Below are positions 1-46,389 of a stretch of 46,389 nucleotides of DNA, piece after piece. A model generated the notes under the pieces. It was not told the DNA's origin. It saw nothing but the letters and a program-made list of their open reading frames with translations, and ran no database searches. How positions within the stretch are numbered: position 1 is the stretch's first letter; each line of letters begins with the position of its first letter. Source of the DNA: Mariniphaga sp. (GTDB lineage: Bacteria > Bacteroidota > Bacteroidia > Bacteroidales > Prolixibacteraceae); the NCBI GenBank assembly GCA_025355585.1, contig JANXZJ010000066.1, positions 1-46,389 of the forward strand. The letters run 5' to 3'. Both the position numbers and the translations under genes were made by a program.

Positions 1-327
1 ATTGTAGGTATCCTGCCGCAAATAGGCAAGTGCCTTTTCGGTCACATTATTGAACAATACCACTCTGAAATAGGAGAATACCGCATTTAATAATAGAACC
101 AACCCAAGTATCAACGCGATCCGGTTCATCTTATCGGGTGAAGCCTCGCTGGCTGAATTTACCATTTCACCCAATAATTTGGGGAAGGCAAGGTTTCCAA
201 GGCTGGAACCCAAAAGGAAAATCATTCCCAGGAAATATTCCTTTTGAAAAGGCTTTATGTAAAAATATAATTTAAAGGCATTTGCAAGCCCTGCCCTTGT
301 AATTTTCTTCTTTGCTACTTCACTCAT
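1..327 (-). CDS. ABC exporter permease/ATPase, N-terminal part
   Basis: The reading frame is open from the ATG at 325-327 to the window edge, giving 109 residues of the N-terminus. It has a short basic start, a first membrane segment (around YFLGMIFLLGSSLGNLAFP), a second one (RIALILGLVLLLNAVFSYF), then FNNVTEKALAYLRQDTYN. This resembles the junction in ABCB/MsbA-type exporters where the second helix runs into the first intracellular coupling loop (usual form: ER..xxLRxxLY). The nucleotide-binding domain would lie outside the window. Substrate (lipid, peptide or drug) cannot be told from this part. The gene is divergent from trpB. Confidence 0.75.
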   Translation of the reverse strand, partial: MSEVAKKKITRAGLANAFKLYFYIKPFQKEYFLGMIFLLGSSLGNLAFPKLLGEMVNSASEASPDKMNRIALILGLVLLLNAVFSYFRVVLFNNVTEKALAYLRQDTYN

Positions 328-786
328 AACCCCACATTAATAATTTATCCAATTGTAAGAGAACACTTCCGTTCCCGTTAAGTTCACGTATAATCAGTTA
401 TAGCGACTGAATAAGCACCTGGCTGATTGCATCCGGCGACCGGCAAAATAATCTCCCTTAGATTCCTTCGCAAAACCTCACCCTCATTTCACAAACCCGG
501 CAGCGCATAAGGCCAGAACCAGACGGCCAGTAGTCAGTAGTAAGTAGCCAATTGTCCATTTTACCTCTTTTACTTTTAATTTGTAAGAAAATAGTCAATT
601 CCCCGGCCCTATCTGATCAAAAAGAAACAAAATAATTAACAAGATTTTAGATGCATCTCCTGAATTTAAAGATCCTTTTTTTAATTTTGGCAATCGGGTT
701 GCAAATATCCGGTTTAACCTCAATTTAAATATTCAAAAACGAACTAATATTGATCACAATACATTATTTACTAATAACATAAACGT
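328..786. other. Intergenic region between ABC exporter and trpB
   Basis: These 459 bases between two divergent genes hold no convincing gene. Around 525-557 there is a short degenerate repeat (cagtagtcagtagtaagtag), similar in style to other spacer repeats in this window. No clear TAnnTTTG element was found before trpB. The AT-rich stretch at 720-786 is the likely promoter/leader area. Confidence 0.5.
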
Positions 787-1989
787 ATGTCTACAAATTA
801 TTTTAAAAATTATCCGAATACGGAAGGATTTTTTGAAGAATTCGGAGGAAGCTTTATCCCACCCAATCTTCAGAAGGAGATGGAAAAGATAACCGATGCC
901 TATTATTCGATCAGCAAATCGCATCATTTCATTTCTGAATTGCGGAGCATCCGTAAACATTACCAGGGAAGACCAACCCCGGTGTATTATTGCAACAGAT
1001 TATCAACAAAATACGGTGGCCGGATCTACATGAAACGCGAAGATCTGAACCATACCGGTGCGCACAAACTGAACCATTGCATGGGAGAAGCTTTGCTCGC
1101 GAAATACCTGGGTAAGAAAAAACTGATTGCAGAAACGGGTGCCGGTCAGCATGGTGTTGCGCTCGCAACTGCAGCTGCCTATTTCGGTCTGGAATGCGAA
1201 ATTCATATGGGTGAAGTAGATATTATCAAGGAACATCCAAATGTTGTGCGGATGCAGATTTTAGGTGCCAAAGTTGTACCGGTATCTTTCGGACTGAAGA
1301 CTTTAAAAGAGGCGGTTGATTCAGCTTTCGGAGCCTACATGCAGGATCCTGAAAACAGCATTTACTGTATCGGATCAGTTGTCGGACCGCACCCTTTCCC
1401 CATGATGGTTCGCGATTTTCAGCGTGTAGTAGGAATTGAGGCCAAGGAACAATTTCTGGAAATGACCGGTGAACTTCCTGATAACGTGGTCGCCTGCGTC
1501 GGCGGAGGCAGTAATGCAATGGGAATATTTTCCGCTTTTCTGGGAGACGAGGAATGTAAATTATATGGTGTAGAACCTGCCGGACGTTCACTTAATTTGG
1601 GTGATCATGCTGCAACGATGACACTCGGAAAACCAGGAATGATTCACGGGTTTAAATGTTACCTTCTACAGGACGAAAAAGGGGAACCTGCTCCTGTATA
1701 TTCGGTAGCCAGCGGATTGGACTATCCGGGAGTCGGACCAGAACATAGCATGTTAAAAGACTGGAAAAGAGTTTCGTACGAAATGGCTACCGACGATGAA
1801 ACGATTGATGCTTTTTACGAATTAAGCCGGCTGGAAGGAATTATTCCGGCATTGGAAAGTGCTCATGCAGTTGCCTGGGCGCTTAAACTGGCAAAAGAAA
1901 ATCCAAGACAATCGATTCTCGTAAACCTGAGCGGACGAGGCGACAAAGACATCGATTTCATAATGGACACCTACGGTTTACCAAAGTAA
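787..1989 (+). CDS. trpB: Tryptophan synthase beta chain, stand-alone
   Basis: This PLP enzyme joins indole and L-serine to make tryptophan, normally as the beta part of the alpha2beta2 complex. At 400 residues it matches the usual TrpB1 length. The PLP lysine is Lys94 in HTGAHKLNH, the catalytic Glu is Glu116 in AETGAGQHG, the phosphate-binding [10 protein letters not shown] loop is present, and the C-terminal [10 protein letters not shown] signature is intact. No trpA or other trp gene lies nearby: the neighbours are an ABC exporter and an RNA helicase. It may therefore be a second, orphan TrpB used for indole salvage, or the only TrpB of a scattered pathway. Sequence motifs favour the TrpB1 type over TrpB2. 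The start has an upstream AT-rich leader and no strong Shine-Dalgarno, which is usual in Bacteroidota. Confidence 0.93.
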
Positions 1990-2038
1990 AGGATGAAATA
2001 GCAATTGGCAACTGGCAGTTTGCTGGCAAATAATACAA

Positions 2039-2070
2039 AACCCCGAAACAGTTTGACTTGTTTCGGGGTT
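2039..2070. terminator. Bidirectional terminator between trpB and the helicase gene
   Basis: A 12-bp perfect stem, aaccccgaaaca paired with tgtttcggggtt, encloses an 8-nt loop and is flanked by A-rich sequence on the left and T-rich sequence on the right. It lies between two convergent genes, so it can stop transcription from both. Confidence 0.88.
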
Positions 2071-2097
2071 TCTGTTTAATATCGTTTTGAACTGAAC

Positions 2098-3351
2098 TTA
2101 TCGCGGATTGCGAACCAATCGTCTGCGATCGCTGACAACAACATCAGGTTTTGGACGCGCAAAATTTGTCCGTTGCGAACGTTGCTGTTGTTTTGGTGCT
2201 TTAACGGGATTGTGATCTATCAGCGGATAAGGATGATTTTCAATCACCGGAATCTTTTTCCTGATCAGTTTCTCAATATCCCTTAAATAAACTTTTTCCT
2301 CTGCATCGCAGAACGAGTAAGCGGTTCCATTGGCTCCGGCGCGTCCTGTACGACCTATCCGGTGAACGTATGTTTCGGAGATATTGGGCATTTCGTAATT
2401 GATTACAAACTCCATATCATCCACATCGATTCCACGGGCAGCAATATCAGTAGCAACCAACACCCTTGTTGTCTGGTCTTTAAAATTGGCAAGCGCCCTT
2501 TGACGGGCATTCTGAGCTTTATTTCCGTGAATCGCTTCCGATTTGATATCATGACGCAACAGGTCTTTTACAACCTTGTCGGCACCATGTTTGGTGCGTG
2601 TAAAAACCAACGCCGATTTAATCTTCTTGTCGCTTAACAAATCGATCAAAAGGGCACTTTTATTTCCTTTGTCCACAAAGTAAACGAACTGTTCAATGAT
2701 ATCGACCGTTGGCTGACCAGGTGTAATCGTCACTTTTGCAGGATTATTGCAGATTGTATCGGCCAGTTTTACGATTTCGGGTGGCATTGTAGCCGAGAAA
2801 AATAGCGATTGGCGCGAACGTGGAAGTGCAGCAAGTACCTTTTTAACATCGTGAATGAAACCCATGTCAAGCATGCAATCGGCTTCATCCAGTACAAAGA
2901 TCTCGATATCCCTCAGGGAGATAAATCCCTGGTTCATCAGATCGAGCAATCTTCCCGGAGTGGCAACTAAAATGTCGACTCCGCGCTGCAAAGCCTGTGT
3001 TTGCGAAAACTGGCTGACACCGCCAAAGATGACTGTGTAGGCAAGTTTCGTATGTCGTCCATAATTTTTAAAGCTTTCACCGATCTGAATGGCAAGTTCG
3101 CGTGTCGGAGTAAGGATCAGGCTTCTGATCTTTTTCCGTTTATCGTATGACTGACTGTTGCTTAATAATTGAAGGATGGGAATTGCAAAAGCTGCTGTTT
3201 TTCCGGTTCCTGTTTGAGCACAACCCAATAAATCTTTCCCGTCTAATACAATTGGAATTGCCTGTGCCTGGATGGGTGTTGGGGTGGAATAACCTTCTTC
3301 GATAAGTGACTGAAGAATTGGTTCAATAATTTCTAATGACTTAAATGGCAT
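2098..3351 (-). CDS. rhlE: DEAD-box ATP-dependent RNA helicase, RhlE-like
   Basis: This 417-residue protein has all core helicase motifs in order: the Q motif region (YSTPTPIQAQAIP), Walker A AQTGTGKT (45-52), PTRELA, TPGR, DEAD (155-158), SAT (186-188), and in domain 2 ARGID and HRIGRTGRAG. A basic tail (KAPKQQQRSQRTNF...RRRLVRNPR) follows, as in RhlE/CsdA-type proteins that bind structured RNA in ribosome assembly or RNA decay. The start at 3351 leaves the Phe upstream of the Q motif in place (MPFKSLEI). It is a single gene that ends towards trpB at a shared terminator. Specific assignment to RhlE rather than another DEAD-box type rests on length and tail only. Confidence 0.9.
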   Translation of the reverse strand: MPFKSLEIIEPILQSLIEEGYSTPTPIQAQAIPIVLDGKDLLGCAQTGTGKTAAFAIPILQLLSNSQSYDKRKKIRSLILTPTRELAIQIGESFKNYGRHTKLAYTVIFGGVSQFSQTQALQRGVDILVATPGRLLDLMNQGFISLRDIEIFVLDEADCMLDMGFIHDVKKVLAALPRSRQSLFFSATMPPEIVKLADTICNNPAKVTITPGQPTVDIIEQFVYFVDKGNKSALLIDLLSDKKIKSALVFTRTKHGADKVVKDLLRHDIKSEAIHGNKAQNARQRALANFKDQTTRVLVATDIAARGIDVDDMEFVINYEMPNISETYVHRIGRTGRAGANGTAYSFCDAEEKVYLRDIEKLIRKKIPVIENHPYPLIDHNPVKAPKQQQRSQRTNFARPKPDVVVSDRRRLVRNPR

Positions 3352-3416
3352 GAATCTTTTTTAGACAGCAATCATTTTTGATTTCAAAAACGAATCTACT
3401 GTAATGAATTATCCGG

Positions 3417-3424
3417 CAAAGATA
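3417..3424 (-). promoter_or_regulatory. Putative -7 element for the helicase gene
   Basis: On the minus strand this reads TATCTTTG, a full match to the Bacteroidota -7 consensus TAnnTTTG, about 65 bases upstream of the helicase ATG. No TTG was found at the expected -33 distance. Confidence 0.5.
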
Positions 3425-3514
3425 CGATTAATAAACGGGTTTAGTGGAATTTAGGTTTAGTGAGCGGCAATTCGGATCAATGATGAAGGTTAGAATGTTA
3501 AAATTCAAGGTTTA

Positions 3515-3556
3515 TAAAAAAAAGGCTACCGCGAAGAATTTCCTTGCAGCAGCCCT
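3515..3556 (-). terminator. Terminator of the Spy-like gene
   Basis: On the minus strand, ggctgctgc pairs with gcggtagcc (nine pairs including two G-U), with a 13-nt loop and a following run of eight or nine T. It lies about 40 bases after the stop of the gene at 3593-4075. Confidence 0.75.
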
Positions 3557-3592
3557 TTCCTGTAAACAATAAATCATTTAAATCCTCGGATG

Positions 3593-4075
3593 CTATGACT
3601 GCATTCCCCGATGCCTCATTCCCTTTTCACCTTTTTCATGTCCCATTTTTCCTTTCATCATGTCGAACTTCAGTCGTTGTTCGTCTGTAAGCTGGGCACG
3701 CATATCAAGCCGGTGTTTCACCTGAATCTTGGCCATCTCAACGCGTATTTCACCTATTTTTTCGAGGTTTTTGTTGATCGCTGATACATCTGGCTTTTCA
3801 GCAGTCATTAGAGTTTTCTGATGCGCTTTGGCCTCGCCAAGTTCATTGCGGAGCGGTTGTATTTTTTTGTGCATGTCCATCATGCTTTGTTTAAAAGCAT
3901 CTTTTTGTGCATCTGTAAGATTCAGACCCTGGCCAGGTCCTCTTTTCCCGTCTTGCATCATCATCGTATGATCTTGTCCGCGCATTGAATTTCGGGGACC
4001 ATTTTCTGCTTTCTGTGCAAACACGGCAACAGATAAGCTCATCAACATTACCAAACTTAAAATTTTTGCTTTCAT
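3593..4075 (-). CDS. Secreted Spy/CpxP-like LTxxQ protein
   Basis: This 160-residue protein starts with a signal peptide (MKAKILSLVMLMSLSVAVFAQ, cleavage after the Ala-Gln region). The mature part is rich in Met, Lys, Glu and His and predicted helical. Two LTxxQ-type motifs are visible: LTDAQKDAF near residue 53 and LTDEQRLKF near 133. This arrangement is the hallmark of the Spy/CpxP family, periplasmic proteins that act as chaperones or as stress or metal sensors in envelope stress. The Met/His-rich termini (GHEKGEKGMRHRGM) could bind metal, but that is inference. It is divergent from the DUF486 gene and has its own terminator. Confidence 0.75.
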   Translation of the reverse strand: MKAKILSLVMLMSLSVAVFAQKAENGPRNSMRGQDHTMMMQDGKRGPGQGLNLTDAQKDAFKQSMMDMHKKIQPLRNELGEAKAHQKTLMTAEKPDVSAINKNLEKIGEIRVEMAKIQVKHRLDMRAQLTDEQRLKFDMMKGKMGHEKGEKGMRHRGMQS

Positions 4076-4241
4076 AGCTTTGTTTATTAAAATTCGTTTT
4101 TTTAAAACTTTACTGAAATTTCCCTTTGGATGATCCTCAAATCAAAAGGTTTAATGAAATCATGGTTATTAACTTTCGTTAAGGAATCATCAAAATATTG
4201 TTACTGAAGGTTAATACAGTGACTTTCCATTCCCGAATGTT

Positions 4242-4249
4242 TACTTTTG
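4242..4249 (+). promoter_or_regulatory. Putative -7 element for the DUF486 gene
   Basis: TACTTTTG matches the TAnnTTTG consensus and is followed by gc and an approximately 57-nt leader to the ATG at 4307. No clear -33 TTG is seen. Confidence 0.55.
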
Positions 4250-4306
4250 CGCCTTGAAATCCCGAAAGGGATATTCAAATTATTGTGAAGAATAAAATTT
4301 AAGAAT

Positions 4307-4675
4307 GTGAAAGGCTTATATACAATTGGACTTTTAATCTTGTCCAATACATTTATGACCGTTGCCTGGTACGGTCATTTGAAATTCAAGGAGATGAAAT
4401 GGTCGGAAACACTGGGACTAGTGGCCATTATACTGATCAGTTGGGCGATCGCATTTTTTGAGTACTGTTTCCAGGTTCCGGCCAACCGGATCGGGTTCCA
4501 GGGAAACGACGGACCCTTTTCACTGATGGAGTTAAAAGTTATCCAGGAGGTTATCACCCTGACCGTGTTTGTGATTTTTTCGCTCGTTGTCTTTAAAACA
4601 GAGTCATTCAGGATGAACCACCTGATCGGGTTTGGGTTTCTGGTGCTGGCAGTTTATTTTATATTTAAAAAATAG
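4307..4675 (+). CDS. DMT-superfamily membrane protein, DUF486
   Basis: This 122-residue protein has four predicted membrane helices (about residues 3-20, 37-53, 77-97 and 104-120). The sequence MKGLYTIGLLILSNTFMTVAWYGHLK and the central EYCFQVPANRIGFQG block are typical of the DUF486/COG3169 family, a four-helix branch of the drug/metabolite transporter superfamily. The transported substrate of the family is unknown. The gene stands alone with its own promoter and is divergent from the Spy-like gene. Confidence 0.85.
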   Translation: MKGLYTIGLLILSNTFMTVAWYGHLKFKEMKWSETLGLVAIILISWAIAFFEYCFQVPANRIGFQGNDGPFSLMELKVIQEVITLTVFVIFSLVVFKTESFRMNHLIGFGFLVLAVYFIFKK

Positions 4676-5108
4676 GGTCTATTCGGCAATTTGAAAATTT
4701 GACAATGAGTCAATTAATTTGGTCAATAGTCCGTTCTAACCCTATTCACCGCTTTCTACCTAAACCTATCCCGACATTCAATAATTGACATTTAGCCTTG
4801 CCAATTATCATGCACCTTTTTGATGCGGGAAATAAGCACAATACAAGTCTTTAAAATTCAAATTAAGAAGGGAAAACAACCTTAATAAGAAATCCTCAAA
4901 TCCATTTCATATTAAATAAATCAGGATATAAAACCATCGTTAAACCCTAAAAATAAAGGTCATTACGCATCACAAAAAAAATATTTGAAATTATTTTCAA
5001 TTTTCCGAAACTTTTATTTCCAATAATTGTATAACCGCATAACTAACATTAATAATATTCAAATAAATATTTTATTTCCATTATTAATAACCAATAAATT
5101 CCAATGTT
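4676..5108. other. Intergenic region, AT-rich
   Basis: These 433 bases contain no gene that can be supported. The first part (4683-4735) has degenerate short repeats of the type aatttgaaaatttgacaatgagtcaattaatttgg. From about 4850 to 5105 the sequence is very AT-rich and probably holds the promoter of the following gene. No TAnnTTTG element stood out. Confidence 0.45.
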
Positions 5109-5852
5109 ATGGCAACAAGATCCGAAATCGGCCATGCAAAAAATGTGGCCAACTTTGAAGTTTTAATCGCTTTTGTACTAAGTAAGCTTGCAGTTTTCAA
5201 ACCATCGAAAAGCTCCATCCAGCTTCCGTCCTTGCAGGACGTTTCACAAAACGCTAAAAATGCAATGAAATTAGTATTTGATGCCTTTTCGGTTCACAGT
5301 GGTGCTATTGCAGCGCGAAAAATAGCGTTCGCCTCATTCAGCCAACTGATTACAAGGATCATCAATTCGCTTGAATCAACAGACACGTCCAGTATGGTTG
5401 ACGATCAGGCAAGAACTATTGTCCGGAAACTGCGGGGAACAAGGGCTACTCCCAAAAAAACTGTAGAAGAAAAGAAAGCACTTGAAGCCGAAGGCAAAGT
5501 AGTTAATGAAAAATCTAACGCCCAATTGGGATTCGATGACCGCGTAGCCAATTTCGACAAGCTGATCAGCCTGTTAGCAAGTATACCACTTTATACCCCA
5601 AACGAACCGGAGTTACAAGTGGCCGGATTGACAGCACACTACAACAATTTAAAAACATTGAATGATGCCGTAGTCAGCACCCATCAGAGCTATGTTGATG
5701 CAATGCTTTTAAGACACGAAGTTTTCTATCAGCAGAATTCCGGCCTTGTCGATTTGGCAATGGATACAAAATCTTATATCAGATCACTTTTTGGAGCATC
5801 CAGCCCCGAATACAAGCAAATATCGAAATTAAGATTTAGTATGGTTAAGTAA
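5109..5852 (+). CDS. Unrecognised 247-residue helical protein with two similar halves
   Basis: I do not recognise this family. There is no signal peptide or membrane helix, so it is probably cytoplasmic, and predicted structure is mostly helical. The protein seems to be an internal duplication. The first half begins with VANFEVLI (13-20) and the second with VANFDKLI (146-153). Both then continue with a Pro-containing segment (KPSKSSIQLPSL / TPNEPELQVAGL), a helix with similar spacing, an Arg followed by a hydrophobic helix, and end in RKLRG / SKLRF. The halves are joined by a charged linker (about 112-140, rich in Lys and Glu). It is a single gene with a strong terminator. An ATG five bases upstream at 5104 is in another frame. 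Confidence 0.7.
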   Translation: MATRSEIGHAKNVANFEVLIAFVLSKLAVFKPSKSSIQLPSLQDVSQNAKNAMKLVFDAFSVHSGAIAARKIAFASFSQLITRIINSLESTDTSSMVDDQARTIVRKLRGTRATPKKTVEEKKALEAEGKVVNEKSNAQLGFDDRVANFDKLISLLASIPLYTPNEPELQVAGLTAHYNNLKTLNDAVVSTHQSYVDAMLLRHEVFYQQNSGLVDLAMDTKSYIRSLFGASSPEYKQISKLRFSMVK

Positions 5853-5907
5853 TAAATTCAAACTGATTCCATGATTTTATAATATACTGGTGCATTAAAC
5901 TATTTTT

Positions 5908-5945
5908 AAGCTGCGGTTACATTTCGTCAACCGCAGTTTTTTTTT
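5908..5945 (+). terminator. Strong rho-independent terminator
   Basis: ctgcggtt pairs with aaccgcag (stem extendable to 11 pairs with one G-U), with a 10-nt loop, followed by nine T. It ends the transcription unit of the gene at 5109-5852. Confidence 0.92.
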
Positions 5946-5970
5946 AAATCATTTAAGCTCTTCTCTTAAT

Positions 5971-6180
5971 AACCTGTGAGATTTGAATGATCGGCTTACA
6001 CGCTTTAATAGCAACCTTTGAGATTTGAATGATCGGCTTACATTCTTTAATAGCAACCTGCGAGATTATAATGATCACCTTACATTCTTTAATAGCGACC
6101 TGCGAGATTATAATGATCACCTTACATTCTTTAATAGTGACCTGCGATATTTGAATGATCGGCTTACACTTTTGAATAAT
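5971..6180. repeat. Minisatellite, five copies of a 42-bp unit
   Basis: Units begin at 5971, 6013, 6055, 6097 and 6139, each 42 bases, with the pattern ACCTGnGAGATTTGAATGAT then CnnCTTACAnnCTTTAATAG. A decayed sixth copy may follow. Two unit types alternate (atttgaatgatcgg versus attataatgatcac). The array sits between a terminator and the 3' end of the LOG gene. The 42-base period is a multiple of three, so an open frame (14-residue repeat) runs through it, but there is no sign that it is expressed. Confidence 0.9.
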
Positions 6181-6204
6181 AGAATGACCCGGGATACAAA
6201 TGAC

Positions 6205-6795
6205 TTAAAATCTCGACGGTCCCGGCACATCAAACCATTTTGAGGCTTGCTCTACGGGGATATAGTTATGAATATAATCCATCGCTTCTTCGGAGTTGGC
6301 AGCAATAAAATAGGTCGATTTATAGTCTTCCTTGGAGAACGAGTCGCGATAAGCTCTTTCGAACTGATCGAATAAAGAATTATAAAACCCGTCGGTATTT
6401 ACAAAGACAACCGCTTTGTTATGATACTGTAACTGCTTAAGTGTGATAACCTCAAGAATCTCTTCCAATGTACCGAAACCGCCCGGGAGGGCAATAAAAG
6501 CATCGGAGCGTTTGCGCATCAGGTACTTCCGGTCGCGCATATTGGGGGTGATGATCTGCTCGTGATCGAGTGGTGAAGAGAGACGCCGGTTGTGAATTGA
6601 TTCAGGGATAATACCTACTGAACGCGCACCTGCCTGACGTGCTGCCTCTGCAACGGTATGCATTAATCCAACTGTCGCGCCGCCATAAATAATTTCATGA
6701 TGGTTATCGCCAATGAGTTTCCCTAATTTACGGGCTTCTTCGAAATAAAGTTCAGGAATTGCATTACTGGAGGAGCAGAAGACACAGATGTTCAT
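6205..6795 (-). CDS. LOG-family Rossmann hydrolase (TIGR00730 type)
   Basis: This 196-residue protein starts with MNICVFCSSSNA, the nucleotide-binding beta-strand of the family, and contains the signature PGGFGTLEE and the preceding MRKRSDAFIALPGG strand. Characterised members cleave the N-glycosidic bond of nucleoside 5'-monophosphates (cytokinin riboside monophosphate in plants, AMP/pyrimidine monophosphates in bacteria). The catalytic Arg (MRKR) and Glu (TLEE) are present. It lies downstream of gyrB but behind a terminator, so it is probably transcribed separately. The real bacterial substrate is not known. Confidence 0.88.
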   Translation of the reverse strand: MNICVFCSSSNAIPELYFEEARKLGKLIGDNHHEIIYGGATVGLMHTVAEAARQAGARSVGIIPESIHNRRLSSPLDHEQIITPNMRDRKYLMRKRSDAFIALPGGFGTLEEILEVITLKQLQYHNKAVVFVNTDGFYNSLFDQFERAYRDSFSKEDYKSTYFIAANSEEAMDYIHNYIPVEQASKWFDVPGPSRF

Positions 6796-6824
6796 CAGGT
6801 TAGAATAAAGATTGCGATTAAAAT

Positions 6825-6866
6825 AAAAAACAGCTGCCGGCCCGGGATGAATCGTGCCGACAGCTG
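6825..6866 (-). terminator. Terminator of gyrB
   Basis: Read on the minus strand, cagctgtcggc pairs with gccggcagctg (11 pairs, one mismatch) and is followed by TTTTTTATTTT. It begins 14 bases after the gyrB stop codon. Confidence 0.88.
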
Positions 6867-6879
6867 AAAAAAAAAATCT

Positions 6880-8907
<2,028 letters not shown>

Positions 8908-8984
8908 TCATGCCATCAGAAACCTGGATTTAACCGTTGCACCTTTCTCTTTTCAGAAAAAGCTGCCCCATTTTTAGAGGTCTG

Positions 8985-8992
8985 CAAATATA
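8985..8992 (-). promoter_or_regulatory. Putative -7 element for gyrB
   Basis: On the minus strand TATATTTG matches TAnnTTTG and lies 140 bases upstream of the gyrB start, implying a leader of about 130 bases. The -33 match is weak. Confidence 0.5.
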
Positions 8993-9077
8993 ACTAAAAA
9001 TACCTTACCGACGAAAAAAAATAATGTCAAATATTGTGAAATCTCAATTTTTTGTTTCTTTTTATCTTATTGAATAT

Positions 9078-9113
9078 CAATAAAAAAGCCTCTCAATTAT
9101 TTGAAAGGCTTTT
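9078..9113 (-). terminator. Terminator of the TPR/outer-membrane operon
   Basis: On the minus strand aaaagcctttcaa pairs with ttgagaggctttt (one mismatch) around a 4-nt loop, followed by a T-rich tail. It lies just after the stop codon of the barrel gene. Confidence 0.82.
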
Positions 9114-9133
9114 CAATCATCCGAACCATTTTG

Positions 9134-10885
9134 TCAGAACGAAAAGGTCGCTCCGGCCATCAATCTTAATCCTTGCGATGCATAACCAAGCCATTGCTCA
9201 TTTTTGCGGTTCAGGAGGTTGTCCGCACGCCCGAACAGCTTTAAATTGCCGGTAAGATCGTAGGTTGCACCAAGGTTTAACCGGATGGTAGGATCGATTG
9301 AAAACACTTTCGTTTCAGGGGGAGTCGTAGAAAGCGGACTAAAATAATAGGTCATAGCCTGCCGGTTTCCAACGAACGCAAGGTCGCCAAAACCAGTCAG
9401 TCTGTCGATGATTCTGAATCCGGCTGATGCGGTAATATCAAATTTTGGCTTTTGAAAAGCAAAAGGCAAAGTTTCAAGATTATAACCGTAATAGTTTCCT
9501 TTCAGCACAACTGAAAGATCTTTACCCGAGACGTATGATAATTCCGTGGACAAGTTGAATATGCTGGCATTATCATATACAAGGTCGAAAGCATTATTGT
9601 AAATCACCGGTGGAGGAAAAGTACTGGAAACCGGTTCGGAGAAAGAATTCATCACATAAAAATACAGATCCTTCACCTTACTGTAATTCAACCCAATGTT
9701 ATAAGATATTTCGCGTGTGATTTTACCTTTCAACCCGCCTGACAAAATGAAGGAGTAATCTGTATTGTGAACATTGTGACGTGGATCTGTCCAATAGTTT
9801 TCGTAGGCAATATCACCATAACGATTGTTTTTCAAGTCACCTTTAAACCCGGCATAAAGGGTAAGCATTCCCTCTACAGGCCTGAAGTTTGCTTCAAAAT
9901 CGGGGTATAGCTTTGTAACGTTCAGGAAACTTTTGTCCTGAACAGCCACAAATTTGACGCCACCCCGTACTGACCAGTTATCGCCTTCCAAACGAACCGA
10001 TGGTGCAACCTTCACCCAGCCCTCCGTTTTGGTACCCGGAAGTGTCTGCCTTTCAAGGTGTATACTGTCGGTTTTGAAATGATCATACGAGACATCCAAT
10101 ACGCCGAATAAACTTCCGAAGTTGTAGTCGAATTTACCGAATAATCCTGCGCTGGTTTGCTGCTGGCCCGTTTTCGCATCGAAAAAACCCAGGTTAAAAC
10201 CTCCGCTAAACTTTAAATCACTTTGTAATTCTTCATCACTATTTAAGGCAATCTTTATATTCCCATTCTGATAAGCCTGCTTTAATCCAAACTGAACAGG
10301 AACATTTACAGGTAATGCCTCAGGATAACCATAATACCTCATTGCATCCCGATCGTACGAAATATCAGCTGAAAGAATTGTGCCACCCAGGTTTAAAGAT
10401 CCAAAAATTGCTGCGTTGTTCTGACTGTAAGGAGCATCTACAAGGTCACCTCCCCTAAGTTTTATCGTACCGTCTGATGAGAGATGACGAATGTGGAGCC
10501 CGAAAGTGGAAATTTTTGATTTGGGAAGATTCATGAAAAATTCACCGTAAAGCGTGCTATACGTTCCCGCTCCCAGCTTCAGGAAGCCCAACCCTAAATC
10601 TTTTGTTGGCATTCCATTCACATCGGCAGCACCGATTGGAGAAGCTGTAAACCCTGTTTTAACAGGATGACTATCGATCGAGTATTTAAACTCTGGGGTA
10701 AAACGGGTAGTATCATCGATCGCCGGCATCAGATTCACCTTATTGGCGTTAGAGATGCTCGGCCGGTAAGCCTTCATTACCTCTACTGACTGATTAAGTT
10801 TGGTCGAATCTTTTTGCGCATTGGCAGTTACTGCTGAAAAGGCAATAATTAAAAGAAAAACCGATATTAAACGATATAATTTCAT
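9134..10885 (-). CDS. Outer-membrane beta-barrel protein, TonB-receptor-like
   Basis: This 583-residue protein has a signal peptide (MKLYRLISVFLLIIAFSAVTANAQ). The rest is rich in alternating strands with aromatic-ended segments such as LFGRADNLLNRKNEQW near the C-terminus, ending GATFSF with a terminal Phe as expected for the BAM signal. The R-x-[D/N]-N-L-[F/L] block is typical of the last strands of TonB-dependent receptors. It is shorter than a full receptor and no plug domain is visible, so a smaller barrel is more likely than a substrate importer. It is the second gene of an operon, 9 bases behind the 1028-residue TPR gene, which suggests joint work at the envelope. Confidence 0.75.
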   Translation of the reverse strand: MKLYRLISVFLLIIAFSAVTANAQKDSTKLNQSVEVMKAYRPSISNANKVNLMPAIDDTTRFTPEFKYSIDSHPVKTGFTASPIGAADVNGMPTKDLGLGFLKLGAGTYSTLYGEFFMNLPKSKISTFGLHIRHLSSDGTIKLRGGDLVDAPYSQNNAAIFGSLNLGGTILSADISYDRDAMRYYGYPEALPVNVPVQFGLKQAYQNGNIKIALNSDEELQSDLKFSGGFNLGFFDAKTGQQQTSAGLFGKFDYNFGSLFGVLDVSYDHFKTDSIHLERQTLPGTKTEGWVKVAPSVRLEGDNWSVRGGVKFVAVQDKSFLNVTKLYPDFEANFRPVEGMLTLYAGFKGDLKNNRYGDIAYENYWTDPRHNVHNTDYSFILSGGLKGKITREISYNIGLNYSKVKDLYFYVMNSFSEPVSSTFPPPVIYNNAFDLVYDNASIFNLSTELSYVSGKDLSVVLKGNYYGYNLETLPFAFQKPKFDITASAGFRIIDRLTGFGDLAFVGNRQAMTYYFSPLSTTPPETKVFSIDPTIRLNLGATYDLTGNLKLFGRADNLLNRKNEQWLGYASQGLRLMAGATFSF

Positions 10886-10894
10886 AATTCTTTC

Positions 10895-13800
10895 TTATTT
10901 ATTTTTTTTCGATCCTGTACCCGATGGCTGTGTTTTCACGTCGGGTGTTCCTGATCCCGGGGTTTCCTTCGATTCCAATGTCTGAAGATATTGATTGGCC
11001 TCATCCAATATACCATCCCCTTTTTGCTCATAGTTTTCGATGATACTTTTCAATGTATTTGTAGCCTGAAAAAGATCGTTTTGTTTTTCGTACACATGAG
11101 CCAGCAAAATAAAACTCTTTGCCAGCCAAAACTGATGCGGGGTGTTCTTTTCAATAAAATTCATTACCTCATTTTCAGCATCTTTCAATTTGTTGTTTGT
11201 GTAATAGTATTCACAGACCCGGTATTTGGCTTCGGCACCTTCAAGCGATTTCGAATCAGCTGAAAGCTTCCGCCACAGTGGAAGTGCCTTCGCCGGATCG
11301 TTCAGTTCGACGTATGCTTTTGCTGATTTAAAGGAGGCTTCACGATCTAATTCAGGAGGTATCTTGTCCATGCTCCTGATCTTCCAGCCAATCTTCGCAA
11401 CTTCATCAAACTCCTTCAATTCGTAATGACAGCGCATACGACCGGCAAGTGACAGTAAGGCATTGTTATTGTTTTTCGATACAGATTCAAGCCGCTCGTA
11501 GTAACCCAGTGCTTTTTTGAAATCGCCGGATTTATAAGCCATTTCGGATGCCCTCAGTAAAGCATTCTCAGTGAAAATATTATCTGGTTGAGCTAGAATA
11601 AAATCGTAGCTCGTTAAAGCTGCTTCAGGTTCGTTGTCGAGAAACTCAGTCTCTGCTTTATAAAAATGAACATTCAGTGCAAAACCACCGGAAGGAAAGT
11701 TCTCAAGGTATTTCCGGAGTTCCTCTTTTGCCCGGGGATCTTTGGCCATATAAAGTTTTTCGGCAGCGTAATAGGTAAGCGAATCCTGCTCATTCTCTGA
11801 CGGTGTCGCCGAATTTCCAAGTTTCTTTGTATAGGAAATATATTCACTTACATTGTTGTTTTCGACAGCGTTGTTCCGAATTCCGGCCATTGCTCCTTTT
11901 GCTTCAGGACTGTTCGGGTAGTTTTCGGCTACTTGTTTGTAATAAGCTACAGATGCATTGTAATCATTTCTGTTATATGCCAATAATCCCAATTGCACCA
12001 AGGCTTTAGGTTTATAAGGACTTGCCGGGAATTTCGATATTAGTGTCAAGTAACTTGATTCGGCCTTGGCTTCATCCTGGAGCCGTTCCCACGATTTACC
12101 AGTTTCAAACAATGCTTCATCCCTGTAATTAGATTGCGGAAACTGTGTCTGCAATTTATCCAGTTCGCTAATTTTAAGTTTATTGTCATTCATCAATCCA
12201 TGACAGAAGGCTTTTTGAAACAAGGCATAATCGGCATCTAAAGAACCCGCTTCGTAGGCTTTCTGATAATTGATAACAGCCTCACTATACCTTGTATTGG
12301 CAAAATCACAATCCCCAAGACGGTTGTAAGCATCGGCATAGAGCGGAGAGTTTTTATCGGTTCTTCCTTCGAAATATTTTAAAAACCAGGTAATTGCAAG
12401 CTCGTATTGCTCTTTATTGAAAAAATTGTACCCGATGTTGTAATTTGAAATCGGATACTCCCTGAGTTTTGCAGCACCTGGTACACTTTGGAATTTTTTA
12501 TAATCGGCCACAGCCAGGTCACTCTTTCCCAAACGGAAATTAGCATCACCGCGCCAGTAATATGCCAATGCTTTCAATTCATTGCTTTGATCGCCATATT
12601 CAAGCGATTTATTAAAGAGTTGAATGGCCTCTGCAAATTTCAAATCCCTGAAAAACTCTATCCCTCGGTTCAATGCGACTCGTTGATAAGCCTTTTTAAT
12701 CGACGGACTCTTCACCTTAATCTTATCGAGCGAGACAAGTGCGTCTTTATAGTTGCGGGTGGTCATAAACACCTTAACCAGGTAGTCGTAAGCAACATCG
12801 TTTTTCTCAGAATTCGGATATTCCGAAATATACCTGTCAAATGCTTTAATCGCTTCATTGAACGGAGAATAATCAAGTTCGTAGGTGATTTTGGCATATT
12901 GAAAAAGCGCATCCTCCCTGATCTTCGGATCAAAGTTCAGGCTCGAAGCATTCTGAAATGCAACCATCGCCCGTTTCTTATCCCCTTTTTTAATGTAAAG
13001 GCCAGCCAGTTCGTAATAAGCGTTTTGCGCAAAAGCATCCTTTCCCTTTGCGGCCTTTTCCATATTTTGAATCGCCTTATCAGTCTGACCTTCTTTTCCA
13101 AAACAGAAACCGGCCACATAGTATTGCTGAGGTGTTACATCCTTACTTTTAAGGTAGTTCTCAATATAGGGAAGTGCCTCTTTGTATCTTTTCAATTGGT
13201 AATAAGATACTCCGAGTACCTTTGACAACTCGGTTTTTCTTTCATCGGTTGCACGGTCCATTAGTGAAGGAGCCATTTCGACAACCAGATCATATTTTTC
13301 CTGGGCAAAATAAATTTGAACCTTGTAGAAAGGGATAATCGCAGCATACTGAGGTGTCTTCTCAATTTTCTCAAACTCCTGGAGTGCAAGATCATATTTA
13401 CCCTCAAGGTAATTAATATGTGCCCAGTAGTATTTTGAAGCATCCGAAAAAGTACCTGGCTTATCTTTCAATCCGGCAAAGAATACTTTCGCTATACTGT
13501 TATTGCCCTCCTGTAAATTACAAAAGCCAGATTTAAATTGGTATTCCTCCAACTCTTTTCCGGACAGTGAATTTCCTTCAATTCTTTTAAAGGAAACAAG
13601 CGCCTGTTTATATTTCTTCTTGTTAAAATCGGCACTTCCTAATCTGAAATAGGCATTGTTGATTCTTGGCGATTCAGGAGATTTCCGGATAAACGATTCC
13701 AGCATACCACGCCCGTTTTGATTTCCCATTTCAAGATAGCATACAGGAATATAGTAATCTGCCTCATCCACAAAAACAGAACCCGGCGCAGCTATTTCGC

Positions 13801-13981
13801 GAAGTTTCTGAAATTCATGCACAGCCGACCCGTATTTTTCGGCATTGAACAACTCCATTGCCGTTCTGAACGTCTCTTTACAGTTTTCCGGTGCAGCCAC
13901 TGGCTGCGCATACAAAGGAAAAGTATAAAAGAACAAAATAACGAACACCTTAATTATCTGACTTTTAATTTTCATTTTCAT
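10895..13981 (-). CDS. Large secreted TPR-repeat protein
   Basis: This 1028-residue protein has an N-terminal signal segment (KSQIIKVFVILFFYTFPLYAQ) and about twenty TPR/Sel1-like helical repeats along its whole length. Recognisable units include AEKYGSAVHEFQKL, YFRLGSADFNKKKYKQALVSF and YNIGYNFFNKEQYELAITWF, and several have the P-x-S spacing of YbgF/BamD-like TPRs (FPASPYKPKALVQLG). The tail (KETPGSGTPDVKTQPSGTGSKKNK) is low-complexity. It is likely a periplasmic scaffold. The barrel gene follows 9 bases later, and the pairing of a long TPR protein with a barrel recurs in Bacteroidota. Exact function is not known. Confidence 0.8.
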   Translation of the reverse strand: MKMKIKSQIIKVFVILFFYTFPLYAQPVAAPENCKETFRTAMELFNAEKYGSAVHEFQKLREIAAPGSVFVDEADYYIPVCYLEMGNQNGRGMLESFIRKSPESPRINNAYFRLGSADFNKKKYKQALVSFKRIEGNSLSGKELEEYQFKSGFCNLQEGNNSIAKVFFAGLKDKPGTFSDASKYYWAHINYLEGKYDLALQEFEKIEKTPQYAAIIPFYKVQIYFAQEKYDLVVEMAPSLMDRATDERKTELSKVLGVSYYQLKRYKEALPYIENYLKSKDVTPQQYYVAGFCFGKEGQTDKAIQNMEKAAKGKDAFAQNAYYELAGLYIKKGDKKRAMVAFQNASSLNFDPKIREDALFQYAKITYELDYSPFNEAIKAFDRYISEYPNSEKNDVAYDYLVKVFMTTRNYKDALVSLDKIKVKSPSIKKAYQRVALNRGIEFFRDLKFAEAIQLFNKSLEYGDQSNELKALAYYWRGDANFRLGKSDLAVADYKKFQSVPGAAKLREYPISNYNIGYNFFNKEQYELAITWFLKYFEGRTDKNSPLYADAYNRLGDCDFANTRYSEAVINYQKAYEAGSLDADYALFQKAFCHGLMNDNKLKISELDKLQTQFPQSNYRDEALFETGKSWERLQDEAKAESSYLTLISKFPASPYKPKALVQLGLLAYNRNDYNASVAYYKQVAENYPNSPEAKGAMAGIRNNAVENNNVSEYISYTKKLGNSATPSENEQDSLTYYAAEKLYMAKDPRAKEELRKYLENFPSGGFALNVHFYKAETEFLDNEPEAALTSYDFILAQPDNIFTENALLRASEMAYKSGDFKKALGYYERLESVSKNNNNALLSLAGRMRCHYELKEFDEVAKIGWKIRSMDKIPPELDREASFKSAKAYVELNDPAKALPLWRKLSADSKSLEGAEAKYRVCEYYYTNNKLKDAENEVMNFIEKNTPHQFWLAKSFILLAHVYEKQNDLFQATNTLKSIIENYEQKGDGILDEANQYLQTLESKETPGSGTPDVKTQPSGTGSKKNK

Positions 13982-14079
13982 AAAATCAAATCCAATTATT
14001 TGAACTTACAATTAAGTAAATATTCCACAAAATCACTGTTAAACCATCTGTACTCTTAATAAAAATCGTTAAAAAACAT

Positions 14080-14087
14080 TAGTTTTG
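14080..14087 (+). promoter_or_regulatory. Putative -7 element for the FtsE-like gene
   Basis: TAGTTTTG matches TAnnTTTG and lies 50 bases before the GTG start. The -33 region is AT-rich without a clear TTG. Confidence 0.5.
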
Positions 14088-14136
14088 TGCTAACGTGGTT
14101 TTACAAATATAGACTATTAAAAAAACATTCCGAATC

Positions 14137-14859
14137 GTGGAGCCAATCATTGAACTAAAGAATGCAGACATTTATCAACGTGAGACGTTGGTTTTAAAGA
14201 ACATCAACTTATCTGTAAATAAAGGAGAATTCCTCTATATCATTGGAAAGGTAGGAAGCGGCAAATCAAGTTTGTTGAAAACTTTTTACAATGAATTACC
14301 TTTAATCGTTGGTAATGGCACCGTTTGCGGGTATCAACTTGAGAAAATCCGGACCAAAGATGTCCCGTTTCTCCGGCGTAAACTTGGGATTGTCTTTCAG
14401 GATTTTCAGCTGTTGACAGACCGCACCGTTTACAAAAATTTTGAATTTGTTTTAAAAGCAACCGGCTGGAAAAACGACAAGACCATTAAAGACCGCATAA
14501 ATGAAGTGCTTGCAATTGTTGAAATGGGTCATGCCGGTCCTCGTATGCCTCATCAGCTTTCAGGCGGCGAACAACAGCGGATCGTGATTGCCAGGGCCTT
14601 ACTGAATAACCCTGAAATCATTCTTGCTGATGAACCAACCGGAAATCTTGATCCGGATACTTCTGACGCATTGTTACGTGTATTTATGGAGATTAACGCC
14701 GAAGGGAAAACGATTATAATGGCAACTCATGATTATCCGATCATCCAAAGATTTCCGGCGCGTAAGATCATCTGTGAAGCGGATGGGATCAGAGAGCTGG
14801 CTGATGATACAGATATCATTGATTTTGAGTCTTTACTTGAGGATTTGCCAACGGTATAA
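14137..14859 (+). CDS. ftsE: ABC ATPase, FtsE-like
   Basis: This 240-residue cytoplasmic ATPase has Walker A GKVGSGKSS (38-45 region), the Q-loop VFQDFQLL, signature LSGGEQQR, Walker B IILADEPTGNLD and the H-loop ATHDY. FQDFQLLxDRTVxxN is typical of FtsE, which pairs with FtsX to control peptidoglycan hydrolases at division. No ftsX is next to it: the next gene is convergent. In Bacteroidota ftsX is often elsewhere. The start codon is GTG at 14137 (protein MEPIIELKNA). LolD/MacB-type ATPases share the same motifs, so FtsE is likely but not certain. Confidence 0.78.
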   Translation: MEPIIELKNADIYQRETLVLKNINLSVNKGEFLYIIGKVGSGKSSLLKTFYNELPLIVGNGTVCGYQLEKIRTKDVPFLRRKLGIVFQDFQLLTDRTVYKNFEFVLKATGWKNDKTIKDRINEVLAIVEMGHAGPRMPHQLSGGEQQRIVIARALLNNPEIILADEPTGNLDPDTSDALLRVFMEINAEGKTIIMATHDYPIIQRFPARKIICEADGIRELADDTDIIDFESLLEDLPTV

Positions 14860-14891
14860 ACTTCAGTAACAAGTCGAATACAGGCGTTTCA

Positions 14892-15998
14892 TCACAAAAA
14901 TTCCTTGTAAATCTCTATCACCCTTTTCTTTTCATTGCACCAGTTAAACTCCTTGGAGGTTGTAATTGCGTTTGAACGCCAAAGTTTCACCGATTCCTCA
15001 TCCGAAAGCATTGCCCTAATTTTAGCAGCCAGTTTTTCCGGTGTACGATCTGAAATAATCTTGCCAATCTGTCGCTCCAAAACTATTTTCTCCATTTCCG
15101 GCATCCCTGAAACAAGAACGGGAATGCCTGCATGGATATAATCGAACAACTTGTTGGGCAGCGAGTAACGATAATTCAGGCAAATATCCTCTTCGGCCGA
15201 CAAACCAAGATCAGCTTGCATGGTAAGAAATTTTAGTTCTTCAAATGGCACCCTGCCATAAAAAATAACACGATTGTAAAGCGATGTTTTCAAAACAAGT
15301 TTCTCCAGTTCCTTCTCCTCCTCCCCTTCTCCTACAATGAACAACATAGCTTCCGGAAGAAATTTCATTGCATTGATAATCATTTCAAGACCCCGGCCAC
15401 GGTTTACAGCTCCCTGGTAGATCAATACTTTGAGTCCTTCGTGAACCAGCCGGTATTCGGGAGGATAATTTTTGATTGACTGAAATTCAGGTGTATTCCG
15501 CACCAAATCAACCGTGATTTTATATTTCGACCCAAGAAATGTTGCTATTGATTCGCTGATTGTGTAAACACGACGGGCTTTTCGTATCAGAAATCTTTCA
15601 ATGGATTGCCAAAACCAGCGGCCAAAAGGTTTTCCAATCATCTCCGCACTTTCAGTGGCCAGATCAGAACTATCGTAAACAAATGGTTTTCTTTTACATA
15701 AGGCTGAAAAACCAATTCCGGGAAGCGCACCTAAACCATCGGCCGCAAATACATCGAATCTGCCTTTTATGGCGAATAAAAATAACCTTGTATTGAATTC
15801 AAAGTAAAAAAGTCTCCCGTTACGGAAGAACATCTCCAACCGGTGAATGTGATAAGGTCGCTTTAATTCAGATTTATCCCTGAAAATGCTGCCAACCAGC
15901 GTGACATCAAATCCCATCGCCAGTAAAGTTGTAGCGGTCCGATGTACCCTGTAATCGGTAATTAAATCATTGGTGACTGCAAGTAAAATCTTCTTCAA
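14892..15998 (-). CDS. Glycosyltransferase, family 4 type
   Basis: This 368-residue protein is a GT-B fold glycosyltransferase. The N-terminal half has the acceptor-side strand MKKILLAVTNDLITDYRV and a DVFAADGLGALPG block. The C-terminal half carries a Rossmann start (LKVLIYQGAVNRGRGLEMII), FIVGEGEEEKEL, VIFYGRVPFEEL and LGLSAEEDICLNYRYSLPNKLFDYIHAGIPVL, where the Glu-rich nucleotide-sugar binding motif of GT4 sits. It probably acts at the inner membrane on an envelope or surface glycan. It is a single gene between an FtsE-like gene (convergent) and a peptidase gene 23 bases upstream on the same strand, with which it may be co-transcribed. Confidence 0.85.
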   Translation of the reverse strand: MKKILLAVTNDLITDYRVHRTATTLLAMGFDVTLVGSIFRDKSELKRPYHIHRLEMFFRNGRLFYFEFNTRLFLFAIKGRFDVFAADGLGALPGIGFSALCKRKPFVYDSSDLATESAEMIGKPFGRWFWQSIERFLIRKARRVYTISESIATFLGSKYKITVDLVRNTPEFQSIKNYPPEYRLVHEGLKVLIYQGAVNRGRGLEMIINAMKFLPEAMLFIVGEGEEEKELEKLVLKTSLYNRVIFYGRVPFEELKFLTMQADLGLSAEEDICLNYRYSLPNKLFDYIHAGIPVLVSGMPEMEKIVLERQIGKIISDRTPEKLAAKIRAMLSDEESVKLWRSNAITTSKEFNWCNEKKRVIEIYKEFL

Positions 15999-16021
15999 AA
16001 CGCTAAAACGAATTAGTAATT

Positions 16022-16996
16022 CTATTTAAAAATAGCGACCTGTTTATCGCCATTTGACTTCACAAACCCCCGAAACATACCCGACGTATTGAATTCCATG
16101 GCAATATTACCCATTTTATCCAACCCTATCACACCTCCGGTTCCTCCCAATTGTGTCAGTTTTCGGATCTCTTCCCGACATGCCTCCGCGACCGATAGTT
16201 TCTTATATTCCATTAACGCTGAAATATCTCTCGAAAAACCAAGCCGGATGTAAAATTCGCCGTGACCTGTACACGAAAAACCACCGGTTTCATTATTGGC
16301 ATAAGTTCCTGCGCCAATAATAGGTGAATCGCCAATACGACCATATTTTTTGTTGGTCATCCCTCCCGTTGAAGTTCCGGCAGCAATATTTCCTGACATG
16401 TCAAGTGCCACGCAACCTACGGTGCCGTGTTTGTCATTCACCGTTGCCTCTCTTTCTTCTTTCAGTAATTCCTGGAGTGACTGAAACCGCTTTTTGGTGT
16501 AAAAATAAGCATTGTCAACTGGTATAAAACCTTTCTCTTTGGCAAACTGCGAAGCGCCCAATCCACTCAGCATCACATGTTCAGATTTTTCCATCACAGC
16601 TCGTGCAACACGAACCGGATTCTTTATATCCCGGACAGCCGCAATTGCCCCGGCTTTTAACGATTTACCATCCATGACCGATGCATCCAGTTCAACAATC
16701 CCCTCATGCGTGAAAACAGCTCCTTTCCCTGCGTTAAAAAGCGGCGAATCTTCCATGATCACGATCGATTTTTCAACTGCATCCATGCAGGTTCCTCCGT
16801 TTGCCAGAACCGAATCTCCGACAAAGAGAACCCTGTTCAGTACAGCAATGTATTCTTCCTGCAATTCGGGAGTCATACTTTTCTGATCCATTACACCTGC
16901 TCCGCCATGAATAACCATTGCATATTTTACCTTAGGCTGAGCCCATAGTAATGAAGACATTAAAAGAATAGCAAAACAAATAACGAGTTGTCTCAT
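16022..16996 (-). CDS. iaaA: Isoaspartyl peptidase / type-III asparaginase (Ntn hydrolase)
   Basis: This 324-residue enzyme removes beta-aspartyl residues from peptides and hydrolyses asparagine. It matures by self-cleavage before the nucleophile Thr192 in KHGTVGCVALD. Other family blocks are present: VIHGGAG near the N-terminus, FNAGKGAVFT, the substrate-binding STGGMTNKKYGRIGDSPIIGAGTYA, and STGHGE-like SCTGHGEFYIR. A signal peptide (MRQLVICFAILLMSSLLWAQ) shows export to the periplasm, as in several Bacteroidota homologues. It lies upstream of and on the same strand as the glycosyltransferase gene, with a 23-base gap. Confidence 0.92.
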   Translation of the reverse strand: MRQLVICFAILLMSSLLWAQPKVKYAMVIHGGAGVMDQKSMTPELQEEYIAVLNRVLFVGDSVLANGGTCMDAVEKSIVIMEDSPLFNAGKGAVFTHEGIVELDASVMDGKSLKAGAIAAVRDIKNPVRVARAVMEKSEHVMLSGLGASQFAKEKGFIPVDNAYFYTKKRFQSLQELLKEEREATVNDKHGTVGCVALDMSGNIAAGTSTGGMTNKKYGRIGDSPIIGAGTYANNETGGFSCTGHGEFYIRLGFSRDISALMEYKKLSVAEACREEIRKLTQLGGTGGVIGLDKMGNIAMEFNTSGMFRGFVKSNGDKQVAIFK

Positions 16997-17083
16997 ATTC
17001 AGAAAAATTAAGAATCTTATCCGGAAATCGGCAAGAAAAATTTAAACAATCTCAAAGTTCTGCCGCCGAAAGAGTCAGTTGTG

Positions 17084-17091
17084 TATCTTTG
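17084..17091 (+). promoter_or_regulatory. Putative -7 element for murB
   Basis: TATCTTTG, a full match to TAnnTTTG, 16 bases before the murB ATG. This implies a very short leader. Confidence 0.6.
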
Positions 17092-17107
17092 ACGAAAATA
17101 CGTTTAA

Positions 17108-18130
17108 ATGTATCACCTTCAACATGACTTCCCGCTCAAAAGTAATAATACCTTTGGGATATCGGCAAATGCAAAACACTATTTAACGGTGGATTCACCT
17201 GATGATCTGATCCGGTTCTTCAAAGAAAACAACCCGGGAAAGAATGAAAAAAGATTATTTCTGGGTGCCGGAAGCAACCTGCTCTTCATTAATAACTTCG
17301 ATGGTATCGTTATTCATCCGGAGATAGATGGGATTCATCTGATCTCCGAAAATCCGGATGTAGCAGTGGTTGAAGCTGGTGCAGGGGTTGTTTGGGATCA
17401 GTTTGTGGAATGGTGCGTCGAAAGAGGGTTTGGCGGAGTCGAAAACCTGTCATTAATCCCCGGAAATGTCGGTGCAGTTCCTGTTCAAAATATAGGGGCC
17501 TATGGCACCGAAGCAGAATCAGTCATTGCCGAAGTGATAGGAATTAACCTGGACACACTTGAAATTAAATCTTTTAATCACAGCGAATGTCAGTTTGGGT
17601 ATCGTACCAGCCTGTTTAAAGTTGAACTAAAAGAGCGGTTTATGGTGACCTCCGTGATTTTTCATCTTACGAAACAAACTGAATTTCAGCTTGAATATGG
17701 CGCTTTGAAAGCAGAAGTCTGCAGGTTAGGAGAAATAAACCTTCAGAACATCCGGAATGCAGTCATTTCCATCCGTGAATCAAAACTTCCCGATCCTGCG
17801 AAGGTCGGAAATGCCGGAAGTTTTTTCAAAAATCCCATCGTTTCGGAACCAATCGCTACCGATCTGAAAAAGTCATATCCCGACATGCCGGTCTATCCCG
17901 CCGGTGAAGGCCTTGAAAAGCTTGCAGCGGGTTGGCTGATCGAAAAAGCCGGTTGGAAAGGACGATCATTTGGAAATGCGGCGGTTCATGACAAACAGGC
18001 GCTTGTGATAATCAACAAGGGTGGCGCTTCGGGTAAAGAGATCTTTGAGCTTTCGGAGAAGATCGTAAATGATGTTTTACAAAAATTTAATATTGAGCTT
18101 GAGCGCGAAGTGCTGGTGATTGGAAATTAG
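17108..18130 (+). CDS. murB: UDP-N-acetylenolpyruvoylglucosamine reductase
   Basis: MurB reduces the enolpyruvyl group of UDP-GlcNAc-enolpyruvate with NADPH and FAD to give UDP-MurNAc, the second committed step of peptidoglycan synthesis in the cytoplasm. The 340 residues fit type I MurB. FAD-binding LGAGSNLLF, SLIPGNVGAVPVQNIGAYG and the type-I YRTSLFK loop are present. The catalytic Ser lies in GNAGSFFKNP, and the C-terminal KLAAGWLIEKAGWKG block is intact. It is transcribed alone, with a 21-bp-period minisatellite about 185 bases after its stop. Confidence 0.95.
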   Translation: MYHLQHDFPLKSNNTFGISANAKHYLTVDSPDDLIRFFKENNPGKNEKRLFLGAGSNLLFINNFDGIVIHPEIDGIHLISENPDVAVVEAGAGVVWDQFVEWCVERGFGGVENLSLIPGNVGAVPVQNIGAYGTEAESVIAEVIGINLDTLEIKSFNHSECQFGYRTSLFKVELKERFMVTSVIFHLTKQTEFQLEYGALKAEVCRLGEINLQNIRNAVISIRESKLPDPAKVGNAGSFFKNPIVSEPIATDLKKSYPDMPVYPAGEGLEKLAAGWLIEKAGWKGRSFGNAAVHDKQALVIINKGGASGKEIFELSEKIVNDVLQKFNIELEREVLVIGN

Positions 18131-18315
18131 CGGTTCACCAGAATTATCCATCGTCGACAAACCATGTCAGAAGCCATCCACAGCGGATAAAGCAGGCGAA
18201 TTACAATAGGACAGCTAAAGGACAATACTGATTATAAACGCCTGAATTACTTCTCAATAAAGCACGAATACAAAAGTCTTTAACAAGGGAATGCAGCGCC
18301 TTGAGATTGGAATAC

Positions 18316-18546
18316 GGAGCTGTAGTATTGAATACCAGAGCCACAATATTGACATCCGGAGCTGTAGTATTGAATACCGGAGCCACAATATTGACATCCG
18401 GAGCTGTAGTATTGAATACCGGAGCCACAATATTGACATCCGGAGCTGTAGTATTGAATACCGGAGCCACAGTATTGACATCCGGAGCTGTAGTATTGAA
18501 TACCGGAGCCACAATATTGACATCCGGAGCTGTGGTATTGGCATAC
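18316..18546. repeat. Minisatellite, eleven 21-bp units (42-bp higher order)
   Basis: Eleven 21-base units run without gaps from 18316. Two unit types alternate strictly, one starting ggagctgtagtattgaat and the other ggagccacaatattgaca, so the higher-order period is 42. Copies are nearly identical, with single changes at 18337 (a for g), in the unit at 18463, and in the last unit. All six frames stay open through parts of the array because 21 is a multiple of three. It lies in the 475-base spacer between murB and the 3' end of mltG, and the rest of the spacer (18131-18315) shows no gene. Confidence 0.95.
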
Positions 18547-18605
18547 AAGGCGCTGATACCCGAAGAGAGTGATTTGAAATTATAATCCAGAGAAAGAAAT
18601 CAAAA

Positions 18606-19667
18606 CTATTTCCAGATCTCGCTCTTGTTCAAAGCATGCTGATATCTTGCCGCATTTCGGTTATGCTCGGCAAGTGTCAATGCAAAGTTGTGATAACCTG
18701 AGAAATCCTCTTTTGCACAGAAATACATGTAATTATTGTGTTCCGCATTCAAAACGGCATCAACACTTACAATATCGGGAAAGTTGATTGGACCAGGCGG
18801 AAGGCCTGCGTTTTTATACGTGTTATACGGTGATTCAACCGATAAATATTCTTTCAATACCCTTTTAATCTGAAAATTGCCCATCGCGTATTTTATGGTT
18901 GGATCCGCCTGAAGTAACCATCCTTTCTTCACCCGGTTGATGTAAACGCCTGCCATGCGAGATTTCTCATCATTCTTATTGGTCTCTTCCTGGAGGATGG
19001 AGGCAATTGTCACAACCTGAAGGGGCGTCAGTTCCAGATCAGCCGCCTTTTTTTTCCGCTCATCATTCCAGAAATGATCATATTCCGACTTCATTCTTTC
19101 AATAAATTTTTCGGGTGATGTATTCCAATAAAATTCATAAGTATTTGGAATAATGAGTATCGGAAATGATTCATGCGTTAATCCGTAACCTGATGCAATC
19201 TTGTCGTTTTTTAAAGCACTTAAAAAAGTGGCAGAATCGGGTTCAAGGTAATAAGCCAGTCGTGCAGCCAGGTCTTCCCTGAACCTGATATTATTAAAAG
19301 TAACTTTTACAGGCGTTTGAATACCTGATCGCAAAAGGTCGATCACCTTGTTATTACTCCACCCTTCATTTAACTTATAGGCGCCTGGCCTTATATTCTC
19401 AGGATATTTCTTGTGGTTTGCAACCCATTGAAAAGAAGAGACATTTGTCAGGTATTCGTGGTGCTTCAATGAATCAACAACCTGCTGAAAAACAGCACCG
19501 GTAGGAATATAAAGCATTAACGTCTTCTGCGTATTATCCTGAAACAGATTATTGTAAATCCGATAGCCCCAAACTGCTGCGGCCAACACCCCAATGATTA
19601 CACCTATAACGAACCACCTTCCTGCTTTGGGGAAAGCCATCAACCTGTTACTATTATTTAAACTCAT
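18606..19667 (-). CDS. mltG: Endolytic murein transglycosylase MltG
   Basis: MltG cuts nascent glycan strands at the inner membrane and so sets their length. This 353-residue protein has a short cytoplasmic start, one membrane helix (WFVIGVIIGVLAAAVWGY, about 18-35), a LysM-like part, and the YceG catalytic domain. The catalytic Glu is in ASILQEETNKNDEKSRMAGV (Glu227/228). LLQADPTIKYAMG and SPYNTYKNAGLPPGPINFP are family signatures. It is a single gene, with its 3' end towards the minisatellite. Confidence 0.93.
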   Translation of the reverse strand: MSLNNSNRLMAFPKAGRWFVIGVIIGVLAAAVWGYRIYNNLFQDNTQKTLMLYIPTGAVFQQVVDSLKHHEYLTNVSSFQWVANHKKYPENIRPGAYKLNEGWSNNKVIDLLRSGIQTPVKVTFNNIRFREDLAARLAYYLEPDSATFLSALKNDKIASGYGLTHESFPILIIPNTYEFYWNTSPEKFIERMKSEYDHFWNDERKKKAADLELTPLQVVTIASILQEETNKNDEKSRMAGVYINRVKKGWLLQADPTIKYAMGNFQIKRVLKEYLSVESPYNTYKNAGLPPGPINFPDIVSVDAVLNAEHNNYMYFCAKEDFSGYHNFALTLAEHNRNAARYQHALNKSEIWK

Positions 19668-19795
19668 TCACGATTTATTTGATTCTTAATAATAGGCATT
19701 TTAAAACCGGCACGAAGTTACTAAAAATAGACCAAAAATATCGAATCGGTGCCCCGCAGAAGAGGATCCGACATAAGTCATGTTTCTTTTATTTG

Positions 19796-19803
19796 TATTT
19801 TTG
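19796..19803 (+). promoter_or_regulatory. Putative -7 element for the flavodiiron gene
   Basis: TATTTTTG matches TAnnTTTG, 42 bases before the ATG at 19846. Confidence 0.55.
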
Positions 19804-19845
19804 TGACCAAATATATTTAATGAACATTGATTAGAAATTGACCCT

Positions 19846-21060
19846 ATGCATCAGATTAAGCTCGCAGACAACATATATTTTCTTGGATTCAACGACCGCC
19901 GGACGCAACTTTTTGAGAACATCTGGCCAATTCCAAACGGCATTTCGTATAATTCGTATTTAATCGACGATGAAAAGGTTGCATTGATTGATACCGTTGA
20001 AAGACAGTTCATCGAAGATTACCTTGACAAAATTGAGACCATCATTGGAGCCAGGAATATCGACTACCTGATCATCAATCATATGGAACCTGATCATTCA
20101 GGTGCCTTAAAAGCAATCAGGGCCCGGTATCCCGAAATTACGTTGGTAGGAAATAAAAAGACTTTTGGCCTGGTTGAAAGTTTCAGCATCGATCCGGGTA
20201 AGGTGCTGCTTGTTAATGACAATGATGTCCTTTCACTTGGGAAAACAAACCTTCAGTTTCAGACCATCCCAATGGTTCACTGGCCCGAGACCATGGTTAC
20301 TTACGACGAAACCCACAAAATTGCCTTTACCGGTGACGCTTTCGGCAGTTACGGAACCCTCGACGGTGGTGTTTTTGATGATGAGATCAACCTCGATTTT
20401 TACGAAGTGGATGTGATGCGTTATTTCACCAATATTGTTGGTAAATATTGTCCGCATACGCAGCGGGCAATGAAAAAGCTCTCCGTTCTCGATATTAAAA
20501 TGATCGCATCGACCCATGGACCAATATGGCGAAGCGATTTAAACTGGGTGCTAAGCAGGTATACCAAATGGAGTACTTACGACATGGAGCAAGGCGTAGT
20601 AATTGTTTATGGTTCCATGTATGGCAACACGCAGAAAATGGCTGAGGTTATCGCCCGCCAACTGAGCGTGCGTGGCATTAAAAACATCAGGGTTTACGAT
20701 TCTTCAAAGACACATTCATCTTATATCATCAACGATATTTTTAAATACAAGGGCTTTATCGTAGGTAGTTGTGCTTACAACAATGCCTTGTTCCCCAATG
20801 TTGAAACATTACTTGCGACCATTGAGCATATGGCGCCTAAAAACCATTATCTCGGTATATTTGGTAATTTCCTGTGGAATGGCGGAGGCGTCAACAACCT
20901 TAATAAATTCGCCGAGATGGTTAAATGGGAAATGGTTTATGAACCTATTGAAGAGAAAGGATCGTTGAAAGCTGATAAGTTCAGGATGTGCATCGAAATG
21001 GCCGATGCGATGGCTGATAAATTGCTCCAACAGGAAAAAAAACAGGTTAACATCACCTAA
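19846..21060 (+). CDS. Flavodiiron protein (A-type flavoprotein, FprA-like)
   Basis: This 404-residue protein has an N-terminal beta-lactamase-like diiron domain and a C-terminal flavodoxin domain. The iron ligands are visible: His79, Glu81, Asp83 and His84 in NHMEPDHSG, a His in MVHWPETM, Asp in FTGDAFGSYG and His in ASTHGPIWR. The flavodoxin FMN loop is VVIVYGSMYGNTQKMAEVIA. Such enzymes reduce O2 to water and/or NO to N2O in the cytoplasm and protect anaerobes. No rubredoxin or extra C-terminal domain is fused, so the electron donor is encoded elsewhere. It has its own promoter. Whether it prefers O2 or NO cannot be told. Confidence 0.93.
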   Translation: MHQIKLADNIYFLGFNDRRTQLFENIWPIPNGISYNSYLIDDEKVALIDTVERQFIEDYLDKIETIIGARNIDYLIINHMEPDHSGALKAIRARYPEITLVGNKKTFGLVESFSIDPGKVLLVNDNDVLSLGKTNLQFQTIPMVHWPETMVTYDETHKIAFTGDAFGSYGTLDGGVFDDEINLDFYEVDVMRYFTNIVGKYCPHTQRAMKKLSVLDIKMIASTHGPIWRSDLNWVLSRYTKWSTYDMEQGVVIVYGSMYGNTQKMAEVIARQLSVRGIKNIRVYDSSKTHSSYIINDIFKYKGFIVGSCAYNNALFPNVETLLATIEHMAPKNHYLGIFGNFLWNGGGVNNLNKFAEMVKWEMVYEPIEEKGSLKADKFRMCIEMADAMADKLLQQEKKQVNIT

Positions 21061-21113
21061 AATAATATTTGTTCTTTTATATCAAATATTAACCCTTCTT
21101 ACGTTATTTGGTG

Positions 21114-21121
21114 TATGTTTG
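21114..21121 (+). promoter_or_regulatory. Putative -7 element for the DedA gene
   Basis: TATGTTTG matches TAnnTTTG, 65 bases before the ATG at 21187. Confidence 0.5.
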
Positions 21122-21186
21122 CGAAAACCGATGAGTGGTCGTCGTTGTTAATTGTGAATAATTGATTTTTGAAAAATTTCTTTTGA

Positions 21187-21834
21187 ATGAATGAATTATT
21201 TGAGATAGTAATACACACCGACGACGCCTTGATGCGGATTGTAGCCAACAATGTGACAGAAGCATATGTGTTTCTTTTCGTGATTGTTTTCCTCGAAACC
21301 GGCACGGTTTTTTTTCCATTTCTTCCTGGTGATGGATTACTGTTTTCTGCCGGAGTCATCACAGCTTCAACAGCACTTAATATTGTATGGCTGGTCCCCA
21401 TACTCATTTTAGCTGCAGTACTGGGAAATCTGTCCAACTATTTTGTGGGATCCTTCTTTGGAAAAAACCTTGAAAAGAGTCAGAATCGTTTCGTGCAGAA
21501 ATACCTGATGAAATATATCATTCAAACGCGTCATTTCTACGATAAACATGGTGCCAAATCAATTGTGATCGGCCGTTTTTTCCCTGTGATCAGGACCTAT
21601 ATCCCATTTTTTGCCGGGCTATCAGGATTCAAATACCATGTATTCTTTGTTTACACAATCATAGGATCAGCACTTTGGGTGCCGTTCTTCTCGCTGACCG
21701 GTTATTTTATCGGCGAAAATGTCTGGGTGAAAGAAAACTACCTGGTTATTTTCCTTGGATTAATTATCGTTACGCTTATTCCTTTCTTTTACAACGTGAT
21801 CAAACTGATATTTACAAGAAAACGGGAAGAATAA
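21187..21834 (+). CDS. DedA-family (VTT domain) membrane protein
   Basis: This 215-residue inner-membrane protein has the DedA blocks FLETGTVFFPFLPGDGLLFSAG and GRFFPVIRTYIPFFAGLSGF, with the re-entrant-loop Pro and Arg residues, and C-terminal helices ending in a basic tail (FTRKREE). DedA proteins recycle undecaprenyl phosphate or flip phospholipids and support proton-dependent homeostasis. The specific lipid cannot be assigned. It is a single gene. Confidence 0.9.
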   Translation: MNELFEIVIHTDDALMRIVANNVTEAYVFLFVIVFLETGTVFFPFLPGDGLLFSAGVITASTALNIVWLVPILILAAVLGNLSNYFVGSFFGKNLEKSQNRFVQKYLMKYIIQTRHFYDKHGAKSIVIGRFFPVIRTYIPFFAGLSGFKYHVFFVYTIIGSALWVPFFSLTGYFIGENVWVKENYLVIFLGLIIVTLIPFFYNVIKLIFTRKREE

Positions 21835-21882
21835 GTGATTGATTATGCACATCAGGTTATTAGCAAGGGCATTACGGTCGTA

Positions 21883-21890
21883 TATATTTG
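21883..21890 (+). promoter_or_regulatory. Putative -7 element for rmuC
   Basis: TATATTTG matches TAnnTTTG, 46 bases before the ATG at 21937. Confidence 0.5.
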
Positions 21891-21936
21891 ACTTAAGTCA
21901 TTTGGGAATCATCCTAACTTAAAATGTTCAGAAACA

Positions 21937-23295
21937 ATGGAAACTCAGCTATTAACTGGCTTGATTGTCATCAATCTATTGGTCACCATTTTCCTGTTAT
22001 TCCAAAGAAATAAGAAAAACCCGGAGCTATCGAATCGCATTGATTCACTGGATAAAAGTCTCCTGAAAATTGAGGCCGGACTTCGGGAAGATTTCAGGAT
22101 CAATCGTGAGGAAAATTCAAATATCGCGAAAGAAAACAGAGCAGAACTGAACGCTACACTTAAAGATTTTCAAAGAGAGCTTGCAGTTACGTTGAAAGAG
22201 ATTACCAACCAATCGAGAAGTGACAGCGTATTACAACGCGATACATTAATCAACTCATTTAAAGGATTTCAGGAGACATTTGATAAAAATGTTGAATCAT
22301 TCAATCAATTGCAGCGCGAAAAGTTTGCCTTTCTTGGTGAGGAACAGAAAAGGATGGTCGACAGTACCGAAAAACGGCTTGAGGAGATCAGGATTACCGT
22401 TGATGAAAAGCTACAGAAAACCCTGAACGAAAGGCTGGGACAATCATTTGAACTCGTTGTAAGACAATTGGAGAATGTACAGAAAGGATTGGGTGAAATG
22501 CAAACCCTCGCACAGGATGTTGGTGGATTGAAACGTGTCCTCAGCAATGTGAAGATGCGCGGCAGCATCGGCGAAGTACAGCTGGCAATGTTGCTCGAAC
22601 AGATTCTGGCACCTGGTCAGTACGAAGCCAATGTAAAAACAAAGGCAGGAAGTTCTGAAGTGGTAGAGTTTGCTATTAAGTTACCTGGTCGCGATGAAAA
22701 CAATTCGGTCGTCTGGCTGCCTGTCGATGCCAAATTCCCCAAAGATATTTATGAGCAACTGCAGGCTGCACACGACACTGGTGATCTGCTGAAAATTGAT
22801 GTTGCCCAGAAACTGCTGGAGCAAACAATCAAAAAAATGGCCAAAGATATCCATGACAAATACATAGATCCTCCAAATACAACTGACTTCGGAATTATGT
22901 TTCTTCCGTTTGAGGGTATCTATGCTGAAGTTGTGCGAAGAGCCTCGCTACTGGACGAATTACAACGAACCTATAAAATTGTGGTTACTGGTCCGACAAC
23001 ACTGGCTGCCATTCTAAACAGTCTCCAAATGGGCTTTAAAACACTTGCTATCCAGCAACGAAGCGGCGAAGTCTGGAAAATTCTTGGAGCGGTCAAAAAA
23101 GAGTTTGAACTATTCGGCGGACTTGTAGAAAAGGCACAAGGCAATATTCAGACAGGTCTTAATCAACTCGATGACGTATTGGGAAAACGAACCCGTGCCA
23201 TTCAGCGCAAACTGAAGAGTGTTGAAGTACTCGAATCAGTAGATAGTAAACTTATCTTGCCAGAATTGAATGAAGACGAACTTACTGAAGATTAA
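21937..23295 (+). CDS. rmuC: DNA recombination protein RmuC
   Basis: This 452-residue protein has an N-terminal membrane anchor (LLTGLIVINLLVTIFLLFQRN), a long coiled coil (about 30-190, with repeated KSLLKIEAGLREDF-like heptads) and the RmuC nuclease-like domain. In that domain MRGSIGEVQLAMLLEQIL, VWLPVDAKFPKDIYEQL, FLPFEGIYAEVVRR and GPTTLAAILNSLQMGF are family blocks. RmuC limits recombination between inverted repeats, and some homologues act in anti-phage defence. It lies just before the Ter island but is separated from it by about 290 bases with a palindrome, so co-transcription is not indicated. Confidence 0.93.
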   Translation: METQLLTGLIVINLLVTIFLLFQRNKKNPELSNRIDSLDKSLLKIEAGLREDFRINREENSNIAKENRAELNATLKDFQRELAVTLKEITNQSRSDSVLQRDTLINSFKGFQETFDKNVESFNQLQREKFAFLGEEQKRMVDSTEKRLEEIRITVDEKLQKTLNERLGQSFELVVRQLENVQKGLGEMQTLAQDVGGLKRVLSNVKMRGSIGEVQLAMLLEQILAPGQYEANVKTKAGSSEVVEFAIKLPGRDENNSVVWLPVDAKFPKDIYEQLQAAHDTGDLLKIDVAQKLLEQTIKKMAKDIHDKYIDPPNTTDFGIMFLPFEGIYAEVVRRASLLDELQRTYKIVVTGPTTLAAILNSLQMGFKTLAIQQRSGEVWKILGAVKKEFELFGGLVEKAQGNIQTGLNQLDDVLGKRTRAIQRKLKSVEVLESVDSKLILPELNEDELTED

Positions 23296-23430
23296 TCCTT
23301 TCAACATTCGCAAATTCTGTCTTTTTTAAAGGAAGATTGCTTTCCTGTTCAACGGCATAACACTCCTTTTCGAGGAATAGATTTGTGATGTTTTTCTTTT
23401 TTATTATTTCTCTAAAAATTTGTAATCCCA

Positions 23431-23464
23431 TTTGTAGAGACGTTGCATGCAACGTCTCTACAAA
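23431..23464. repeat. Perfect 34-bp palindrome of the GTAGAGACG type
   Basis: The left arm tttgtagagacgttgca is the exact reverse complement of the right arm. The family GTAGAGACGnnn...CGTCTCTAC is dispersed in many Bacteroidota genomes. It lies in the 293-base spacer between rmuC and the first terD and could act as an RNA hairpin or as a small mobile palindrome. A second member with a different centre is inside the phosphatase gene at 28468. Confidence 0.95.
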
Positions 23465-23542
23465 ACATTATCTTTTAAATTTATGTTTTGCGGCATCCAA
23501 ATGTTTGCCTTTCGATTTATAAATTCGTATTTTTACCCTTGT

Positions 23543-23550
23543 TAAATTTG
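23543..23550 (+). promoter_or_regulatory. Putative -7 element for the first Ter unit
   Basis: TAAATTTG matches TAnnTTTG, 38 bases before the first terD ATG. The -33 match is weak. Confidence 0.5.
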
Positions 23551-23588
23551 ATTGATAATTTAGCTCAAAAAGCTTTTTAATAGTAAAA

Positions 23589-24272
23589 TTGAATTTTATG
23601 GCAATAAATTTACAAAAAGGTCAAACAATTGATCTTCGAAAAAATGACAAAGGCGACACTTTCGACTTATCGCAGGTAACTGTCGGATTAGGATGGGATA
23701 TCCGCAAGAAAAAAGGTGGATTCCTGAGTGGTTTATTAGGTGGCGACAAAGAAGAGGATTACGATTTGGATGCTATTGCTTTCTTACTCGATGCCAATGG
23801 CAAAGTGGTTAATCTGGGTCGTAAAGCTAAGATGCCCAATGGAAAAGAGATCAACCTTTACGAAGGCGATGTCATCTACTTTAATAGTCAAAGACATCCA
23901 TCAGGTCAGATTTGGTTAACAGGTGACAACCGCACCGGAGCTGGCGAGGGCGACGACGAACAAATTATTGTCAGGCTTGATTCACTTGATCAGAAATATC
24001 AGAAAATCATCTTCCTTGTCACTATCTATCAGGGAAAAACTAAAAATCAACACTTTGGCATGGTAGAAAATGCTTTTATCCGGGCAGTTGATGCCAGGGG
24101 TAAGGAAATTGCCAAATTCAACCTTTCCGGCGATGCGTCGCTAAATGGCGTTTGTGGAATGATCTTTGCCGAGGTGTATCGGCGTGAGGGAACCTGGAAG
24201 TTCAGAGCACTTGGAGAACCACAGGCAACCGATAATTTTGTAGAAATATTGAAGAAGTATATCAACAACTAA
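23589..24272 (+). CDS. TerD-family Ca2+-binding stress protein (1 of 3)
   Basis: This 227-residue protein has the TerD fold. It starts with INLQKGQTIDLRKN, followed by VGLGWDIRK, the acidic DYDLDAIAFLLD strand and the Ca2+-binding loop TGDNRTGAGEGDDEQI. It then has FLVTIYQGKTKNQHFG, the VENAFIRAVDARG strand, and ends with GTWKFRALGEPQ. It is longer than a standard TerD (about 190) because of a Gly-rich insert (KKKGGFLSGLLGGDKEE) and a KAKMPNGKEINLYEG insert. TerD proteins bind Ca2+ and occur in tellurite, phage and stress resistance loci. ATG 23607 is in frame but would cut into the conserved start. It is first in a tight four-gene unit. Confidence 0.9.
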   Translation: MNFMAINLQKGQTIDLRKNDKGDTFDLSQVTVGLGWDIRKKKGGFLSGLLGGDKEEDYDLDAIAFLLDANGKVVNLGRKAKMPNGKEINLYEGDVIYFNSQRHPSGQIWLTGDNRTGAGEGDDEQIIVRLDSLDQKYQKIIFLVTIYQGKTKNQHFGMVENAFIRAVDARGKEIAKFNLSGDASLNGVCGMIFAEVYRREGTWKFRALGEPQATDNFVEILKKYINN

Positions 24273-24285
24273 AAATCAATTAATT

Positions 24286-24837
24286 ATGGCTATTAGTTTA
24301 GAAAAAGGACAAAGAGTAAATGTAACTTTACCCAAATTTACAGTCGGTTTAGGCTGGGATGCCAATTCTGCCAGTGGAGCAGATTTCGATCTCGATGCTT
24401 CGGTTTTCATCCTTGGTGAGAACAAAAAAATTCTGACTGACGAATATTTTGTTTTTTATAACAATCTCAAATCGCCTGATGCAGCTGTAGAACATACAGG
24501 TGACAATCTGACAGGCGAAGGCGAAGGCGATGACGAAAGTGTCAAAGTTGATCTGTCGAAAATCAACGCTGCTGCAACTGAATTGTGTTTTGTGGTTACG
24601 ATCCATGATGCGGCTGCCAGAAAACAAAATTTCGGTCAGGTGCGCAACGCATTTGTAAGAATTTACAACCAGGATACCAACGAAGAAATTCTGAAATACG
24701 ATTTGGATGAAGACTTTTCGATTGAAACGGCTGTTGAATTCGGTCGGCTTTACAAACGTGGCGGCGAATGGAAATTCGAAGCCGTTGGCGTTGGTCTAAA
24801 AGGTGGTCTCGAAGATTATTTAAGCAAATACAATTAA
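24286..24837 (+). CDS. terD: TerD-family protein (2 of 3), canonical length
   Basis: At 183 residues this is the most standard TerD/TerE-type member in the cluster. It has ISLEKGQRVNVTLPKF, VGLGWDANSASGADFDLDAS (Ca2+ site 1 acidic cluster), TGDNLTGEGEGDDESV (Ca2+ loop 2), VVTIHDAAARKQNFGQVRNA and the C-terminal GGEWKFEAVG. All acidic ligands expected from TerD structures are in place. It starts 13 bases after the first terD gene stop. Confidence 0.93.
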   Translation: MAISLEKGQRVNVTLPKFTVGLGWDANSASGADFDLDASVFILGENKKILTDEYFVFYNNLKSPDAAVEHTGDNLTGEGEGDDESVKVDLSKINAAATELCFVVTIHDAAARKQNFGQVRNAFVRIYNQDTNEEILKYDLDEDFSIETAVEFGRLYKRGGEWKFEAVGVGLKGGLEDYLSKYN

Positions 24838-24847
24838 AACTAAAGTA

Positions 24848-25459
24848 ATGGCAATTAAATTAGAAAAAGGTCAAAGGATTAATCTCGAAAAAAGCAACGG
24901 TAGTAAATTAGTAAACATCTGCGTAGGTGTAAACTGGGGAGCCATCGAGAAAAAAGGTTTTTTTGGTGGAAAGAAAATGGAAGCAGTCGATTTGGATGCC
25001 AGTTGCGCGACTTTCGATGATAACAATAATGGTTTGGAAGTGATTTATTTCGGAAACCTCAAATCAAAAAGCGGCTCAATCCGTCACAGTGGTGATGATG
25101 TAGTTGGTGATACAGGTGGTGATGACGGTCTTGATAATGAAGTAATTTCGGTCGATTTGAGTAAACTCGATTCCTCTGTTACTAAAATTGCATTTGTACT
25201 GAACAGCTTTCGCGGACAGGATTTCAAAACGATCCCTTTTGCCTCCATCCGGATTTATGAAGGTACTGCTACGCATGTCAACGAGGTTTTTGCAACCTAC
25301 GATATTGCCAACGGGCCCAACTTTGCCGGTCATGTTTCAATGGTCATGGGTGTTTTCTACAAAAAGAATGGCGAATGGAAATTCAATGCCATTGGCGAAC
25401 CAACTGCAGACAAAGATTTGAAGGGTACATTGAATAGTGTAGTTACCAAGTATTTATAA
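24848..25459 (+). CDS. TerD-family protein (3 of 3), divergent loops
   Basis: This 203-residue paralogue begins IKLEKGQRINLEKSNGSK and has VGVNWGAIEKKGFFGGKK, a VDLDASCATFDDNNNG strand and a Ca2+ loop rewritten as SGDDVVGDTGGDDGLDNE. It ends GEWKFNAIGEP. The Gly-rich insert resembles that of the first TerD. The acidic residues are kept but their spacing differs from the second TerD, so Ca2+ affinity may differ. Three TerD paralogues in a row suggest a hetero-assembly with the vWA protein that follows one base after its stop. Confidence 0.9.
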   Translation: MAIKLEKGQRINLEKSNGSKLVNICVGVNWGAIEKKGFFGGKKMEAVDLDASCATFDDNNNGLEVIYFGNLKSKSGSIRHSGDDVVGDTGGDDGLDNEVISVDLSKLDSSVTKIAFVLNSFRGQDFKTIPFASIRIYEGTATHVNEVFATYDIANGPNFAGHVSMVMGVFYKKNGEWKFNAIGEPTADKDLKGTLNSVVTKYL

Positions 25460-25460
25460 G

Positions 25461-26099
25461 ATGAGAAGATTACCAGTCTATTTAGTTCTGGATACATCCG
25501 GCTCAATGACCGGCGAACCGATTGAAGCTGTTAAGAATGGCGTTCAGGTTCTGGTATCTACCTTACGGCAGGATCCTTATGCTCTCGAAACAGCTTTCTT
25601 AAGTGTGATCACTTTTGATAGTTCTGCACGGCAATTGGTTCAGCTTACCGAACTTTCGATGTTTCAAATGCCCGATATCCAGGCAAACGGAACAACAGCC
25701 TTAGGTGATGCTTTATCTTTGCTGGCCTCAAGATCCGACAACGAAGTCTCCAAGACAACACTCGAACAAAAAGGTGACTGGAAACCTTTGGTCTTCCTGA
25801 TGACTGATGGCGAACCTACGGATAACTGGCAGAAAGGACTGGCAGAATTTAAGAAACGCAAATTCGGTATGGTTGTAGCCTGCGCCGCAGGTTCAGGAGC
25901 CAATACTTCTGTTTTGAAGCAAATTACAGACGTGGTTGTTCAGCTTGATACAGCCGATTCTGCAACAATAAAAGCTTTCTTTAAATGGGTATCAGCTTCT
26001 GTTAGCTCAGGTAGTCAGAAAATCGAAGCAAGTGGCAAAGAGGTCACAGGTCTTAACGAACTGCCTCCTCCCCCACCTGAAGTCAATATTGTTGTCTAA
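25461..26099 (+). CDS. terY: TerY-type vWA-domain protein, intact MIDAS
   Basis: This 212-residue protein is a single von Willebrand factor A domain. The metal site is complete: DTSGS in VLDTSGSM (D11-x-S-x-S), Thr in NGTTALGDAL and Asp in LMTDGEPTD. FFKWVSASVSSGSQ follows, and a proline-rich tail ELPPPPPEVNIVV ends the protein. TerY proteins act with a Ser/Thr kinase and a PP2C phosphatase as the TerY-P triad, and both partners are encoded downstream. It starts one base after terD-3. A strong hairpin follows the gene. Confidence 0.92.
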   Translation: MRRLPVYLVLDTSGSMTGEPIEAVKNGVQVLVSTLRQDPYALETAFLSVITFDSSARQLVQLTELSMFQMPDIQANGTTALGDALSLLASRSDNEVSKTTLEQKGDWKPLVFLMTDGEPTDNWQKGLAEFKKRKFGMVVACAAGSGANTSVLKQITDVVVQLDTADSATIKAFFKWVSASVSSGSQKIEASGKEVTGLNELPPPPPEVNIVV

Positions 26100-26126
26100 T
26101 ATTACAGTACAATTTATTTCTTATAA

Positions 26127-26162
26127 AAAAACGGGTGGTGCAATTAAGCACTGCTCGTTTTT
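26127..26162 (+). terminator. Terminator-like hairpin after terY
   Basis: aaaaacgggtggtgc pairs with gcactgctcgttttt over 15 pairs (three are G-U) around a 6-nt loop and ends in five T. It divides the Ter island into two transcription units, or acts as an attenuator between them. Confidence 0.85.
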
Positions 26163-26195
26163 AACTATAAAGAAGTGAGAAATTTCAAAGCATTC

Positions 26196-26242
26196 GGCAA
26201 CTGACAACTAGTTTCCGGCTGTTGGCAGTAAGTTGCCAGTTG
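26196..26242. repeat. Degenerate caactg/gcaact spacer repeat
   Basis: Imperfect copies of a short word (ggcaactgacaactagttt ... gttggcagtaagttgccagttg) with partly inverted arms. The same style occurs after trpB at about 2001-2028. Such words fill spacers in many Bacteroidota. The rest of the spacer 26163-26315 shows no gene, with a weak TATATTTC at 26286-26293 as a possible promoter for the second unit. Confidence 0.6.
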
Positions 26243-26315
26243 AAAAATCAAAGCTTCTTAAAAGATTCGGAGTCCTTATCAACTTTATATTTCACAGGAT
26301 CTAAAAACAATTCCC

Positions 26316-26684
26316 ATGAGCAATTATGTTGAAAATAATCTTATTTCGGGTGAAACGATTGAATACAAAACGACTTATCATTGGGTAATTTTCCTTACTT
26401 TAAGGGCATTGTTCACGTTGTTTATTGCTCCTTTGATCGACCGGTACACGGATGAATTTACGATCACCAACAAACGGGTAGTTATTAAAATAGGGTTAAT
26501 CAGACGGAAAACTGTTGAATTGAATTTGAACAAAATAGAAAGTGTTAACGTGGATCAGACTGTTATGGGAAGAATCTTTGGGTTCGGTAGTATTTCAATT
26601 ATTGGGATAGGCGGAACGAGAGAAGTTTTTGTCAACATCAGGAAACCACTCGAATTCAGGAAGAAATTCCAGGAATTGTGCTAA
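26316..26684 (+). CDS. Bacterial PH-domain protein (YdbS-like)
   Basis: This 122-residue protein starts with a short soluble part, has one hydrophobic segment (HWVIFLTLRALFTLFIAPLI, about 22-41) and then a bPH2-type domain. The domain reads DEFTITNKRVVIKIGLIRRKTVELNLNKIESVNVDQTVMGRI(F)GFGSISIIG. The ITNxRVxxxxGLxRRKxxELxLxKIESVxVxQ pattern is diagnostic. It probably docks at the inner membrane. It is the first gene of the second Ter unit, 24 bases before the second vWA gene. The role in the Ter system is inferred from position only. Confidence 0.85.
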   Translation: MSNYVENNLISGETIEYKTTYHWVIFLTLRALFTLFIAPLIDRYTDEFTITNKRVVIKIGLIRRKTVELNLNKIESVNVDQTVMGRIFGFGSISIIGIGGTREVFVNIRKPLEFRKKFQELC

Positions 26685-26708
26685 AATAAATATAATAGAA
26701 TCTTACAA

Positions 26709-27344
26709 ATGAGAAGATTACCTGTTTATATACTGATTCAGACTTCCGGTGCGATGCATGGCGAACCAATTGAATCGATTAAAGTTGGTCTGGAATCAAT
26801 GGTTGCCAGTTTGCGCCAGGATCCATTTGCGTTGGAGTCAGTCCATATCAGCCTGATCACTTTTAACCGTATCGCTGAGCAAATTTTACCGCTCACTGAG
26901 TTGGAAAGTTTACAATTGCCGGAGATTATACTTCCTGAATCGGGAGGGACACATCTTGGCGAAGCGCTGAGGTTCCTTTGCGAAAGGGTCGATCAGGAAA
27001 TCCAACTGACCACTGCAGAAATTAAAGGGGACTGGATGCCACTTCTGTTTATCATGACTAACGGAAAGCCATCCGACAATCAACTGTATATGCAGATGAT
27101 TCCGGAAGTAAAACGCCGGCACTTTGGTAGCATTATAGCGTGTGCTGCCGGATCGAAAGCTGATACTGCTAAATTAAAAGAACTTACAGACAACGTTGTA
27201 AGCCTTGATACAACAGATAGCGCCACCTTCCGGCAATTTTTCAAATGGGTCTCCGCATCAGTTAGTATGGGAAACCGGAGCATCGGCGCGACAGCTGAAT
27301 TGCAGCTACCGCCACCGCCACCTGAAGTACATACCGTAATTTAA
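26709..27344 (+). CDS. TerY paralogue with a destroyed MIDAS site
   Basis: This 211-residue vWA-domain protein is a close paralogue of the protein at 25461. Both begin MRRLPVY, share GEPIES/GEPIEA, LRQDP(Y/F)ALE, WVSASVS and the tail LPPPPPEV. The metal site is lost. The first motif is QTSGA instead of DTSGS, so the first Asp is Gln and the second Ser is Ala, and the third motif is MTNGKPSD instead of MTDGEPTD, so Asp is Asn. Only the Thr motif (GGTHLGEAL) is kept. It is probably a folded but metal-independent scaffold or a decoy of TerY. It starts 24 bases after the PH gene and is followed after 5 bases by the AIM24 gene. Confidence 0.9.
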   Translation: MRRLPVYILIQTSGAMHGEPIESIKVGLESMVASLRQDPFALESVHISLITFNRIAEQILPLTELESLQLPEIILPESGGTHLGEALRFLCERVDQEIQLTTAEIKGDWMPLLFIMTNGKPSDNQLYMQMIPEVKRRHFGSIIACAAGSKADTAKLKELTDNVVSLDTTDSATFRQFFKWVSASVSMGNRSIGATAELQLPPPPPEVHTVI

Positions 27345-27349
27345 AAATT

Positions 27350-27985
27350 ATGAACTGTAAATTTATAGGATACGACCTTAAATGTCTTGAAGTCGTTCTT
27401 AACACCGGGGAAGAATTTTTCGCTGAAAGAGGTTCCCTTATTTACCTCGAAAAGGGAATCGAAAGAGAGATGAGAGTGCTTCAAAACGGTGTCTGGGGAA
27501 TGCTCAAAAGGGGCGTTTCAGGCGAAAGCATTATCCTTGTGGTTTATAAAAATACAAGTCGCGATTCAAAAAAGATGGTCGTTGCGGGTAAAGGTGGAAT
27601 GCTCTCTGTCAATCTGACAGAAATGGAGGGCGGAATCCTCTGCAAAAAAGGGTATTACGTAGCTTCAAGCCAACAGGTAGAAGTTGACTTTAAAATTTCT
27701 TTAGGAAGTCTTTTCAGCGGATTAGGATTGGTTTTACAGAAAATCACCGGAAACGGTACTGTTTTTCTCGATTCAATCGGTTCACCAACCAGGATTGATC
27801 TGCAATACGGACAAATCATCCAGGTTGATGAAGGAAGCTTAATCTGCACGAGTCTTAGTCTCGAAGGAAAGATTCAATCCTCCATGTCAGCCTCAAACCT
27901 CTTCTCAGGCGAAGGTTTTTCACTTGTTGAAATTGCGGGTCCCGGAATCGTTTATATCAATTCTGTCAATCTGCGCACGCCCTGA
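27350..27985 (+). CDS. AIM24/TIGR00266-family protein
   Basis: This 211-residue beta-rich protein belongs to the AIM24 family (double-stranded beta-helix, tandem repeats). EVVLNTGEEFFAERGSLIYLEKGI and GVSGESIILVVYKN are the repeat start and strand pattern, then GGMLSVNLTEMEGGILCKKGYYVASSQQVEVDFK, then GNGTVFLDSIG, VDEGSLICTS and GEGFSLVEIAGPGIVYINSVNL. Bacterial members are found in Ter and stress gene clusters, but their biochemical role is not established. The frame begins MNCKFIGYDLK 5 bases after the vWA gene, which implies translational coupling. Confidence 0.87.
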   Translation: MNCKFIGYDLKCLEVVLNTGEEFFAERGSLIYLEKGIEREMRVLQNGVWGMLKRGVSGESIILVVYKNTSRDSKKMVVAGKGGMLSVNLTEMEGGILCKKGYYVASSQQVEVDFKISLGSLFSGLGLVLQKITGNGTVFLDSIGSPTRIDLQYGQIIQVDEGSLICTSLSLEGKIQSSMSASNLFSGEGFSLVEIAGPGIVYINSVNLRTP

Positions 27986-28061
27986 AGTAATCAATAATCA
28001 CCGGTTATAAAATTTGTATTTCAATTAAAGCTTTATTATTCAATAATTAAACTTACACAAA

Positions 28062-28316
28062 ATGAGATTATTACTTTATATCTTCGTGAACGTTCTGATC
28101 GTCGGATTATTTCTGTATTCCAAACTGACTCCTTACAAGGACCGGCTCACCGGTAATTACCTGAAGACATTTAATTTTTTCGACAAGATATTTAATCCAA
28201 TCCTTGCAATTTTTCGACCGATGGCCCGCCCTGCACAGGTGGGAAACGGAATTGCGGTTGATATGTCACAGATTATTCTGTTGGTCATACTTTTGGTTGT
28301 ATTAAAATTTGCATAA
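28062..28316 (+). CDS. Small YggT-like membrane protein
   Basis: This 84-residue protein has two predicted helices (LLLYIFVNVLIVGLFLYSKL, about 3-22, and IILLVILLVVLKFA at the end) with a soluble loop (DRLTGNYLKTFNFFDKIFNPILAIFRPMARPAQVG). FNPILAIFRPMARP...VDMSQIILLVILL resembles the dP-x-l-x-x-R-x-x-x-P...DlSPi pattern of YggT-family proteins, although it is shorter and the match is weak. Its stop TAA overlaps the ATG of the phosphatase gene by one base (TAATG), so the two are translationally coupled. It may anchor or regulate the phosphatase. That is inference. Confidence 0.65.
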   Translation: MRLLLYIFVNVLIVGLFLYSKLTPYKDRLTGNYLKTFNFFDKIFNPILAIFRPMARPAQVGNGIAVDMSQIILLVILLVVLKFA

Positions 28317-29956
28317 TGGATATTACGAAATACTTATCAAATATAGAATTACCGGCGGCTGACGAAATCCAGTTAAAAGCTTTCCTGGCATCAAAAGGAA
28401 TGGAAATGAATGATAACATTCTAAAACTTTGGGATGAATTCATTATAACTGAAAATGCGAATGCCGGTGTAGAGACGCACGGCCGTGCGTCTCTACAGAA
28501 TCCTGCGTCTCTACCCGAATCTCAGCCAGAACCTGCAGATATTGCTCAAAATACAGATCCGATAACCCCAAAGGCACCATTCTTGTCCGTTGAAGAGAAT
28601 GACGGAATAACAGAAGTAAAACCACCAGATACAGAGGCTATGACAATCAATGCAAACATAAATCCAGATAATGCTCCAAAAGAAGATTTAAAGGAAAAGG
28701 TTCAAAACGAGGAACTTGCATTGCTAATCAAAAATAAGTTCATCACCTTGCCAAACGGAAAAGTAGGACAGCCTTACAATTTCGTATTTAGCACTGAAAA
28801 GATTGGGCTCACCGATATTGAAGACTTTTGGTTCACCGGACTTGATCAAATCGGACTTACTTTCGATACGGTAACCGATGCCATCACCGGAACTCCAACA
28901 GTAGCCGGAGAACAATCAATTCAGCTATTTTTGAAACGAAAAGGGTGGACAGAGGGCAAACCGGTTTTCGAACGGAAACTCACCCTTACAGTCAATCCGG
29001 ATCCTCGTTCTCTATGGCAAGACAAGCTCTCAGACAAAAGCGATCCATATTGGAAACCGGATAGTGCGTCTCAATTTCTGAAAGTAGAATCGACCGGACT
29101 ACTCTTAAAAACAGAGCGAAAAGACGTTGTTGCAGCCAGTCGAAGAGGACGTTCACACGCTCATGAAGGAATTTTCAGGGATGATGATTTCGGCATGGAT
29201 TACGATAAAAATACAAACTGGTACATCATCACTGTTGCTGATGGCGCAGGATCCTGCAAAGCATCCAGAAAAGGCTCGCAGATTGCCTGCCAGACAGTTG
29301 TGAATGTATGCAAAACACAACTCGAAAGTCAGCACAAAGATTTTGAACATCTCATCAAGGAATTAAGTAAAGACCGGTCCGATGTAAACCGTAAAAAAAT
29401 GGGCGACGCTCTTTACGGAATTGTAGGAACAGCTGTCTTTAAAGCTTACAAAAACATTGAAGAAGAGGCCACTAAATCAGGAAGAGCAGTAAAAGATTTT
29501 TCAACAACATTGATAGTTTCTATCTGCAAAAAATTCAAATTTGGCTGGTTCGTAGGTGCCTTTTGGGTAGGCGATGGTGGAATCGGGATTTATAATAAGG
29601 ATACTAAATTCTTAAAAGTGCTCGGAGAGTCCGATGGTGGAGAATTCGCCGGGCAAACCCGCTTTCTTACAATGCCCGAAATCACACAACCTGCAGAGCT
29701 TTATCGCCGGTTGAGATTCGATATTGTGGATGAGTTCACGGCTTTGATCTTAATGACGGATGGCATTACCGATCCAAAATTCGAAACCGATGCCAATCTG
29801 CTAAAGATTGAAAAGTGGGATGAATTATGGAAAGACCTTTCGAAAGAAGTTGAATTTAAAGATAATAACGAAAAATCGGCCGAACAACTCCTGAAATGGT
29901 TAGACTTCTGGTCGCCAGGAAATCACGATGACCGAACGATTGCAATTCTATTCTGA
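28316..29956 (+). CDS. PP2C-type phosphatase with an Ig-like domain (TerY-P triad)
   Basis: This 546-residue protein has an N-terminal helical part (1-48) and a low-complexity linker (50-130) carrying the inserted palindrome at residues 51-61. An Ig-like domain follows (about 144-228: LPNGKVGQPYNFVFSTEK ... ITGTPTVAGEQSIQLFLK ... KLTLTVNPDP). A PP2C domain occupies 275-546, with metal and catalytic residues in VADGAGSCKAS (Asp309), FVGAFWVGDGGIG, LILMTDGITDPKF and NHDDRTIAIL. The known VADG-x-G-G form is changed to VADGAGS. It probably dephosphorylates targets of the kinase encoded next. The Ig-like module is of the putative He_PIG type usually seen on exported proteins, but no signal peptide is present here. 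Confidence 0.9.
   Translation: MDITKYLSNIELPAADEIQLKAFLASKGMEMNDNILKLWDEFIITENANAGVETHGRASLQNPASLPESQPEPADIAQNTDPITPKAPFLSVEENDGITEVKPPDTEAMTINANINPDNAPKEDLKEKVQNEELALLIKNKFITLPNGKVGQPYNFVFSTEKIGLTDIEDFWFTGLDQIGLTFDTVTDAITGTPTVAGEQSIQLFLKRKGWTEGKPVFERKLTLTVNPDPRSLWQDKLSDKSDPYWKPDSASQFLKVESTGLLLKTERKDVVAASRRGRSHAHEGIFRDDDFGMDYDKNTNWYIITVADGAGSCKASRKGSQIACQTVVNVCKTQLESQHKDFEHLIKELSKDRSDVNRKKMGDALYGIVGTAVFKAYKNIEEEATKSGRAVKDFSTTLIVSICKKFKFGWFVGAFWVGDGGIGIYNKDTKFLKVLGESDGGEFAGQTRFLTMPEITQPAELYRRLRFDIVDEFTALILMTDGITDPKFETDANLLKIEKWDELWKDLSKEVEFKDNNEKSAEQLLKWLDFWSPGNHDDRTIAILF
28468..28497. repeat. 30-bp palindrome inserted in the phosphatase gene
   Basis: The left arm tgtagagacgcacgg is the exact reverse complement of the right arm. 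A third, partial arm tgcgtctctac follows at 28504-28514. The element lies in codons 51-61 of the phosphatase gene and keeps the frame open, adding VETHGRASLQ. The centre differs from the copy at 23431 (cacggccgtg instead of ttgcatgcaa), but the outer gtagagacg arms are identical. Confidence 0.95.
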
Positions 29957-29958
29957 TT

Positions 29959-31455
29959 ATGGCCAAAACTATTAAAATCAACGCGACCGACGGCGCTCCC
30001 ATCGAATTTGTGGACGAAATGATCGGCTCCGGTGGAATGAAAGATGTCTATTTCAGTCCTGACAAAAGTTATGTCGTAGCCTTTTTCCGCGACAAGCAGG
30101 ATTTTAATGCCAAAGACCGTCTGCAGAATATTACGGGAGTTTACCGCGATCGTATTTTTAACCAGCAAGGTGGTGACTACTGGCAGGATCTCTATTGCTG
30201 GCCTACAAAGATTGTGGAGTACAATGGAAAGTTAGGACTCGTCTGTCCGACCTATCAAAAACACTTCTTTTTTTCGAAAGGATCAGTCAACAACGACTTT
30301 TTAGGGATCAAGGGAAAAGAGAAAGAGGGAAAATGGTTTGCTTCGGCGAAGAACCAAAATAAATTTCTTGCCCCTGAAGAGAAAGGCGACTGGTTTAAAT
30401 ATTTCCAGATCTGCATTCGCATAAGTAGGGCTGTGAAGCGCTTACATGCTGCAGGACTTGCTCATTCCGATCTTTCGTATAAAAATGTATTGGTCGATCC
30501 TGCAACAGGAAGGGCTGCAATTATTGATATAGACGGGTTGGTAGTTCCCGGGAAATATCCGCCCGATGTTTTGGGAACTCCGGATTTTATCGCTCCGGAA
30601 GTAATAGAAACACAGCACCTAAAAATTACAGATCCTGCACGTAAGGTTCCCAGCATTGCAACCGACCGTCACGCACTTGCTGTGATGATTTATATGTACC
30701 TCCTTTACCGTCACCCGCTTAGAGGTGGAAAGGTAAACGACCTCGACTGTGCCAAAGACGAAGAGTACTCGATGGGGTCGAAAGCATTGTTCATCGAGCA
30801 TCCAACGGACAAAAGCAACCAGGTTAAGGTCAACCAATTGAATCCAAGTCAACTGCCACAGGGAGATCCAAATAAAACCCCTTATACAGTTTGTGGTCCC
30901 TATCTTAAAATACTGTTTGACAAAGCATTTATCGAAGGCCTTCATAATCCGTCTGCACGACCAACCGCCAATGAATGGGAAGATGCCCTTTTAAAAACGG
31001 TTGACTTGATGCAACCTTGTCAAAATCAGGCTTGCTGGCACAAGTGGTTTATCTTCGACAATACAAAACAACCCAAATGTCCTTTCTGTGGTACAGTTTA
31101 CAAAGGTCAGTTGCCGGTACTCAATCTCTACTCTTCACGCCGGGCTGGAACCTTTACACCTGACAACTACAGGCTAATGGTTTACAATAACCAATATCTT
31201 TACCAATGGCATGTGAACCGGAATATCTCTCCAAATGAACGACTTACCGAAGAACAAAAAAAACCGGTTGGCTATTTCGTTTTTCACAACAATAAATGGT
31301 TGTTGATCAATCAGCGCCTCAATGATTTGGAAGATAAAAGCGAGGGCAAATTAATTCCAATCAATCAGGCTGTCGAACTAACGGATGGGAAACAAATTCT
31401 CCTTTCAAAGGAAGAAGGTGGCAGATTGATTATCGTTCAGTTAGTTACAGGATAA
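29959..31455 (+). CDS. Ser/Thr kinase with C-terminal Zn ribbon (TerY-P triad)
   Basis: This 498-residue kinase has a Gly-rich loop GSGGMKDVY (23-31), catalytic HSDLSYKN (HRDLxxxN with Asp171 and Asn176), a metal-binding loop DID (190-192 in IIDIDGLV instead of DFG) and GTPDFIAPE (activation segment, APE 212-214). The VAIK lysine is not obvious in VVAFFRDKQ: the expected Lys position is Phe, and Lys46 may take over. After the kinase domain there is a C-x4-C-x14-C-x2-C ribbon (Cys354, 359, 374, 377) and a beta-rich tail. It starts 2 bases after the phosphatase stop and pairs with it and TerY in the triad. Kinase substrate is unknown. Confidence 0.88.
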   Translation: MAKTIKINATDGAPIEFVDEMIGSGGMKDVYFSPDKSYVVAFFRDKQDFNAKDRLQNITGVYRDRIFNQQGGDYWQDLYCWPTKIVEYNGKLGLVCPTYQKHFFFSKGSVNNDFLGIKGKEKEGKWFASAKNQNKFLAPEEKGDWFKYFQICIRISRAVKRLHAAGLAHSDLSYKNVLVDPATGRAAIIDIDGLVVPGKYPPDVLGTPDFIAPEVIETQHLKITDPARKVPSIATDRHALAVMIYMYLLYRHPLRGGKVNDLDCAKDEEYSMGSKALFIEHPTDKSNQVKVNQLNPSQLPQGDPNKTPYTVCGPYLKILFDKAFIEGLHNPSARPTANEWEDALLKTVDLMQPCQNQACWHKWFIFDNTKQPKCPFCGTVYKGQLPVLNLYSSRRAGTFTPDNYRLMVYNNQYLYQWHVNRNISPNERLTEEQKKPVGYFVFHNNKWLLINQRLNDLEDKSEGKLIPINQAVELTDGKQILLSKEEGGRLIIVQLVTG

Positions 31456-31477
31456 ACAAATTTATAAGACAAACAAT

Positions 31478-32173
31478 TTGATTAAGCATATCTCTTTTGA
31501 TCTCTGGCTCACTTTGATAAAATCGCATCCTGAATTTAAGGAGCGACGTGCAAAATTCCTTAGAAAAGAGTTTAATCCATTTGGCTATTCGGCGAAAAAA
31601 ATCATGGAAATAGTTCAGTCTGTTGACAAAGTTAGCGACAGGTTGAATGAAATCAGCGGTAAAAAAGTTGCAACAGAATGCATGTACCGTCGGATTTTAC
31701 TAAAACTCGGATACGATCCGGGTTGTGTCACAGATGATGTGTACACCGAAATCAAAAGAAAAGTCAACGATTTGTTTATGAAATATCCACCGCTATTTTT
31801 GAATGAATCAGTTCAGCCAATGCTACATTCCCTAAAAGAAGAAGGCTACAGCTTAAACATTAGCAGCAATACTGGTTACATAGAAGGGACAATCATAGTT
31901 GCCACCTTAAAAAATTTAAACATCTTTGAATATTTTGAATACTGTATTTTCTCCGATGAAATCGGACATTCGAAACCATCACGAGTTTTTTTCGAAAAAG
32001 TCTTTGATCAAACTGGTTTTGAAAAGGGGGAAGTGCTTCATGTCGGCGATAATTTTAAAGCAGATTATGAAGGTGCACTGAAATTCGGATTTAAAGCATT
32101 TTATATTAATAATCAACAATATACAATTAATGATATTAAAAGACACTTACAAGCGAACAATAGAGAAGTTTAG
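31478..32173 (+). CDS. HAD-superfamily hydrolase, non-canonical motif I
   Basis: This 231-residue HAD protein starts at TTG 31478 (no in-frame ATG before motif I; a stop lies just upstream). Motif I is FDLWLTL, so the nucleophile Asp8 is kept but the +2 Asp used as general acid is Trp10. Motif II is NISSNTGY, the motif III Lys is in HSKPSRVFF, and motif IV is VGDNFKADYEGAL. A helical cap lies between motifs I and II. The lost +2 Asp suggests a slow phosphatase, a phosphotransferase or a binding role. It overlaps the PRTase gene by 44 bases. HAD and PRTase genes often accompany TerD-linked loci thought to make a nucleoside-like metabolite. Confidence 0.85.
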   Translation: MIKHISFDLWLTLIKSHPEFKERRAKFLRKEFNPFGYSAKKIMEIVQSVDKVSDRLNEISGKKVATECMYRRILLKLGYDPGCVTDDVYTEIKRKVNDLFMKYPPLFLNESVQPMLHSLKEEGYSLNISSNTGYIEGTIIVATLKNLNIFEYFEYCIFSDEIGHSKPSRVFFEKVFDQTGFEKGEVLHVGDNFKADYEGALKFGFKAFYINNQQYTINDIKRHLQANNREV

Positions 32174-32972
32174 TGCCTTCCAGGTTTCAGATCCTAAAAA
32201 TTTTGATTTTCCAGCCGAAAAGTATTCGAAATTCAAATTCGGATCGACCAATATAGCCCGCGAATTTGGCTATACCTTGGCAGATCGTTTTATCAATCAA
32301 TTGTTTAAATTCAGCTATTTGGGAAAACCTATCGTTGTATTGCCAAGTGCCTATTCGCATATTCCGACAGCCTCCTACTTTATGACAATTCATTTTATAG
32401 ATAAACTCAATCAGTTCCTTTACGAAAATGAATTTTCACCCGTTGAAACCGGAAAAATCGGCAGAAGCATCACCTATCGTGAAGACTATGGCGAGATGAC
32501 TGCCGAGGAACGTTACAATCTGATCAAAGGAGACAAATTCAACATTGACGAAGCGCTCCTCAAAAACAAAATCTTGATTTTTCTGGACGATATAAAAATA
32601 ACCGGAACACATGAACGGATTATTATCAAGATGTTAGATGATTTTGGCATCCAGAATCATTGCTACATGCTTTATTTCGCCGAATTGACCGATCCGGCAA
32701 TATGCCCCAAAACGGAGAACTATCTGAATCATTTCTTTGTGAAGTCAATTTCTGATCTTTATTCCATTGTTCATCAGGAAGATTTTAAATTTAATACTCG
32801 GATTGTCAAGTATATTCTGAACAGCAATCCTGAAGCTTGCCGTTTGTTTCTTCAAAAACAAAGCAAAGCATTCATCAATGAATTATTTTACAAGGCATTA
32901 GGAAACGAATACTATAAATTCCCCGAGTACACTGCCAATCTGCAGACAATTGAGGCGATGGTATCAGAATAA
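32130..32972 (+). CDS. Phosphoribosyltransferase-like protein of the Ter island
   Basis: This 280-residue protein has the PRPP-binding motif of type I phosphoribosyltransferases at 148-161: two hydrophobic residue runs, Asp153-Asp154 and ITGTHE (canonical VDDxxxTGxT). PIVVLPSAYSHIPTASYFMT (68-87) is the substrate/loop-1 region. The domain is larger than nucleobase PRTases and has a C-terminal extension with no clear similarity. The start at ATG 32130 overlaps the HAD gene by 44 bases; a later start would lose part of the N-terminal helix. It is the last enzyme of the second unit. A small secreted protein follows 9 bases later. Confidence 0.85.
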   Translation: MILKDTYKRTIEKFSAFQVSDPKNFDFPAEKYSKFKFGSTNIAREFGYTLADRFINQLFKFSYLGKPIVVLPSAYSHIPTASYFMTIHFIDKLNQFLYENEFSPVETGKIGRSITYREDYGEMTAEERYNLIKGDKFNIDEALLKNKILIFLDDIKITGTHERIIIKMLDDFGIQNHCYMLYFAELTDPAICPKTENYLNHFFVKSISDLYSIVHQEDFKFNTRIVKYILNSNPEACRLFLQKQSKAFINELFYKALGNEYYKFPEYTANLQTIEAMVSE

Positions 32973-32981
32973 GGATGAATC

Positions 32982-33284
32982 ATGAATAGAGAAAGTAAAA
33001 CATTACTTAGATTTATTATTTTGCTGACAGTTCTCTTCTGCCTTGGTATTGATGCCTATTCAAATTGTAATATCAGGACAACCATCGTAGAGCATCCTGC
33101 TGTGGATAACTTTGGGGAGAACAATTCATCTCCGGATGTCGATTTTTTCGATGAAGAACAAATCAATCAAATTTCTGATTTTTTTTCTGGCGCCGACTTT
33201 ATATTTCAAATTCGTATTCCACAGAATTGCCATTTAATTCCAAGGTTCCCCAGCTTGATTTGGCAACCGCCTAAAGACAAGTAG
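32982..33284 (+). CDS. Small secreted protein of unknown function
   Basis: This 100-residue protein has an N-terminal signal segment (LLRFIILLTVLFCLGIDAYS) with a likely cleavage after SNC or Ala-Tyr-Ser. The mature part is acidic with a DVDFFDEEQINQISDFF core and a single Cys-containing C-terminal part (FQIRIPQNCHLIPRFPS). It is closely linked to the PRTase gene (9-base gap) and is the last gene before a strong terminator, so it belongs to the operon. No known family is recognised. Whether it is a lipoprotein is unclear because the Cys after the hydrophobic part is in SNCN. Confidence 0.65.
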   Translation: MNRESKTLLRFIILLTVLFCLGIDAYSNCNIRTTIVEHPAVDNFGENNSSPDVDFFDEEQINQISDFFSGADFIFQIRIPQNCHLIPRFPSLIWQPPKDK

Positions 33285-33316
33285 TTCAACTTTTAATTAG
33301 TTTATAAATCATTCAT

Positions 33317-33361
33317 GAGCCTAATATTCAGAATTGAGTATCTTTAGGCTCGATTTTTTTT
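33317..33361 (+). terminator. Terminator at the end of the Ter island
   Basis: gagcctaa pairs with ttaggctc (8 perfect pairs) around a 19-nt loop, followed by ga and eight T. It lies 33 bases after the stop of the small secreted protein gene and only 26 bases before the Ca2+-ATPase start, so read-through into the pump is possible. Confidence 0.88.
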
Positions 33362-33387
33362 GCATTTTAAATCAGAAGAATAACTAG

Positions 33388-36270
33388 ATGGAACACAAAA
33401 AACATTACGAAGGACTCACAAATGAGCAAGTAATTGAAAGCCGGAAAAAATATGGTAGTAATCTACTTACTCCACCTAAACGTGAGTCATTGTGGAAGCT
33501 TTTCCTCGAAAAATTTGAAGATCCGATTATCCGGATTCTTTTAATAGCAGCCTTTCTCTCGTTGGGCATTGCCTTTGTCCATAATGAATTTGCCGAAACA
33601 ATCGGTATTTTCTGTGCGATCTTCCTGGCAACTGGCGTCGCATTCTGGTTCGAAATGGATGCCAATAAGAAGTTTGACATTCTGAATCAGGTAAATGACG
33701 ACACCCTTATTAAAGTCGTTAGGAACGGAAATGTAAGCGAAATACCTAAGAAAGATATTGTAGTTGGAGATATTGTTTTACTTGGAACCGGGGAAGAAAT
33801 TCCTGCCGATGGCGAACTTATGGAAGCTATTTCATTGCAAATCGACGAATCTTGCCTGACAGGCGAACCAATCATCGATAAAACAACGAATCCGGATGAA
33901 TTCGATAAAGAATCGACATACGCGTCAAACTGGGCGATGCGTGGCACCAAAGTAATGGATGGCCATGCTGTTATGTCAATAAAATTTGTAGGAGATGCCA
34001 CAGAATATGGCAAAGTAGCAGAGAAGTCTACAGAAATGTCGGGTGAAGAAACGCCGCTGAATAAACAACTTGACGGGTTAGCCAAATTTATTGGCGTAGT
34101 CGGTTTCGGATTAGCTGTACTAACCTTCAGTGCTTTGTTTATAAAGGATCTTTTTCTTGGAAACACACCCTATACCCTTGCACAGCTCGGATCCGTAGGC
34201 ATTGTTATTGTCGCGGCAATGGTCGCTCTCGCGAAAGTCTGGATGCCAATAATTTATGATGGATATGAATTAGTTGGAATCAAAAAAGAACTTCCCAAAA
34301 GTGTCGAAGAAGGTGGATGGTTCAAATGGTTCGGTTTTGGTTTGCTTACATTTATCCTCCTGGCATTGTTAGGTTATGCATTTGGTATCGATCCATTGAA
34401 TAATGCATCGTGGGTAAGTATTGAGGTTGCAGGTAGAATTCTTCAGTACTTTATGGTTGCGGTAACGCTGATTGTTGTTGCTGTCCCTGAAGGATTACCA
34501 ATGAGTGTCACACTAAGTTTGGCATTAAGTATGCGTAAAATGTTACATGCTAATAACCTGGTCCGGAAAATGCATGCCTGTGAAACCATTGGTGCGACAA
34601 CCGTAATCTGTACCGATAAAACAGGAACTTTAACCCAAAACCGGATGCAGGTAGCAAATACCAATTTTTTCGGTTTGAAAAATCAATTAATGGTTAATGA
34701 TGAATTGAGTAATCTTATCAAGGAAGGAATTGCCGTAAACTCAACTGCCTATCTTGATTTTTCGGATAATATCACAATTAAAACTTTAGGAAATCCAACT
34801 GAAGCGGCTTTGTTATTGTGGCTAAACGCGAGCCAAATCAATTATTTGGAATTGCGTGAAGATGCAGTCATTACGGAGCAACTTACCTTTTCGACCGAGC
34901 GGAAATTCATGGCCACGATTGTAGATTCGCCATTGCTCAACAAAAAAGTACTATACGTAAAAGGTGCTCCGGAAATTGTTCTTTCAAAGTGTAATGATGT
35001 TCTATACGAAGGTGAGCATAAACAAGTCGTTGCGGTCAAGGCTGCAATTGAAGAACTCCTGCTTCAATACCAGAACCAGGCCATGCGTACATTGGGATTT
35101 GCCTACGAAATCATTGATGATGAAAAAGCACGATTTGCAAATGGCAATCTTGCAAATACAAACTTAACCTATCTCGGTGTTGTCGCCATTTCGGATCCGG
35201 TTCGTGAAGATGTACCTGAAGCCGTTCAAAAATGTCTGAATGCAGGTATTGATGTAAAAATCGTTACAGGTGACACTCCTGGAACAGCCAGGGAAATTGG
35301 TCGTCAAATCGGGATCTGGAACGAAAGCGATAAATTACACAACATTATTACAGGAACCGAATTCGAAGCGTTGAGTGATGATGAGGCTGCAAACAGGGTG
35401 CAGCACCTGAAAATTATGTGCCGTGCCAGACCTACAGACAAGCAGCGATTGGTTCAATTGCTTCAGAAAACCGGATCGGTTGTAGCTGTTACGGGTGATG
35501 GTACTAATGATGCGCCAGCATTAAACTTTGCCCATGTCGGTTTATCGATGGGATCTGGAACGTCAGTCGCCAAGGAGGCAAGCGATATCACTTTACTCGA
35601 CGACTCCTTTAACAGTATTGCAACAGCAGTGATGTGGGGACGATCTTTGTACCAGAATATTCAGCGGTTTATACTCTTCCAGTTGACCATCAATGTAGCC
35701 GCGTTGGTCATCGTATTATTAGGTTCAATAATAGGGCATCAGTTACCGTTGACTGTTACGCAAATGCTTTGGGTGAATCTGATTATGGATACCTTTGCCG
35801 CCGGAGCCCTCGCTTCACTTCCTCCGAACGAAAAGGTAATGAAAAATAAACCACGCAAGTCAACCGACTTTATCATCACACCCTCAATGCGATCAACAAT
35901 ATTGTTTGTCGGATTTGCCTTTGTGGCGCTATTAATGGGGTTATTGTTCTTTTTTACAAATGAGGCAGGAGAAATTAGCAGATACGATTTGTCCCGCTTT
36001 TTTACCATTTTCGTTTTGCTTCAATTCTGGAATATGTTTAACGCAAAGGCTTTTGCTACCGGCAAATCAGCATTTAGCAATATGGGACAGAGCATCGGAT
36101 TTGTGATAGTTGCAGCGCTAATTCTTGTAGGACAGATTCTTATTGTAGAATTTGGCGGTGAAGTTTTCCGCACGGTTCCGCTCTCTTTAAAGGACTGGGG
36201 GTTAATTGTTGGATCCACATCATTCGTACTTTGGATTGGAGAGGCAGGTAGGTTCTTCAAACGAATCTAA
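33388..36270 (+). CDS. P-type Ca2+-ATPase, PMCA type, with extra TM insertion
   Basis: This 960-residue ion pump has the TGE actuator motif (CLTGEP, 156-161), VPEGLPMSVTLSLALSM on M4, phosphorylation site Asp410 in ICTDKTGTLTQN, KGAPE, and the hinge VTGDGTNDAPALNFAHVG. The M6 region VNLIMDTFAAGALA is of the PMCA/P2B type. It exports Ca2+ from the cytoplasm. About 80 residues (260-345) between M3 and M4 are unusual and carry two extra hydrophobic segments (LGSVGIVIVAAMVALAKVWMP and WFGFGLLTFILLALLGYAFG), making the protein longer than typical bacterial members. Its position after three TerD genes is notable because TerD binds Ca2+. Start at ATG 33388, separate from the Ter unit by a terminator. 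Confidence 0.93.
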   Translation: MEHKKHYEGLTNEQVIESRKKYGSNLLTPPKRESLWKLFLEKFEDPIIRILLIAAFLSLGIAFVHNEFAETIGIFCAIFLATGVAFWFEMDANKKFDILNQVNDDTLIKVVRNGNVSEIPKKDIVVGDIVLLGTGEEIPADGELMEAISLQIDESCLTGEPIIDKTTNPDEFDKESTYASNWAMRGTKVMDGHAVMSIKFVGDATEYGKVAEKSTEMSGEETPLNKQLDGLAKFIGVVGFGLAVLTFSALFIKDLFLGNTPYTLAQLGSVGIVIVAAMVALAKVWMPIIYDGYELVGIKKELPKSVEEGGWFKWFGFGLLTFILLALLGYAFGIDPLNNASWVSIEVAGRILQYFMVAVTLIVVAVPEGLPMSVTLSLALSMRKMLHANNLVRKMHACETIGATTVICTDKTGTLTQNRMQVANTNFFGLKNQLMVNDELSNLIKEGIAVNSTAYLDFSDNITIKTLGNPTEAALLLWLNASQINYLELREDAVITEQLTFSTERKFMATIVDSPLLNKKVLYVKGAPEIVLSKCNDVLYEGEHKQVVAVKAAIEELLLQYQNQAMRTLGFAYEIIDDEKARFANGNLANTNLTYLGVVAISDPVREDVPEAVQKCLNAGIDVKIVTGDTPGTAREIGRQIGIWNESDKLHNIITGTEFEALSDDEAANRVQHLKIMCRARPTDKQRLVQLLQKTGSVVAVTGDGTNDAPALNFAHVGLSMGSGTSVAKEASDITLLDDSFNSIATAVMWGRSLYQNIQRFILFQLTINVAALVIVLLGSIIGHQLPLTVTQMLWVNLIMDTFAAGALASLPPNEKVMKNKPRKSTDFIITPSMRSTILFVGFAFVALLMGLLFFFTNEAGEISRYDLSRFFTIFVLLQFWNMFNAKAFATGKSAFSNMGQSIGFVIVAALILVGQILIVEFGGEVFRTVPLSLKDWGLIVGSTSFVLWIGEAGRFFKRI

Positions 36271-36290
36271 AAACAATAAAAAATATCATT

Positions 36291-36322
36291 AAAAACAGGG
36301 GAAATTATTTCCCTGTTTTTTT
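36291..36322 (+). terminator. Terminator of the Ca2+-ATPase gene
   Basis: aaaaacaggg pairs with ccctgttttt (10 pairs) around a 10-nt loop rich in A and T, followed by more T. It starts 20 bases after the stop. Confidence 0.9.
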
Positions 36323-36602
36323 GAGTAATACTTTCATCAAAAAATTTCATGATTGATCACTACCCGCATGCAACTATTTTTCCTCCTTTTCAATAATATG
36401 TAATATTTATTGCCTGTTCAAGAGTGAAGTTTTCTTTTAGTGCTGCGCTATCAAATGGCACTGCAACAAAGACGAAGTGAAGTTAAAGTATGTTAATCAA
36501 GTGAAACTAATGGGTGCTTTTAAACGTCTAATCGATACTTTTGCATGAAAATGGTACGCAAATTGTAGCATTTATAGATAATAATTTTAAAAAAATTGAG
36601 TT
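36323..36602. other. Intergenic region before htrA with a -7 element
   Basis: No gene is seen. TACTTTTG at 36536-36543 matches TAnnTTTG and is the likely htrA promoter, with a leader of about 55 bases. An AT-rich stretch follows up to the ATG at 36603. Confidence 0.5.
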
Positions 36603-38084
36603 ATGGACGTCGTTAAAAAAATTGCATCATCGCTGGCAATTGCTTTTGCCGGAGCCATCGTAGCTATCTTTTTATATTCGAAAATTATTAATCATCCCGG
36701 AGAGGCATCGGTGCTGAGAACTTCACCGGTACAATTAACAAGTTATGTTGCTCCGGCAAGTCCTCAGGCGCAATTGCCGGACCTTACTCAGGCTGCCGAA
36801 AAGAGTGTTCACGCAGTAGTTCACATTACTACCAAAATAAAAGCACAATCATACGGTGGCATGGATAATCCACTTTATGACTTTTTCTTCGGCCCCAGAG
36901 GTAACAGTCAACAGCCAAGAGGCAACAATCAGGAACCCGAGTACAACATGGGGGCTGGTTCCGGAGTAATCATCAATTCAGAAGGGTATATTGTAACAAA
37001 TAACCATGTGATTGAAGATGCTGATAATATTGAGGTCATTCTGAACGATAGCAGAAAATTTACCGCTAAAATAATCGGACGTGACCCTAATACCGACATC
37101 GCCCTGGTAAAGATCGAAGCGAAAGAACTCCCCTTCCTTGTTTGGGGAAATTCGGATGCTCTCAAATTGGGTGAATGGGTCCTTGCAGTTGGCAATCCTT
37201 TTAATCTTACCTCTACTGTAACCGCCGGGATTGTCAGTGCCAAATCACGCAATATTGGAATTATCAGCGGACAAATGATGCCACTCGAATCGTTTATTCA
37301 GACCGATGCTGCAGTGAATCCCGGGAATAGTGGCGGAGCTCTTGTTAATGCCAGTGGCGAACTTGTAGGAATCAACGCCGCCATTGCGTCGAGAACAGGC
37401 TCCTATTCAGGATATTCATTTGCAGTTCCGTCCTCAATTGCCCACAAAGTGGTAGACGATCTGAAGCAATTTGGCGGTGTTCAAAGAGCACTTTTAGGAG
37501 TTGAAATGAAACCCGTCGATGACGACCTTGCCAAAGAGAAAAATCTGGGCAAAATTGAAGGTGTATATGTTGTAAGAATTACAGATGAAGGTGCTGCACG
37601 ACAGGCTGGAATAAAAGCAGGTGATGTTATAACAGCCGTTAATGGAAATCAAGTGGATGCGCCTCAACAATTGCAGGAGCAGATCGGTAAATACAGGCCG
37701 GGGGATAAAGTTGCTATTACTGTTAAGAGAAATGGAGAATTGAAACTATTTAATGTTGTATTACGAAATACAAAAGGTGATACTTCCATCGTGAAGGAAT
37801 CCTTCTCAATTCTGGGAGCAGAATTTGCGCCTATTACCGGAAAAGATAAGGAACGCCTCAAAATTGACCAGGGCATTCAGGTAGTAAATTTATCGAATGG
37901 AAAATTGAAAGAAGCTGGTGTAAAAATCGGATTTATTATCACCGATATAAACAAAAGTTCAGTTTCAAGTGTTGAGGAGATTAAGAGAGTACTTTCACAA
38001 TCCAGCAATAAAAAGCCAATATTGGTAGAAGGGGTTTATCCCGGGGGTGAATGGACATATTATGTTTTCAAACTGGAAGAATAA
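36603..38084 (+). CDS. degP: HtrA/DegP-type periplasmic serine protease
   Basis: This 493-residue protein has an N-terminal membrane/signal helix (IASSLAIAFAGAIVAIFLYS). The trypsin-like domain carries the catalytic triad His135 in TNNHVIED, Asp165 in PNTDIALVK and Ser243 in VNPGNSGGALVNASG, and two PDZ domains follow (about 295-385 and 395-490). It degrades or refolds misfolded envelope proteins. A QPRGNNQEPEYNMG linker (about 100-116) precedes the active domain, in place of the LA loop of DegP. It is a single gene just before rpoD. Confidence 0.93.
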   Translation: MDVVKKIASSLAIAFAGAIVAIFLYSKIINHPGEASVLRTSPVQLTSYVAPASPQAQLPDLTQAAEKSVHAVVHITTKIKAQSYGGMDNPLYDFFFGPRGNSQQPRGNNQEPEYNMGAGSGVIINSEGYIVTNNHVIEDADNIEVILNDSRKFTAKIIGRDPNTDIALVKIEAKELPFLVWGNSDALKLGEWVLAVGNPFNLTSTVTAGIVSAKSRNIGIISGQMMPLESFIQTDAAVNPGNSGGALVNASGELVGINAAIASRTGSYSGYSFAVPSSIAHKVVDDLKQFGGVQRALLGVEMKPVDDDLAKEKNLGKIEGVYVVRITDEGAARQAGIKAGDVITAVNGNQVDAPQQLQEQIGKYRPGDKVAITVKRNGELKLFNVVLRNTKGDTSIVKESFSILGAEFAPITGKDKERLKIDQGIQVVNLSNGKLKEAGVKIGFIITDINKSSVSSVEEIKRVLSQSSNKKPILVEGVYPGGEWTYYVFKLEE

Positions 38085-38135
38085 CTTTCGGTGAAATAAA
38101 AGGTGAATAAAAAAGGAAATACCGCCATTTCGGTA

Positions 38136-38166
38136 TTGTACAAAACCACAAATGTTTGTAACTTTG
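38136..38166 (+). promoter_or_regulatory. rpoD promoter, best Bacteroidota-type match
   Basis: TTG at 38136-38138, a 20-nt spacer and TAACTTTG at 38159-38166 match the known Bacteroidota pattern TTTG/TTG - N19-20 - TAnnTTTG. The leader to the ATG at 38187 is about 15-20 bases. A short hairpin (aataccg/cggtatt, 38118-38137) overlaps the -33 part. Confidence 0.8.
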
Positions 38167-38186
38167 CAGACTTTTAATCGGAGAGC

Positions 38187-39047
38187 ATGAGACAATTAAA
38201 GATTACAAAATCTATTACGAACCGCGAGAGTGCATCGCTTGACAAATACCTTCAGGAAATCGGTAAAGAAGAATTGATTACTGTTGAGGAAGAAGTTGAA
38301 TTAGCACAACGCATCAAAAAAGGTGATCAGGCAGCGCTTGAAAAACTTACGAGAGCGAACTTACGGTTTGTCGTATCTGTTGCAAAACAGTATCAAAATC
38401 AAGGTCTTAGCTTGCCAGACTTAATTAATGAAGGTAACCTTGGACTTATAAAAGCTGCCGAAAAATTTGATGAAACGCGTGGTTTTAAGTTCATTTCTTA
38501 CGCTGTGTGGTGGATTCGCCAGTCAATTCTTCAGGCTTTGGCAGAACAATCCAGAATCGTGCGCCTTCCGCTGAATCAGGTTGGTTCTTTAAACAAAATC
38601 AACAAAGCTTATTCAAAATTCGAGCAGGAACACGAAAGAAGACCGTCACCTGAAGAACTCGCAGAACAGCTTGAACTGCCAGCTGATAAAGTTGCAGATA
38701 CGTTGCGTGTCTCAGGAAGACACGTTTCTGTTGATGCTCCTTTCGTAGATGGTGAAGACAACAGTTTGCTTGACGTTTTGATCAATAACGATTCACCAAG
38801 TGCTGACAGGGTTCTTATCGACGAATCGCTGTCACGTGAGATCGATCGTTCATTAACGACATTAACAGAGCGCGAAGCAGATATTATCAGGATGTTTTTC
38901 GGAATCGCTTGTCAGGAAATGACACTTGAAGAGATCGGCGAACGTTTCGGTTTAACACGTGAACGCGTACGGCAGATTAAAGAAAAAGCAATCAGGCGTT
39001 TACGTCACACATCAAGGAGCAAACTCCTCAAAACTTATTTGGGATAG
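38187..39047 (+). CDS. rpoD: Primary sigma factor of RNA polymerase (short Bacteroidota type)
   Basis: This 286-residue sigma-70 factor lacks region 1.1, as usual in Bacteroidota. Region 1.2 starts at [20 protein letters not shown]. Region 2 has [27 protein letters not shown] (2.3-2.4). Region 3 holds [12 protein letters not shown] and region 4 [29 protein letters not shown] (helix-turn-helix for -33 recognition). It directs transcription of housekeeping genes from TAnnTTTG promoters, which fits the elements found in this window. It has a strong promoter of that kind and a terminator after the stop. Confidence 0.96.
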
Positions 39048-39071
39048 TCAAGTAATGACATCTTTAATAAA

Positions 39072-39109
39072 TGAGCCCTTTTCTTTTCGGAGAGAAGGGC
39101 TTATTTTTT
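39072..39109. terminator. Terminator between rpoD and the HD gene
   Basis: gagcccttttct pairs with agagaagggctt (12 pairs including G-U) around a short tttcgg-type loop, followed by attttttg. It lies between two convergent genes and is T-rich on the plus strand. Confidence 0.88.
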
Positions 39110-39120
39110 GAATGAAATTC

Positions 39121-39627
39121 CTATTCTATCTCAAGGTGCGGGAATAGCAACTTCAGGTACATCAGCCCACTTTCGGACTTGAAGATATTCTTTGCAAAAT
39201 GAAGGATCTGGTGGTCAGTCATATGATCCTCTGTCGAATTCACCAGAAAATCAGCCTCGACAAGCAATTGAAAATCAATCCGATCAACAGATGTGAAAGT
39301 ATGATGCCGGCTGATAATAAAACAAACCCGTTCTACAACCTCAGGATTAAAATCCAAATCAGTCAGTATTTCGCGCGCTACGGGTGGACCTTCTGTTTCC
39401 TGATAGTGACTTGTTGATTTGCCATATTTCTTTTCAGCCACATGTATGCCAATATCATGAAGCAATGCCGTTAGCTCAAGGATTTCAAGTGTATTATCAT
39501 CCAGTGATTCAGCAGATCCGAGTAATTGTGCATATGCAAAAACTTTAAGCGAATGCTCAATTCTTCTGATATCGCCACAATTTTTCTGCATCATGGCCAA
39601 TGCAACTTTTGCGATTTTATTATCCAT
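39121..39627 (-). CDS. HD-domain phosphohydrolase
   Basis: This 168-residue protein has the HD metal site: His25 in RIEHSLKV, His-Asp in LTALLHDIGI and a second His cluster in IISRHHTF followed by LLVEADFLVN. HD domains hydrolyse phosphomonoesters, often of nucleotides or second messengers. The ATG at 39625-39627 overlaps the end of uvrB (stop 39620-39622), so the two genes are translationally coupled. A role next to UvrB could be in nucleotide handling during repair, but no evidence beyond coupling is seen. Confidence 0.85.
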   Translation of the reverse strand: MDNKIAKVALAMMQKNCGDIRRIEHSLKVFAYAQLLGSAESLDDNTLEILELTALLHDIGIHVAEKKYGKSTSHYQETEGPPVAREILTDLDFNPEVVERVCFIISRHHTFTSVDRIDFQLLVEADFLVNSTEDHMTDHQILHFAKNIFKSESGLMYLKLLFPHLEIE

Positions 39628-41647
39628 TTTGTCTTTGTGCCATAAGTTCTTTTAAGCGGTACATTTCATCACGCAAACGGGCAGCTTCAATGAAATCGAG
39701 CTCTTTTGCGGCCTTTTCCATCTCCTTTTTCGTTTTAAGTATCGTTTTTTCCAAAGCCTCCATACTCATATATTGTACAACAGGATCGGCTGCCACATCG
39801 GTCCGTTCGGGTGGAACATAGGCCCGCCCCATTGCGGATTTATCCGCACGATATTCCAAACCAATAATTTCGCGCGTCGGTTTAATAATTTGTGTCGGCG
39901 TTATTCCGTTCGCCAGGTTGTAGTCATTTTGTTTGATCCTTCTGTAATTGGCAGCATCGATTGTCCGCTGCATTGAATCGGTAATTTTGTCAGCATACAT
40001 GATGACAAGACCGTTCAGATTCCTTGCAGCACGTCCTGCGGTTTGCGTCAGCGACCGTTCTGAACGCAGGAAACCTTCCTTATCGGCATCCAATATGGCA
40101 ACGAGCGAAACCTCCGGCAAATCAAGCCCTTCTCGTAAAAGGTTAATTCCAACCAAGACATCAAAAACGCCTTTTCTTAAATCCTCCATGATCTCGACAC
40201 GCTCCATCGTATCAACATCCGAATGAATATACCGGCATTTGATGTTCATCCGGTCAAAATATTTCGACAACTCCTCCGCCATCCTTTTGGTCAGCGTTGT
40301 TACCAGCACCCGTTCGTCCTTACTGACCCGTATGTGAATTTCTTCCATAAGATCATCAATCTGATTAATCCGGGGCCGTACTTCTATTTGAGGATCGAGC
40401 AAACCTGTCGGCCGGATAATTTGCTCAACTACCACGCCTTCACTTTTTTGCAATTCATAATCAGCCGGTGTGGCACTTACAAAGACAATCTGCCGGGCAA
40501 CATCCTCGAATTCTTCAAATTTCAACGGCCGGTTGTCAATAGCCGCAGGAAGCCTGAAGCCATAATCAACGAGTGTCACTTTCCGCGACCGGTCGCCGCC
40601 ATACATTGCATGAATCTGTGGCATTGTGACATGACTTTCGTCGATCACCATCAGGTAATCTTCCGGAAAATAATCGAGCAAACAGAACGGCCGTGAGCCA
40701 GGTTCCCGTCTGTCGAAATATCGCGAATAATTTTCAATACCAGGACAATATCCAAGCTCCCGGATCATTTCGAGATCGTAGGTTACACGATCTTCAATCC
40801 GTTTTGCTTCAACAAATTTCCCTGTTTTCTTGAAAAAATCGACGTGTTGTACCAGATCATCCTGTATTTTCCGGATGGCCAGTTGAATGCTGTCCTTTGT
40901 TGTTACAAATATGGTGGCAGGGTAAATTGTGCAATTATTCACCGATTCTATTGCGTAACCACTGTCCGGACTGAAGATACATATCTCTTCAACCTCATCT
41001 CCAAAGAACACAATCCTTATACCCTCATCTGCATAGGCCGGGAAGATGTCAACTGTATCACCTTTCACCCTGAAATTACCCCGTTGAAACAGAATTTCAC
41101 TGCGTGAATACATTGAATCAACCAATTTACGAAGGAATACATTACGGCTTACGACTTCGCCTACTTTGAGCGAAATCACATTTGCGTGAAAATCCTGCGG
41201 ATTCCCAATTCCATATAAGCAAGAAACGGAGGAAACCACAACAACGTCTCTCCTTCCTGAAAGCAAAGCAGAAGTGGTGCTCAGACGAAGCTTTTCAATC
41301 TCCTTGTTGATCGACAAATCCTTCTCAATAAAAGTGTCGGACGACGGAATATAGGCTTCAGGCTGGTAATAATCGTAGTAGGAAACGAAATACTGCACCG
41401 CATTTTCGGGAAAAAATTGCTTCATTTCGCCATACAACTGGGCCGCCAACGTCTTGTTATGACTTAAAATCAACGTTGGCCGCTGAACCTTCTCAATAAC
41501 ATTCGCCATCGTGAAAGTTTTGCCCGAGCCGGTCACACCCAGTAAAGTTTGGTATGGAACACCTGTAACAAGACCATCTACAAGCTGATCAATTGCCTCA
41601 GGCTGATCTCCTGTAGGCTGATAATCTGATACTATTTTAAAATCCAT
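39620..41647 (-). CDS. uvrB: Excinuclease ABC subunit B
   Basis: UvrB is the damage-recognition helicase core of nucleotide excision repair. The 675-residue protein has Walker A GVTGSGKTFT (37-46), the beta-hairpin region YYDYYQPEAYIPSSDTFIEKD, Walker B MVIDESHVTMPQ, helicase motifs including LREGLDLPEVSLVAILDADKEGFLR and QTAGRAARN, and the C-terminal UVR motif (DFIEAARLRDEMYRLK) that binds UvrC. It precedes and overlaps the HD-domain gene by 8 bases. Confidence 0.97.
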   Translation of the reverse strand: MDFKIVSDYQPTGDQPEAIDQLVDGLVTGVPYQTLLGVTGSGKTFTMANVIEKVQRPTLILSHNKTLAAQLYGEMKQFFPENAVQYFVSYYDYYQPEAYIPSSDTFIEKDLSINKEIEKLRLSTTSALLSGRRDVVVVSSVSCLYGIGNPQDFHANVISLKVGEVVSRNVFLRKLVDSMYSRSEILFQRGNFRVKGDTVDIFPAYADEGIRIVFFGDEVEEICIFSPDSGYAIESVNNCTIYPATIFVTTKDSIQLAIRKIQDDLVQHVDFFKKTGKFVEAKRIEDRVTYDLEMIRELGYCPGIENYSRYFDRREPGSRPFCLLDYFPEDYLMVIDESHVTMPQIHAMYGGDRSRKVTLVDYGFRLPAAIDNRPLKFEEFEDVARQIVFVSATPADYELQKSEGVVVEQIIRPTGLLDPQIEVRPRINQIDDLMEEIHIRVSKDERVLVTTLTKRMAEELSKYFDRMNIKCRYIHSDVDTMERVEIMEDLRKGVFDVLVGINLLREGLDLPEVSLVAILDADKEGFLRSERSLTQTAGRAARNLNGLVIMYADKITDSMQRTIDAANYRRIKQNDYNLANGITPTQIIKPTREIIGLEYRADKSAMGRAYVPPERTDVAADPVVQYMSMEALEKTILKTKKEMEKAAKELDFIEAARLRDEMYRLKELMAQRQNG

Positions 41648-41995
41648 AATCGCTAATGCTTAACCGAATGACTAAATTAGTAATAAATAGCGCTATTCTT
41701 AACAGGAGAATCAATTTACGGCGCATATAGTAATTCAATTCTTATTCACCTTTCCAGATGCGCCATTTCTACTTTGTCATTGATCACCCGGGGTTGCGTC
41801 GTACCTCCTTACCCGGGGTTATTGACATTCGACACCTTAAGTGTCGTGAATAATTCCAAATTATAAATTATAAATTATAAAAACGCTGACAACGAGTCTA
41901 ATAGTCACCTTTTCTCTCACTCGCTCCCTTTCTCTCCTTCGCTTCATAAAACCCCTAGAAGGGTTTGCAACCGCTTCAAGGGTCGGGTCAATCTC
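41648..41995. other. Intergenic repeats (cccgggg words, AT tract, hairpins)
   Basis: No gene is seen. acccggggtt occurs at 41786-41795 and again at 41811-41820. cgacac...gtgtcg forms a small hairpin at about 41829-41846. An aaattataaattataaattataa tract follows. gggtttgcaacc at 41961-41972 is the partner of an inverted copy near 45079-45090. These words are typical Bacteroidota intergenic repeats. Confidence 0.7.
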
Positions 41996-42607
41996 TTACA
42001 ACTCCTGCCCGATTGTAACTTCATAGTAAGGCTTTACATCCACACACATCATACCGGCACTGGTGGCAGCCTGCAATCCGAGCTCGCCATCTTCAAAAAC
42101 CTCGCAATCGGAAGGCTGAACGCCAATTAATTCTGCTGCTTTTAAAAATGTATCCGGAAAAGGTTTGTGATTAATCACATCTTCAGCGGCAACCACGTGT
42201 TCGAAGCAATCCTTAACCCCTGCAATCTCAAGCGTTTTCCAGGCAAGGTACTGCGATCCGCCAGTTCCGCACGCCATCGGAAGCTTCCCTTTATTCTCCC
42301 TGATAATTTTGATGACAGGTTCAATAGGTTTGGCTTTGTGCATATTTTGTTCGAAACGTTCCTCTTTTAAACGCGTAAATTCGACCACATCAAAATCGCC
42401 TTTAAATTTATCCTTCAGGTATTCACTGGTTTGTAATGCGGGTATTCCGGTCACTTCGAGGAAAAGTTCAGTTGTAAATTCGATGCCTTGTTCTGCGGCA
42501 GTCTCACGCCATGCAATGTAATGAACCGGCATCGTATCGCAAATCGTTCCGTCTATATCGAAGATCAATCCCTTTGCACGCGGATTTTTTGTTAATTCTT
42601 TTATCAT
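41996..42607 (-). CDS. HAD hydrolase, beta-phosphoglucomutase-like
   Basis: This 203-residue protein has motif I FDIDGTICDT (both Asp present), a small helical C1 cap (MPVHYIAWRETAAEQG...TGIPA), motif II ACGTGGSQ, motif III Lys in NHKPFPDTFLKA and motif IV EDGELGLQAA. It is of the subfamily IA type that includes beta-phosphoglucomutase and phosphoglycolate phosphatase. The His/Trp in the cap (HYIAW) favours a beta-PGM-like sugar phosphate role. The substrate is not known. It is a single gene in minus orientation. Confidence 0.9.
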   Translation of the reverse strand: MIKELTKNPRAKGLIFDIDGTICDTMPVHYIAWRETAAEQGIEFTTELFLEVTGIPALQTSEYLKDKFKGDFDVVEFTRLKEERFEQNMHKAKPIEPVIKIIRENKGKLPMACGTGGSQYLAWKTLEIAGVKDCFEHVVAAEDVINHKPFPDTFLKAAELIGVQPSDCEVFEDGELGLQAATSAGMMCVDVKPYYEVTIGQEL

Positions 42608-42719
42608 GAATTGTACAATATTTATTCCTCAAAAATAAGGATATAAAAGCTGACAACAGTTTTATCAAATTGTTAAGAAGAAATTCGTTATTTTGCATCA
42701 GAAAATTAAGATCTGAAAA

Positions 42720-43139
42720 ATGACCAACGCTCAGTTGTATCTTCCGACAGTCCTGCCTCAGTGGGGAATATTTGCAGGTATTATTTTAATTACCGTGGGA
42801 TACGTAGATAAAAAAAGTCTTTGGACACGTCTTGGATGGATCGTTCTGATTGCGACCAGCCTGACAGCGCTTTATTTTAACATTTTTGGTGGATTGGAGA
42901 TTTTGGCCGAAACGAATGCAATGGCGTTACCCATCATTTCAACGGGATGGCAAACTGCAGCCGGAGGAATTCTTGCGGTTGCATCGCTGTTGATGCTTCA
43001 ATTCAAAAGGAAGCGGTATGCGCTTCTGGCGGTACTTACACTATTGTATTTTACCCTCACCTTCTTTCTCTATTTGCAGGCATCTGAAAGCAAGGAAATA
43101 AAGATCAATACAGTCGCTCCGACAGAGCAGAAACAATAA
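42720..43139 (+). CDS. Four-helix membrane protein of unknown function
   Basis: This 139-residue protein has four predicted helices (about 14-27, 36-52, 75-90 and 98-117) and ends with a short hydrophilic tail (SKEIKINTVAPTEQKQ). No known motif is recognised. It is 25 bases before the next gene (43165), so the two are likely co-transcribed and may act together. Confidence 0.65.
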   Translation: MTNAQLYLPTVLPQWGIFAGIILITVGYVDKKSLWTRLGWIVLIATSLTALYFNIFGGLEILAETNAMALPIISTGWQTAAGGILAVASLLMLQFKRKRYALLAVLTLLYFTLTFFLYLQASESKEIKINTVAPTEQKQ

Positions 43140-43164
43140 AAGTAATTAATTGCAAATAAGCATT

Positions 43165-43698
43165 ATGGGAAGTGATATCAACGTTTTATGGGACATTCTG
43201 AAAATAGTTCTCCCTGCACTCATCGTCTTTCTTACGGCCTATTTCCTTTTCAGGGATATGCTCGAAAACGCGCAGAAACAACGTGAGTTTGAGTTCAGGG
43301 TGAAAAATAGCGGACAGGTAACACCCGTCCGGTTGCAGGCTTACGAGCGTCTGGCGCTGGTACTGGAACGTATCTCGCCGCAATCGCTTTTGATGCGCGT
43401 ATCGCCACACGAAATGAATACCTCCGAGTATCATCAGCAATTGCTTTCGCATATCCGTCAGGAATTCGAGCATAATTTGTCGCAACAAATTTATGTCTCT
43501 CCAATGCTTTGGGAAACCATTCGTGGAGCCCGTGAAAATCTGATCGGGATTATTAACAAATCGGCAGAGCTCGTTGGCGGTGATGCCCCTGCCCTTTCGC
43601 TCAGTAAAAAAATCATCGAGATCTATATTGATGACGAAAACGAGGCAATTGTAATTGCGATGAATGAATTGAAAAAGGAGATTGGTAGGTTGTTTTAG
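43165..43698 (+). CDS. Single-helix membrane protein, Bacteroidota family of unknown function
   Basis: The ATG at 43165 (MGSDINVLWDILK...) is chosen over TTG 43150. The 177-residue protein has one N-terminal helix (LKIVLPALIVFLTAYFLF) and a helical cytoplasmic part with conserved-looking features RLQAYERLALVLERISPQSLLMRV and ISPMLWETIRGARENLIGII (here VSPMLWETIRG). The name of the family is not certain. It is probably the second gene of an operon with the four-helix protein. Confidence 0.7.
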   Translation: MGSDINVLWDILKIVLPALIVFLTAYFLFRDMLENAQKQREFEFRVKNSGQVTPVRLQAYERLALVLERISPQSLLMRVSPHEMNTSEYHQQLLSHIRQEFEHNLSQQIYVSPMLWETIRGARENLIGIINKSAELVGGDAPALSLSKKIIEIYIDDENEAIVIAMNELKKEIGRLF

Positions 43699-43786
43699 GG
43701 GGAAATTAAAGAAATTCCGGTTCTGAAAGAGAAGTATGCACGTGTATTCAATTACTAACACCGAACTACAATGAAAAAAATGGTTG

Positions 43787-43794
43787 TATATTTG
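43787..43794 (+). promoter_or_regulatory. Putative -7 element for the TA module
   Basis: TATATTTG matches TAnnTTTG, 31 bases before the antitoxin ATG at 43826. Confidence 0.55.
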
Positions 43795-43825
43795 TAATGC
43801 TTATTCCTAATAATTCATTAACAAG

Positions 43826-44206
43826 ATGACCGTTACAGTTCAAATTGCAACAAACACGGCGGCTGGTCTGAAATTAATTGCTGAACTTCGCCGCTATCCT
43901 GATATCGTTCGCTTTGTTGAACCTGACCAGGTTTCGGAACCAATCCCTGAAGGATATGTTCCGGTTAAAGATGGTTTTGACGAGGTCAGAAATCATTTAT
44001 TAATTAATTCAAATACTGAAACGGGTAAAAAACTCATCCATAAATTAGAATCCCATCCTCAAATTGTAAAACTTGAATACCCTTATCCAACTGATGACAA
44101 TGGAATGGATATTGAAAGCCTATCTGCGAATGATTCAGCCAAACTGGCATTTGACAGATTAGGAGAAAAATATGATCATAAATTCAATAATAAATATACC
44201 CGATGA
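43826..44206 (+). CDS. Putative antitoxin with a tandem internal repeat
   Basis: This 126-residue protein consists of two copies of a 29-residue unit: residues 5-33 (IATNTAAGLKLIAEL..) and 58-86 (INSNTETGKKLIHKL..), with 12 of 29 positions identical. It ends with a hydrophilic tail (ANDSAKLAFDRLGEKYDHKF). It has no known family. Its stop overlaps the ATG of a RelE/ParE-like toxin gene by ATGA, the usual arrangement of type II toxin-antitoxin pairs, so an antitoxin role is likely by position. The toxin is broken. Confidence 0.65.
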   Translation: MTVTVQIATNTAAGLKLIAELRRYPDIVRFVEPDQVSEPIPEGYVPVKDGFDEVRNHLLINSNTETGKKLIHKLESHPQIVKLEYPYPTDDNGMDIESLSANDSAKLAFDRLGEKYDHKFNNKYTR

Positions 44207-44507
44207 AGAGGTATGCTGTTCGTATTACGAAGGCGGCACAAAACGATATTTATCAGGTAATTGATCATATTTCAACTATATACAAAGCTCCTTTAACTGC
44301 CGGGAAATTTTAATCGGATTATACGACGCAATATTTTCGTTGGAAAACAGTGCCAAATCCATCCGGATTTCTACTAAATCTGACATTTTGAAATACGGTA
44401 TAAACGCCGGAAGTATCGTGTTTAAAAAATTAATCATTGTCTATACTGTTCATGGCAAAATAGTTCTTGTTAAAGCTGTAATTTCGGGTGCAGTAATAAA
44501 AAGTTGA
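44203..44507 (+). pseudogene. RelE/ParE-like toxin, frameshifted
   Basis: The ATG at 44203 opens a frame (MKRYAVRITKAAQNDIYQVI...APLTAGKF) that stops after 36 codons at 44311. Adding one base in the aaatttt tract would restore LIGLYDAIFSLENSAKSIR...FKKLIIVYTVHGKIVLVKAVIS in a second frame that runs to the TGA at 44505-44507. The joined product has the RelE/ParE layout: beta1, two helices (F-x-x-x-L hallmark KFLIGLYDAI), then three strands. It is therefore a toxin inactivated by a single-base loss, or an unusual -1 frameshift gene. Confidence 0.75.
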
Positions 44508-44658
44508 GTTTTATCTCCAATTATCTTATTACCTAAAAGTATAAGATTCATTTGCTCGCATCACAATGCTTTGGGATGAAGCAGCAATTAACAGCCATCT
44601 TTTAATATGGCATTAAGTAAAAGCATCAATCAAGCCGTTAAGATTTGTAACGGTTTGA

Positions 44659-44796
44659 AATAGCAGGCGCGTACCAACTCGCGACGGTTCGATTGTTGGT
44701 AATACCCGCAAAGCGATTGAAGCAAATATCGGTAAAAGCATTGTTTCACCATTGAATTCAAAGAGTAAAGAGTTGCCCGAAAACTCCGAAAAATAA
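44659..44796 (+). pseudogene. Remnant similar to the tail of phage antirepressor/DinD-type proteins
   Basis: After a stop at 44656, the frame reads DGSIVGNTRKAIEANIGKSI then VSPLNSKSK and ends at TAA 44794. GNxRKxIExxxGKxxxSxxN resembles the C-terminal part of Bro-N/antirepressor or DNA-damage-inducible D-type proteins in Bacteroidota. A short frame before it (MALSKSINQAVKICNGLK, from 44607) may be its broken N-terminal part. There is no complete gene. The match is from memory, not from a search. Confidence 0.35.
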
Positions 44797-44888
44797 TAAT
44801 CCGATCCTTCCTGTTATCAAAAAGATAAAATGAATACCGGATTCACAAGTCCGAGAGGGTGAATTGCGCTATTTTACTTTGAAGTAAA

Positions 44889-44955
44889 ACAGAGAAGTTA
44901 AGCCCGACAGCGCCGATGGTACTGCACATCAGTGGGAGAGTAGGCCGCCGCCAAC
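44889..44955 (+). rRNA. rrf: 5S rRNA, 3' two-thirds only
   Basis: acagagaagttaagccc, agcgccgatggtactgc and gtgggagagtagg are diagnostic 5S blocks (loop B-helix III, helix IV/loop E and helix V to helix I). The 3' end gccgccgccaac should pair with a 5' strand of the type gttggyggc, but this is not found before it. The 5' sequence instead contains a perfect hairpin ttttactt/aagtaaaa at 44872-44889. No 23S or 16S lies upstream. It is a fragment. Confidence 0.75.
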
Positions 44956-44958
44956 TTA

Positions 44959-44996
44959 AACCAGTCCCGGATTCTTTATTGAGTCCGGGACTGGTT
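44959..44996 (+). terminator. Strong hairpin after the 5S fragment
   Basis: aaccagtcccgga pairs perfectly with tccgggactggtt (13 pairs) around a 12-nt loop. It looks like a retained rRNA-operon terminator, although no T run follows. Confidence 0.75.
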
Positions 44997-45007
44997 AATT
45001 GATAACA

Positions 45008-45098
45008 GATTACACGAATCGAAGATCAGCGAAGTTAATTAAAGCGGATTACACGGATTTACAGCAGCCCTTCAGGAGGTTGCAAACCCGTGAAGCGG
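45008..45098. repeat. Bacteroidota intergenic repeat words
   Basis: gattacacgaatc (45008-45020) and ggattacacggatt (45046-45059) are the well-known spacer repeat of this phylum. Then agcccttcaggaggttgc...acccgtgaagcgg is an inverted relative of the words at 41954-41990. Confidence 0.65.
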
Positions 45099-45133
45099 CG
45101 TTGAGAAAAGAAGTGGTGTTGCGCAATACCGGG

Positions 45134-45299
45134 CCGGTCACTGTCGCATAACAGTGAGGGCTTGACATGTACATGACATCAACAGTCAAACCCTCACTTT
45201 AAGTAAAGCTATTATTTTTCGTCGGTACCTTTATCGTTTTTAACATTGGGCAGATTGCGCCCTTTGATTTTCCGGACAGCAAACCAGCCATCAATAAAA
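45134..45299. repeat. Direct duplication, copy A (166 bp)
   Basis: This segment is repeated at 46223-46389 with clear similarity throughout. It contains two hairpins: cactgt...acagtg (45139-45156) and gtgagggcttgac...gtcaaaccctcac (45154-45197, one mismatch). It then contains the C-terminal coding part of a minus-strand gene. The first stem is unchanged in copy B while its loop differs (cgcata/cgaatt), which suggests that the RNA or DNA structure is kept. Confidence 0.9.
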
Positions 45300-45415
45300 G
45301 TATCGTCATCGATCATCCCTTCGAAGCCATCGTCCTGTTTGTCGAGCAGAATGCGTACTTCTGCAATCACTTCCTTGATCGAGCGAACTGCGCTCTTTCG
45401 GTCGTTCGTGATAAA
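45212..45415 (-). pseudogene. C-terminal remnant of a repeated minus-strand gene
   Basis: The reading frame on the minus strand ends at the stop 45212-45214. Its last part reads GFEGMIDDDTFIDGWFAVRK then IKGRNLPNVKNDKGTDEK, preceded by RKSAVRSIKEVIAEVRILLD. No start codon is seen and similarity to a gene is lost near 45415, where the promoter of the next antitoxin begins. The family is not recognised. The matching tail at 46299-46389 shows that there is at least one other copy of this gene. Confidence 0.6.
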
Positions 45416-45436
45416 ATTTAGTTTGAATATTTTGCT

Positions 45437-45444
45437 TAAATTTG
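45437..45444 (+). promoter_or_regulatory. Putative -7 element for the vapB-like gene
   Basis: TAAATTTG matches TAnnTTTG, only 11 bases before the ATG at 45456, so the leader would be very short. Confidence 0.5.
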
Positions 45445-45455
45445 CAAAAAAGGTT

Positions 45456-45692
45456 ATGCAACTTACAGTAGATATCCCATACGAACAATTGATTAATATT
45501 ATCAGACATTTACCAGCAAACCAACTTGCGAAGATAAAGTCAGATTTGGAACATGCTGTTGCCGTAAATAATGCTGAAACAGAAAAAATAAATTTTCAGG
45601 AATTTCTTTTAAAAGGCCCTGTAATGTCTGATGATCAGTATTCAGCCTTTAAAGAAAATAGAAAAACTTTCAATCAATGGAGAACCAAATAA
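45456..45692 (+). CDS. VapB-like antitoxin
   Basis: The start is set at ATG 45456 (MQLTVDIPYEQLINIIRHLP...), giving 78 residues. A longer frame from 45246 runs through an unrelated repeat. The MQLTVDIPxEQLxxxxxxLP...KxKxxL form is common in antitoxins paired with PIN toxins in Bacteroidota. The C-terminal part (FQEFLLKGPVMSDDQYSAF) would wrap the toxin. The stop overlaps the toxin start (45677) by 16 bases, so the two are translationally coupled. The toxin partner is inactivated. Confidence 0.75.
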   Translation: MQLTVDIPYEQLINIIRHLPANQLAKIKSDLEHAVAVNNAETEKINFQEFLLKGPVMSDDQYSAFKENRKTFNQWRTK

Positions 45693-46072
45693 TTTGTCTG
45701 GACACTTCCGTGCTGATTGACTACTTTCGTAAAGTAAACAAGTCAAAATCATTTTTCTATGAACTTACGAAGGAATATGATTTGTTTGCTGTGTCAGCTA
45801 TTACAGAGTTTTAAATATATTATGGCAGCAACATCGATCAGGATTTATACTGGGATGATTTTTTCAATAAAATAATTTCTTTGCCATATAATTCCGAAGC
45901 GAATCGTGTTACAACAAGAATTGAACGCGACTTAAGGCAAAAGAACAGGTTGATAGATAAGCCCGACATAATGATAGCCGGAACTGCAATTGCCAATAAT
46001 TTAAGATTAGCAACTCTCAATATCAAGCATTTTGAGCGAATTGTTGGATTAGAACTGATTAAAAGAAAATAA
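45677..46072 (+). pseudogene. vapC: VapC-type PIN toxin with a nonsense codon at the catalytic Glu
   Basis: The frame from ATG 45677 begins MENQIICLDTSVLIDYFRK with the first PIN Asp (Asp9). It reaches AVSAITEF and then has TAA at 45812-45814 (codon 46), where VapC proteins normally have the catalytic Glu of the (I/V)SxITxxE-x-x-x-G motif. The same frame continues without interruption: IYYGSNIDQDLYWDDFFNKI ... VTTRIERDLRQKNRLIDKPD (third and fourth acidic residues in DKPDIMIAGTAI) ... LATLNIKHFERIVGLELIK and a normal stop at 46072. GAA to TAA is one base change. Read-through would restore a 131-residue toxin. Confidence 0.85.
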
Positions 46073-46222
46073 GGCGCACAAATCTTCACCTTTCACAATG
46101 TTTTTGACCATCTCTTAACGATTTTCACTACCGTCACTTAGAACCTAATCGATCTCCTTTTAATTCAATGGTCCGCAAAAAATAAAAATGACCGGGCAAG
46201 TGTTCAAATCAAAAACACTCAA

Positions 46223-46389
46223 CCGGTCACTGTCGAATTACAGTGAGAGCTTGACTTGTACATGACCTGAAAAAGTCAAGCCCTCACGTTGAATAAAGCT
46301 AATTATTTTCGTCCGGACCTTTCTGATCCTTATTTTTGAGTAGATGGCGCCCTTTGATTTTCCGGACAGCAAACCAGCCATCAATAAAA
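46223..46389. repeat. Direct duplication, copy B (runs to the window edge)
   Basis: Similar to 45134-45299, with the same two hairpins (cactgt/acagtg at 46228-46245, and gtgagagcttgac/gtcaagccctcac at 46243-46287) and the coding tail after them. The copy probably continues beyond the window. Confidence 0.9.
46299..46389 (-). CDS. C-terminus of the repeated minus-strand gene (copy B)
   Basis: The frame on the minus strand enters from the right edge and ends at stop 46299-46301. The last residues read FIDGWFAVRKIKGRHLLKNK then DQKGPDENN. They match the remnant at 45212 for FIDGWFAVRKIKGR and then diverge. Function is unknown. The intact gene should lie just outside the window. Confidence 0.6.
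   Translation of the reverse strand, partial: FIDGWFAVRKIKGRHLLKNKDQKGPDENN

Follow-up and report, generated by a model that had tools for sequence, protein, structure and literature searches.

The analysed region covers positions 23589-36270 of the window, a 46,389-nt contig of Mariniphaga sp. (JANXZJ010000066.1), on the + strand. The initial annotation had placed all of the genes that it named on one strand, and each was found on the + strand at the coordinates below. Curated Pfam cut-offs were passed for TerD (three proteins), VWA (two proteins), bPH_2, AIM24, PP2C_2, Pkinase, HAD_2/Hydrolase, PRTase_3 and the P-type ATPase domains. The TerD genes lie at 23598..24272 (TerD1, 224 aa from its ATG, 188.5 bits against Pfam TerD), 24286..24837 (TerD2, 183 aa, 252.3 bits) and 24848..25459 (TerD3, 203 aa, 131.3 bits). 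Judged by eye, the ATG at 23598 is a more likely start for TerD1 than the TTG at 23589. TerD proteins bind Ca2+; the acidic motifs, which presumably have a role in this, are conserved in TerD2, whose relatives in the PDB include 2kxt and 3ibz. The TerD genes are followed by those of a TerY-like vWA protein with an intact MIDAS (25461..26099), a bPH_2 protein (26316..26684, 62.3 bits), a second vWA protein (26709..27344), an AIM24 family protein (27350..27985, 129 bits) and a small YggT-like membrane protein (28062..28316), which scored 22.6 bits against Pfam YGGT, below the cut-off of 27.

The second half of the region begins with a PP2C phosphatase that has an N-terminal extension and intact motifs (28316..29956, PP2C_2 132.1 bits). 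The adjoining Ser/Thr kinase (29959..31455, Pkinase 40 bits) contains HSDLSYKN and DIDG motifs and a C-terminal, zinc-ribbon-like motif of four cysteines. A HAD hydrolase gene (31478..32173; HAD_2, Hydrolase) overlaps a PRTase_3 gene (32130..32972; PF15610, 246.8 bits), and the product of this pair is predicted to be nucleotide-like. The HAD signature, DxWxT, was invariant across 12 aligned sequences, and alignment revealed that the PRPP motif of the PRTase was intact. The structure model of the PRTase adopted the PRTase fold. A fold search using this model retrieved type I PRTases of a general kind, their TM-scores being modest, and a profile search of PDB sequences returned nothing meaningful. 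The 100-aa ORF at 32982..33284 had no family match. By eye, it has a hydrophobic N-terminus, and its C-terminus reads IWQPPKDK; a homologue occurs in genome G274 and a similar-looking ORF in G917. Finally, the gene at 33388..36270 encodes a PMCA-type Ca2+-transporting P-type ATPase. This protein passed model TIGR01517 (671.8 versus a cut-off of 507.05) and contains phosphorylation and ion-site motifs (PEGLP, DKTGT, NLIMD), Ca2+ being the predicted ion.

Much of this gene set is already known, namely the three TerD proteins, TerY-like vWA, PP2C, zinc-ribbon kinase, HAD and PRTase. Anantharaman et al. 2012 reportedly described a Ter system with HAD and PRTase. The vWA protein of the TerY-P triad is defined by a metal-binding TerY_C domain; no match to this domain (PF15616) was found in the window vWA proteins, and the long TerY protein encoded by G917 carries it. 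As with the Ter system containing a signal-making HAD and PRTase in the available text of PMC7824862, the region has three TerD proteins, the HAD, the PRTase and vWA proteins on one strand. By comparison with the same text, it differs in that no TerC, TelA or TerB was found among the cluster proteins, in having a P-type Ca2+ ATPase 3' of the PRTase, and in that its TerY-like protein is without TerY_C. The TerY-P triad of vWA, PP2C and kinase-zinc ribbon, as portrayed in the available portion of PMC11090510, is represented by all three proteins, complete with active-site motifs and the four cysteines. The differences from that portion are the two short vWA proteins, one of them with a dead MIDAS, and that no CoCoNuT genes were among the neighbours seen. 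Four small genes lie between the intact vWA and the PP2C. Within the literature searched, we found no report linking a pump to this gene set.

The initial annotation had also described the second vWA protein as metal-dead and had highlighted a membrane PH/YggT pair. The former was right: the MIDAS pattern D,S,S...D reads Q,S,A...N in this protein (QTSGAM, MTNG), with the threonine kept. In the MIDAS table, the dead twin occurred in 8/8 pump-type copies versus 0/7 others. It had a single origin and is under strong purifying selection, with dN/dS values of 0.011-0.023, near those of TerY, the two being about equally constrained. Type III-A CoCoNuTs similarly have a duplicated TerY vWA, in which the protein with an intact MIDAS is accompanied by one whose MIDAS is incomplete; there the middle threonine is missing, whereas here it is kept and the D and S (in the genus also the last D) are replaced (PMC11090510). 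Of the PH/YggT pair, the YggT-like protein recurs in L014, G917, G355, G656 and G504, and the PH protein, with no BLAST match in G290, L014 or the clusters outside the genus, is not a conserved part.

The interpretation in the initial annotation was partly supported. Its refuting condition, that the neighbouring genes are not kept together in relatives, was examined with results on both sides. Counting against a tie between the pump and its Ter neighbours, 11 Ter-less genomes of the genus keep the pump before HtrA. Counting for it, HAD-PRTase outside the genus lies directly 5' of a Ca2+ pump in three further Bacteroidales genomes (G726/L014, G768 and G917), in other surroundings and in two pump lineages. 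Thus, the pump's link is with HAD-PRTase rather than with TerD or the kinase. Overall, this arrangement occurred in 10 of the 11 Bacteroidales genomes with PRTase_3 above the cut-off, the pairs being on the same strand and separated by 8-415 bases. In G133, Ter genes, HAD and PRTase are present and the pump is 48 kb away. In G768 and G917, TerD is on other contigs, yet HAD-PRTase adjoins the pump. Several of the stretches compared are short or truncated: the pump contigs of G768 and G917 are 3.4 and 8.5 kb long, their Ter contigs measure 4.6-9.4 kb, and G280 and G289 are missing the 5' half. Genomes with PRTase_3 below the cut-off were left out of the counts (G167, G817, G404, G443 and G514); the surroundings in G167 contained no match to a window gene.

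All 14 clusters from other orders contained TelA, a partner and TerC, so that TelA and TerC are usual among the other Bacteroidota Ter clusters inspected. Neither TerC nor TelA was found in the pump-type clusters. A TerC gene is located outside the cluster in 16/18 genus genomes, including one copy in the window genome (G000:C150), so TerC was not lost from the cell. As the dead twin, the absence of TelA and TerC and the pump link coincide, and the twin arose once, this match may reflect one event. Viral Ter modules of TerD-HAD-PRTase-TerC (L157-L160) share the HAD-PRTase pair and TerD with the window, but have TerC where the window has the pump. In 4/4 of these viral contigs, TerC, scored above the Pfam cut-off, was no more than 3 kb from HAD-PRTase, and in L157 it overlaps the 3' end of the PRTase gene. 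Neither the kinase nor PP2C had a BLAST match within these stretches. The best superfamily score of TerC is with Ca2+/H+ antiporters (PMC4608589).

Based on gene content, neighbourhood and the conflict between the pump and HAD-PRTase trees detailed below, the region may represent a distinct Bacteroidales variant of a Ter stress or conflict system in which a Ca2+ pump took the place of TerC, a reading that we consider an even call. In such a system, the HAD and PRTase would make a nucleoside- or nucleotide-like signal, a role that published work on Ter systems has put forward. TerD proteins would bind this signal and/or Ca2+, the kinase and PP2C would set a phosphorylation state read via the TerY vWA, and the dead twin could act as a fixed, metal-independent scaffold partner. 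The membrane output would be ion export, through TerC in the common form and through the Ca2+ pump here. On this reading, the pump would have substituted for TerC functionally, with no common ancestry between the two, and this suggests Ca2+ (or Mn2+) as the ion handled. The initial annotation had put forward a phospho-signalling complex at the membrane that responds to Ca2+ and controls a nucleotide-derived small molecule; such a complex is compatible with these findings. More tentatively, Ter systems in general could be ion-export switches run by a nucleotide signal made by HAD/PRTase, the Bacteroidales pump having displaced TerC without common descent while one vWA turned into a metal-independent scaffold; this would expose Ca2+ (or Mn2+) as the ion moved by TerC-type Ter systems in bacteria and phages.

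An anti-phage role, in which the TerY-P triad defends the cell, HAD-PRTase produces an alarm signal and the pump is a housekeeping protein restoring Ca2+ after membrane damage, is somewhat unlikely as the full account, and can hold together with the Ter variant described above. Gao 2020 is said to tie Ter and TerY-P to phage conflict. Such a tie is also drawn in the available text of PMC7824862 and PMC11090510, the Ter cluster is patchy (7/18 genus genomes), and viruses carry the modules described above. Against this, PADLOC identified no known system among ten cluster proteins: the TerD proteins, vWA proteins and HAD had no match, and the others scored low (best 29 bits, for the kinase). In this assessment, the identities of the flanking genes come from Pfam alone.

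A second alternative, that a mobile Ter island was inserted beside a resident, unrelated pump, is unlikely. Adjacency in the genus proves nothing, because the pump is present in 18/18 genomes, HtrA adjoins it 3' in all 11 of those that are Ter-less, and in the window a terminator-like hairpin separates it from the PRTase. Ter-less congeners have the order VTT-RmuC-pump-HtrA (7 loci, 6 genomes), and the RmuC-pump gap also took an unrelated gene of 1,292 aa in G278 and G283. The terminator-like hairpin with its T-run (33317..33361, + strand) is located 3' of the 100-aa ORF and 5' of the pump: the hairpin at 33317-33351 is followed by eight T (-15.7 kcal/mol, z -3.7). Relatives of the G275 or G290 type are without this hairpin. 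Cluster and pump therefore probably do not form one transcript. A box, TATCTTTA (33339..33346, + strand; TAnnTTTR in relatives), was read by eye approximately 42 bases 5' of the pump start and is retained in most Ter-less congeners. Given the hairpin and the retained box, it is doubtful that the pump is an ordinary operon member here. Insertion beside a resident pump nevertheless fits poorly with the recurrence of the PRTase-pump adjacency in other surroundings and with two pump lineages. Moreover, when G917 serves as outgroup, genomes that are Ter-less nest inside the tree, such that a deletion would explain the empty site just as easily, and G279 has kept a lone TerD3 remnant in its otherwise Ter-less site.

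Shared descent, in which an old HAD-PRTase-pump operon became widespread and later largely disappeared, one part was exchanged through homologous recombination, and adjacency persisted without selection, accommodates the single clade of Bacteroidales PRTases (100/98) and the G917 pump as sister to the genus pumps. On a midpoint-rooted tree, ancestral linkage is cheaper if a gain costs at least three losses, and one gain with many losses is possible; at equal cost, the pump tree requires five changes, read as two gains and three losses. The parts of L014 have conflicting histories, grouping with G768 by pump (100/99) and with the genus by PRTase (99/99), with AU p values of 1.5e-4 (PRTase), 1.6e-3 (HAD) and 7e-8 (pump). 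We consider shared descent quite improbable, and an operon that came through such swaps intact would in any case remain a functional unit.

The role of Ter genes beyond tellurite resistance is a long-standing question, the systems being widespread and poorly understood. On the reading of a Ter variant with a substituted pump, TerC would have been exchanged in nature for a member of a transporter family of known ion, which would provide a handle on the ion and on the HAD, PRTase pair. Genes of the pump-type variant make up a compact set that can be clearly delimited, in an order that includes many gut bacteria, and Ter-less members of the same genus serve as a control group.

Some further comparisons concerned the pump. 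Jug phages of Bacteroides/Phocaeicola are listed, in the available text of a preprint (PMC12363816), with a small protein gene ahead of a pump; according to the same text, the genes compared are not adjacent and no HAD or PRTase is named. The Ca2+ pumps in viral contigs L155 and L156 were set aside, as their neighbours had no match to the window, L014, TelA or TerC queries. A yybP-ykoY-type riboswitch on the pump was rejected: a search of the window together with six linked loci gave no Rfam match at the gathering score, and positions 23000-37000 of the window had none even at E 1. A Bacteroidota promoter pattern matched four times versus a chance mean of 2.58. A further terminator-like hairpin lies 3' of the pump (36298..36314, + strand). 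Pumps of this kind are not ubiquitous: at E 1e-100, the L014 pump matched 46/198 genomes of the order, some only distantly. Most genomes inspected have one close copy of the pump; G284 has two, and in G277 it is split into pieces.

The initial annotation's gene list was borne out: three TerD genes, a TerY vWA protein, a PH protein, a second vWA protein, AIM24, a YggT-like protein, PP2C, kinase, HAD, PRTase, a secreted protein (a 100-aa ORF) and a Ca2+-ATPase (23589-36270) were all on the + strand with family support, the YggT match being below the cut-off. The window spans all of contig C81; the genome it belongs to is incomplete (84.3%, in 197 contigs), and the window's three TerD copies were the only ones found there. 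Between RmuC and the first TerD gene was a perfect 34-base palindrome (23431-23464; 15-bp stem, −22 kcal/mol, z −9.6), the 30-base core of which matched 4 of 160 fetched loci, all four cut from the window itself.

An order-wide search detected PRTase_3, the family of the window's PRTase (32130-32972, +), in 6 of 393 genomes, four over the cut-off: the window, G133, G768 and G917. A 198-genome draw of the order yielded three, two over the cut-off. Scanning genome contigs for PRTase_3 yielded seven loci, six on contigs of the window's genus (g1) and one, L014, new beyond g1, from an uncultured Bacteroidales (genome G726). A Ca2+ pump gene followed PRTase on the same strand at gaps of 28 bases in L014, 8 in G768, 215 in G917 and 40-415 in seven g1 genomes. 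Thus, PRTase adjoined the pump in 10 of 11 genomes, the exception being G133 (48 kb apart). G726, G768, G917 and G133 each had TerD, and ten Ter-less g1 genomes yielded no match to it. The TerD genes of G768 and G917 lay on contigs other than that carrying HAD, PRTase and pump; the conserved link is therefore that of HAD-PRTase with the pump. In L014, a nucleoside phosphorylase gene (PNP_UDP_1; L014:13657-14541) was directly 3' of the pump, and the cluster also encoded a PrsW-like protein.

Among 140 genomes searched from the family, only members of g1 had PRTase_3 (7 of 18). The pump (33388-36270, + in the window) was present in all 18. HtrA was 3' of the pump in all 11 Ter-less genomes and in four of seven Ter-bearing ones (the window's genome G000, G275, G280 and G290); it was on a different contig in G274 and G289, and the G277 contig stops inside the pump gene. 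The pump is thus retained in g1 with or without Ter. The order VTT-RmuC-pump-HtrA, with Ter genes absent between, occurred at seven Ter-less loci in six genomes (G284, two loci; G276, G285, G286, G287 and G288). G281 lacked RmuC at this locus, and the G282 pump was at a contig end. In G278 and G283 (L088, L089), a 1,292-aa gene, assigned by eye as AMP-binding and NRPS-like, sat in the RmuC-pump gap. In G279, a lone intact TerD3 was between pump and VTT (L078:7770-8390), the remaining cluster being absent there; this copy is 90% identical to the window's (dN 0.06, dS 1.16) and is still under constraint. By eye, 9 of the 11 Ter-less rows and 4 of the 7 with Ter had a TAnnTTTR box some 40-50 bases 5' of the pump. 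The 100-aa ORF and the pump of the window were separated by a strong hairpin followed by eight T. In G289 (C365; L044/L045), the Ter cluster and pump adjoined homologues of window 787-4075, at its far 5' end, indicating a rearrangement.

Phylogenies bore on the independence of these adjacencies. In the pump tree (49 rows), L014 and G768 formed a group (100/99) far from g1, the sister of which was G917; in the PRTase tree (30 rows), L014 fell among g1 (99/99). Using row sets smaller than those of the full trees, AU tests rejected L014 with G768 for PRTase (p = 1.5e-4, 18 rows) and HAD (p = 1.6e-3, 18 rows), and L014 with the g1 Ter pumps for the pump (p = 7e-8, 26 rows). At equal costs, the linked state required five changes on the pump tree, which we read as two gains and three losses; where a gain costs at least three losses, an ancestral linked state is cheaper. 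With G917 as outgroup, Ter-less g1 genomes nested among Ter-bearing ones, some branches being weak, which makes deletion no less likely than late insertion.

A phylum search matched 18 of 395 genomes, 15 over the cut-off, one being the window. The fetched stretches of all 14 clusters from other orders of the class encoded TelA together with a 320-aa partner and TerC, and the pump had no match in them. TelA and its partner were also present in G133, and a Hymenobacter plasmid encoded a TerC-like DUF475 protein. TelA, the partner and TerC were not found in g1 clusters (those of G280 and G289 being cut), in L014 or on the short contigs that carry Ter genes in G768 and G917. In a Bacteroidales form of the Ter cluster, a Ca2+ pump may thus stand in place of TerC.

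In viral contigs with HAD-PRTase, TerC (Pfam, over cut-off) was near the pair in four of four; at L157, it overlapped the 3' end of PRTase, the slot occupied by the pump in Bacteroidales. PRTase occurred in 154 phage records, four of which, from Stephanstirmvirinae, were examined by their annotation. All four had a gene for TerC, Alx or DUF475 within 10 kb of the pair: Alx with TerD-like and TelA genes in KP13-16, Alx with a TerD-like gene in phi1_175008, TerC in phiWec179 and DUF475 in 05F01. We take Alx and DUF475 to be TerC-like, for DUF475 with a weak match in support. None of the three was annotated within 4-5 kb of the pair in Rhizobium phage RHph_I1_18 or Xanthomonas phage XaC1. On plasmids, 16 of 17 matches were from Rhizobium or Sinorhizobium; in Rhizobium johnstonii pRL10 (L151), the pair was alone, near the partition gene repA.

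The second vWA protein (26709-27344, +) had been annotated as a metal-dead vWA twin. Indeed, among 15 short copies, the D and S of MIDAS were replaced (Q, A) in all eight from pump-type clusters, those with the pump beside HAD-PRTase, and MIDAS was intact in all seven from other systems. The five g1 copies had also replaced the last D (N). The count leaves out a third, degenerate vWA of L014, and G280 and G289, whose contigs stop short of the gene. MIDAS was intact in all 15 TerY and 8 long TerY copies. The dead twins form one clade (100/98) and thus reflect one event; their match with the pump link is not independent evidence. Between the window and G274, G275, G277 and G290, dN/dS was 0.014, 0.017, 0.011 and 0.023 for the twin, with synonymous sites near saturation against G277 and G290, and 0.011, 0.018, 0.016 and 0.015 for TerY. 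Thus, the twin is no decaying relic. Type III-A CoCoNuTs (PMC11090510) offer a precedent of a different kind. A 9.4-kb contig of G768 (C344; L152) carried three TerD genes, TerY and the dead twin with kinase and PP2C absent, so the vWA pair can stand without an adjoining kinase.

The PRPP (PRTase), PP2C, kinase, four-Cys and pump motifs were intact. The second position of the HAD signature is usually an acid, the general acid. All 12 aligned HAD proteins, bacterial and viral, had DxWxT (window copy 31478-32173), and Trp at this position makes the HAD reaction uncertain. The PRTase model (pLDDT 88.4) resembled type I PRTases (PyrR, HGPRT, ComF; best fold match E 5.8e-6, TM by query 0.35). Passages of PMC7824862 describe Ter systems, employed against phages and xenobiotics, in which PRTase/HAD make a signal, TerD/TerB are sensors, TerC is the membrane responder and TelA/TerF vWA form a sub-membrane structure. 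The anatomy and evolution of the pump-type cluster are what is shown here, and we infer each functional step: HAD-PRTase would produce a signal, TerD would sense it, kinase and PP2C would gate the response via the vWA pair, and the output would be export of Ca2+ or Mn2+. Mn2+ is a possible ion because a reference title within PMC10550928 names a Streptococcus Mn2+/Ca2+ ATPase; in a passage of PMC4608589, TerC and Ca2+/H+ antiporters (CaCA2) belong to one superfamily.

Among the literature matches listed, from a search outside which many subscription papers lie, no paper joined a bacterial Ter cluster or HAD-PRTase to a P-type Ca2+ ATPase. The nearest, in a preprint (PMC12363816), are Jug phages, with TerD and a Ca2+ ATPase within the same phage genomes. 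Finally, small ORFs with IWQPPK a few residues from their C-terminus separated PRTase from the pump in both the window (32982-33284, +) and G274; in G917, an ORF of this type (L146:2638-2943; 26% identity) was two genes before HAD.
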